This document shows, piece by piece, positions 1 through 64,000 of a stretch of 64,000 nt of DNA; position 1 is the first letter of the stretch; each line of letters begins with the position of its first letter. The notes under the pieces were generated by a model. That model saw nothing but the letters and a program-made list of their open reading frames with translations, did not search any database and was not told the DNA's origin. Made by a program: the position numbers and the translations under genes. The DNA is from Mixophyes australis (Eukaryota > Chordata > Amphibia > Anura > Limnodynastidae). The stretch spans positions 166,366,424 through 166,430,423 of the forward strand of contig JAVHZZ010000006.1 in assembly GCA_036250195.1 (NCBI GenBank). Direction: 5' to 3'.

Positions 1-374
1 AGTTCTGCATTTGTTCAATGGAGAGTCTTCCTCCTCAATACCATGGACCACCAGCATTTTCATAAAAAGTTGGCACAGTCCAAGGATCTTAAACATAGTC
101 TCCATCTGCTCGGCTTTGGTCATAAATAATTGCCCTGAGTTTGCAGGGCTCCCAAACACTTCTCCTGACCCATTTGCTGTCTTCAACACCTCCTCCCCTT
201 CATCTTCAGATTGACCTATCGGATGTTCTCAATTCCATCGTATCACTTCCCTTGATCATCTGACCTTGTCAACTTCCTTTCAAGTGTCCTTTCCGCATCT
301 TTTTATACTCCTGTTCCAGTCCAGCCATGTCCCCTGTGCCATTCCTTAGTGACATTGTTGGCCACAGGTCTGTG
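1..374. other. Unassigned segment with a short open frame
   Basis: The minus strand carries a stretch (roughly 200 down to 3) that reads open for about 60 codons, including a Met-Thr-Lys-Ala-Glu-Gln start-like segment and an acidic end (GIEEEDSP). Upstream of it the frame is lost to stops. It could be a decayed processed-pseudogene or LINE fragment running off the window edge. I do not recognise the protein and no splice context is convincing, so it is not called as a gene. Confidence 0.2.
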
Positions 375-1750
375 TAGTTGAAAAAAAAAGTTTTTTGTAC
401 AACCACAGCAGAATATATGATATCAAAAGTGCAAAAAAGCATTTATCAAGGAATTCTTTTTAAGGAGTAATCCTATGTGTACTGAGTGTTGGGGGAAGTG
501 CAGCCAAAAAGCATTTAATATGTAAAGAAAAGAAAACTAAAAGAGGTTCTCTTTGTAGGGGCATTCTAAGATTCACAGTAATTGTTAAAAATTCCAAATT
601 TTATTCAATTGATTAAAAAGTGATTATTTAACATTCCACATTTGTTTTGTAAATATTTATTTTTAAATAATTATATTAAAAATAAAGATAAAGCAAAAGA
701 AGTGAAAATAAATGATTTTCTGTATTAAGAAGATTGTGTTTTATACAATCATAAAGAGGTTCTGCTAAGGAATACTGTATTTTCATTGAATTTAGCACAG
801 AGTGTGTCAGGTTTGATTTCATATAATAAACCTTATAGTTAGGTATATATTTCCTGATGGTTTTTATTATTCTATTTCTCAGATTATCTGTATTGAGTAT
901 CAATGGTAACATTCATGTTTACAGGTCTCCCTTTAATTTATCTTAACTTTATTTACTATTTATACTGTAATTTTGCTTTCCTTATAAATCACAATTGTCA
1001 CTGCCTGGTATTAATTGATTAATTTATAGAGCATCTCATTATATAACTTAATAGTAAATAGTGCTTAATTAAATATAAACTCAACCATCAGAAGAACAAA
1101 ATAAAATAAAACGTCTCTTGAGGTTTATTAGATCCAGAAACTGGATTGTGTTTCAGAAAATAGCGATTCAAATTTGGAGTTGGAGTGGCAATGGTTTTCC
1201 CAAATCGTCCCCTGGCTGAGGCACCTTGCCTTTCGTAACCTAGAAGACTCAGACCAGATTTGGAAGGAGGCACTGCGCCGGAGTTTGAATGTGTGTAGGA
1301 GAGAACATACTACACAGGAAGATTTCAAAGGGTTATAATTATAAATACACTAATAAAACAGATGATAGCAAAATAAAATAAGCTGAAAATATAATCCAAC
1401 ATGCAATTTACTACAAAGTGTAACAAGACTCACATCTGGAAAAAAAATGAATAGAACAAAAAAAATTAGAGGCTGTTTAATAAGCAATTGTATACTATTT
1501 ATTAAGCATGGTCCATTAAGCCAGGACTATGTAAACAACAGTATATTGTGGTTGGTAAAAAGACTGCAGTATGCTAAGTCATCTGAGTTCACTGTAAAGT
1601 TTGGGGAATATACAGTCTATTTAGTACCTGGAAACAGGCAGTTGGCCTGGCCAGGTCTGAGAGCCCCCTTCCAGTTTCCAACTTGTCACCCCCCTTATAT
1701 CTATATGTTCTATCCCTAGGCTGCTGTGTATCCTGGTGAGTTATGCCTTA
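375..1750. other. AT-rich DNA with no recognisable gene
   Basis: This stretch is AT-rich with scattered stops in all frames. Short open frames at 1088-1328 on the minus strand have no recognisable domain. I see no transposon ends or conserved coding here. Confidence 0.4.
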
Positions 1751-1754
1751 CGTC

Positions 1755-2135
1755 TATGTTCTGCCACTCTGCTGCCAGAGACCCCATTTGCCATGCTCCC
1801 CCTCCCTGCTGCCACACACTGCATCTGCCACCCTTCCATTCCTGCTGCTGTACTGTGGTGTTCTTCCCCCCTAGACTGTACATTGTAGTGCTCCCCCTTC
1901 TTCTATCTGTTCTCTCCACTCCTTGCTGCCAGAAACCCCAACTGCCACACTACCCCTCTCTGCTTCCAGACACCCCATCTGCCATACTCCCATTCCTGCT
2001 TCCAGACGCCCAATCTCCCACAATCTACTCCCTGCTGCCAGTCACCCTATGCTGCTATTTGCTTTACCAACACATTGCTACTTCCTTCTGACAGACATCT
2101 CTTCCTGCTGTACCTCATCTGCCACCATTCTCCTG
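1755..2135. repeat. Degenerate CT-rich tandem repeat
   Basis: Repeats of a unit resembling ctgctgccagacaccccat followed by ctgccatactcc recur with many substitutions and variable spacing. The open frames on both strands across it (1716-1919 minus, 1726-2091 plus) are by-products of the biased composition and are not called as genes. Confidence 0.6.
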
Positions 2136-2271
2136 TAAGGGTTTTATATCGTCCTATTAATATAAATATATTATTCTTTTATTTTTTTGGAATTAAAAAA
2201 TAGCCTTTCAGGTGCAAAATATTTTAAATGATTGATGATTAATGAGCATTAATGAGAATGTTAACCTCTAA

Positions 2272-3050
2272 TGTTTCAGGATTCCTAGCATTAGCTCCAG
2301 AGAGATGATAATGTCTTTATTAAGCAGAGATTCACAGGCAGTAAATGATTCACTGGTGCAGTAAATGATAAACAGCAACACAGTTCAAGGCAGCAGATAA
2401 AAACAGCAGCATTGGCAATATAGCTTGAATAACTCAGGAAATCACAAACAATAAAACAGTTCGTAGAGGCAATACAGAGTAGCCGGATACCACACCTAGC
2501 TCAGGGGTTGGAGAAGCAGAGAAGGCTGAAGACACTAGATGTACCACTGTGTCAAGATGCCTGGTAGACTCAGGAGGCATGTGGCACTACATAAATCAGA
2601 GGCACAAGGTACTGGATGAAACATAGATACCAGGAAACGTCGTTTACTCAGTAGGCATGAGGTACTGGATGAACCACAGTAGAGAGTACTTGAGGTTTTG
2701 CTAGGAAGCATGAGGTACTGGATCGATCCATGGGTGTCAGAATAGAGGATGGTTGAACAAACCAAAGATTCAAAGGCAGGAGAGCCATGAAGGTACCAGA
2801 GAATGAGCTAGAGTGGTTGAGAACAGAGCCTGGGTCTGGGTCAGAAGATAAACAGCAAAGCAGAGAAACAAGCTGGGGTCGATACCAGGCGGTCAGACTG
2901 GAACAGGACACAGGATACTCTGAAGAATTATCAGCAGCAGGCAGGGCAAACATAGGAAGACTACCGGGGGACTTTATTTTGAGCACAAGTAGAGCAGGCG
3001 GCTACAAAATCTTGCACATCTTAGAGTAAGGAAGGCCCCCAATAACCACA
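2272..3050 (-). repeat. LTR-like non-coding end of a gypsy element
   Basis: Non-coding DNA beginning TGTTTCAGG and containing a TTTATT (AATAAA on the minus strand) near its start. It abuts the RNase H-integrase linker of a minus-strand gypsy pol at about 3050. It is therefore probably the 3' LTR of that element or of another gypsy copy joined by deletion. It does not visibly match the sequence after 6198, so the two are not demonstrably an LTR pair. Confidence 0.4.
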
Positions 3051-6000
3051 ACATGTTAATTCCTTGGTCTTCTTAGTACCGTAATGGTTGGAAAAACCAG
3101 AAGAATGAGCCCGCCTGAGAAGTTTGGGACGCAGATGGAGTGGAACAAAAGTTTTTCCATGTGGAATAGTTAGGCGAGTAGGAGTGGTGGCCACAATATA
3201 TTCTGGATCAAGGACAGAGTCAAAGGAATAATAGAGGGCATTTCCTTTTTTTGTTTTTGGAGCCAGGCCTGAACGTAATAATCATATCGAAACGAGAAAA
3301 AAAATAATGACCACCTGGCCTGTCAAGGATTGAAACAGGGTGCAGATTGTAGATTTAGAAGATTTTTTTATGATCAGTATATACCGTTATAGGAATTAAG
3401 GCCCCCTCCAAGTGATGTCTCCATTCTTCCAGGGCCAATTTGATGGCGAGAAGTTCCTTGTTGCCAATACCATAATTTCTCTCCGCAGCAGATAATCTTC
3501 AAGAGAAGAAGCCACATGGAGACAGTCTTTCCAAGGAGTTCTTCTGGGATAAGATGCCTCCAACACCGATAAAGGAGGCATTCACTGCAAGGTAAAAAGG
3601 AAGAGTGGGATCAGGCTGTTGTAGGATATGAGCAGAAGTAAAGGCTTCCTTAAGTGAAGTAAAGGCCACCACAGCCTCAGGAGGCCAAAGTTTAGAATTG
3701 GTGGATCTCTTAGTTAATGCGGTAATGGGTGCCACAAGGAAGAAAACCCCTTGATGAACTGTCTGTAGTAATTGGCAAACCCAAAAACCATTGAACCACC
3801 ATAAGACCCACAGGCTGGGGCCACTCCAATATCGCCTTAAGTTTCTCAGGGTCCATTTGAAGACCAGAGCCTGAAACCATGTATCCTAGGAAGGGAAAGA
3901 CAAATTTTTCCAACTTACAGTATAATCGATATTGTCGGAGTCGATCAAAAACTATAGAGATTTGCTTCTGATGGGAAGTGATATCAGGAGAAAATATAAA
4001 AAGATATCATCCAAGTATATCTCCAAAAATTGGTAGAGAATATCTCAAAAATTTTGTTATTTGCTATTCAAATATTTTTAGCTTCATTGACATATGCCCA
4101 TGACATGTACTGTTCTCTGTTTTTGTCTCTTGCCCTGCAAATGTACTAATTGTTGATTCTTATCTGTACATGATTGCTATTTTTCAAAATAAATAATTAT
4201 AAAAAAAAATTTGTTGATAAAGTTGTGGAACACCACAGGGGCATTGCATGGCCCAAAGGGCATAACCAAATACTCAAAATGTCCATCATGAGTGTTAAAT
4301 GCTGTCTTCCATTCGTCTTCATGCTTGATACAGATTAAATTATACGCACCTCTGAGATCTAGCTTGTAGAAAATAGAAGCCCCTCTAATTCTGTCAAACA
4401 ACTGAGAGATTAGTGGCAGAAGGTACTTATTCTTCATGGTGATAGCGTTCAGTCATCTGTAATCAATACAGGGACAGAGACCACGGTCCTTCTTTTTAAC
4501 AAAAAAGCCGGCCCCGGCAGGAGAGGAAGACTTCCTAACAAAACCCTGCTTAAGGTTATCTTCAATAAAAGCAGACATACACTGTGATTTAAGCAATGAC
4601 AGCGGGTAGATGCCCTTGAGGTGGCATCAAATCCGGCAAGAGTTCAATGCTGCAGTCCCAGGGTCTATGGGGAGGAAACTTGCAAGCCTCCTTTTCACAG
4701 AATACATCAGAATATGAGTTGTATTGCGGAGGAATATCAGAGGGTACCTCAGATACAGAAGAGACAGCCCCCACAGGTTATTCTATCTTTAGAAGCCATT
4801 GAGAGTGACAAGCGGGTCCCCAAGCAAGTATTTCGGCCTTATGCCAGTCCAGGATGGGGGAATGAAGTCTAAGCCTAGTACCAATGGATTTATAGCCTCA
4901 GGAATGACCAGAAAACGAAATGATCTCCTTATGCAATGATCCAATCTGAAGGGACAGGTTGATAGTACGTCTCCTAATAGATCCTCCTACAATGCGACTA
5001 CCATCTCTTGCAGTAATAGCAATGGGATGATCCAGGAGAAATGTGGGTAACGTTAATTTGGTGACTGAGGCAGCACTTATGAAATTCCCTGCCACCCCGG
5101 AATCAATGAGAGCAGGAAGATAAAGCTGACTGTCAGCATATTGAAGGAGAACCTGGATGGAAAAACTGGAATCTGATGGAAAAGAAGCAAAGACACCTAA
5201 CCTGACTTCTCCGGAGCCGGTTAGGCCTTGTCGTTTCCCGGACGTTTGGAACAATTGCTCAGTATGTGACCTGGTTATCCGCAATATAAGCATAAATGGT
5301 TCTTAAATCGTCTCTATCTCTCCTCCTGAGAGAGACGGGCTCTCTCCAATTGCATTGGTTCCTCTAAAGGTGCCACAGGATTCTGAAAGTGAGGAGCCAA
5401 ACGAAACCCTGGTCGGCGGGACATCTCCTTCTCTTGAGTGCGCTCCCGGAAACGTATATCAATTTGGTTATATAGAGAAATTAACGCATCCAAAGAAGAA
5501 GGGAGTTCACGACCAGCCAATTTGTCTTTGATCCGATCCAGGAGTCCTTGCCAAAAGGCGGCCGCAAGAGCTTCATTGTTCCAGCGAAGTTCGGTCACCA
5601 AGGTACAGAACTGGACAGCATTTTGACCTAGAGATAGAGTGCCTTGGCGAAGGCGCAGAATACCAGAGGCCGCGTTGGAGACCTGTCCAGGTTCATCAAA
5701 GATACACCTGAAGGTTTCCAAAAATGTGGTACAATTATGCAAAAATTGGATCATTGCGTTCCCATAAGGGGGATGCCCAGGCTAGAACTTGTCCCGATAA
5801 TAAAGAAATATAATATGCCAACTTTGTTGAAAATTTGCTAGCTGTAACTCAAATTGGATGGCGCATTGGTTTAAGAAACCACGGCAAGCTTTAGGATCTC
5901 CGTCAAATTTAGGAGGATTTGGGATCCGAAGCTGAGAAGTCGATGATGCAGAGGCTGTCGGATTGGTGCAAGAGAAGAAGGAGGTTGTGGAGGAGAAGTC

Positions 6001-6197
6001 GGAGAAGGTGGCATAGCCGCCTGTGAGGCTAGAGTATTCTGAAGGGTTTATTGTCGAGCAGACATACCCTGTAGAAATTGTGGTAGCTGGGCCTGATTTC
6101 TTTCTTGTTCCTCCACCCGAGCAGCAAGATGCTCCAAAAGATCCCTTGCAGAGGGGTTACCGGATCCGTCCATCTAGTAGGGGTCAGATCAAACTGT
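3050..6197 (-). pseudogene. Ty3/gypsy gag-pol remnant (gypsy A), integrase missing
   Basis: Reading the minus strand from 6172, a Gag start (MDGSGNPSARDLLEHLAARV) is followed by broken Gag frames (5754-5314). Next comes an aspartic protease segment with a DSG motif (frame 5293-4898), then reverse transcriptase (frame 4437-4177) with motif [10 protein letters not shown] and motif B YLVMPFG. The YLDDI motif C lies past an insertion near 4045-4190. RNase H follows (3735-3390), then the linker toward integrase (about 3330-3060). Integrase itself is absent because LTR-like DNA starts at about 3050. Frameshifts and stops make it non-functional. The domain order is that of Ty3/gypsy (Metaviridae) retrotransposons. 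Confidence 0.8.
4045..4190. repeat. Short insertion inside gypsy A reverse transcriptase
   Basis: About 145 bp of AT-rich sequence separates RT motif B from motif C (YLDDI) of the host gypsy frame, where these motifs should be close together. On the plus strand it ends in AATAAATAATTATAAAAAAAAA, suggesting a retroposed fragment with a poly(A)-like tail. I could not assign a family. Confidence 0.4.
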
Positions 6198-6890
6198 TAC
6201 ATCTCACATGAGACTCCTATTAGTCAGAGTTACCACATGCCTTCCTAAGGTGTGAAGTCTAACGGACCCCCCGGGCTTCAGGAGAGTCGCAGAGTCGGAT
6301 ACACTGATACTCAGACAGGGAAATGGAAAATAATAATAACTGGGTCAGATACATGGAGACACAGGCAGCAGAGTAGTCAGTATCAATAGCCCGGTCGGAT
6401 ACACAGGAGCACAGTCAATAGTCAGTAAGAATAGCCAGGTCAGATACACAGGAGCACGGCAGTATAGTAATCCAGAAGCAGTGGTCTAACAAGCCAGAGG
6501 TCATACACGGAGGAACACCAGGAAGCAGCACAGCATACACAGAGCGAAAGAGCCAGATGCTAAGCTTTTACTTGTTGCTCCGACACAGGCAGTGTATCAG
6601 AACGTGCAATATATAGGGGAAAGGAATTCAAATTCCACGCCTGTGTCAAATGAGGGTAGCCACGCGCCGCCTGCCCAGAAGAACAAATCAGCGGCTGCGA
6701 TCGAGAACAGGAGCGGGGGACAAGAAAGTCTCTTACACTGACATAATGTTAACTTGCAGCAAAGCTTTTCTATGTCAACATCAAGCTGTAGGAAGTCTGC
6801 CAACTTTCAGGACATTGGCTCTGACTATCCACATCACTGGATCTTTAGCCTTTAGGACACCCCACACTATCAACTAATTTAAATCACATA
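6198..6890 (-). repeat. Probable 5' LTR of gypsy A with internal short repeats
   Basis: It starts with TGTTACATCTC directly upstream of the gypsy A Gag start (minus strand sense). It contains reiterated units of the type gtcagatacacaggagcac at about 6340-6480. This position and content fit the 5' LTR of the minus-strand element. The outer boundary is uncertain, and no target duplication was recognised. Confidence 0.45.
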
Positions 6891-6899
6891 TAAGGCACC

Positions 6900-7526
6900 A
6901 CAACAGGAAATAGAACAGTGATGGAAAATTTATAAGGGTTCATTTATTAATACTGCAGTTAAGTGTAAACTTTGCACTGATCCACAGTAACCAATCAGCA
7001 ATTAGCTTTTGTCTACTGCCCTTTAGACGATGAAAGCAAGTTGGTAGCTATTGGTTAGATACAAATTGTACAACTAACTGCAATGTTAAACTGGGTAAAC
7101 ACTAATGCAATTACTGTGCAGATCACACAATAAACGACTGTTTGGTCAGATATTGCAAGAGTTTGTATGCTCCCACAATCATGTTTTTTTTATTCAAACT
7201 ACAATATATTATTTGATTTGGTTTTCTAAGCCTCCTAAAAATCATGATCAACGATGCAAATGTGGAAGTGTGTACGCACTGACGACCAGCAGCGTAGGCA
7301 GATATCTGTAGAGTGTACAGCGTCACAATCTATTCAGCAGATGGCTTTGAGAGATGCAGATCTCAAATCTGACGGTAAATCATATAGGTGTGTACACTTG
7401 AAGCGTCATGATCATCGGGATTTTCATTCAATGGTAACATCGATACAGAAATTGCATCTGAAGTAAGATCTCATTAGTTTGTACTGAGCTTTAGTATATA
7501 AGCCCTTAAGAGTTTAATTATAACAT
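6900..7526. other. Gene-free spacer with MITE-like sequence
   Basis: The segment about 6945-7115 has CCAATCAGCAATTAG-type sequence and loosely inverted ends resembling small frog MITEs, but the arms are not clean. The remainder (7116-7526) has no recognisable gene. Confidence 0.3.
7522..7526. repeat. Target duplication AACAT, left copy (gypsy B)
   Basis: AACAT directly precedes the TG of the left LTR and is repeated directly after the CA of the right LTR (9419-9423). Confidence 0.9.
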
Positions 7527-8191
7527 TGTTAGGAACCCCTCCAGCCGGCACAACACAACCCGGAATCTACTCTGCCAATCAGGTGTTCACTGTAGCCCCT
7601 GATGGTGGGGACAGACTGGGCCGCAGACTGACAGAGGGTCGTGAAGTGTATACCGGCTGGGGAGAACCCAGGCAAGCGGAGTGAGGTCCACGCAGAGGTC
7701 AAGGGCCGGCAGCAGACAACAGTATCGGAAAACAAGCTGAGGTCAGGGGTCACAAGCGGATAGCAGAAACAGTAAACAGGCCAGAGATCAGGGTCACAGG
7801 ATACACAAGCGAAGTCCAATTCAAAGCCAAGGGTCATACACGGGAAATCAGTAGCAGTTTCAGAGGACAGGAACGGGAACAAGCAGGTCAGTAGACTGGA
7901 GTACAGAAGCTATAACCAGCAATGAGGCAGCAGGCCTTAAATACTGTGAGCAGCCAATCAGAGCCTGGCTCTGAGAATACACAGCCCCTTGAATAAACAC
8001 TTTAATGAATTAATTAGCCCACAGGCTGGTAGTGCGCACGCGCCCGACACAGCCTCACCGCCGGGACGCAGCGCCAGACAGAAAGCGTCCGACCGTTGCC
8101 CTGGCAGGAAGTGACGTCCCGGTCGTCATAGCGACGGCCGGGACGCAGGTGAGTGAGTCACGGCGGCTGGGCACCGCCGCGGCTCGTAACA
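7527..8191 (-). repeat. Gypsy B 3' LTR
   Basis: 665 bp beginning TGTTAGG and ending CGTAACA. Its last ~250 bp match 9149-9418; the two differ by a short indel near 8105 versus 9315 and by substitutions. It is GC-rich near its right end. Confidence 0.85.
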
Positions 8192-9140
8192 GTACCCCCC
8201 CTTGAGGGGGGGGTCGAGGGACCCAGACATCCAGGTTTTCTTGGGAACCTCTTAAAGAACTCTTTCAACTGTTTGGGGGCATGGAGTTGTCTCTGCGGAA
8301 CCCAAGACCGTTCTTCTAACCCGCGGTTCCTCCACTGCACCAGGAAGTGCACCTGTCCTTGCACTCTTTTAGAATCCAGGATCCTTTGAACCACATATCT
8401 TGGTGGTTTGCTTGAATCCCCCCTAAGCACACTTGACGACTGGGTTTGGCTAGGATACAGTACTGGTTTCAACAGTGAACAATGAAATGTGTTGGGGATT
8501 CTTAAGGAGCTCGGAATTTTTAGCCTAAACACAACAGAATTAACCTGCTTAACGATAGAAAATGGCCCGATGAACTTAGGGCCCAACTTCTTGCAAGGCT
8601 GTCTAAGCCGGATATTTTTTGTAGACAACCAAACTTTCTGGCCCACCTTGAGGGAGCAGATGGTACGATGGCGGTCCAAATTTATTTTTGCCACAAATGA
8701 GGCTTGTCTTAATGATGATTGGACCTTCTTCCAGATAACTCTGAGATCCCTGGCAGTGAAGCGGATCTCCTGGGTACCAGCGGGCTTGAGTAAGTATAAA
8801 GAGTTAGACCTGGGGTAAAAACCATATTGCAAAAAAACGGGGAGGTTTTGGTGGATGAGTGACAGGAATTATTGTAGGCAAATTCCACCCAGGGTAACAA
8901 GGAGGACGAGTTGTCATGGAACTCTGATGTCTAGCAACGTAAAAACTTCTCCAAAGACTGGTTAACCCTCTCAGTTTGCCCATTTGATTGAGTGTGATAT
9001 GCGGATTACAAACTGACCTTGATTCCGAGAAGGGTACAGAAGGATCTCCAAAACAGTGCTATGAACTGAGACCCCCAATCAGAAACGATGTCAGTAGGAA
9101 GTCCATGGAGCCGGAAAATGTGCTGAATAAATAAGGCCTC
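8158..9140 (-). pseudogene. Gypsy B integrase C-terminus and chromodomain
   Basis: The longest open frame runs 8832-8158 on the minus strand. Upstream, in pieces, are the integrase core remnants (SDWGSQF-like and TERVNQ-like motifs, 9130-8900, with stops) and LLPWVEFAYNN. The open frame continues with the integrase C-terminal GPF segment (KFIGPFSIV). It then has a chromodomain (YVVQRILDSKRVQG ... WRNRGLEERSWVP), which targets integration in chromoviruses. The coding end overlaps the 3' LTR. The first part of pol is deleted, and in-frame stops break the integrase core. Confidence 0.85.
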
Positions 9141-9418
9141 ATTGCCTTAAATACTGTGAGCAGCCAATCAGAGCCTGGCTCTGAGAATACACAGCCCCTT
9201 GAATAAACACTTTAATGAATTAATTAGCCCACAGGCTGGTAGTGCGCACGCGCCCGAAACAGCCTCACCGCCGGGACGCGACGCCAGACAGAAAGCGTCC
9301 GACCGTTGCCCTGGCAACCGCCGGGTCCTGGCCGGAAGTGACGTCCCGGTCATCATAGCGACGGCCGGGACGCAGGTGAGTGAGTCGCGGCGGCTGGGCA
9401 CCGCCGCGGCTCGTAACA

Positions 9419-10689
9419 AACATGCACTTGTAGAACAACCTTTACCCAATCAGACAATAGGGGTGTTCACAACATTGCAGAGTATTTGTGGAGATGAGTG
9501 TACTGATATTGTGCAATTAAGTAAATGAGAACAGGAGTAGCTATCACCTCTATATGAAATGATGTTCATGCATCTAACTTGTAAGAACTAAGAATGTATA
9601 TAGAAGCGGAACATTTGATTGCAGTTAACAATTGCATACTTCATATTAAAAATCACTATCCTCCACATTTTAAATTAGGGAATACTTGTGAAGGAGCCCA
9701 GTTTCCAGAGTTCCTGTATGCATAGCCACCATCAAGGGGGGTACAGGGGGGTAGTACACTAAGGGGCCCACTGCACACCACCTACTGCTCGCTCAGTATT
9801 ATATCTGTATGATTAGCCCGGCGGGGAAAAGCCACTCCATCCGCAATGACTTTTAACGCTCCCCCTCTCCAGTCAAGTGATGGTGTAACCACACTCATCT
9901 TCCTGCTGCCACTATACAGTGAGGAACAAGTACTCTGCAATCAAGCACAGTGTGAGAAAGTCTGCATTGCAATTATCCTTGGATTTCTCCAGCGATGCTC
10001 TGTAAGTTTAAAATGGCATGTTGAGAAGTTTGAGGGGCTGGCATGAGGGGCAAGCCTGATGGGAATTTAAGGGATATGTGGGGAGTTCTGAGAAGCATGT
10101 AAAGGGCATGTGGGGAGGTGACAACTTGCTGTTGTGGGGGTCAGTGAAGCTCCCAACCCACATAGAAATTAACATCAAGGAATTTTGTGAACGTGGCCAC
10201 TGCACATCAAGAACAGCAGACTCAAGTGCTACGACTTGCAGAGGCACAGTAGGAAAACACCAGGCTCTTATGGGAAGTTAGCCCAGGTAAGGTGTGACAG
10301 AAATGTACTACCTGGTCTGGCTCTGCAGAAAATTTCACCAGCTGGTAACATAGAAATGTATCTGGTGTCTTTTGAGAGAGTTGCAAAAAGGGAATTTGTA
10401 CTTCTGATGTTTGAGCTGAAAGGCTGGTGTGAAGCTCAGAAAGGTTAAATGAATCTGGATGAGTACCGGGTCTCCAATTATCTGTTACTAAATCTGAGAT
10501 ATTGGCTCATATTTGGGTTTCAGGGTCAGGTCGAACCCAGAGCTATCACGAGTGGCACTATGACAAAGAAAACCCAGTAAGAACAGAATTGTATGAGCTT
10601 ATCAAAATTTTAAAAATATGGCTGCAGACAGTGGTGAATTTGCCCACTCGGATTATTTAAGTTTTGACGATAAATCACCGCATCCAGGG
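9419..10689. other. Gene-free stretch without recognised elements
   Basis: There is no convincing gene, LTR pair or terminal inverted repeat. Short open frames at 9846-10448 show no domain signature. Confidence 0.4.
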
Positions 10690-11062
10690 TCTAGACCGTG
10701 GTCTAGCACAGATGGGTGCTGCAGTCAGACCCACAGTCTTATGAAGAACTTGCGTCCCGGCACCTCTACTAGCCGGGTGAGTACGCTAAGCAATAAAATT
10801 AATAAGTCGCATCCTGGGTGGTAATTAGTGTAGTTCCCCTTATTCTGATTGGCCCAAATCTGTATTTAAGGCAGGGAGGGCTTAGCCTCCCTTTCAGTCA
10901 TGGCGTCTCCCTGAGGCTTGGTGACCTGCTGTTGCTTTATTCCTGTTCCCTGTGGATCCTCTGTTTATCAATTACTGACTGATTGCTGTTGTCAACTCTT
11001 GACTTTGTTCTCTGGATTCTGCTTGAACTCCGATTTCCCCAACCTTTGCTTGCTTTTTTAGA
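10690..11062 (+). repeat. Probable gypsy 5' LTR fragment (gypsy C)
   Basis: Contains a CCAAT-like element region, a TATA-like TATTTAAGGCAGGG at about 10863-10876, and then CT-rich leader-like sequence. It leads directly into RNase H coding of a plus-strand gypsy pol at about 11065. This fits an LTR joined to pol by internal deletion. Confidence 0.4.
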
Positions 11063-11064
11063 TT

Positions 11065-12117
11065 TCTAGTGGCAGGAAGGGGCCATTCATGTTATCTCGG
11101 TTATCAACGACCATAAAAAATTCCAGTATATTGAGTCTGCAAAAAGGATGAATTCCAGAAAACTTCGGTGGGTACTCTTCTTTACCGGATTTCATTTCAT
11201 TATTACCTACAGACCCAGATCCAATCATGTCAAGATGGATGCGTTATCTAGAAGTTTCGTTTCTCTTCATGTACCTGCTTCTAAACCGTTGCCTTTTATC
11301 CCATCTTCCATTATTCATGATGGATTAACCCAAGATTTGGGTGTAACTTTAAGTAAATTCCAGAAATTGGCTCCCACAGAGACACTGGCAAACCGTCTCT
11401 TTGTTCCAGTCCACCTAAGAAAAGCAGTCCTCTCCGAAGCCCATGAGAGCAAGACCGCCGGTCATCCTGGAATCTCCAAGACCATGGAGATCTTTTCACA
11501 TTCCAATTGGTGGCCTTCCTCGTTTTCCGATGTCAAGAATTTTGTTCTGTCCTGTGAAAAGTGTGCAAAGAACAAAAGTCCCTGGAACTGCCCTTCAGAC
11601 TAGCTTAAGCCACTGTCTATCCCTTCAAAGCCTTGGACACACTTGTATATGGATTTCATCATAGACCTTCCCTGTTCCGCAGGACACATCATTATATGGG
11701 TTGTTGTTGACGGATTTAGTAAAATGTCTCATTTTATTCCTTTGACTAAACTTCCCAGCGCACGGAGTCTAGCATCACTCTTTGTTCAACATATCTTCCG
11801 GCTCCATGGCCTGCCCACAGCTATTGTTTCGGATCGCAGCTCTCAATTTGTTGCACAATTTTGGAGATCCTTTTGTTCACTTCTCGGGGTTAACCTTACC
11901 CTCTCACCAGCATACAATCCACAGTCAAAAAAACAGACTGAAAGGGTTAATCAGTGCTTGGAACAGTTTCTACGGTTGTACACCTCTGAATTACATGATA
12001 ATTGGTCATCCTTGTTATCAAGGGCAGAATTTGCATATAATAATTCATGTCATTCCTTCACTCGCACCTCTCCATTCGATTGCACTTTTGATTTTCACCC
12101 TAGATCCAACTCCTTGG
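11065..12117 (+). pseudogene. Ty3/gypsy RNase H-integrase remnant (gypsy C)
   Basis: The end of RNase H (IESAKRMNSRKLRWVLFF then DALSRSF) is followed by the integrase zinc-binding region (HESKTAGHPG ... CEKC). Then comes the catalytic core with three acidic residues still present (MDFI, VSDRSSQF, TERVNQ). The frame is the same throughout and is broken by a single TAG at 11601-11603 between the zinc-binding region and the core. RT is deleted upstream. The frame stops at 12117, where a MITE-like sequence begins, so the integrase C-terminus is lost. Confidence 0.85.
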
Positions 12118-12330
12118 GGTAAATGTATCATGGTCCGGTTTTTTCAACTCGCCGAAAATCGACGAATTGACAGCTAAAATTTAAAGCGGCGCTGGCTTGT
12201 AAAGGGAGGTTTGCCTTTACAGGCCAACGCCGCTTTAGTTAAGACCTGGGGGCATCCGAGTACCTGTGAACACACAAAGCTCTATGGGAAAGGCGACTGC
12301 TATAGGTGAAGACCTCGAATACATGTTCTG
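12118..12330. mobile_element. MITE-like insertion with strong central hairpin
   Basis: It begins GGGGTAAATGTATCA, a common type of amphibian MITE end, directly after the gypsy C integrase frame. It contains a near-perfect hairpin (12182-12237). The right boundary is uncertain. Confidence 0.45.
12182..12237. repeat. 24-bp-arm hairpin
   Basis: TAAAGCGGCG (12182-12191) pairs with CGCCGCTTTA (12228-12237). TGGC pairs with GCCA, and TGTAAAGG (12198-12205) with CCTTTACA (12214-12221). There is one mismatch and one wobble, and the loop is 8 nt. Confidence 0.9.
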
Positions 12331-12770
12331 AAAGCTTATGTTAGTGCCGCTAGCTGTAACACTAAAGCCAGCTTTAACAATCATTTCCACAGGGCCCAAT
12401 GGTAAAACTGCTATTGACAGAGGGCCGATTACAAAGGTGTTTAATTCGAAGTGCTTCAAATGTGGGACGCAAGGTCACTTTCAGGCTGAGCATCTTAGGT
12501 TACAGGAACCCATGATTGTTCTGTCACGTATGTTGGGCCAGTGACTGTGCTTATAAACCAAAATATTGTCCTAGATTTGGTTGACTCTGGGAGCTTACAT
12601 TGGTTTCCAGCTCTGCCCTGCCCGAAACCGTAAATACTCAGTTACCCATGGTGAAGGTCCTTTGCATACATCGGGCAACTGAGGATTATGAAAGAACTCT
12701 GCCAGTCACACTAAAAACCAAACCGTTACTGTCAGAAACCCGGTTTTAAAGAATCTGCCCAAGAAAACAC
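12331..12770 (+). pseudogene. Gypsy D gag zinc knuckle and protease remnant
   Basis: A frame at 12338-12544 carries a retroviral-type zinc-knuckle core CFKCGTQGHF with the last cysteine lost (AEH). It is followed, after stops, by LDLVDSGS-like protease sequence at about 12570-12600. This is the 5' part of an old gypsy element whose integrase is found at 15200-15367 and 25234-25950. RT and RNase H were not found. Confidence 0.6.
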
Positions 12771-13009
12771 AGTGGGCCTGATTCATTAAGGAAAGTAAGG
12801 CAAAACCATGTTACAATGCAAGGGGTGCAAAGTAGTTTATTATTTTGCACATAAGTTAAATAGTAGCTGTTTTTTTCACGTAGAACACACAAAAATATGT
12901 CATAGCTTTAATTTTACAATGAAACTTAAGGTTGATATAGGACTTGCCCTACCCCAATTATAAATCTGTACCCACATTTTAAATTTACCTCCCTATCCAA
13001 TACAATAGG

Positions 13010-14881
13010 TGTCAGGGTTCCCAAGGTAAGACCGCGGAGAGAAAGTAGGTGAACAAAGTGGTTTTATTAGAGACACAGGTAATACAGGATCAGGATGCAA
13101 TAACTAGTAAGGCAGTAATATAACCACAGTGGAATAGGGAATACTGTAAAGCAATGGTGAGAAGCAGTAGTCTGCGGATTGCAGGATTGAATACCTCTGG
13201 AAAGGTGGTGAGACGAGTAGCCTGCAGGTTGCAGGGTTGGATATCTCTGTAAAGGAGAGATGAGTAGCCTGTGGATTGCAGTGTTGGATATCTCTGGAAA
13301 GGAGAGATGAGTAGCCTGTGGATTGCAGGGTTGGATACCTCTGGAAAGGAGAGATGAGTAGCCTGCAAGTTGCAGGGTTACATACCTCTATAAAAGGTGG
13401 AGAGATGAGTAGCCTGCGGGTTGCAGGGTTGAATACCTCTAAAAGGTGGTGAGGCGAGTAGCCTGCGGGTCTCAATAAGGGGGTTTGCCCATTCCAGGGC
13501 TTTCCCTGTAAAGTAGGATAGCATGAAAAACACACAACTATCTAGGAGGTCGGGTATCGATGGATAGTAAGATACAAAATCTTACAAGGGTATTAAATTG
13601 CAGGATGTCCCCGTCAAAGGTAGGTGGCGGGAATTCCACAACGTGAGCAGAGTCAGCAGTTTTGGAAACTAAACTATAGGTGATTGGGTAACCAGAACCT
13701 TGGGGGGAGGGGGGGTTGGATCGAGAACAAGGATCCCCAACTGGGATGGCAAGAGAGGACTCGGACAGAGCACATGACTTGGAGGAAAGCTCGGGGTGGG
13801 CAAACTGCTTGCAGAACTCGGGTTCAGCTTAAATATTCGAAGGCCCGGACTGGGCACACGATTTGGCAGCACTGTGAGGAGCCCTGGACACGGCAGCAAT
13901 GTGAGGAGCCCCGGACACGGCAGCACTGAGTAAAAGGCAACTCGGGCCATTTAAAGCCTGAGTTGCCTTAAATGGCAACTCGAGATGTACCGTCAATAAT
14001 ATCTCAGGAGCGGACTGGAGGGACAGGGACCTCTCTGGAGTGGACTGGAAATTGTTTAAGCACCTTATTTAGCAAAGAAGATACTTGAGAGATTTGAGTG
14101 CGTAGTTGGAAAATGTCCACTTGAAGCATCTGGAACAGGAGATTTTCGGAAGAAATAGTAGCCATGGTCTTAAAAATGTTGAATACGAAGTAAAGCAATA
14201 CCCTGGGAATCCTCTACACAAGGGGAGAAAGCATGCAGCTGCAGGCTCAGTTCTATGGCCAGATCATACTGTCAGGGTTTCCAAGGTAAGACCACGGAGA
14301 GAAAGTAGGTGAGAGGAGTAGCCTGCGGATTGCAGGGTTAGATACCTGCAGAAACGTGGCGAGACGAGTAGCCTGCGGGTTGCAAGGTTGGATACCTCTG
14401 GAGAGGTGTAGAGATGAGTAGCCTGGTAATGCTGAAATACTTGAGAGCAAGCAGCAGGTAAAGGTAGAAGTAAGCTGAACAGGTTACCCTGAGAAGCAAT
14501 GAGCTGCAGAGAACAAAAGCACAGAGACCACATAGGTGTATAATTCAGGAACAGGGTAGATGAAGCAGTGTCTGCGGCACTGGAATGAACAGCAAAACAC
14601 CAAGACAGATAGACAGGAATGTATAATTAGGGACAAGAGTCAAAGGAAAATGCTTTCCATCAGGTTGAGTGACCTGATTATCTGGCCCAGTCTGCTGGGC
14701 GAGACTGTCTTTTAAGGAGTAGCAGAAGGTGTCATCATTAAAAACAAGTTCAGCAGGAAGGGAAATAGTTCAAGTGCCACAGTGGCCCCTTTGGTGACAT
14801 GGTGATACTGCAGGCTATATATATCCAGAAGACCCAACATAGCTCCTGGCAAACAGGAGCTGCAGGAGGCAGATCGTGACA
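13010..14881 (-). mobile_element. Defective minus-strand gypsy (gypsy E) with LTR minisatellite
   Basis: Two related LTR starts, TGTCAGGGTTCCCAAGGTAA at 13010 and TGTCAGGGTTTCCAAGGTAA at 14270, bracket a minus-strand Gag fragment. The Gag ATG is at 14164 on the minus strand. Its N-terminus (MATISSENLLFQMLQVDIFQ) looks coiled-coil, followed by fragments around 13620-13480 of the LQGKPWNGQTPLL type. The right copy ends GTGACA at 14881. Pol is absent. I see no clear target duplication. Confidence 0.7.
13160..13470. repeat. 47-bp tandem repeat in gypsy E LTR
   Basis: The unit gagatgagtagcctgtggat plus about 27 further bases repeats at a 47-bp step (for example 13262, 13309, 13356). Shorter arrays of the same unit occur in the other LTR at 14310-14430. 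Confidence 0.85.
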
Positions 14882-14951
14882 ACATGGTTTTGCCAAGGTG
14901 CAAAGTTACTCCTTTTGTTTGCTTTACTTTCCTTAATGAATCAGGCCCAGT

Positions 14952-15367
14952 TTCTGGACTTTGATCTTTGGGAACCGCCAACCCAGAATGCTATCCTGGG
15001 GGTCAAGGCAGGATTTGTACGAAAGTGTCACTGTTCGGGAAATCCTGGATATTCGAGAGCAACACTGACTGGTGACATTGTGGATGAATTCTCCACTTTG
15101 GTGAATGTTGTAGCAAAAGCTGCCCAGCCTACTGAAAGTATACCATATTTTGTTATTAAAATTAATTTTCTGTGTAGAATTGGTATTTTATAAGGAAGAA
15201 AAACAGAACACTTCTCAGATTCATGTTCCTCAAGTGTTAAAAGCAGCACATACGCATGTCTGTGGGTGACAACTTGGGAAAATAAAACTCAAAAACAAGT
15301 TCTGCTCAAATTTTACTGGCCCGATGTACATATGACAGTAAAAAGAAATTGCCGGTCTTGTCCCACT
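14952..15367 (+). pseudogene. Gypsy D pol fragment up to integrase zinc-binding region
   Basis: A degenerate frame leads into an integrase HHCC-like region (HTHVCG ... NCRSCPT) ending at 15367, where the endogenous retrovirus interrupts it. The same frame resumes at 25234 once one copy of the 4-bp target duplication is discounted. Confidence 0.7.
15364..15367. repeat. Target duplication CACT, left copy (ERV)
   Basis: CACT directly precedes the 5' LTR and is repeated right after the 3' LTR at 25230-25233. A 4-bp duplication is what gammaretroviral integrases leave. Confidence 0.9.
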
Positions 15368-15981
15368 TGTCGAAGTCAGCAAATTGGATAAAGTCATTTC
15401 AATTAAAGTCTAGCAAACTTGGTTGTCTTTGTCTGAAAAGATGCGTACGGTACGCATCGACGTACAAGGGCACGCTACGGCGTGAAAGGGCGTACGCATC
15501 CACTACACGTGGCAGCAACAGTAATTGGTCTTTTACCATACATTCGCACAAACACGCATACTTATAAAATAGTACACATTATTGGTAGTTGCAACACATA
15601 GTCAGTTATGTCGAAATATAGTAGTATTTATATGTTATATCAGAGTTACATGCATATTAGTGAAATACACAGAACGGGTTAAAGGAATAACATCATGAGT
15701 GGTATCATAATGAACCTTGTTACATATCCTACTGTTTGGTGCGCTCTGCGAGGGAATCGCAGAGTGCATACGCAAGTTATGAATGATAGGGAATTATGAA
15801 CTACTTAAGACTAAGGAATTCTGGCGGGAAGAGCAGAGCATACCCCCTGCAGAGATGACCCCCTCCTTTGGATTCCTTAGGATGAACCAGCCAATGATTG
15901 ACGACCCCTTGGACATTCCTGAGACCCGGACCAATAGATGCAAGCCATACCATCTTCATTGTATTACTGTATTTGATTGTG

Positions 15982-15989
15982 TATATAAG
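15982..15989 (+). promoter_or_regulatory. ERV LTR TATA box
   Basis: TATATAAG about 140 bp upstream of the AATAAA at 16131, the expected spacing for a retroviral U3 promoter with R holding the poly(A) signal. Confidence 0.8.
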
Positions 15990-16130
15990 CAGCAGCTTGT
16001 GATCCAGAGTGCAGACTTCTTGTCCCCAGACTTCAGGATTGAATGACTGCACTGGATCCAGAGCGCCTGCGATAAGTAACGGCTGTATTTACTATTACTT
16101 CGCTTGAGCATATTTTTTCCACTTATTGCA

Positions 16131-16136
16131 AATAAA
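16131..16136 (+). promoter_or_regulatory. ERV LTR polyadenylation signal
   Basis: AATAAA followed by a T/G-rich stretch (TCTTTGTGCGTTGG). The base just before it (16130) is the only position where I find the two LTRs to differ. Confidence 0.75.
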
Positions 16137-16208
16137 TCTTTGTGCGTTGGAAACACAAATCGAGGTTCGACAATCGTTATTGGTTAGCGACGATACGCAC
16201 ATAACAAT

Positions 16209-16219
16209 TGGGGGCTCGT
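16209..16219 (+). promoter_or_regulatory. ERV primer binding site, tRNA-Pro-like
   Basis: TGGGGGCTCGT starts 2 bases after the 5' LTR. These 11 bases match the start of the proline-tRNA primer site used by many gammaretroviruses. The following bases (GAGCTTT) diverge from the usual sequence, so only the first 11 of 18 positions agree. Confidence 0.7.
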
Positions 16220-17218
16220 GAGCTTTGGAGGTTTCGTTGCCGATGATACGCAAGTCCAACGGATTTCGGTTCCTCAACAAAGGGTGGAGACGCGTCATAA
16301 ACGGGTAAGAACGCATGGTGTTCAAAACCTGAATTTTACTCTGTGTTGTGAAACCGAATGTCCGTTTTGCATTATCTAGGGCACGCTAACTAGAACCTAG
16401 GGACAAAAGAGAAAACTGTTTCTTTTTTCTGTCATTGTGCGTTTTAACTGTATTGCATTGTTTAGCGTATGTGTACTTCCTGCTGTGCGTACGCGAACTT
16501 CCGGTAAACTTGCCACGTGGTTAAACAATCGTTTTGATAGTTATTATACATGCATAGTATAATTACTTGTGAAAGCCTCTGAGACATTATTACTATTGTT
16601 GGGAACTTTTGATTTTCTGCGCAGAAAAGGTGTATAGTGTGTGATGTTGTAACGTAGATACACTGTTTTATTGTTGAGGTGCTCAGTTGCTGTCTGACGA
16701 GGCGGATTGCCCAACTGAAGGACGGTATACAGGGCAGGTATACCGAATGCGAAAACTGGGTTTTCGCAAAGCGCTACCAATAGATCGCAAGGTTTGCTAA
16801 TAATTAGTATTGGTAGGCAGTGCGATCCGGTCGCACCGTTAGTGCGAATTGGTGAAGCAGCTAGGAGGAATTATACTGGAAAGGCAGGTTGATTGTATCG
16901 ACTTTGCGCTCCCAGCGATAATAAACTCAGCAGATTTTGTGGTTTAGCCAGGGTATCGAGGAGCTGATAGCCCTTGGGGCCCACAGTGATATTTCTGTAT
17001 TAGGGATCCTCGCCAGGGGCGAGAAAAGCGAGTGAACGCGGCTAAAGGAAATACGTTCACCGAGGATTATAGATCTCTAGCGGTGAGTATAGCAACAGAG
17101 TTGAAATTATTAGGTGGAAAGAACAGAGCATTGCGGTGTGTCTGTATTTCACATTTGGCCGGAAGGAACAGAGCATTGCGGTGTGTCTGTGTTCCGGGTA
17201 GAAGGTATATTGTTCAAC
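16220..17218 (+). other. ERV untranslated leader
   Basis: About 1 kb between the primer site and the gag ATG, expected to hold the packaging signal and the env splice donor; neither can be pinned by eye. It ends with two near-identical copies of gaacagagcattgcggtgtg (17120 and 17166 on). Confidence 0.6.
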
Positions 17219-18838
17219 ATGGGTGCTAAGCATACGCTAGAGATGGTCAGTGTACTGCCTAAGGAAGGCCCTATTGGTTCAGCGAGGTTTCTCATGTGTA
17301 AGAAGTATGGTGCATATGCAACTGTGTATTGTGACACGTGGGTCGGGATGACCAAAACTTGTGATAGGCCTTTCCCAACAATAGGGAGTTTTAATGCAGA
17401 GGTGCTGAATACTGTAAAAGATAAAATATGGTTGATCAAGTCAACGAAAAAGAGAAATAGACATAATGATTGTTTAAAATTGTGGCAAATGGAAGGTAAC
17501 ACGTGGCAGAGCAGCGAATGCAAACCGGAAATAGGCGTGGCGAAAAGCGCGCGCAAGGCGGATGTAACCATTGAGAAGCGTGGCGAACTCAGCGCAAGCG
17601 CGCCCCCGCCACCTTATGTGGCGGGAGGGGTAAGTACAGCCGTTGTTAAAACTGAAAATAGAAAAATTACTAAGTTGTACCCTGTTTTAAATCAGTTTCA
17701 ATCAAGTGTATCTGAAAACGAAGATGAACCCACTGTGATTTCGGCCATTGCCCATGCTGTTAATGTACTAGAGGCTCAGCGCAAGTATGAGAAAATGGCT
17801 GAGATAGGTGAGAGTAGCGTGATCACTAGGAGTGAAAGTGTTCTAAATCTAGGGCCTGTAAATCCTGTAGCGTCCCCTGAAGTTAGTGTACCAGAGGGTG
17901 TGTTCCCGGTCCACACAATATCAGTTCCCAATGGGAAACCGGATAAGGATGGTGTAGTTCCTTTAAGAAATGTTACAATGCATTGTCCCTGGACTAGATC
18001 AGAATTACGTTCCATTATGACTGAATTCCCAGATCCTAGAAAAGAGTTAGCTAAATGTCAGAAATTTGTTAAAGACTTAGGGAATGCTCATGAACCAACC
18101 AGTAAGGATTGGCGGGTAGTGTTGAGGGCGTGTCTTCCTCCCAATACTAACATACAAAAATTTATTGGAGATTGTTTGTTGGAGGAAGATGACACCCTGA
18201 CTGATGAGATTAACCAACGTAATATAGAACAAATTGTCAAACACTTAGCCATCTGTTTTCCAGTAGTAGTAAATTGGAGTAAGATTTTCACCATTAAACA
18301 AAAGGATAGTGAAACTGCCTCAGATTACTTTGCTAGAGCTATAACAGCGATTGCACGATTTACTGGGATATCCAACATAAGTGAGGACCCACATCACAGA
18401 GAGGTAGCTGTAGGGGTACTGATGGATGGCCTTAGGGAAAATTTAAAGACGAGAGTACAAACCACATTACCTAATTGGAGAGGCGTCACGGTAGACTTCC
18501 TTAGGGAGTCTGCTGTGGAGCATGACAAGAACCTTTTTAGAAAAAGGGAAGAGAAAAGTGATAGGTTAATGACGGTAAGTATACAGGCTCTAGAAGGGGT
18601 GCATACACGACCACCAGCATACAACCCATATAACAGGAAACCTAAAGTGATCAGGTGTTTCAACTGTAACGAGGAAGGACATTACGCTAGAGATTGTAAT
18701 AAAGAAAGACTCAATACACATAGGGGTGGGTCACATAGATATCCTCCAAGAAAGGATTCACATAGACTAGAAGACTCACATCTACCCGCGCATATTACGG
18801 CAGCAAATGCTGCGCGGGAAATCACTAGTCAGCGCTAG
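17219..18838 (+). CDS. gag: ERV Gag polyprotein
   Basis: 539 residues. The start chosen is ATG at 17219: it has a strong context (AACATGG) and yields an N-terminal MGAKHT, a myristoylation-type signal as in gammaretroviral matrix. The open frame extends upstream to 17114 but only from a GTG. The central part is the expected matrix and capsid region. The C-terminal part has one CX2CX4HX4C zinc knuckle (CFNCNEEGHYARDC, 18656-18697, residues 480-493) for RNA binding, preceded by basic residues. It ends with TAG at 18836-18838, after which pol continues in the same frame. Gag assembles the particle at the membrane. No frameshift or internal stop is seen. Confidence 0.93.
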   Translation: MGAKHTLEMVSVLPKEGPIGSARFLMCKKYGAYATVYCDTWVGMTKTCDRPFPTIGSFNAEVLNTVKDKIWLIKSTKKRNRHNDCLKLWQMEGNTWQSSECKPEIGVAKSARKADVTIEKRGELSASAPPPPYVAGGVSTAVVKTENRKITKLYPVLNQFQSSVSENEDEPTVISAIAHAVNVLEAQRKYEKMAEIGESSVITRSESVLNLGPVNPVASPEVSVPEGVFPVHTISVPNGKPDKDGVVPLRNVTMHCPWTRSELRSIMTEFPDPRKELAKCQKFVKDLGNAHEPTSKDWRVVLRACLPPNTNIQKFIGDCLLEEDDTLTDEINQRNIEQIVKHLAICFPVVVNWSKIFTIKQKDSETASDYFARAITAIARFTGISNISEDPHHREVAVGVLMDGLRENLKTRVQTTLPNWRGVTVDFLRESAVEHDKNLFRKREEKSDRLMTVSIQALEGVHTRPPAYNPYNRKPKVIRCFNCNEEGHYARDCNKERLNTHRGGSHRYPPRKDSHRLEDSHLPAHITAANAAREITSQR

Positions 18839-18855
18839 GGGTCAGGTCATACCTG
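18836..18855 (+). promoter_or_regulatory. Gag-pol UAG readthrough site with hairpin
   Basis: The gag TAG (18836-18838) is followed by GGGGT and a small hairpin: CAGGT (18843-18847), loop CAT, ACCTG (18851-18855). The pol frame is identical to gag and open from 18839. In murine-leukemia-type viruses a UAG followed by a structured element permits termination suppression; the layout here matches that strategy. Suppression itself is inferred. Confidence 0.75.
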
Positions 18856-21800
18856 TAGTCTACAGCCAGTGAGGTTAACTGAGAGTCAGAGTGAAGAACC
18901 AACAATGATAGTTGACATAGCTGGCAGGAAACAAACTTTTCTTGTAGATACAGGGGCGGCCCGATCTGTGATAACCTCTCCTTTCAATCTACAGGTGACC
19001 GGCAAAACTATTCCAGCTATGGGGGTGACGGGAAAAGTGTTACATTATCCTCTAACTAAACCCGCCGAAGTTACTATCGGGCCTCTGCATACTAAGCATT
19101 CGTTTCTCTTGGCTGCAGCGGCTCCTACTAACTTGCTAGGGAGAGACTTGTTATGTAAAATGGGATGTGTCATATACTGTACTTCAGATGGTGTGTTCCT
19201 AGATATACCCGAGAAGGTTGCACATGAGGTACAGGACATATTGGACACCCCTCCAAGGTTAATGTTACACTCTCCTGTTATAGAACAAAGTCCATCTCAA
19301 GTAAAGGGGATGTTGCTGGAAATACCAGGTTCCCTATGGACCAGAGATGGACAGGACACTGGACTGATGGCAAACGTAGCCCCTGTCATGGTCAATCTAA
19401 AAAGTGGTAGGATAGCTCCAAAAATCCCACAGTATCCATTAAAACCGGAGGTGGAACTAGGGGTATATCCTGTTATTGAGAGGCTGTTACAACAAGGGAT
19501 TTTAATTCGTACAGCCAGTACAGCAAATAGTCCCATATTCCCTGTGAAGAAGAGTGGGGGGAGGGGCTATAGATTAGTCCAGGACTTAAGGGGAATTAAC
19601 AAAGTTGTTGAGAGCCAATTCCCCGTAGTGCCGAATCCAGCTGTCATCCTCATGCAGATTCCACCGTCTGCCAGTCATTTCACTGTCATTGATCTATGTT
19701 CTGCTTTCTTTTCAGTCCCTCTTCACCCTGACTGCCAATACCTTTTTGCATTCTCCTACAGGGGAGTGCAATACACATGGACCAGACTACCCCAGGGGTT
19801 CATTGACAGCCCCAGTATTTTCTCCCAGGCCTTACATGACTGTTTGCAATCCTTTCAACCCCACAATGGGTCTGTTCTAATTCAATATGTGGACGATTTG
19901 TTGTTGTGCTCTGATTCTTTTATGTCATGTTTACATGATACTAAATTGTTGTTGCTTCATCTTTCACAAACAGGGCACAAGGTGGCAAAGGATAAATTAC
20001 AGCCATGTCAGACTAAGGTCAAATACTTAGGACACTGCCTCACTAAGGGGCTAAGACACCTGACAACCGACAGAATTGAGGCCATACAACACATGACCCT
20101 GCCGCAGAGCCAGAAGCAGATTCGTACTTTCTTGGGGATGTGTGGATACTGTAGGTCCTGGATCCCAGGTTTTTCTATTCTGGCATTACCATTGCAGGAG
20201 CTAGTCTCTTCCTCAAAACCAGAATGTGTCGTACACACAGAAGAGTCGGAGCAAGCGTTCTTTAATCTTAAAGATAGTCTGACAAGAGCACCTGCATTGG
20301 GAATACCTGATTATGAAAAGCCTTTTGAGCTATTTTGTACAGAAGCTGATGGCTGTGCAGCAGGTGTCCTCACACAGAAACATGGTGACGCTAGCAGACC
20401 GGTAGCATACTACAGTGCACAATTAGACAATGTGGCAAGGTCACTCCCAACATGTCTTAGAAGTGTAGCAGCAACGGCCCTTCTAGTAAGTAAGAGTGAG
20501 GATGTAGTATTAGGACATAATTCAACCATCTATACACCCCATGCTGTATCAGCTCTGTTAAATTCAGCCCAAACCAGACATGTTTCTTCAGCTAGATTCA
20601 CAAAGTGGGAACTAGCCCTGATGGCACCCTCAAACATCACCATCAAACGATGTAGCACCCTAAATCCAGCTACATACCTTCCGTATGTGTCTCAAGAGAC
20701 ACAAAGGGTGGGAGGTGAGGAGACCCTGGTTGATGATGAGTTAGGCAAGAATACTGACACGCATGACTGTATGGAACACCTGAATCAGACCTTTACTGCA
20801 AGGCCCGACATACGTGACACCCCCTTAGAAAATGTAGATTTTACGTTTTATACAGACGGAAGTTGCCATAGACAGACAGAGACAGGAGAGCTATGTACTG
20901 GTTACGCTGTTGTAGACGATCAGGATGTGGTAGAAGCTGAACCCCTTGGTCCACCTCACTCAGCCCAGGTGGCGGAACTAGTAGCACTAAGGAGAGCGTG
21001 TGAATTGGCAGAGGGTAAATCAGCCAACATATATACTGACTCTAGGTACGCCTTCGGGGTAGTGCATGATTTTGGGGCCCTTTGGCGTCTTAGAAACTTT
21101 ACGACAGCAGCAGGTACACCAGTGGCACACTCACAACACATAAAAGGACTTCTGACAGCGATACAGTTACCCAGAACAGTAGCCGTCATAAAGTGCAAAG
21201 CCCATACCTTTGAAGAAGACCCAGTGTCATTGGGCAACAACAGGGCAGACGAAGCTGCTAAATGGGCAGCAGGGCAACCTATGACTGTATCGACCGAGAC
21301 TATGATGGTTTTTCAGACATTAGACACGCAGAAATTAATTGAAATGCAAGATTTGTGTTCCCTGCAGGAGAAGGCGGTCTGGAAGGCGAAGGGATGTGGT
21401 CAAGAGTCCTCAGGACTCTGGAGGGATGGACAAGGTAAGCCTGTAGCTCCCCGAACATACTATCCAAGCCTGGCTGAAGCAGCACACGGCCTGACTCACC
21501 TGGGTAAAGAAGGTATGTGCAAACTGGTGAGAGCATACTGGTGTGCTCCCGGATTTTCCTCTCAAGCTGGTAAGAAAGCAATGTCATGTCTTACTTGTTT
21601 GAGGAAAAATGTTGGGAAAACTATTCCAACTGAGCCATCCCACATCCCTCCTACAGACGGACCTTTTCAGGTAATACAAATTGACTATATCCAACTACCA
21701 CCGTGCAGGAATCTAAAGTATGTGTTAGTGTGTATTGATGTGTTTTCCGGTTGGGTAGAAGCATATCCGGCAGCCACTAATACTGCTGTGTTCACTGCAA

Positions 21801-22513
21801 AGAAAATTGTACAAGACTTTGTGTGTAGGTTCGGTATCCCTAGAATCATTGAAAGTGATAGGGGTACCCATTTTACTGGTGATATCTTCCAAAATATGTG
21901 TAAACTCATGGGAATCAGTAGCAGACTTCACACCCCTTACCGACCACAAGCCAGTGGTAAGGTGGAGAGAGTAAACGGTACTATCAAGAACAAACTAGGT
22001 AAGATAATGGCTGAAACTGGGTTGGCATGGCCTGAGGCTTTGCCGTTGGTCCTCCACAGCATTCGAACCACTCCTAGACCTCCTCTTAATCTGTCCCCCT
22101 TTGAGATACTGTTCGGACGACAACCTCATTTGATTGTGAGTCCACAAGACGACTTAAAGTGTAATAATGAAGTGACTGTACAATATCTTATAAGAATGAG
22201 TAGACAGCTGAAACAACAACAACAAAAACTAAAAATGCTGTCACCTGGTATGCCAGAGACGAACTGTCATGATGTTGAACCTGGAGACTATGTTATGATC
22301 CGCAATTTCTTACGTTCAGGTTGTTTAACAGACCGTTGGGAAGGCCCGTACCAAGTGCTGCTGACCAGTACTACATCACTGAAGGTTGCAGAGAGAGACA
22401 CTTGGGTCCATTCCACCCACTGCAGGAGAGTCCATAATCCGGAGAAAGTGCAAGACAAGACTCAGACCGACGACATAGAGCTGTCACTTGTGAGCCTGTT
22501 CCGGGAGACCTAA
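18839..22513 (+). CDS. pol: ERV Pol: protease, RT, RNase H, integrase
   Basis: 1224 residues counted from the codon after the gag UAG; no own ATG, so expression is by readthrough. Protease: DTGAARS with catalytic D37. Reverse transcriptase: LVQDLRGINK, then YVDD at residues 350-353 (19886-19897). RNase H: TDGS with D673, followed by the E and D residues (AELVAL, TDSRYA, NRADEA). Integrase: zinc-binding H-H-C-C (HGLTHLGKEG ... CLTC). Its catalytic triad is D949, D1007 and E1043, with 35 residues between the last two. It ends in a GPY-type C-terminal domain (WEGPYQV). All motifs are intact. The stop is TAA at 22511-22513. Confidence 0.94.
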   Translation, partial: GSGHTCSLQPVRLTESQSEEPTMIVDIAGRKQTFLVDTGAARSVITSPFNLQVTGKTIPAMGVTGKVLHYPLTKPAEVTIGPLHTKHSFLLAAAAPTNLLGRDLLCKMGCVIYCTSDGVFLDIPEKVAHEVQDILDTPPRLMLHSPVIEQSPSQVKGMLLEIPGSLWTRDGQDTGLMANVAPVMVNLKSGRIAPKIPQYPLKPEVELGVYPVIERLLQQGILIRTASTANSPIFPVKKSGGRGYRLVQDLRGINKVVESQFPVVPNPAVILMQIPPSASHFTVIDLCSAFFSVPLHPDCQYLFAFSYRGVQYTWTRLPQGFIDSPSIFSQALHDCLQSFQPHNGSVLIQYVDDLLLCSDSFMSCLHDTKLLLLHLSQTGHKVAKDKLQPCQTKVKYLGHCLTKGLRHLTTDRIEAIQHMTLPQSQKQIRTFLGMCGYCRSWIPGFSILALPLQELVSSSKPECVVHTEESEQAFFNLKDSLTRAPALGIPDYEKPFELFCTEADGCAAGVLTQKHGDASRPVAYYSAQLDNVARSLPTCLRSVAATALLVSKSEDVVLGHNSTIYTPHAVSALLNSAQTRHVSSARFTKWELALMAPSNITIKRCSTLNPATYLPYVSQETQRVGGEETLVDDELGKNTDTHDCMEHLNQTFTARPDIRDTPLENVDFTFYTDGSCHRQTETGELCTGYAVVDDQDVVEAEPLGPPHSAQVAELVALRRACELAEGKSANIYTDSRYAFGVVHDFGALWRLRNFTTAAGTPVAHSQHIKGLLTAIQLPRTVAVIKCKAHTFEEDPVSLGNNRADEAAKWAAGQPMTVSTETMMVFQTLDTQKLIEMQDLCSLQEKAVWKAKGCGQESSGLWRDGQGKPVAPRTYYPSLAEAAHGLTHLGKEGMCKLVRAYWCAPGFSSQAGKKAMSCLTCLRKNVGKTIPTEPSHIPPTDGPFQVIQIDYIQLPPCRNLKYVLVCIDVFSGWVEAYPAATNTAVFTAKKIVQDFVCRFGIPRIIESDRGTHFTGDIFQNMCKLMGISSRLHTPYRPQASGKVERVNGTIKNKLGKIMAETGLAWPEALPLVLHSIRTTPRPPLNLSPFEILFGRQPHLIVSPQDDLKCNNEVTVQYLIRMSRQLKQQQQKLKMLSPGMPETNCHDVEPGDYVMIRNFLRSGCLTDRWEGPYQVLLTSTTSLKVAERDTWVHSTHCRRVHNPEKVQDKTQTDDIELSLVSLFRET

Positions 22514-22570
22514 AGCCTGCAGTTGAGACACCTGAACCAGAGACGTTGCCTCAGAACTATCTTTCCAGCG

Positions 22571-24361
22571 ATGGAGTGGCGGTTTTTGTTTTTCTTTTGT
22601 TCCAGGATTTTCCCTGTTTTTACTTTTTCTAGGACATTCTATTTTTGTGAAGGAGGATGGAGGACGGAGGAGAGTTCTGGGAGTGATACGGATGAAATAG
22701 AGGCCGAAGAAAAGTTAATAGGATATCCTGAGCAGCCCATTATCAAACTTGGTCCAGGGGTTATGAAAAGGTCTGCTAGCTCAGGAACTCGGAGGCAGTG
22801 TGAGGGGCTATTGTCTGATGAGTATTGTATCTGCAAGTTCTGCAACTCCCTAGTTGACGAGAGATGCATCCAACGATGCCAGTCCCCCAGTACTCTGAAT
22901 ATAGGCGGGCATCCATTGGAGGATTATCACTCCCTGGTGGGTAAGGTGCTAAACCAAACTGAGTGTTGGGTGTGCTCTCACGTGCCTCAAGGGCAGCATA
23001 ACATAGGACTAGTGCCATTCCCGCTAAACATATCCGAAGTACTCGAATTAAGGGGTGGGAGGCCCATAGAAGGGAGGTACAATAACACTAGGTCCCCTAG
23101 TCTGACGCTTCGACAATACTCCATAGGCAGATCGTTGCTGTGCCTAAACATATCTCATGCAAAGCGCCTGGAGAATTGGGAGGCTGACCTATCAGATCAG
23201 ACAATGGCTCGCCACACTCATTTTAGAGAGAGACTCACAAGGTCACTACTAGGCAGGAATGCTGATGGAAGTCACAAGTTAGGGCGTATAACCAAACATA
23301 AGAAGGTATCTATTGGAAAAGTCTCTACAGATAAATGTGAAAATATCATTAATGCCGACACGTGTCTAGAGCAGATGGAGACACTAGGCATGGGTAGTTT
23401 TATCAAAACTCTGTGTGATATAATTCATGGGCATACTGTTCCTTATGTTCTCCCTGATGATGTGTATTTTGTTTGTGGGAGGAAAGCTTATTCCTGGGTG
23501 ACTCCGAGTTCCAAGGGCTTGTGTTTCTTAGCTAAACTAGTTCCTGAAATCATGACTATTACTCATGAAGAAATGGTAGATATTCACAAGACTACATCAC
23601 CACCATACATACACACACAGTATGAACACCGTGGCAAGAGAAATATGATTCCTGGTGAGGAACCCATAGCTACAAAATTGATTAGTGAAACTGCTGGTTT
23701 CCAAGCTATGGTTGCTCTAGATCTCACCAGGACTGCTCGGGGAACATTAAACTTTAAATATATCCAAGACCTAGCTAAATTAATAGATAATATCACCGAG
23801 ATGTATGATGACACTTTCAGGTATACTGGAAGGGAGCTACAAGCGTACAAGAAGGAGTTGGTGCAACATAGACTGGTACTAAATTATCTCACCTCTATTA
23901 CTGGTGGGTACTGTGTGACACTGGCCACCCAGTTCGGTGTCAAATGTTGCACGTACATTACTAATAATACGGAAGACCCTAAAGAGGTTATAGACCGGAA
24001 GATGGATGAAATTTTGCAGCTGAAATGGGAATTTCGAAAGAGCCATAATTCTTCGTTATATGAGGTCGGGGAAAAGGTGGCGGGTTGGTTCTCATGGTTG
24101 AACCCAGCAAAATGGTTCTCCGGTCTGGGGGAGTGGGTACAGGAAATGGTTGCTAGTGTAGGTAAGCTCCTTCTCCTTATACTGGGTGTCATCTTAGCAA
24201 TTGGTTTAGTTGTCAAATGTGTTCCTACTGTGTTGAAGTGTGGAAAACGGTCTCATGGGAGTAACACTGAGAAAGAGACTGAAAGGGTGGTACCAGATAC
24301 CGAGATCATGGTCTGTGAAGAAGTATTGTATAATCCTGAACTTGAAACGGTGTTTGGGTGA
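22571..24361 (+). CDS. env: ERV envelope glycoprotein
   Basis: 596 residues from ATG 22571; the frame is open from 22523 but without an earlier ATG. The N-terminus (MEWRFLFFFCS) is hydrophobic and fits a signal peptide. The surface subunit has a CXXC motif CWVC (residues 132-135) and several N-glycosylation sites. A furin-type site RGKR (354-357) separates it from the transmembrane subunit, about 239 residues. That subunit carries a C-X10-CC motif (C448, C459, C460), a tryptophan-rich pre-membrane segment (GWFSWLNPAKWFSGLG), a membrane span near 531-552, and a cytoplasmic tail of about 45 residues. Translation is presumably from a spliced mRNA. The frame is uninterrupted. Confidence 0.9.
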   Translation: MEWRFLFFFCSRIFPVFTFSRTFYFCEGGWRTEESSGSDTDEIEAEEKLIGYPEQPIIKLGPGVMKRSASSGTRRQCEGLLSDEYCICKFCNSLVDERCIQRCQSPSTLNIGGHPLEDYHSLVGKVLNQTECWVCSHVPQGQHNIGLVPFPLNISEVLELRGGRPIEGRYNNTRSPSLTLRQYSIGRSLLCLNISHAKRLENWEADLSDQTMARHTHFRERLTRSLLGRNADGSHKLGRITKHKKVSIGKVSTDKCENIINADTCLEQMETLGMGSFIKTLCDIIHGHTVPYVLPDDVYFVCGRKAYSWVTPSSKGLCFLAKLVPEIMTITHEEMVDIHKTTSPPYIHTQYEHRGKRNMIPGEEPIATKLISETAGFQAMVALDLTRTARGTLNFKYIQDLAKLIDNITEMYDDTFRYTGRELQAYKKELVQHRLVLNYLTSITGGYCVTLATQFGVKCCTYITNNTEDPKEVIDRKMDEILQLKWEFRKSHNSSLYEVGEKVAGWFSWLNPAKWFSGLGEWVQEMVASVGKLLLLILGVILAIGLVVKCVPTVLKCGKRSHGSNTEKETERVVPDTEIMVCEEVLYNPELETVFG

Positions 24362-24377
24362 TAGTTTATTACACTAT

Positions 24378-24390
24378 CAAAGGGTGGAAC
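24378..24390 (+). promoter_or_regulatory. ERV polypurine tract
   Basis: AAAGGGTGGAAC lies immediately before the TG of the 3' LTR, the position where plus-strand priming occurs. It is short and interrupted by a T and a final C. Confidence 0.55.
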
Positions 24391-25229
24391 TGTCGAAGTC
24401 AGCAAATTGGATAAAGTCATTTCAATTAAAGTCTAGCAAACTTGGTTGTCTTTGTCTGAAAAGATGCGTACGGTACGCATCGACGTACAAGGGCACGCTA
24501 CGGCGTGAAAGGGCGTACGCATCCACTACACGTGGCAGCAACAGTAATTGGTCTTTTACCATACATTCGCACAAACACGCATACTTATAAAATAGTACAC
24601 ATTATTGGTAGTTGCAACACATAGTCAGTTATGTCGAAATATAGTAGTATTTATATGTTATATCAGAGTTACATGCATATTAGTGAAATACACAGAACGG
24701 GTTAAAGGAATAACATCATGAGTGGTATCATAATGAACCTTGTTACATATCCTACTGTTTGGTGCGCTCTGCGAGGGAATCGCAGAGTGCATACGCAAGT
24801 TATGAATGATAGGGAATTATGAACTACTTAAGACTAAGGAATTCTGGCGGGAAGAGCAGAGCATACCCCCTGCAGAGATGACCCCCTCCTTTGGATTCCT
24901 TAGGATGAACCAGCCAATGATTGACGACCCCTTGGACATTCCTGAGACCCGGACCAATAGATGCAAGCCATACCATCTTCATTGTATTACTGTATTTGAT
25001 TGTGTATATAAGCAGCAGCTTGTGATCCAGAGTGCAGACTTCTTGTCCCCAGACTTCAGGATTGAATGACTGCACTGGATCCAGAGCGCCTGCGATAAGT
25101 AACGGCTGTATTTACTATTACTTCGCTTGAGCATATTTTTTCCACTTATTGCGAATAAATCTTTGTGCGTTGGAAACACAAATCGAGGTTCGACAATCGT
25201 TATTGGTTAGCGACGATACGCACATAACA
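24391..25229 (+). repeat. ERV 3' LTR
   Basis: 839 bp matching the 5' LTR, with one difference found (G at 25153). The AATAAA is at 25154-25159 and the TATA box at the equivalent position. It ends CATAACA, followed by the CACT duplication. Confidence 0.95.
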
Positions 25230-25950
25230 CACTTATCAGAGAACCTGTCTCAAACCCATGTATAGAGCACCTTTCAAACCAATACCAATAGCTCAGGTCC
25301 CCTTAGCACGTATAGGTATCGACCTTGTGAGGCCACTGGAGAAGTTCGCTTGAGAGCCCCAATATATACCAGTGGTGCTTGACTAGGCGACATGATATCC
25401 AGAGGCAGTTCCCATGCGGAATAGAAAGTCCAGCACTATATCTAACGAGCTATTGTTGATTTTTACACATTTGGGAATTCCCAAGGAAATTCTCACTGAC
25501 CAGGGCACCCTGTTCAAATATAAGTTGATGAAGGACATGTGTCAGCTATTAGGGGTGATGGTTCTTCACACCATCCACAAATGGAGCCTGATGGAGCACT
25601 TTAACTGCACATTAAAGCACATGATGAGAAAAGTTGTGGTGCAAGAAGAAAAACATTCTTATCCCATATTTGTTGTTTGCCATCCATGAGGTACCTCAAG
25701 CCTCAACAGGGTTTAGTCCTCTTGAGTTATTGTTCCGTAGACAGCCAAGGGGTATTTTGGACCTGTTGAAAGAAGGGTGAGAGCAAAAAGAACCAGAAAG
25801 CTAAATCTGGTACAATTTGTGGGCCAAATGTATGAGAGGTTGGAAAAGATAGGGTCCATTGTATGACAGCATGTAAAAGAGGAAATTGAATTTCAAAGTA
25901 AAAGAATGTTCTGAACAGGGCACCCTGTGAATAAATAATATCCACTATGA
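25230..25950 (+). pseudogene. Gypsy D integrase core, downstream part
   Basis: After the ERV the gypsy integrase frame resumes (RTCLKPMYRAP..., then IGIDLV), with stops. The core follows (frame 25414-25689) with LGIPKEILTDQG, which holds the second catalytic D. The E-containing SLMEHFN and then STGFSPLELLFRR-like sequence come next in another frame. It decays by about 25950. It is old and broken, unlike the ERV it hosts. Confidence 0.75.
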
Positions 25951-26029
25951 CATTAAAAAATTATCCTTATTATTGTACTTTCTCATCAGTTGCAAATTTT
26001 AGGAGTGCAGATAGACACAATTAAAGACA

Positions 26030-26149
26030 AGGGGGTATATTTACTAAACTGCAGGTGTGAAAAAGTGGGGATGTTGCCTATAGAATCTGATTGGTTGCTT
26101 TAAGCAGCATCTCCACTTTTTCAAACCCGCAGTTTAGTAAATCTAGCCC
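26030..26149. mobile_element. Palindromic MITE
   Basis: The left arm TTTACTAAACTGCAGGTGTG and the right arm CAAACCCGCAGTTTAGTAAA are inverted copies with few mismatches. The arms extend about 45 bp each, with a short centre (ATCTGATTGGTT). The ends are GGGGGTATA and TCTAGCCC. Confidence 0.8.
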
Positions 26150-26159
26150 AAGATATCAG

Positions 26160-27115
26160 TTAGAGGAAAGTCTTGTCAAAATTGAACATCTATCTTATCA
26201 GGTTAAGGGTTAGCAGGAATCTTCCATAAGGTATAGTCACAGACATTTTGGAATGTTTGCTTCAACCATATATATCCTTCCGTGGGCAAGATGACACATG
26301 AGAAACATTTAGCTACATTTACTTAATCAACAGGATAGCAATCCAGTCCGATCAGACTTAAACATGACATCAGTGTGTCCTTTGACAGGTGGCAATATCC
26401 TAAATTGAAGGCACAGGGAGTGGCTCTCTTAGAATTAGTATGGATTGTACAAACAACAGTTTCCAGATCCAAAATGTTGTGCTTACATCTGCATATGGCA
26501 AAGAAGATTACATGCAAACATTCTGGAAAGAAGGTCAGTATTATGTCACAAGCATCTAAATATCTTTTCTGATAAGTGCAGCTTAGTGGCATTCATAAAT
26601 CAGCATGGAAGCACCAAGAGCAGGAACAAGATAACAGCAATATCATCAATTATATCATGGCAGAAAACAATCTGATATGTCATGTAGCACTTCATGTAAA
26701 ACTATTTCAGTCGGTATCAAATCCATCCAGGAGAATGGACGCTACACAAGGAAGTGTCCCAGCTGGTGGTGTAGTTTGGGTCCCTCACACAGATTTGTTG
26801 GTGATAAGCCTAATACTAAGATACAGCAATTTAAATTGCGTCACAGGCACTACAGAGCAGAGAGAATAGATGTACTGACAACACCTAGGAATTTAAAAAT
26901 TTTCTAATTGGTGTATGTATTCCCTCCAATTCCTCTTGCTGCATGCACACTTAGTAAGACCGAGAGAGAGATCAGAAATGGATTCAGGTTGCATCAGAGA
27001 TGCTCCTAGAACAACCTTGGCACCTACTGATTCGGCCAGATCTGCTGCATCAAGGACCAATTTTTCACCTGAATCCAGAGGCCCTCTCCTTAAGGATGCG
27101 GAGATTGAGTGATCA
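26160..27115 (+). pseudogene. Degenerate DIRS-like reverse transcriptase/RNase H
   Basis: Scattered plus-strand frames resemble the RNase H and C-terminal part of DIRS-type polyproteins: VAFINQHGSTKSR near 26590 and RPDLLHQGPIFHLNPEALSL near 27020-27090. Many stops and frameshifts make it non-functional. The assignment rests on these short matches, so it is tentative. Confidence 0.5.
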
Positions 27116-27767
27116 TTGCTCAGGAGTAAAAAAAAATACTCTTACATGTCAGAGTCTTCAAAAGTATACTACAGTCATAATATGGTCTAAAGCTGGGTAC
27201 ACACTGCCTAATTTTTCACCAACTTATTATGCTGATCGATTTAACATCCGATCGATGGTCCGATTGCTCGGTCTATAGACTGCATACACACTAGCCTCGT
27301 TTTAGATGATAAATGGAAGAGCGACCGTCCCGGTAGCAACTTTTACAGCCATGTTGTCCTGAACAATTATTTTAAATTTCATACACAGGTGAAGCGAGAT
27401 TTGCGGGTCATGTAACGATATACCAAAGACATTAGCATAAAGGGGCAGAGCTTTCAGTATAGTCAACACCCAAAAACGCATAAAAAGCAGAAGACAAAAT
27501 TCTCCATACACGAGGTTATTATGCACGAATAGTCTTCACTCACAATGCTCCATTCTGTCAAGCATCATCGCTGATTGGTCCATAGCAGAAACCAAAGCCT
27601 ATGTTCGAGTGTATAAAATTACAGAGGAGCCTGTCTGGCGCCAAGGGACGTGAGAAGATGGCATATGAGGAGCAGGTGTCGGTGGGGGTTGGAGGCAGAG
27701 ATGGTGCTAGAAGGCTCAAAAAAATATTAAGAAGTTGTGGTCGGGGATGGAAATGGTCAAGAAGAAG

Positions 27768-28075
27768 AAAAGAGGATTTATATACTTACGTTAAATCCGT
27801 TTCTCTGATTCCGTCTGGGGGACACTGCTTACCATGGGGTGCGAAGGGAAGCATGGGAGTTGGCACCTAGCTAGTTAATTTCTAGCATTGCTGACAGACC
27901 CCTCCCCTTTATAACTCCCCCCCCCCCTGCCTCTTCCTCCTCAGTTAATTTAAAAAGTCCCCAAGGAGAAGGGTCAATAAAACAAGAGCACACAGAGGAA
28001 AAGCAGAAGGGATCGCAGTGTCCCCCAGACGGAATCAGAGAAACGGATTTAACGTAAGTATATAAATCCTCTTTT
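27768..28075. repeat. 56-bp perfect inverted repeat
   Basis: 27768-27823 and 28020-28075 are exact reverse complements, separated by 196 bp. The right arm runs straight into CTCTTTCATCCAGTCTGG, which matches the inverted right terminus of the element. Confidence 0.9.
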
Positions 28076-28133
28076 CTCTTTCATCCAGTCTGGGGGGACA
28101 CTGCTTACCATGGGGACGTTCTAAAGCAGCCCC

Positions 28134-29691
28134 CTAAGGGTGGGACCGCTCTGAAACCCCCGCTTGCAGAGCACTACGAGCGAAATCTGCATCTGCGGAT
28201 GCGAATACATTAAATTGATAGAATTTGGTAAATGTGTGGACAGAAGACCAGGTGGCTGCCCTGCAAAGCTGGTCAGCAGAAGCCCCATTCCTCGCTGCCC
28301 ACGACGCCCCTACCGATCTGGTGGAATGGGCCGTAAGTCTCTCCGGCACAGGCCGGTTAGCTGTTGTGTAAGCCTGCCTAATAGTTGCCGTAATCCATCT
28401 TGCAATGGACTGTTTAGAGGCTGGCCAGCCTCTTTTGTTAGAATCATATAGGACAAACAGAGAATCGGTTCGTCTAATCTGAGATGTTATTTTGACATAA
28501 ATATGGAGAGCCCTGACCACATCCACATCTAACTTTTTCATAGACTGCCGATCAGAGTGAGAAGATGAAAAAACCGGAACTACAATTTCCTGGTTCAAAT
28601 GGAAAGAGGACACCACTTTTGGAACAAAGGAGGGGAGTGTTCTCAGAACCGCTCTGTCCTCGTGAAAAACCAGATATGGCGCTGCGGAATTAGTGGCGCT
28701 ATATAAATAAATGATGATGATGATGATAATATGGCTCCCGGCAAGACAGAGCTCCCAATTCCGATACCCTACGTGCCGATGCAATTGCTAAAAGAAAAAC
28801 AACCTTCCAGGTTAAACACCTAAAATCTGCCTCAGGTAAAGGTTCAAAAGGAGGCCCTTTAAGTATGTCCAGTACCAGGTTAAGATCTTATGGTGCTGTA
28901 GGTGGAACATAGGGAGGTTGAATATGTAAGACTCCCTGAAGAAAAGTCTTGATATCTGGTAACTCCGCTAATTTCCGATGAAAAAAGACTGACAGAGCCG
29001 ATACCTGAACCTTTAGGGAACCTAACCGAAGACCTGCTTCCAGCCCATGCTGAAGAAAAGCCAATAAGCGTGGGAGACGGAAGGAAGACGTGTGATATGA
29101 CCTATTTTCACACCATCTGATATAGGCTCTCCAAATCCGCTGATAGATGCGAGCCGAAACTGGTTTTCGAGCTTGCATCATAGTGTTAACTACACTAGAG
29201 GAAAAACCCCTAGCCCTCCAGACGCTGGCTTCAACATCCATGCCATTAAACTGCGCTGAGGAAAATTCTGGTGACTGAAAGGACCTTGAAGAAGGAGGTC
29301 GTCTCGTGGTGGAAGACAAAATCCTTATCTTATCGGAAGACCCCCTTGCCTTACTCGTCTGAGCATGTGAGGAAGCATGGGAATCGGAGGAACCAGGTAT
29401 CCCAACCTGAGCTCCCATGACATCGCCCTTGCTAAAAACCTGTGAACCTTCTTGTTGTGTCTTGAGGCTATGAGATCTATATCCGGAAGACCCTACCTCT
29501 GAAATAGAGACTGAAATACATCCGGTTGGAGTGACCACTCCCCCGGCATCATTTGATTTAGACTTAGATAGTCGGCCTCCTAATCCTTTATTCTTGGAAT
29601 GAATACTGCCGAAATTGCCGTAACCTATTGTTCTGTCCAACAAAAAATCTGAGCTGCAGTTTTCATTGCGGCTGCACGCCTGGTTCCTCAC
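28134..29691 (-). pseudogene. DIRS-type tyrosine recombinase, disrupted
   Basis: The N-terminal part (29691-28888) has the core-binding-like segment (ARKPVSARIYQRIWRAYIRW ... LGSLKVQVSALSVFF). It ends in a TAA at about 28886, after which the same protein continues with SARRVSELGAL, which contains the first catalytic arginine. The C-terminal frame (to 28134) has HSTRSVG (His-x-x-Arg) and TWSSVHTFTKFY with the tyrosine nucleophile. A 49-bp retroposon insertion lies at 28680-28728. One stop plus this insertion break an otherwise well-preserved recombinase. Such enzymes integrate circular DNA copies of DIRS elements without target duplication. Confidence 0.85.
28674..28734 (+). mobile_element. 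49-bp truncated retroposon with 6-bp target duplication
   Basis: ATATGG at 28674-28679 is repeated at 28729-28734. Between them lie CGCTGCGGAATTAGTGGCGC, TATATAAATAAA and a short TGA repeat. This matches the 3' tail expected of amphibian L2-mobilised retroposons. It is a severely 5'-truncated copy inside the recombinase frame. Confidence 0.75.
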
Positions 29692-30812
29692 TCCCTGTTG
29701 ACATATGCCACAGCCGTGGCATTGCCGGACTGAATTCTAACAGGGTGGCCCTAAAGGAGGGACTGGGCCCCCCGAAGGGCTGAAGGAATTGCCTACAACG
29801 GTAACACATTTATTGGTAAGGCTGATTCCTGGACCGACCAAGGTCCCTGGAGCCAGAGGAGCAAGATTAACGTCCCCCAACCTCTCTGGTAATGGGAGGA
29901 CCTCACTGTGAATCTTAGGCTGTAAATGACTCTTTGTAAAAGAAGAGAGGCGACACAAACTTGTATTGCCTGACTTCCTGATCGCCCTCGGGGTAGAGGT
30001 GTAACAAAAAAACAATGTGGTACCGGACCCAGCAGGTCTAACATGTACCCCCCTGCTATAATACCCCGAATCAAATAGAACACACTCCCAGTTCTGCCCA
30101 AGATATTCTCCTAGCAGCAACTAAAACAGTGCCTAACTCCATGGGCACCTAGAAAAAACTGAGGCGGAAAAGGCAGGGGGGGGGGAGTTATAAAGGGGAG
30201 GGGTCTGTCAGCAATGCTAGAAATTAACTAGCTAGGTGCCAACTCCCATGATCCCCTTCACACCCCATGGTAAGCAGTGTCCACCAGACTGGATGAAAGA
30301 GAAATAAAATGTATGTCAGTTAAAAGAGCAAAGCCAATGAACCCAAGAGAGGTGGGGATGATGGTAAAAGTACTGGACCACTGGAGACTGGTGTGAATTC
30401 GTAGAAACATAAAAAAAAAAGCGAGTACCACGTATATGGTACCAGTTTGAAGGAGTTTATTTATTTCATTTTAATATGAAGCAATGCAAAAGCTAGATTT
30501 GTAAAATAGGTTGTTTTTTTTAGAACAAAGAATTAACTTTGATAAGAGCAGCTTAAATACCACTGACCCGACTAATGTTACACCTGTTATCAAACAAGAA
30601 AATATTGATGTTTAATACGGACATATGAAAGAAGTTATATAAGAAGGTATTTAAATGAATATGTGTAGGCAACACAATGTTTTGGGCACATACCTGTACC
30701 GTTATATTAACCAAAATGGCGCCTGTTTTACAGAACCTACGGAGGTTAAGCCCGCTATTGTTGTGATTGTACCAGAGGGACCACAACATAAAGTGATCTC
30801 AAGCAGTGTGCA

Positions 30813-32760
30813 CAGGGCCGCCGAGAGGGGGGGGGGGGGGGGGGCGGGTACAGTTTACTAGGGCCCGGCCATGCCAGGGGGCCCGGGCCGGGCCCTCGCT
30901 GCTAATTAATTTTTTTTTTTTTAATTTTTCTGTCTTGCGCTATTTTTTTGTAACTTTTTATATTTTTTTTTCCCGTGGGGGGGGGGGGGGGGGGGGGGGG
31001 GGTTCGGGGGGTGGGGGGTGTGTCTTGGGTTTCTTGGGAGCTGGGAGGAAGAATAAATTTTTAAAAAAAAAATACTCACGTGATCGCGCGGCGCCGTGTC
31101 CCTCCTCTCCTCCATTCACACTGACTGCCGGGCGTGACGTCATCAAGTCACGCCTGTCAGTCAGTGAGGAGCGCCGCAGCCAGCAGGAAGAAAGAAGACA
31201 GAAGAGGAGACAGAAGAGCAGAAAAGAAAAGAAAGAAGTTGACAAAAGGTAAGTAAAGAAACGGAGAGGCAAGGCAAGGAAAACAGAGAGGGACAGTACT
31301 ATAAAGAAAGGGGACAGAGAAACAGAGGAGGAAAAAAAAGGAGAGAGCCACAGAGGAATAAAAAAAAATTGGGGAGAGAGGAACAGAGGAGGGGAAAAAA
31401 AGTGGGAGAGAGGAACAGAGGAGGAAAAAAAGGAGAGAGCCACAGGGGAATAAAAAAAAAAGTGGGAGAGAGGAACAGAGGAGGAAAAAAAGGAGAGAGC
31501 CACAGGGGAATAAAAAAAAAAATGGGAAGAGAGGAACAGAGGAGGAGGGAAAAAAAATTGGGAAGAGAGGAACAGAGGAGGGAAAAAAAAGGAGAGAGCC
31601 ACAGGGGAATAAAAAAAAAAAGTGGGAGAGAGGAACAGAGGAGGAAAAAAAGGAGAGAGCCACAGGGGAATAAAAAAAAAAGTGGGAGAGAGGAACAGAG
31701 GAGGAAAAAAAGTGGGAGAGAGGCACAAAGTAAAAAAGAAGGGGGAAAAGCAGCATGGAGGTCGCAGTGTGAGCATAAGGGGGTACAGTGTAGTTGTGAT
31801 GAAGGGGCACAGTATTGTGTGTGTGATGGCACAGGGGGCTTGTTGCAATGTAGTGTGTGTGAGGTAGGTGGCAGCTAATTAATGGGCGCTATTTTGTTTG
31901 TAGGGTGATGGTGAGGCAATTTAATAGTAGGGACTATTAATTTAAGATGGGGTGGTTTGGGGGCTATTGAATCTTGGGGTGAGTTTAGGGAGAATGAGGT
32001 CTATTTATTAAATGTGACTATGAATTATTTAATGGCAGTGATGGTTGCGGGAAATAGGTATTGCTGGGGCTGTTTGCAGGAAGGGAAATAGGTTTATTTA
32101 TTAAATGTGAATAGTATTATTTTAATGTTGGGGCTGGAGGAAGGCCTAATTATTAATCGTGGGTGCTATTGATTTAACGCTGGGGCTGGCTGTAATTTTC
32201 TAAATGTAGCCATTTTTTTTTCAAAATAGGTCCTTCAACATTTCTGGATCCGGACAAGCCATAACTAAAGAAAGCAGCAGCCACAGGTGGAGAAAGTGAG
32301 AAGAACAGGTAGGAAAGAGCAGCACAGTGTGTGAAATGTTGTGATTCTAGTAGGGACAATACCAATTTTTGGTGAATGTTGTGTCCAATGTAAGGTGTAG
32401 GCCAAGACTGAACTGTTTGTGTACACACTGCATTGTTTGTATACTACCCTGTGGTGGTAGATGTCCTGAAAGTCAGGAGTGCTTGAACATATGTGACGCT
32501 CCGGCGAATTGAGAGCCTAGTGGTTTTTATGTTAGCCACGCCCCAATGGCACGTTTGCCACGCCCCCAAATGCATGACCACACCTCCCAAATTTTTTGCA
32601 CCGCCGTTTGGCTAGCCACGCCCCTGAATGTATGACCATACACCTAATTTTTTTTGCGCCGTCGTAAGGCGGCGCAAAAATTTTTTGGGGCTTACTTCAC
32701 TATGAGGGGGGCCCCATGAATTTGTTGTACCCGGGCCCTGAATTCTTCTTGGCAGCCCTG
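30813..32760. mobile_element. Non-autonomous hAT transposon with 8-bp duplication
   Basis: The ends CAGGGCCGCC (30813) and GGCAGCCCTG (ending 32760) are inverted with one mismatch. The 8-bp AGTGTGCA precedes the left end (30805-30812) and follows the right end (32761-32768) exactly. An 8-bp duplication with CAG...CTG ends is typical of hAT elements. The element is 1948 bp. It has two long G runs near the left end, a purine-rich minisatellite and no transposase frame. Confidence 0.93.
31300..31745. repeat. 60-bp purine-rich minisatellite in the hAT element
   Basis: Units like ggaggaaaaaaaggagagag + ccacaggggaataaaaaaaa + agtgggagagaggaacagag repeat at a 60-bp step (for example 31431 and 31491), with variation elsewhere. 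One strand is almost pure purine. The long open frames on both strands here are composition artefacts. Confidence 0.9.
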
Positions 32761-33697
32761 AGTGTGCAATGTGAGCAAATGGGATTATTTCTGGTGGATA
32801 AAGGCTTTTGTTAACTTTAGTACAGATATAGAATTTTAATGCTAAACATTTTTCATTTCCTTGTTTCCTAGATACCATCGTCATATTCGATGAAAGTTCT
32901 GAGGGAGAAAAAAACCGATGTAAAGCTCAACGAAATAACAGTGATTATAAGAGACGTCAAGAATTATTTATTTTTTTTATAAAAAGCTTGTGAAGAATTT
33001 TGTTGAAATGTCTATGCTGTTTGGGGCAGTTCTGCCACAAACCACTAGCACCTTTAAAGTGTAGTACTATTTTTATAACTATTATTATTCTGCATTATTT
33101 TTGAAAATTTTACTGCAATAAAAAATTGTTGCATTAACACTGTGTGGTTTAATCGGCGTATGTTACAAATATTAGTTAATAAAGATTAATATTAGTTTAT
33201 AAAGTTTATTCATTTATACAAGTATAAGTTTAAAAAAGGGTAAATATGAATAGGTTGCCAATATAGGTGTAAAGGGTTGGTATAACCCTACACTTTAGTA
33301 AACTGGCTGCCATATGCTAGATGCATCAATGCAATAGACTACTGCTAATCCATTACAATCATCCAATTAACAAGTCAGTGATGTGCGGACAGCACACCAC
33401 GTGGGACAGGTACAGGCATCTGAAATTTCCAAACTCACGCCCCCAATGGAGCCCCAGCTTGAGGAAGAATCAAAGGATTAGCGTGTGTCGATTGTAAATT
33501 GATACACACACTACATGATGGAAAGGTGATTGGAAGGAAAATATTGAACGGTACAACCAACTAAGTGAGTCGACAATAGACCATTTGGGAACTTTCAACC
33601 ATCGTGTCACTAAACACATTAACCTGACTTTCGACCGACCGGTCATATGTTAGCTAGTTGAGGCGATTATTGGATGAAAAACCTGTGTGTACCCAGC

Positions 33698-34297
33698 TTA
33701 AATCTAGATTAGTTCCTCCAGCCTCTTCTACAATACCACAACTGCTTGATTTACTTCAAGAAGGGTTACAGAAGGGACCCCAAAAATTCAGGTGCGGTAC
33801 TAAGCATTTTGTTTGGTACAAGTCAGGCATCAGATTATTTGGTTGTACGATTCATTTTTTTTTTTCTTCAACAAGTAAAAAGAATCTGTTATTGCATCAG
33901 ATCTTTTGTGGCACCTTGAGATCATAATCTCACTTTGGAGGATCTAGCATCAAATCCTTGTGAAACTTTACAAGATATCTTGCTCATACTAAATGTATTA
34001 TGCTCTTTACCAATTACACCAAGCAGGACGATAGAAGAAACATAGGCTTTCTTTGCACCGTAATCATTTCAGAACATTTACACAAATAAATGGTAGTTTT
34101 ATGAACAAATCCTAACTTTTTGCCTAATGTTGTTTCCAAATTTCATATCAATAGCTTATGCTTCCATCCCTTTGCCCAGAGTCAACCAAGTACAGTAAAA
34201 AATAAATAACTGCATACATTAGACCTGGTCAGAGCCATTTCTGAATATCTTTCTAGAACTAAAGAATCCAGGAAGATGGATCAGCATTTTGCCTTTA
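33698..34297. other. Gene-free spacer
   Basis: Unique-looking DNA without recognised coding or repeat ends. A short open frame at 33658-33927 has no domain. Confidence 0.35.
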
Positions 34298-34305
34298 CTG
34301 TAGGT

Positions 34306-34453
34306 CAGTGATGGCTAACCTGTGACACTCCAGGTGTTGTGAAACTACAAGCCCCAGCATGCTTTGCCAGTAGATAACTAGCTGATAGCTGGCAAAGCAT
34401 GCTGGGGCTTCTAGTTTCACAACATCTGGAGTGTGACAGGTTAGCCCTCACTG
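34306..34453. mobile_element. Palindromic hAT MITE with 8-bp duplication
   Basis: 148 bp, CAGTGATGGCTAACC...GTTAGCCCTCACTG. The two halves are inverted copies (TTGTGAAACTACAAGCCCCA against the complement near 34410-34425). CTGTAGGT flanks it exactly on both sides (34298-34305 and 34454-34461). It is a miniature hAT-type element. A related copy lies at about 51860-51985. Confidence 0.93.
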
Positions 34454-35489
34454 CTGTAGGTCCATGTCAAGGGCAAGCTCCATCTAAAGACACACAATTG
34501 ATTTGAGAAGTTATTACACAGGACTAGAAGATGAATGGATAGGTGTCAAAGGTCTTTAAGGCACATTCTAGATGGAGGTTGGCAACTTCCTGGCTGCACA
34601 GAGCATAGGTTTCTGCAAAAGATCCCTGCAAAGGAGCAGGCTAGTCATCACTTCACACTTTTTCCCCCCCAAGACATTACATTCTAGATTTGTCTGGATC
34701 TGCCCATCCACCATCAGGAAGGCTGTTTCTGCAAGTAGTTAATAAAATGTTTTAGATAAACACTGATCTTGCAAATCAATTTATGAGCCCACCATGTTAT
34801 GATTACTCAGATACACTCCATTTCTTGTGGCTGCCATGGAGTCTGAAATAAGCAAATTATTCATACTGATCATTTAGTTTCCTTGAAGTTCTTAAATGGC
34901 AGCCCCAATATTACCTCCCTTCTGTTTATATATTTCTAAGACAGCTTGGGAAGTTACTCAAAGACAATGAAGGAAGGAGTGTACACAATATACTTTTTTT
35001 CCTGTCTCTACCCAGGTAAGGGTTCACCCATTTGACTTTGGATGCTCAAGTGTGTCAAAGTTACGAAATTATCAGTAAGACAAATTTGTCGATTTTAAAA
35101 TTAACATCCGCTCTTGGGAGAGGAGATCCTGTAAGATTTAAAACAGAGCTCTTGTATACATTTTCAATGTATTAGAAGATAAAGTTCTGTCATTACAGGT
35201 ATGGAATCTCACATCTATCCAGAAAGTGCTTTAAAAAAAAAAGTAAAAAAAAAAAGTAAACAATTATAGGTTTTAGGTAATCATGTCAGATGTGATCACA
35301 GACGGTTTTATTCTGCAGACACTGTGATAACCACTGCTAAACCACTTAAGAGGGAAATTCCAGTGAGAGCAGAGAAAGTGAAGTTACATTTTTAAATATC
35401 AAAAGGTTTAGTCAATTTTAGTCAGTGTTTCAAATTGCGGAAAACCAAGTCCCAAGCATTCCAGACAATGAAAAAAACCAAAACATATC
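34454..35489. other. Gene-free stretch
   Basis: No recognisable gene or element ends. Two short A-rich runs occur at 35233-35260. Confidence 0.35.
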
Positions 35490-36240
35490 CCGATTAGCCA
35501 CAACATTAAAACCACTGAAAATGAAACGAATAACATTGATTATCTTGTTAGAACAGCACCTGTCAAACAGTGGGATAGATTAAGCAGCAAGTGAAAATTC
35601 AGTTCTTGAAGTTCATGTGTTGGAAGCAGGAAAAATGGGCATGCATAAAAGATCGGAGACACTTTGACTACGGCCAAATTGTTACGGCTAATCGACTGAG
35701 TCAGAGCATCTCAAAAGCGGCAGGTTTTGTAAAGTGTTGCCAGTATGCAGTGGTTCGTACCTACCAAAAGTGGCCCAAGGAAGGACAACCGTTGATCCGG
35801 CGACATGATCATGGGCGTCCAAGACTCATTGATGCAAGTGTGGAGCAAAGACTAGCTCGTCTCAGAAGAGCTACTGTAGCACAAATTGCTGAAAAAGTTA
35901 ATGCATGCTATGAAAGAAAGGTGTCAGAACACAGAATGCATTGCAGCTTGCTGCATAGCCATAGATCGGTCAGAGTGCCCATGCTGACCCCGGTCCCAAT
36001 GGCACCAGAACTGGACCATGGAGCAATGGAATAAGGTGGCCTGGTCTGATGAATCACATTTTTTTTTTTTTACATCACGTGGACGGCTGGATGCGTCATT
36101 TACTTGTGGAAGAGATAACACCACGATGAACTACGGAAACAAAGGAAGCCGATGGAGACCGTATGGTGTTCTGCACAATTTTCTGCTACAAAACTTTGGG
36201 CCCTGGAATTCATATGGCTATTACTAAGACACATACCACC
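35490..36240 (+). pseudogene. Tc1-like transposase fragment
   Basis: The frame 35591-36034 holds the DNA-binding paired-like N-terminal region (GQIVTANRLSQSISKAAGFV ... RPRLIDASVEQRLARLRRAT). Downstream, in another frame, is AWSDESHF with the first catalytic aspartate. The T run at 36060-36071 and further frameshifts break it. The catalytic C-terminus is missing. It is a dead member of the Tc1/mariner superfamily. Confidence 0.8.
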
Positions 36241-37739
36241 TACCTAAACATTGTTGCAGACCAAGTGATTATCTGTGTTTGGCGTAAGAATTTAATTTAT
36301 AAATCAGGTTACAATTCACAAAAACAAAAGCGTTTTTATTAGAAATTATTTTAACTTTTGAGCAAAGAACATATAGCATTAAAATAGTTTGCATTCAAAA
36401 AGCTTCATTTTCCCTTTACAAGTATATGGTAATTACACACAAAAATATTTATTAGCACAAAACATCAATTATTACATTTTCTTGGGGCCAGCCCAAGCTT
36501 GAAGTACAAAAATCACTCCTGTTTTAGCATTGCTGTTTAATGTCAAACAAAATATTAAGATGTCAATTAAGCAAAATATTAGCTAAACATAGTCTACTGA
36601 AATACAATTGCATGACAATTGCTCAAAATATGTACGCAAGAAAGAAAAATATAAATGTTACCCCTATTGTAAAGGGAGGTGGGGAAAGAGAGAGAACAGA
36701 AATTTGTTGTAGAAAACAGAATATTTTATGTACAATCTGCACTTTACAGGTGAGTGAATTTTAGTGTTGACAACTGTCAGATTTACAGTCACAGTAAAAA
36801 TGCCAATAGACACACAAATCACAGTTAAATTAGAAACAATCTGATGACCTCTAAAGAGGAGCATTACCAGAAAACACCAGACTAAACACACCCACACCAC
36901 TTTATGACAGTGCAGCATGGTTAGCTGTGAATGGTGCGATAGATCATGCAACAGACACTCAATTGCACAGATTATCGATATGTTCTGTATGATAGATATC
37001 TAAATTGTAGACATTCCTCTGTTGCATGACAATTTATTAGTATGTTGATTGCCATTTAAATCAAAGGTTGAACTGAAATACAATACAATTAAAACAGATT
37101 ATGTGGGAAAAAAAAAAGTTGATTCAGTTTGTTCAGTTTTAAGTAGGTGCCATAACTGGTTAACCAATCGCATGATCTTCAGCTAATACAATTTCTTAAA
37201 CTGAACCTACAATTGGTTCTAATTCAGCTTGCACATCTGCACATATATGCAGACATTGAAAGCAAAGTTATTATGCTCTAGTAGTACAAAGAGCTGACAT
37301 TTTACACCTTCAGCATTTTATAGTTTTTAAAGTGTACTAATTTCCTGGACACTGGAGAATACCAAAGCAAAATTCATGAGAACACAACCTTCATGTTTAC
37401 CAAGAACTAATGATATCACTGAACAAAACACCTCATCGGAGGGCAGTGCTTCCTAGTGAACTGAAAAGCTCAATAGTTCAACCCACAAATGGCTCCTTCC
37501 ACTGTGTATAATTGAAGCGTAAATGTCAAGATCTGCTAGTCTCCATATATGTCAAGTCTTACTTACTCTAGTGTTCATGTAAACTATCTAACAATTTATT
37601 ACTGGAGAGAAGAAAAGGCGTTCCATGAGTCTGCAAGGTCTTGCAGCTACCTCTCTCTTTTGAAAGTACCCAGCTTTAGGTTAATGGTTAAAAAGCTTTG
37701 TGACCCAGTTGAAAGTACAGACTATGTGATGACCCTTGC
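36241..37739. other. Gene-free stretch downstream of RAB22A
   Basis: AT-rich DNA without recognised genes. TTTATT (AATAAA on the minus strand) occurs near 36335 and elsewhere, so the RAB22A 3' end could lie here if its 3' UTR is as long as in mammals. The sequence alone does not decide this. Confidence 0.3.
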
Positions 37740-38900
37740 CAAGGTTCTCCTGGCAAGAGAGAGGATAATGCTGCAGCTAGACTTAAGTATAGATGGAAGA
37801 GGAGCAAGATGGGAGCAGGGAAGGCCAGTAAAGAGAAAGATGCAGCAGTCAAGATGAAAAATGATTAGTGAGTGGATAAGCATTTTGGTGGAATACTGAA
37901 ATAGGAAGGGTCTGATATGGGCGATGTTGAGGAGCTGGAAATGACAGGATTGGGCAAGAGATTGAATGTGAGGGGCGAAGGAGAGGGAGGAGCCAAGAAT
38001 GACACCCAGGTAGTGGCGTTGGGGACCAGAGTAGATAGTGGTGTTGTCAACAATGATAGAGGTCAGAAAGGAAACAGACTCTTGATGGCGGGAAGATAAT
38101 AAGTTCAGTTTTGGCCATATTATGTTTAAGAAAGCATAAGGACATCCATGAGGAGATGGTGGGGAGGCAACTGGACACCCAAGAGAGGAGGGAAGGGGAG
38201 AGAGAGCAGTAGGTGAGAGTCAAACGTCGTCGGCATATTGGTGGTACTGGAGCGCGAAGGAACTGATGAGTTCACCCAGGGAGATGGTGTACAAAAAAAA
38301 AAAAAAAAAGAAAAGAAAATAAGCAGAGAGCCAAGGACAGAACCCTTTCTACCTCTGGTCACTCCTATCACCACCCCCAGGGTGGGGGGTAGGAGTGACC
38401 AGAGGTAGAAACAGAATAAGAGCAGTTTGCGAGGTAGGATTTGAACCATGAAAGGACGTGTCAGAAAGGCCAATGGTGTGAAGGGTGTGGAGTAGCAGAG
38501 GGTGATCCACGGTGTCAAAGGGAGAGGCCCACGAGGAGAAGCAGAGAAGTGGCCCTGGATTTGGCAGAGAGAAGATAGATGGTGACTTTGGTCAAGACCG
38601 TTTCTGACTGGATCAAGGAGGGAGTTGTCAGAGGTATCTGCAGAGACTGTTGTAGACAAGCCGCTCAAATATTTTGAAGGCAAAGGGGAAAAGAGAAATG
38701 GGGCGGTAGTTAAAGTGTGATGTGGTGTCAAGTTCGGATTTTAAGAATGGGCGAGAAAGAATATGTTTAAAGAATGAAGGTAAAATGCCAGGGAAGAGGG
38801 ACAGACTGAAGAGGTTAGCAAGGTGAGAGCAGGCAGTGGGGAAAAAAGAATGAAGGAGGCGAGAAGGGGTGGGATCCAGGGGGAAGGTTGAGAGTGAAGA
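37740..38900 (-). pseudogene. L2-type LINE reverse transcriptase fragment
   Basis: The minus strand reads through pieces of a non-LTR reverse transcriptase. A GSVLGSLL segment is near 38325. YTISLGELISS-like sequence follows a T run, and QYADDV with the YADD active site is at 38226-38237. Then come LGVILGSSLSFAPHIQSLAQ-like and CLSTH-like sequences down to about 37865. Frameshifts, the T run at 38292-38310 and a 22-bp-arm hairpin (38346-38411) interrupt it. The order fits the L2/CR1 group of LINEs. It lies on the same strand as RAB22A and about 2.5 kb beyond its stop. Confidence 0.75.
38346..38411. repeat. Hairpin with 22-bp perfect arms
   Basis: 38346-38367 (TTTCTACCTCTGGTCACTCC plus TA) and 38390-38411 are exact reverse complements. 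The 22-bp loop contains further complementary CCACCCCC and GGGTGGGG, so the whole structure may fold almost completely. Confidence 0.9.
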
Positions 38901-41360
38901 GGCTAATATAAGAATGGACTTAGTGCTCCTTCTGCAATATGGGCAACTATTATAAACCTAGCAACAAAGAACCGGCCCTCATTTAACTAAGCATGATGGC
39001 AAAGGCTCATCTAGCCAGTCATACGCAGGCAACACTTTTTAAACAGATTAAAAAAAAAAAGTAATAAAAAACCAAAATCACTATTGCCACTGCAGTGGTC
39101 ATCTGACCTACAGCTGTTATAGCAACTATGCCACATCTTATTTAAATAAAATTACATTAAGCATTAATAAGGTTACATTAAATATTATACTTCCCAGCAA
39201 GCATTTCTAATGCACAATTCAGGTCCTGACTGTAGGACTATGGATACTTAACATAAAGTAATAGCTGAAAATGTTTTATTTTCTTGCATTTGTAGATCAT
39301 TACAAGAGCCACAACATCCACATGGAAAGAACAGACCAGCTATTCTTTATAAGGATCTCACTAACTGCACCCATTTTTTTATCAATGAACAATATGAAAA
39401 ATCAAACTAAAAACTGTTGAAGTGCAATGTGCAAAATTCTTAATTGGCCTTACTATTTACACCACCTTAGTACTCCACCCAATTCAATGAAGAATGATAA
39501 GTGGAGCAAATGTGTGCAACAGATACACATTAAAAGTGGTAAAACACATCACAATGTACATGCACGAGATATTGATAATTCCCTTCATGGGATAGATGAA
39601 TGCAAAAAACACAGAAATAAATGATTTCTTGGGTCTATATTGATTGACCTAATAATTTACTAGTGACCTCAGTTAAGAATGAGGCACAGACAGTGTGAAT
39701 TGACAGGCTGCTTAGTGTCAGCCTCCAAATTGGCTGTCTATTGTGTGTAGGTGTTGGGTACACTTCTATCATTAGTGGTACCACCATTTTAAGTGGGGCA
39801 AGCGTTATATGGAAAAAGAGCACATGAAATGTGATCTGGATTAGTACAATGAATTATTTGTATGTGCCAAGGAATGGAAGGTATCTGGCAAACCCCAAAC
39901 TACATAACCAATTTTGAGAAACAAAGTTGGGAGGTGAAGGTCTGAATGCTCAGCATAATTTGGGGAGATATAAATCAGGAGTAAAGTGGAGGACAATTTC
40001 TTCTAAATGTTTATTGACCTCGCCCTCTCAACAGTGACTTAATAAATGGTTCTTAAACAGGTACCATTACAATTTAGTTAGGATACTGGAGAAGCTCATT
40101 AGCCCAAATGAAAAATAGTCACACTAGGAAATATAAAGACTTCCCTCATATGGACTTTAGGTGTGTTCTGTTCAACTGGTAGACATATAGCCCTGAAATA
40201 CAGAATTTTACTCTAAGTCACTGTTCAGAAACAGTATTTTGTGCAAGTTTGTTTGAACAATGTAAAACAATACACTGCAATAGATGCAATAAATTATCAC
40301 AACTTTAATACCAGAGTAGCCTAATTTAAAAAAACAAAACAAAAAAAACATATGCACATTGCACTTCTAGGGTAGGCCAGGAAAATGTGCAAAAAAAAGC
40401 AGATACTGTAACAGTAAGAAAAAACCCCCTAAAAAACAAAGCCATAATTGTTGTAAAGTGTGTAATTTTGTAAACCCCGTCCTAATACCTGCCCTATCCT
40501 GATATAGTAAGATTGACCCCGACAGCCTGTTGAAATACTGACTTCTCTTACTCCAATACTCTTCACAGGTTACTGTATGGATCCAAGCACAGTACAGATA
40601 CCTTGAACTGCAGTTTGACATCCAGCGGCTCAACAGTTTGGAACCAAAGTTATGTACGTTGAGGCGGGATGTCAATTTGTAGTTCGAACTGCTATTTTCG
40701 ATGCTTGTTTATGCACAGCCTGCAGTCAGAAACAAGCACCGGAAGTGAGGAGAGTCCTTCCATTTCAGCGCATGACAGAACCAAGAGAGACTGAGGAAGA
40801 ATGTCCTTTAATGTCAAGGGAGGGCATGACACATGGACTGCTGTGGTCAGAGCTTTCATTAGTACAAGAGAACGAGGGGGAGAGTCTTTAAATATTAGGC
40901 CAGGGAGCAATATGTACCACAAGGGACGGTGGGAAGAATCTTTTCATTTCAGACTATACTTGAACACAAAGACCAATTGAATAATGAGCATCTGTTCATC
41001 ACATATATAATATTTTGGGTATGAACAGATCTTTGAAGATCACCACTAAGGTCAGAGTTTCCCTTTTCACTTGGCCTCAATGTCCTCCTAGAGGACAGAC
41101 ATGGAAACTATGGCTTGTAATATGTACCAGAAGAGGAATGATTTATACAAGTTAATGAAAGCATACAGATTTTGCATACAAAAGAACTGGCAAAAATAAG
41201 ATGGACGGTGTATATATACACAACCTTTTTCCTTTCAAGAATATACAGTCTGTGCAAGGCTTGGAAGCTTAGGAAGTGTACACACTGTGTGCATAGCTGA
41301 GCAAGACTGCTGGAGGCTTGATTGCCATATAGTCCTGTCTACAAGTTCATATTCATCTGG
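38901..41360 (-). other. RAB22A downstream region, probable 3' UTR
   Basis: Immediately beyond the RAB22A stop codon on the minus strand. AT-rich, with no recognised element ends or coding. The part next to the stop is presumably 3' UTR; no polyadenylation site can be fixed from sequence alone. Confidence 0.4.
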
Positions 41361-50194
<8,834 letters not shown>

Positions 50195-50560
50195 GGCAGC
50201 AGGGACCAGCAACGTCTACCAGCAGCCCGGTATGTAGGGCAGATCTCCGGCCTGCGGCACCTCGGCCTCCCTGGGCCTAGTACCAGTCGAATCCACCTCC
50301 CCATCCCGCCCATAGTCCATCTCTCCTCCCCTAGCCGTGCAAAAGCCGATCACGCCTCCATTGTCCTCATCAACACCATAACCCGCATTCCCCCCGCCTT
50401 CTTTATCACCAACATCCCGCCCAGAGATTCCCTTCCTGGGCGCTGTAGGAGCTGAACCCGCCTGTCCTACACCTCGTCCATTAGTCATGTTACTCCTCTC
50501 CGGGACCTTCCCCTGCTCCTCCTCCATCACCCCATCCCCTCCCCAAGTAACACTGTTGTA
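50195..50560 (-). promoter_or_regulatory. RAB22A: RAB22A promoter and 5' UTR, GC-rich
   Basis: Directly upstream of the RAB22A ATG. GC-rich with several CpGs in a window that is otherwise AT-rich. It has two GC boxes (GGGCGGG on the minus strand) at 50305-50311 and 50416-50422. No TATA box is evident, as is usual for housekeeping Rab genes. The transcription start cannot be fixed. Confidence 0.65.
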
Positions 50561-50999
50561 GTGATAACATCGGCCAACCAGACTTTTATCATATTACTGT
50601 GGTCCTTTTGTCTCTACGTTTTGTTGTCTATTTGTTTTTGATGAGATAAGCAGGGAAATCGCACCATGAGGTGATAAGCTCGTATCTAATAATATAAGTG
50701 TGTCGAGGAACACCTAATAATATACACAGGTAGTTTTTCAAATCGTACATTTTTTCAGTTTTTGTTGGGTCAGGATAAATTTCCAAATACAATTAATTTT
50801 TCATTGTTAATGAAAATATATAAAAACATAAAGATCAAAGTTTATCATGGTTTTTGGGGTTCCCAACTCACCCTTTTTATGGGAACACCAAACACTGTTT
50901 CTGCGTGTCTGACGCTTTTAATAAAAGGGGTGGAACTCCCACCCCACCAAAAAAATTAAAATGTGACGATCTCCTTAGAATCCTGATTTGTGGATGCTG
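50561..50999. other. Gene-free spacer upstream of RAB22A
   Basis: AT-rich, no recognised gene or element ends. Confidence 0.35.
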
Positions 51000-51014
51000 T
51001 TGCAGCTTGGATAA

Positions 51015-51310
51015 TTGAAGGAGTTACAATGGGATAACGCAGCCAATTGAATTCCCCCCAATAAAAGCAGACAAGAAAACAAAGGCTAGGGAGGGCCCTA
51101 CTCATCAAAGAGCTTCATTTCACAGCGTTACAGAGTTATGTCCAGCATCAACATGGGCAATTTTGTTTGTAGTGCAAACAATCGCAATCTGCACTCTGGA
51201 CACACTCTTCCTGCTTCAGCTGTGACCTCTTCTATTTAAATTAAGCTCTTTAATGAGTAGGGCCCTCCTTAGCCTTTGTTTTCTTGTCTGCATTTATTGG
51301 GGGGAATTCA
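51015..51310. mobile_element. MITE with about 80-bp inverted ends
   Basis: The left CCAATTGAATTCCCCCCAAT through GGGCCCTACTCATCAAAGAG is the inverted complement of the right CTCTTTAATGAGTAGGGCCC through ATTGGGGGGAATTCAATTGG. There are few mismatches. No coding. Confidence 0.8.
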
Positions 51311-51490
51311 ATTGGCCGCGTTACTCTGTGTACGATTACCGTTATTACTGTAATAGTGTGCGTAAATACCGTTATTACGGTAGTTTTAACACCGGGAGCT
51401 GCGAGTAGAATGCCGGGTTAATATTTCTGTAATAACGGTAATAGTTTTTACGCTGTGGTACTTCAGGGAGACTTTAATTTCCCCCATTGT
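51298..51490. mobile_element. Second MITE-like element, GGGGGGAATTCAATTG end
   Basis: Starts GGGGGGAATTCAATTGGCC and ends ACTTTAATTTCCCCC. It contains repeated ACCGTTATTAC blocks in both orientations. It shares its start with the right end of the preceding MITE, so the boundaries are ambiguous. Confidence 0.5.
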
Positions 51491-51579
51491 GTCTACTATG
51501 AAGATACAGGGTTTATTTGACCAAATTATACTTTGTGTTGCACTAGTCCAGCAAAAGCCAACAACTCCAACGCATGGGG

Positions 51580-51770
51580 GGGAGATTCAATTGCTAACAG
51601 TGGAGCGCGTGGACAACACCTTAATGTCCAGCTGCGCACATTGCCATCTACACACTTTTATTGAGTGTGAGAAAAAAATTAGTGGACATTCCAGCCTTAA
51701 CATTGGCGCAATGTGTCTCCATGGACGTTACGGAGACACATCACGCTGATTTGAATCGCCCCCAACAGTA
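51580..51770. mobile_element. MITE with GGGGG-GATTCAA ends
   Basis: GGGGGGAGATTCAATTG at the left and TTTGAATCGCCCCC at the right form inverted ends. The interior has GGAGACACA repeats (CTCCATGGACGTTACGGAG). No coding. Confidence 0.6.
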
Positions 51771-51859
51771 TGTTCAGTCCAGCAGAAGCTGGAGCTTTTC
51801 CCAGGATGAAAAACAAAAACAGCAACAACCCTCCCCTGGGTCTCACTCTTTCCTCTATG

Positions 51860-51985
51860 GCTCTCAAGGTGTTGTGAAACTACAAGCTCCAGCATGCCTT
51901 GTCAGTAGATAGTTAGCCAATAGCTAGCAATGTATGCTGGGAATTATAGTTTCACAACATCTGGAGAGCCACAGGTTGGACAGGC
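51860..51985. mobile_element. Palindromic hAT MITE, left end truncated
   Basis: Same family as 34306-34453: GTTGTGAAACTACAAGCTCC and, inverted, TTTCACAACATCTGGAG. The right end GGTTGGACAGGCCTG is clean. The left end lacks the CAG terminus and no duplication is seen. Confidence 0.65.
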
Positions 51986-51989
51986 CTGC

Positions 51990-52465
51990 TCTATACCTTG
52001 TATTTTCCCCACACTCCAAGGCAGGATCAAGGGTGGCCTGAGATAGTGGGACCTTCTAAGAATGGCTGTCTGTCAGAACGTGCTGTTACAGTGCTGTACT
52101 TTCTCATACCAATATGCCCCCTGCTGGTTTTGACTCCGAGCTGTCTAGCTTGCCAGAACCTGATTGGACATTGGGGACCTACTCAGATTAATTAAGGGGC
52201 AAAGCCAGGATGACTAGGTTCCAGCTGTTCAGGGCATTCTGTAGAGAAAGGAGGGGGGAAGGAATGCAGCTATAGCACACTCACCTGAGTCCTGGAACCG
52301 GACCCCACCTGATTCTTACCCACATGGACAACTTTAAGAAAACGTACATTAAATACAATCATGACATAAATATTCAAAAACATTTCTTAACATAAATATA
52401 TAATAGTGCCCCATTATTTGTTGCAAAGTAGCACAATCGCACACAGTGCATACAAGTACATATAC
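51990..52465. other. Gene-free spacer
   Basis: No recognised gene or repeat ends. Confidence 0.35.
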
Positions 52466-52639
52466 AGTCAAGTCCATAAATATTGGGACATCGACACAAT
52501 TCTCAGATTTTGACCTCTATACACCACCACAATGGATTTGAAATGAAACTAACAAGATGTGCTTTAACTGCAGACTTTCAGTTTTAATTTGAGGGTATTT
52601 ACATCCAAATCAGGTGAACAGTGTGCAACACACAGCCCA

Positions 52640-52805
52640 CTCAATACTTTTACCTTTGCATTCTAGCTGGTCCATTGTGCAATATGATGTAGCACATGCC
52701 CTTGTGTTTCTAACTCCCATTGTCCTATAGATTGTAAGCTTGCGAGCAGGGTTCTCTTACCTCTCTGTCTGTAGGTATTACCCAGTATTGTTTTATCAAT
52801 GTTTG
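52640..52805 (+). mobile_element. L2-type retroposon tail in the Tc1 element
   Basis: Contains ATTGTAAGCTTGCGAGCAGG followed by TTCTCTTACCTC and a TTACCCAGTATTG motif, the type of 3' region carried by L2-related retroposons. It breaks the spacing between the Tc1 left inverted repeat and the end of the transposase frame. Boundaries are approximate. Confidence 0.5.
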
Positions 52806-52822
52806 TTCCCAACTTTCACTTT

Positions 52823-53659
52823 TTAATACTTTGTTGCGCAGTCAATTACAGCCTGAAGTCTGGAACGCATAGACATTTCCAGACGTTGGGTTTCATTCCT
52901 GGTGATGCTCTGCCAGGCCACTACTGCAAATGTCTTCAGTTCCTGCTTGTTCTTGGGGCATTTTCCCTTCAGTTTTGTCTTCATCAAGTGAAATGCATGC
53001 TTAATCGGATTCAGGTCAGGTGATTGACTTGGCCATTGCATAACATTCCAGTTGTTAGCCTTAAAAAACTCTTTGGTTGCTTTTGCAGTATGCTTCGGGT
53101 CATTTTCCATCTGCACTGTGAAGCGCCGTCCAATGAGTTCTGAAGCATTTGACTGAATATGAGCAGATAATATTTCCCGAAACACTTCAGAGTTCATCTT
53201 GCTGCTTTTGTCAGCAGTCACATCATCAATAAATACAAGGGAACCAGTTCCATTGGCAGCCATACATACCCACGCCATGACACTACCACCACCATGCTTC
53301 ACTGATGAGGTGATATGTTTTGGATCATGAGCAGTTCCTTTCCTTCTCCATACTCTTCTCTTCCCATCACTCTGGTACAAGTTGATCTTTGTCTCATCTG
53401 TCCATAGAATGTTGTTCCAGAACTCTAATGGCTAATTTAGATGTTGTTTGCCAAACTCTAATCTGGTCTTCCTGTTTTTGTGGCTCACAAATGGTTTACA
53501 TCTTGTGGTGAACCCTCTATGTTCACTCTTGTGAAGTCTTCTCTTGATTGTTGACTTTGACACATATACACCTACCTCCTGGAGAGTGTTCTTGATTTGG
53601 CCAACTGTTGTGAAGGGGTTTTTCTTAACCAGGGAAAAAATTCTTCTGTCATCCACCAC
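52823..53659 (-). pseudogene. Tc1-like transposase, frameshifted, catalytic Glu lost
   Basis: The N-terminal frame 53659-53432 has the helix-turn-helix region (VGQIKNTLQEVGVYVSKSTI). The C-terminal frame 53380-52823 has KHGGGSVMAWVC, then ENDPKHT with the second catalytic Asp, then SPDLNPIKHAF. In Tc1-type enzymes the third catalytic residue is Glu at the position that here reads Lys (NPIKH). The two frames are separated by a frameshift and stop near 53381-53431. It is a dead transposase. Confidence 0.85.
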
Positions 53660-54103
53660 AGTAGTTGTTTTCCGTGGTCTTCCGGGTCTTTTGGTGTTGC
53701 TGAACTCTCCGGTCCGTTCTTTCTTTTTAAGAATGTTCCAAACAGTTGTTTGCTATCTCTCTGATGGGTTTGTTTTGATTTTTCAGCCTAATGGGGGCTT
53801 GCTTCACTGATAGTGACAGCTCTTTGGATCTCATATTGAGAGTCGACAGCAACAGATTCCAAATGCAAATGTCATGCCTAGAATCAACTCCAGACCTTTT
53901 ACCTGCTTAATTGATGATGAAATAACAAGGGAATAGCCCACACATGTCTATGAAATAGCTTTTGAGTCGATTGTCCCATTACTTTTGGTCCTTTAAAAAG
54001 TGGGAGGCACATATAGAAACCGTTGTAATTCCTAGACCGTTCACCTGATTTGGATGCAAATACTCTGGATCTACGAAAATCCAACAATTGTTTAACCTCA
54101 TAA

Positions 54104-56190
54104 TCAGCTTGATTTTGCAAAAGAACTCTTGTTGGTAGAGAATTGGTTAAATACCACTGGTTTCAATAGAGAAATATGGAACACATTAGGGATTCGAAGG
54201 GCGGATAGAAGTTTAAGCCTGAAGGCTACTGGATTGATGACCTCAGCAATGGGAAAGGGTCCAAAGTATCTAGGAGCTAGCTTCATACTTGGAACCTTTA
54301 GACAGATATTTTTGGTATATAACCAAACCTCATCTCCAGGGGCCAGCTTAGGAACTGCACGTTTTTTTTTATCATAAACTCCTTTTGACTGAATGGAAAC
54401 ATTCTTTAGACTGGTCTTGGTCTGGGCCCAGATGCGAGCGAAATTACGAGTCAGGGTGTCTACCGCCGGAACCGAAGAAATAGGAGCTAGTTGAAAAGTT
54501 GGAGGTCTCGGGTTACAACCGTACATAACAAAAAAGGGACAATTCGCACTTGCTTCATGGAAGTGATTATTATGGGCGAACTCTGCCCAGGGAAGAAGTT
54601 CAACCCAATCCGTCCGATGAGCCGATACAAACATCCAAATGAACTTCTCAAATTCCTGATTGGTCCGTTCAGTGAGTCCATTAGACTGTGGATGATAAGC
54701 CGAGGAAAAATCCAGTTTAATACCCAATTTGGTCCAGAATGCTCTCCAAAATCTTGAAATGAACTGTGAACCATGGTTAGAAACGATGTGAAGTGGACAC
54801 CCATGTAAACGGAATACCTTTTTAATAAAAAGATCTGCTAGTAGAGAAGAGGATCGAAGTCCCTTGAGAGGTATGAAATGGGCTGCTCTGGAGAATCGAT
54901 CCATGATAAACCAAATGACTGTATGCGACCTGGTGGCCGGAAAATTGGTGATGAAATCCATGGAAAGCTGAGACCAAGGAACATCAGGAATGGGTAAAGG
55001 AACCATTGGACCAAACAGTCTGACCCAAGGTACTTTATGTTGGGTGCAAGCCGGACAGACTGCCACAAAGTTCTTCATCTGCTTCAACATTGAAGGCCAC
55101 CACGAGCAAGAAGTTCCCCTGTCTTTTTTACTTCGGCATGGCCCGCAAAACGGGAGACATGTGCCCATCGTAAAACCGTGAGTCAAAGATGAGGCAAAAT
55201 GAAAGTCTTACCGGGAGGACAGGTGGGGTTTCCCAAAGAAGTAGAAGCTAGAATGCAGTTAGGATTCAAAATAGATTTTGGTTCTTCAGAAGAATTCTGA
55301 TCATCAGAATAAAATGATCTGGAAAGAGCAGCAGCCTTTTCATTCTTAGATCCAGGTCGAAAGGTCAGCTTAATGTTAAATCTTGAAAAGAATAGAGCTG
55401 TCTTGACGGGAATTTAAACACTTAGCAGATCTGAGATAAAGAAGATTCTTATGGTCCGTATAAATGGTTACCAGAAATAATGCTCCCTCCAAAAGGTGTC
55501 GCCATTCAGAAAAAGCAAGTTTGATGGCTAATAATTCTTGATGGCTAATAATTCTTGATCCCCAATCCTATAATTTCTCTCTGCTGGAAGAAATTTACAG
55601 GAGAAGAAACTGCATGGGTGCAGCTTCCCAGAAGGACCTCGTTGAGATAACACTGCACCTGTGCCATAAGAAAATGCATCCACTTCCAAGAAAAAAGGGA
55701 GTTGAGAGTCTGTTTGCCGCAGTATAGGTGCCGAGGAGAATGCCATCTTTAGTTGATTAAAAGCGTTAATAGCCTCAGATGACCAGAGTTTAGGATTAAA
55801 AGTCTTTTTATTTAAAGCAGTAATGGAAGCAATGACAGTAGAATAACCCTTGATTAATTGCCTGTAATAATTAGAGAATCCAAGAAACCGCTGAATTGCT
55901 TTTAAACCTGTGGGAAGTGGCCATTCCAAAATAACTTTCAACTTTGCGGGATCCATCTGCAGGTCTTTTCCTGAGAGAATATATTCCAAAAGGGTAATTG
56001 TTATTGTTCAAACAAGCATTTTTCTAGCTTACAGAAGAGATAATGTCTCCTGATACAGGTAAGGACCATCTGAACGTGTCTCCTATGGGAGGGAAGAAAA
56101 ATGAGAATATCATCCAGATATCTGACAACAAACTGAAGGTGATCCTGGAATATTTCATTCATGAAATTCTGAAAAACAGTTGCGGCGGTA
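54104..56190 (-). pseudogene. Ty3/gypsy pol remnant (gypsy F)
   Basis: On the minus strand, RT motif C YLDDIL is near 56100-56118. RT/RNase H follow (frame 55989-55528: EYILSGKDLQMDPAKLKVIL ... LEVDAFSYGTGAVLSQRGP). A degraded stretch comes next, then a 360-codon integrase frame (55186-54104). That frame has [14 protein letters not shown] (first Asp), VSNHGSQF and LTERTNQ (Glu). The usual Asp in the second motif is Asn here, so the catalytic triad is broken. The C-terminal GPF segment ([12 protein letters not shown]) is present and no chromodomain is readable. Frameshifts separate the parts. Confidence 0.85.
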
Positions 56191-57300
56191 CATAAACGGA
56201 ATATTTTCCAGGCGCAAAGATGAAGTATATATCAGTATTAAATCAAAGAGTTGATGAATATTTACCAATAGGCAAATATACACTTAAATGTAACAAGCAA
56301 TAAGCAAGCGATCTCCTTTAGGATCACATGCTAAATCAAGCAGTCTCATATAAGTTAGTGCTTAGACATAGTCTTACTTAAATCAATCTGTAATGTCTCC
56401 CCAAACAAGTTCTAACAGGAGGCATTTATAGCATATTGCTAGACTGGTTAATCAGGTGGATGTAGCTAATGGTGAAGAGAATAATCACCCAAGTCTGTGA
56501 TCGAGCCGACTAAAGAAATACTGAGCCGGTGTCTTAAGGATTCCACAATCCAAAGGCAAGTTTCTATTTCAATCTAAATAATGATCACTTACAGTTCTGA
56601 TGGTCCAAATAGAAGAGAGACTCTGAATTCCTCCTGGCGTTGATAACCGAGAACTCGGAAGTCCTTACCTCCCCCAAGATGGGTGGTTGTTGGAGCCAGA
56701 TGCAGCGGTATGCAGGCTTCTCCATGTCTCGTCTAGTTTTCACGCATGCACAGTTGTGCTTTAGGTCTCTTCGCCGGCTTCCAGCTGTGCAGTTCTTCTA
56801 AGCACCCGGCAAGTGGGCACACTCGTGGGAAGAGTGTATAGGAGAATGGGTGAATCTTGCTCTGATGCAGCAATCAGTAGTAGTGATCAGTAGTAGTGTT
56901 ATACCTACGCATTTCACCCGATAGTGCTTCTTCAGTGATTATTCAGTAGTGAAATTGCAATGATAGAAAAGTCCAATAATGAAGCTCTTTTAAAAGATAT
57001 GGATCCCTGGGATTGGTTGATTGAATTAAATAGGCTTTCTTCAGTCACATTTGCATACTGCATAGCGATTGGGCAGCCACAATAGGTAGAGAAAGGGAAC
57101 CATTATCTTAATCAGTCCTTTATTCTGGGTAGCCATATTCTTGTAGTTCAACCATATAATTGAGATATTAAAAGTCACATATTGTTAATACTCAATAAAC
57201 TGAACCTTAGATGTATCAAGTAGCTTAAAGGAATAGTGCAGGTGGTAAGTAATATGTTATCTTACCATAAGTAATATAAGTTCTATAATAGGTCTTACTC
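56191..57300 (-). other. Non-coding end region, probably of the Penelope-like element
   Basis: No protein domain is seen. It lies downstream of the GIY-YIG coding of the minus-strand Penelope-like element. It includes a hammerhead-like stretch (56900-56940), consistent with the non-coding terminal region of such elements. The join with gypsy F is near 56190-56600 and not sharply visible. Confidence 0.4.
56904..56940 (-). ncRNA. Degenerate hammerhead-like motif
   Basis: The minus strand reads CACTGAAGA, then a short stem-loop-like segment, then GTGAAATGCGTAGG. CTGAAGA (56929-56935) fits the CUGANGA core and GAAA (56912-56915) the second core of the minimal hammerhead ribozymes known from Penelope-like elements. 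Stem II is weak and stem I pairing is poor, so this copy is probably inactive. Assignment is tentative. Confidence 0.3.
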
Positions 57301-57710
57301 AGACATACTTTAAAGAAAGGTATGAAGATCAAAATCAATATTTAGACCACTGGGTGGATGGGTCTTCAGCTTAAAGATCCATTTAGTTTCTCTTGTGATA
57401 TCTTATTGCTGAAGTCACCCCCCCGACCAAGACTTATTAACCATAGAGATCCCCATAAACCTCAATTTTGATGGATCATGATTATGAAATTCAAGAAAGT
57501 GTTCTGGGACACTGGTTTTCTGATTTACTTCTAATGTTTCTTTGATGTTCTGTTATTCTAAAGCTCAATTTCCTGATGGTCCTACCCACATACTGTTTAC
57601 CACAGTGGCATTCCAGGAGGTATATGACGCTTGTGGTATCGCATGTAATATTGCTTTTCAAGGAGTAGGTGGTGGCAGTTATATTTAATTTGAAAGATGT
57701 AATTGGTTTG
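57300..57710 (-). pseudogene. Penelope-like element GIY-YIG endonuclease part
   Basis: On the minus strand from 57657: a cysteine, then SVIYLLECHCGKQYVGRTIR and LSFRITEHQRNIR. These are the core motifs of the GIY-YIG endonuclease domain of Penelope-like elements; here the first tyrosine motif is VIY and the second YVG. A stop follows at about 57490, and further remnants (VYGDLYG, MDL) trail to 57300. The domain nicks target DNA during retrotransposition. Confidence 0.75.
57706..57710. repeat. Target duplication GTTTG, left copy (solo LTR)
   Basis: GTTTG precedes the solo LTR at 57711 and is repeated at 59088-59092. Confidence 0.88.
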
Positions 57711-59087
57711 TGTCACTTACCGGACTATGAGTGCCTCTAGTTTTAGACATAGGCACCTCTCTCCCTTGCCGGTGCCTGTCTTGCGCCGCGGCCGTCCGCC
57801 ATCTTGACCAAAGGATTGCGCATGTGCAAGACCCACGGACGGTTAAAACCTTGTTCCTAGTCTCATTGGATAATTAATCACCTCTCACTATTTAAAGCAC
57901 CTGTTGCCCTATTACCTTTGCCTGTTCTTGGTCCTCATTCCATTGAGACACCGAGGAGTTTCCTCTTCCTGCTTGTGCTATCTGTTTGTTGTGGACGCTA
58001 CCTGCACCTGGACAAGTTCTTCTCTCCACATCAGTGGTAATACCTGCCAGCCGCAGACCGCTCCATGCTACCTTGTATCGTATCTGCACCCGGACAAGTC
58101 TTCTCTCCACATCAGTGGTAATACCTGCCAGCCGCAGACCGCTCCATGCTGCATTGTATCTTATCTGCACCTGGACAAGTCTTCTCTCCACATCAGTGGT
58201 AATACCTGCCAGCCGCAGACCGCTCCATGCTACATTGTATCGTACCTGTACCTGGACAAGTCTTCTCTCCACATCAGTGGTAATACCTGCAAGCCGCAGA
58301 CCGCTCCATGCTACATTGTATCTTATCTGCACCTGGACAAGTCTTCTCTCCACATCAGTGGGAATACCTGCCAGCCACAGACCGCTCCATGCTACATTGT
58401 ATCGTACCTGCACCTAGACAAGTCTTCTCTCCACAACAGTGGTAATACTTGCCAGCCGCAGACCGCTCCATGCTACATTGTATCTTACCTGCACCTGGAC
58501 AAGTCTTCTCTCCACATCAGTGGGAATACCTGCCAGCCGCAGACCGCTTCAGGCTACCTTGTACTCTACCTATCTCTGGACAAGTCTTTACTTCATGCCA
58601 GCGGTAACACCTGTCAGGAGCAGCTTACTCTACTACTTTGCATGTTACCTATTTTTGGGACTAAAGTCTATAGTTTCTCGGGAGTATAGCTGCGAGTCGC
58701 TGACTCTCCTATTACATTGTTGATTGACTGTTTGCATAGACTTTCTCCAGTTGTCAAGTATTTGCCTGCTGTATGCTACCTGCGTGCTAAGCACTTTGGA
58801 ACTCTCTTCTCCTTTTATCACTTCTCATCATTCTGCCATCCTACCATTGTATCCACTGCTCAGAGACTATGCATATATATAATTGACATTCCTTCCATCC
58901 AGTTTGTATAGTTCCGTATATTCACCAAACTCCCCAGAGGGCCGCGACCTGCACAGTGGCAGCCTCTAAAACCATACTTCCTTGCGGGAGTTCCTGGAGA
59001 AGACCAGCCACTGTGTTAGACTCCGCGCCTCTGGTGAGTAAAGCTACACCTGGTGAATTCTGGGTAAAACTCCTAGTGCCCCTGACA
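57711..59087. mobile_element. Solo LTR (1377 bp) inside the Penelope-like element
   Basis: Begins TGTCACTTACCGG and ends GCCCCTGACA, with a perfect 5-bp duplication GTTTG on both sides. No internal coding of a retrotransposon is left, so it is a solo LTR of an LTR retrotransposon (5-bp duplication as in gypsy). It contains a CpG-rich part near 57780-57840, a TATA-like TATTTAAAG at about 57890 and an 81-bp tandem array. It separates the GIY-YIG part from the cysteine-rich linker of the Penelope-like element. Confidence 0.88.
58022..58590. repeat. Seven 81-bp tandem repeats in the solo LTR
   Basis: CTCTCCACATCAGTGG recurs at 58022, 58103, 58184, 58265, 58346, 58427 and 58508, an exact 81-bp step, followed by a diverged unit. 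Since 81 is divisible by three, open frames persist on both strands (57904-58689 plus, 58413-57892 minus) and look protein-like but are by-products. Confidence 0.95.
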
Positions 59088-59092
59088 GTTTG

Positions 59093-60400
59093 GTGTTGTT
59101 GCATTTACTGGTCTTACAGGCAATACACCTGTTGCAATGATAGAAGCCATTTTCATTTCCCCTCAACCAAGTACTTCTATCCACTACTACCTGGGGGGAT
59201 ATCGTACTTTTGACTCATTGTTTCCTCAAATTATCCGCCCTTTTATACACAAAGTGGGGTTTCGGGGATAGAATGTTCTTGTTTTTCATCCTCTAAGAGG
59301 ATATTCTAATGCTTTATTAAAATCCCTTCAACCTTATGGGAGTCCCTGCTATATCCGGTAATGAATGGGATTTCAACACCTTCCTTCTTTGTAGTGGGTA
59401 CGGTGTTACTGGTCTTCCTATCTTCTGTGGTTTGGAGATAGCAAACCCTCCTGATATCAATGACTTGTGCACAGGCTTTCTCTACTAGGTCCTTACTATA
59501 ATCCCTTTCACAGAATCTTTGCTTCAGGATAGCGGACTGCCTGACATACTGTTCTAGATCTGTGCAATTTCACCTGAGTCTTATAAACTGCCCTTTCGGA
59601 ATATTGTTTAGGCAGTTTTTATGGTAGCTACTGGATACGGGAATATACGAATTGCAGTCCACCGGTTTAAAAATGTTAGAGTCTTTAATTTGTGGTCACT
59701 GAAAAATATCTCCAAGTCCAGAAACTCAACTCTTTCTGTGCTAACATTGTAGGTGAATTTATTGTTGAGGGAATTATTATTGATGTGTTTAATGAAGTCA
59801 GAGAATTCTTCTCTTTCCCCTCTCCATATACAAATAACGTCATCTATCAACGCCAGGTGTGGATCTTTTTGTTGAAGGGGTTGCATGATCATGGCCTTCT
59901 TCTTACACAATAGTCAAAGAAACTTGTTCAGGCATGGTACAGTACATTGACCAAACTTTCCGACCTGCAGGCGCAATAATAGCCACTGTAGAAAGAAGGA
60001 CAGCAATGTGGGTGTACCAATAAGTAGAGCGGGAGCATGCATAGCATCTGAAGGATGGTCGCTTTGAGTGATACTGCAGAACACAGTTGTATGTGACACA
60101 AAGTAAACTAGTGTCTCGATTGGAAATGTGTCAGTTATGTGTTTCCATATGATGACATCATAGTTAACAGTCAAATCGGGCAGCATTCATTCTCTAACCT
60201 TCTTGTAGTTTCAGTATTTTAGTGTGGATCATTGTTCTGGTTTTATCATGATTTATAGCATTTCGGATAGTGATAGTCACATTTGATTATTCAATTTTTT
60301 TATCATTCTGTTCAGCCAGCTCATGTTTGATTTTTACTATCCCAATTTAGGGATGACTCTGTAGTAGCTGGTTCAGCAAATTGACAGCTTAATACCTTCT
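59093..60400 (-). pseudogene. Penelope-like element reverse transcriptase and linker
   Basis: The minus strand has an RT core IDDVICIWRGEREEFSDFI (within frame 59910-59608), which contains the IDD active-site motif. It is followed by VEFLDLEIF, then IPKGQFIRLR and LKQRFCERDYS (about 59590-59480). Then comes a CNRCIAC cysteine-rich linker just before the solo LTR. This RT, linker, GIY-YIG order is that of Penelope-like elements. Upstream (60186-59914) is N-terminal RT sequence. Several stops and frameshifts are present. Confidence 0.8.
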
Positions 60401-61656
60401 ATATTTATTTATATCAGCACCTTTCTATAGTTTGATAAGTGATATTATCATTATTTATTAGGTGCTTTTTCATAGAGCCATTATTTTTTGTACCAGTCTT
60501 CATTGTTGTCAACAAATCATTAGTTCAGTACCAGTTTCCATTATAAGCAGCAAATCGATAGCTGTAAATCTATATCTACCTGCAACAGCCCTTTACTTCA
60601 CAGACATTTATGAATTAATTAGAGATGCTCACTGACCCCCATGAAGTGGTTTTGGATCTGGATTAGCTTCGTGTTTTGGTTTTGGTTTTGGATCTGTATT
60701 TTTTTGGGGAAAAATTGCTAAAATATGCTAAAATCACATATTGTTGCTCTTTTTTTTGATCCTACATTATTATTAACCTCAATAACACTAATTTCAAGTC
60801 ATTTGCAGTCAATTTTGACCACCTCACAGGTCACAATATTATTTTCATACACTTTTGGACAAATACTGCAGCGATCTGGCTGTATGGTAAGCGACAGAGC
60901 AATGACTCAAACACACGGCAGTTCCTACCCCATCTAGGACACATTGACACACAGCAGTGGCAGAAAAGAAAAGTGGGGCAAGATGGAATCCTTGGATCAT
61001 GAAACCAGTTATGGTTCATTTGATCACTCCACCTGTTTCTTGGATAAGTGTGGTAATTCTACAGCTAATACATGGCAACGAGCGCTCCAATCCAGGGTGC
61101 CAGACAATGCACTAAAAAGAGCCATTGTGATTCCCAGCAAAAAGCCAGTTCATCAGTGAGCTTCGAATCAGCCCCAATTCCCACAAAATTATAATCTAGT
61201 TAGGTACCTTTGATATAAAGTGCAGATTACAAACACTTGATGAAACAGCAGCAAAGTGTAAAGTAATAAAAACACACGTCTATTTAGATATCCATGTTTA
61301 CATTACTTCTGCAAGCAACATTGTTCTTTGTTAATAAAACTGTTGTTTTTATACGGTTCAAAACAATTTAAAATAATCCATTCTTTGGATGTTGTTAGTA
61401 GGATCAGGTGGAGTTACAGCAGAGGTGTCACTAATTCTGGTCAGTTCTTTAGCAGTAGACAAGACCAGATGTCAAAATGTTGTGCTGAGTCATCTGCATC
61501 ATCAATGGGTGTCTAAGATTTTTGCTAAGCACACAACAATATATAGCACATGTAGATAAAATTGGCACACAGCGGTAGCTAAAAGGAAAAATGGTGCAAG
61601 ATGGAATTGTCCCACCCACCCTTATGTTGGATCTTAAAAAGGACATGCACACTTTC

Positions 61657-61716
61657 ACAAACCAAGCACTTCAGCCACAAAAGTGCCACTCCTTGTGGCT
61701 GAAGTGCTTGGTTTGT
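61657..61716. repeat. Perfect 24-bp inverted repeat
   Basis: 61657-61680 (ACAAACCAAGCACTTCAGCC then ACAA) and 61693-61716 are exact reverse complements around a 12-nt loop. Confidence 0.95.
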
Positions 61717-61859
61717 TCGGGCCCCCACAATACAAGTTAACAATGTTCTTAAGCCACCTAAGGTAAAGGTACTGTTAATGAACTCTATTGTGACAAGATG
61801 TTGTTGTCATCATCCTCAGCCTCATCCTCACCCTCATCAGTGTGATGGACTGCTTGTTG

Positions 61860-62604
61860 TTATTTTTTTAGCATAACTTTCTGATTTTCCCAACACCTTG
61901 CCATGAACTCGCGTCAAATGGTGTAACATGGATGAGGTTCCTAGATGGTTGAGGTCCCTCCCTCAACTGACTGTGGCTTTACATACACTACAAATGGCTA
62001 GACAACTGTTGGCAGGATTTGGGCAAAAATAATTCCACACATAAGAAGTGGATTTTGTGGTCTTATGTCCAGGCATGACCATGGCCTTCTTCTTATCACG
62101 TGGTAGAACTGCTTCCACCGGTGCAGGACTTACACAAACAACATCATCCTCATCAACATCCTCATCAGTGCCCTCATCGGCTACACAAATATCCCCCTCA
62201 TCCTGTTGCAATTCCAAAGTGGCATCATCAATTGGTGTATCACCAGCTACACTCGGGCTGTTCAGGCACACATCTGCAGAAATGCTGAAAGGGGCCTTCT
62301 TTATGGATACACTATCAGAATGGTCACAATTACACATAGAACTCGTGGATGGACTTTCCTCAGGGATTGGTGTAATTTCTAAACCTGAACATACATTTTC
62401 CTCTAATGCCTTACTGTTTTCTTCCAGCTCGGCTTTTACATGTACAAGTATTTGGGCACCACTTTTGGAGTCCGAATGACAAGGTCTTGCTTGGTCACGA
62501 CTGAGCTTACATGAAGATGCCTCAGTAACAGTTTTAGATCTCACACTCATAGAGAAAGGCGAAGGTCTCATTCTTTCTTTGCCACTGTGAGTGTAGAATG
62601 GCAT
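61860..62604 (-). pseudogene. BED-type zinc-finger fragment
   Basis: Frame 62604-61963: an acidic, serine-rich N-terminal part (GDICVADEGTDEDVDEDDVV) is followed by STSYVWNYFCPNP and CLAICSVCKATVS. After a stop at about 61963 the same frame goes on with SSMLHHLTRVHG. Aromatic residues, a CX2C pair and an H...H pair make a BED zinc finger, a DNA-binding module of hAT transposases and ZBED proteins. The in-frame stop inside the finger suggests a dead copy. Confidence 0.65.
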
Positions 62605-62854
62605 GTTATTAATTTTAGTTTTTTATGCGGATAACTTTGTCTGGATTACAGCTCTTTTTTTCTTGACCAAGGTAAACAGTGTTTTTTTACATTTTTATTT
62701 GCCTGACTTAAATACACTATGTACTTTTACATAGGCTTTACCAGATGACGTACAGGGATTACTATCATCATGACTGGTGGCAGCAGCTGCTTGGTGCTCC
62801 TGCTCTTCTGTGTACTGCTGTGAATCCATTTTGATAACACCTTACACTTTGACT

Positions 62855-63135
62855 GCAAATTTAGAAGAAAAGCCTGCAAGGACTAGTAGTTGTATTTCAG
62901 CAATGGAGCAATGGAGCTCTTCTCTTTGGGTGTATATAACACTGTACACTTTTTGGTGCAAATTCAGAAGAAAAGCCTGCAAGGACTGGTATTTGTATTT
63001 CAGCAATGACAATTAGCAATGGACAAGTTGTCTTTGGGTTTAAATAATACCGTACACTTTTTGGTGCAAATTCTAAAGGAAAGCCTGCAAGGACTAGTTT
63101 TTGTATTTCAGCAATGACAATTAGCAATGGAGCAA
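62855..63135. repeat. Tandem repeat, about 115-bp unit
   Basis: GAAAAGCCTGCAAGGACTAG followed by TTGTATTTCAGCAATG recurs about three times (62872, 62971, 63079). Confidence 0.8.
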
Positions 63136-63149
63136 CGCAGCTCTCCTTT

Positions 63150-63365
63150 TTGTGTTACCTATATAACACAGTAGAATTGGACTGCAGAATTACATCAACC
63201 CTGTAAGCACTATTATTTGTATTTTTCTGCAATGAGATTTAATACTGAAGCTCTTCTTTCTGTGTGTTACCTATATAACACAATATAATTGGACTGCAGA
63301 ATTAGACCAATCCTGCCAGCACTAGTATTTGTATTTTTCTGCAATGAGATTTAACACTGCAGCTC
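63150..63365. repeat. Tandem repeat, about 120-bp unit
   Basis: Two copies of ACCTATATAACACA, ATTGGACTGCAGAATTA, TTTGTATTTTTCTGCAATGA and GATTTAA in order. Confidence 0.8.
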
Positions 63366-63650
63366 TCCTGAACTTCACTGATTACTTTGTTTAACACTGC
63401 TACCACTCTCCTCTTTCAATTCTATAACTTTGCCTGCCCAACTCCTCTACACTCTATGCTACCCCTTCTGTGTCCCTATCAAATGGCGCTAGATCGCCGT
63501 GGAGGGTGGTATTTATAGATTCCAAAACTCGTGAGATCCGACGATGTCACAATGACGCTTTGCCTTGTTTTTGATTCCGAAAAAGCGCGAAAGTAGCGAG
63601 CCAACTCGGCTTGGTACTCGGATCCCCTAAGTTCGGGTGTATATTTTTTT

Positions 63651-64000
63651 TTCTGGTTTGTTTGCTATTTACCAGTGAAGGTTTTAAAGCACATGTCAGC
63701 TGGAAAAAAAAGGGGGGTTAAAAGCAAACAAAAACAAATTTATTTTTCTGGTAATTATAGAACCACACCTTGTGGGTTACTCAGTAGTGAATTGGGTGTG
63801 GTCCAGAAACTTTTATTGTTTACCTGAATGCTGAGAGAAGCTAGGTTTCATTTCCCAGCACAAACTCCTGTGGGAATGGAAGACATTTTAAGAACCCTAG
63901 TGAATGTGGCAGCAGTGCAGGTGGAAAATACCCGACTTCTCTGAGATCGCTCAGGGGAGACGGGATAGAGAGGCTCCCGCTACAGCCACGCTACAGAAAT
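63651..64000. other. Unassigned right edge
   Basis: No gene or repeat end recognised. The GC-richer last 80 bases may continue into an element beyond the window. Confidence 0.3.

What the first reader, a model, noticed from the sequence alone, without database searches (positions are those of the whole stretch)
15368..25229. Nearly unmutated, apparently complete endogenous retrovirus
Seen directly: two 839-bp LTRs with a single difference found (16130/25153), a matching CACT duplication, and open gag, pol and env with all key catalytic motifs. Known: the LTRs of a provirus are identical at integration. Inference: a very recent insertion, possibly polymorphic and possibly still able to express proteins. 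Intact amphibian class I ERVs with env are uncommon relative to decayed copies.
Basis: partly seen in the sequence, partly recalled or inferred. Interest (0 to 1): 0.92.

Follow-up and report, generated by a model that had tools for sequence, protein, structure and literature searches.

The report
Young intact frog endogenous retrovirus
A frog genome carries a very recently inserted and apparently complete retrovirus whose surface-protein gene has an unusual spacing in a normally fixed three-cysteine motif.

Summary
LTRs at 15368-16206 and 24391-25229 are 839 bp with one mismatch (16130 A / 25153 G) and are flanked by a CACT duplication. gag (17219-18835), pro-pol (18839-22510, behind an in-frame TAG) and env (22571-24358) are open and keep their key motifs. 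The 4 env hits include Mixophyes fleayi (90%) and Pseudophryne corroboree, so the host is very probably an Australian frog. Pol sits in a supported group whose host-labelled rows are all frogs, split off from the rows with REV and mammals: class I, but probably not the genus Gammaretrovirus. As a provirus it is a new member of a known kind.

The less ordinary part is Env. It is gamma-type by layout, but the TM motif is C-X10-CC instead of C-X6-CC. All four relatives compared share the 10-residue spacing, though the M. fleayi one lacks the third cysteine. A 2024 paper states that all gamma-type Envs have a constant 26-residue ISD plus CX6CC block (PMC11575397, passages). Copy number, polymorphism and expression could not be tested: the genome search did not complete (nine requests).

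The parts
15364..15367 (.). target-site duplication CACT, left
15368..16206 (+). 5' LTR, 839 bp; CCAAT 15891 and 15931, TATA-like 15982, AATAAA 16131
16209..16226 (+). probable primer-binding site; first 11 nt fit tRNA-Pro (recalled tRNA sequence), the rest do not
   Evidence: sequence; assignment recalled
17083..17088 (+). candidate splice donor GTGAGT upstream of gag (pattern match only; two more such patterns lie in gag, 17630 and 18575)
17219..18838 (+). gag, 539 aa, N-terminus MG; PPPY at residue 130; MHR pattern 18299-18337; CCHC 18656-18697; TAG stop 18836-18838
18839..22513 (+). pro-pol, 1224 codons in the gag frame: protease DTGA (from 18947), RT YVDD (from 19886), RNase H, integrase HHCC (from 21485) and DDE (from 21683), MLVIN_C with WEGPY (from 22337); TAA stop
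22571..24361 (+). env, 596 aa, same frame as pol; CWVC from 22964; RGKR ends at 23641; hydrophobic span about residues 522-559; TGA stop
23912..23950 (+). TM cysteine motif C-X10-CC (residues 448-460)
24391..25229 (+). 3' LTR, 839 bp, one mismatch to the 5' LTR (25153)
25230..25233 (.). target-site duplication CACT, right

Best explanation
A young germline provirus of an anuran class I retrovirus lineage, probably in an Australian frog near Mixophyes. It entered the chromosome by ordinary retroviral integration (TG..CA ends, 4-bp duplication: shown). It encodes gag, pro-pol in the same frame behind a UAG (shown), presumably translated by stop-codon readthrough (inferred), and env, presumably from a spliced mRNA (inferred). 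Env most likely works like other gamma-type Envs: SU and TM joined by a disulfide between the N-terminal CWVC of SU and the last cysteine of the TM motif, released on receptor binding (inferred). In this lineage the loop closed by the intrasubunit disulfide is four residues longer than the standard one.
For: LTR identity and duplication; uninterrupted ORFs; domain content; the best PDB matches of pol are p80 RT/RNase H chains such as 4hkq (503.6 bits, query residues 152-810; MLV type is recalled for that entry), far above the Pr125Pol and HIV RT chains in the same list; the SU C-terminal part of Env matches Syncytin-1 (3.4e-08); the pol tree puts the window with P0005 and P0006 (100*) in a group of 11 rows (97*) holding 6 of the 7 frog-labelled rows and no other labelled host, separate from the 11-row group with REV; X10 spacing in 5 of 5 proteins compared, the window included; a 4-residue gap opposite Syncytin-1 and Syncytin-2.
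Against: No expression, protein or copy-number evidence. MFE folding downstream of the TAG is no better than shuffles (z 0.58; pseudoknots not modelled). The PBS fits tRNA-Pro for only 11 nt (recalled). No strongly hydrophobic stretch follows the cleavage site (best 15-residue mean 0.93; no known fusion peptide was scored as a control). The polypyrimidine-CAG pattern found by the scan (22589-22605) lies behind the env ATG, where splicing would remove it; the acceptor before the ATG is by eye. The AlphaFold model of Env failed (mean pLDDT 32.4), so nothing structural is shown. P0001 has lost the third cysteine, and none of P0001-P0004 reaches Pfam's cut-off for a retroviral Env family. CpG in pol and env is as low as in the flanks.
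Confidence: 0.87

Rival explanations
1. An older provirus whose LTRs were homogenised by gene conversion, so that the near identity does not mean youth.
For: Gene conversion between LTRs is known in general (recalled); CpG in pol and env is as low as in the flanks.
Against: All three ORFs are also intact, the duplication is perfect, and CpG is undepleted in LTR and leader. Conversion between LTRs would not protect gag, pol and env.
Confidence: 0.06
2. The env, or the whole provirus, is kept open by selection for a host function (a syncytin-like or restriction use) rather than by youth.
For: The TM half is strongly conserved among relatives 35-54% identical to the window. P0002 stands for 31 member sequences, so related env sequences recur in assembled public data.
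Against: gag and pol are equally open and the LTRs nearly identical, which youth alone explains. The 90%-identical M. fleayi gene model is truncated at both ends and lacks a key cysteine.
Confidence: 0.04
3. An assembly artefact, such as collapsed LTRs, or a contaminating exogenous provirus.
For: Raw reads cannot be seen.
Against: Host-like, transposon-rich flanks meet the LTRs with a perfect duplication, and the two LTRs still differ at one base.
Confidence: 0.03

Closest known systems
Unannotated env/gag loci of Mixophyes fleayi (P0001) and Pseudophryne corroboree (P0003, P0004, P0125)
   Same: 90%, 53%, 37% (env) and 47% (gag) identity over the aligned part; 10-residue spacing in all three env proteins
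   Different: Predicted gene models only; P0001 is truncated and lacks the third cysteine; whole proviruses were not seen
Pol proteins P0005 and P0006 (lgn assemblies, host not given)
   Same: 81% and 59% identity, nearest rows of the window in the tree with full support
   Different: Host and provirus context unknown
XtERV-S of Xenopus tropicalis (PMC8278194)
   Same: Intact frog ERV with identical LTRs; gag and pol in one frame separated by a stop; gamma-type TM; N-terminal CXXC in SU
   Different: Class III gag-pol, tRNA-Ser PBS, CX6CC, TGA as gag stop, 705-bp LTRs, env overlapping pol in another frame (paper)
Gammaretroviruses (REV; MLV as structural reference)
   Same: Class I pol domain order, MLVIN_C, same-frame UAG between gag and pol, tRNA-Pro-like PBS start (UAG and PBS of MLV recalled)
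   Different: Pol lies outside the group with REV and mammalian rows; no Gag p30 match; CX10CC; env does not overlap pol
Syncytin-1 / Syncytin-2
   Same: Homologous SU C-terminal region and TM; N-terminal CXXC as in Syncytin-2 (PMC9967133, passages)
   Different: C-X6-CC in both; captured host genes (PMC9967133, passages)

Membership tests
Endogenous retrovirus (provirus) | Two LTRs with TG..CA ends flanking gag-pol-env, target-site duplication | tested here: met
Class I ERV | pol groups with gamma/epsilon-like elements, protease in the pol frame | tested here: met
   protease in frame, MLVIN_C, best PDB matches p80 RT chains, Pr125Pol and HIV RT much lower. No class II or III row was in the tree, so the tree alone does not test it.
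Genus Gammaretrovirus | pol within the clade of REV and mammalian gammaretroviruses | tested here: not met
   the 11-row group with REV (100*; birds, lizards, bats, other mammals, a gammaretrovirus MAG) excludes the window; quick tree, SH-aLRT only, drawn with a midpoint root
Genus Gammaretrovirus | Gag p30 domain recognised by Pfam | tested here: not met
   only zf-CCHC matched at E up to 0.01
Genus Epsilonretrovirus | pol within the clade of WDSV and kin | not tested
   no named epsilonretrovirus was among the 45 rows
Gamma-type Env | CXXC in SU | tested here: met
   CWVC at residue 132; also CWVC in P0001 and CWMC in P0002; P0003 and P0004 start later
Gamma-type Env | CX6CC with three cysteines in TM | tested here: not met
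   C-X10-CC; the three cysteines are present, only the spacing differs
Gamma-type Env | ISD with N, R, D at the three positions reported as 100% conserved | tested here: not met
   H, R, N in the window, mapped by alignment to the Syncytins. The pigeon row P0050 also departs (N, Q, D), so this is a weak criterion.
Gamma-type Env | labile SU-TM disulfide | not testable with these tools
   needs protein
Gamma-type Env | TLV_coat homology | tested here: met
   3.3e-06, 26.6 bits against cut-off 22.5. Relatives: P0001 and P0004 match below the cut-off, P0002 and P0003 do not match it

The most novel reading that the evidence does not exclude
A retrovirus lineage still active in Australian frogs uses a modified SU-TM disulfide switch (CX10CC, altered ISD, weakly hydrophobic fusion region), showing that the ISD-CX6CC block described as invariant in length can be re-engineered by evolution while entry is kept.
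Probability: 0.4. Interest if true: 0.62.

Novelty: new variant of a known kind. Interest (0 to 1): 0.45.

Why it matters
A recent, apparently intact class I provirus would show that retroviral germline invasion of these frogs is recent and perhaps continuing; one host of a relative, Pseudophryne corroboree, is critically endangered (PMC12314482, abstract start). The Env lineage gives a natural exception to a motif spacing that a recent paper treats as constant, so the contribution of loop length to the SU-TM disulfide switch could be compared across natural sequences. If the X10 spacing proves common in other unsurveyed amphibian or fish Envs, the point shrinks to a correction of a sampling bias.

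Tried and rejected
Copies in the host genome: the genome search (own, the LTR as query) was sent nine times and never answered, so copy number, solo LTRs, host tRNA genes and orthologous sites are untested.

Structure: AlphaFold of Env on a 5-row alignment gave mean pLDDT 32.4, so no fold search was made and its secondary structure is not used.

IMG/VR scan with env: two stretches matched a pattern, no relative confirmed.

Readthrough structure: 70 nt from the gag stop on fold no better than shuffles; this neither supports nor excludes a pseudoknot.

Accessory gene: the ORFs of 40 aa or more that overlap the leader and the 116-aa ORF at 24240-24590 (no Pfam match) were taken as chance; no other test was made.

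Gammaretrovirus genus: rejected on the pol tree. That tree used a quick search on 44 of the 120 listed pol hits plus the window (one search lists 120 of 370 hits; only the 7985 candidates sharing most words were scored); rows that the tool flagged for long branches or odd composition were kept.

ISD departures as a novelty: downgraded, because the pigeon row P0050 also departs at one of the three positions.

PDB control for spacing: one search matched 48 distinct chains, of which only the five alignments shown (Syncytin-1 three times, Syncytin-2 twice) were looked at; one of those five (5ha6) has CS in place of CC. In one search five alignments were shown of six matches. The profile search (8 matches up to E 10) added no further gamma-type Env.

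Papers: searches; Mixophyes together with 'endogenous retrovirus' gave no paper.

Full report
What is there. The window holds one complete provirus on the + strand, 15368-25229. The LTRs are 839 bp with one mismatch, at 16130/25153, the base directly before the AATAAA at 16131; TGT..ACA ends and CACT on both sides mark a retroviral integration with a 4-bp duplication. CCAAT (15891, 15931) and TATA-like (15982) sites lie in the LTR. The leader between the LTR and the gag ATG is 1012 nt; it holds seven ATGs (an eighth lies in the LTR behind the TATA) and a 30-bp direct repeat, 29 of 30 identical, shortly before gag.

Genes. gag is 539 aa from ATG 17219 (MGAK...), with PPPY at 130, an MHR pattern match at 361-373 and one CCHC knuckle at 480-493; Pfam sees only the knuckle. 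A single in-frame TAG at 18836 separates it from pro-pol, which runs to TAA 22511. Pol carries protease, RT, RNase H-like, RNase H, integrase zinc-binding (below its cut-off), core and MLV-type C-terminal domains with DTGA, YVDD, HHCC, D949-X57-D1007-X35-E1043 and WEGPY. Its best PDB matches are p80 RT/RNase H chains (4hkq, 503.6 bits; MLV type recalled), while Pr125Pol chains score up to 188 bits and HIV RT chains lower. env is 596 aa from ATG 22571, in the same frame and not overlapping pol. CTTTCCAG stands two bases before that ATG, a plausible acceptor by eye, but the pattern scan itself picked a polypyrimidine-CAG at 22589-22605, behind the ATG. GTGAGT at 17083 is a plausible donor, with two more patterns inside gag. 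Splicing itself is inferred.

Age. One difference in 839 bp gives 0.2 to 1.2 My for assumed rates of 3e-9 to 0.5e-9 per site per year, with Poisson limits from 0.01 to 6.6 My across those rates (rates recalled, not measured for this frog). CpG observed/expected is 0.93 in the LTR and 1.08 in the leader against 0.44 and 0.39 in the flanks, which fits little decay; gag is 0.65, but pol and env are 0.37 and 0.44, so this is only partial support.

Host and kin. Of 4 env hits, one is from Mixophyes fleayi (90% over 76% of the query), two from Pseudophryne corroboree (53% over 74%, 37% over 51%), one from an unnamed assembly set with 31 members (56% over 88%). The only gag hit is from P. corroboree (47% over 59%). 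Pol hits run 81% and 59% (unnamed assemblies), then 46% (Rana temporaria), 45% (Bufo gargarizans), 45% (a sea turtle) and 38% for REV (370 hits, 120 listed). In a quick ML tree of 45 rows (window and 44 chosen hits; unrooted, drawn with a midpoint root) the window joins the two unnamed rows (100*), within an 11-row group (97*) that holds 6 of the 7 frog-labelled rows (Bombina falls elsewhere), the window and four unnamed rows; the group with REV, a gammaretrovirus MAG, bats and other mammals, birds and lizards (11 rows, 100*) is separate. The host is therefore very probably an Australian frog near Mixophyes; the species is not established. A genome paper puts the split of M. fleayi and P. corroboree at 80 My (PMC12314482, abstract passage).

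Env. The C-terminal part of SU matches Syncytin-1 (3.4e-08) and TM carries ISD, cysteine motif and a hydrophobic span, so it is a gamma-type Env by homology. It departs in three ways. First, the TM motif reads C-X10-CC in the window; the 10-residue spacing is present in 5 of 5 proteins compared (window, P0001-P0004), of which four keep all three cysteines and P0001 has CY in place of CC. HMMER places a 4-residue gap in Syncytin-1 and Syncytin-2 opposite it and a 3-residue gap in chain 4n21. A pigeon Env fragment has X6 and aligns there without gap to the Syncytins in the five alignments shown (43 further matched chains were not looked at). Second, the ISD positions reported as N, R, D in all 37 sequences of a 2024 study (PMC11575397, passages seen) read H, R, N in the window, P0001, P0002 and P0003 and H, R, D in P0004 (position mapping through the Syncytin alignment); chain 4n21 reads H, E, N (a reptarenavirus by recall) and the pigeon row N, Q, D. 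Third, the 55 residues after the cleavage site hold no strongly hydrophobic 15-mer (0.93 in the window; 0.63 to 1.49 in the other four), so the fusion peptide is weak or internal; no known fusion peptide was scored alongside. XtERV-S also has its hydrophobic stretch set back from the cleavage site (PMC8278194, env section read).

Is the spacing new? The 2024 paper says the combined length of ISD and CX6CC is constant; a 2023 review writes CXnCC, 'typically, n = 6' (PMC9967133, passages), which leaves room for exceptions. A full-text search for CX10CC and five related terms found no paper with CX10CC (10 papers held one of the other terms). This library lacks most subscription papers, and other notations would be missed, so 'unreported' is not proven.

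Mechanism. Shown: provirus anatomy, open frames, homology, motif spacing. Inferred: readthrough, splicing, disulfide pairing, fusion. The best reading is a gamma-type Env with a longer closed loop. The spacing recurs in relatives 35-54% identical to the window, so it is unlikely to be a defect of this copy; that it is kept by selection is inferred, as no DNA of the relatives was at hand for a rate test.

What is unexplained. The PBS fits tRNA-Pro (recalled) for 11 nt only. In a young provirus one expects agreement with the primer tRNA; either the host has an unusual tRNA or the primer is another one.

Verdict. The provirus is a real, recent, apparently intact member of a known kind. The Env variant is the part a retrovirologist would want to see.

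Noticed in passing
window 16209-16226: The primer-binding site matches tRNA-Pro (recalled) only over its first 11 nt, odd for a young provirus.
   Followed up: partly
window 8158-8868 (-), 11070-12122 (+), 54104-55207 (-): Pieces of Ty3/gypsy-type retrotransposons: integrase-related domains, two with a Tf2-1-like SH3 domain and one of these also a chromodomain (10 flank ORFs scanned).
   Followed up: no
window 28134-28787 (-): Weak tyrosine-recombinase match (PF00589, below its cut-off); may be a DIRS-like or Crypton-like element.
   Followed up: no
window 52823-53431 (-): DDE_3 transposase match in a 202-aa ORF.
   Followed up: no
window 13166-13440 and 14311-14425: Tandem repeat of a 47-bp unit (5.7 copies) and a related 50-bp one (2.3 copies) just 5' of the provirus.
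   Followed up: partly
window 17116-17190: A 30-bp direct repeat (29 of 30 identical, copies at 17116 and 17161) shortly before the gag ATG.
   Followed up: no
window env ISD (residues about 430-448) against chain 4n21: The GP2 chain 4n21 shares H and N at two ISD positions with the frog Env; too short to argue kinship.
   Followed up: no
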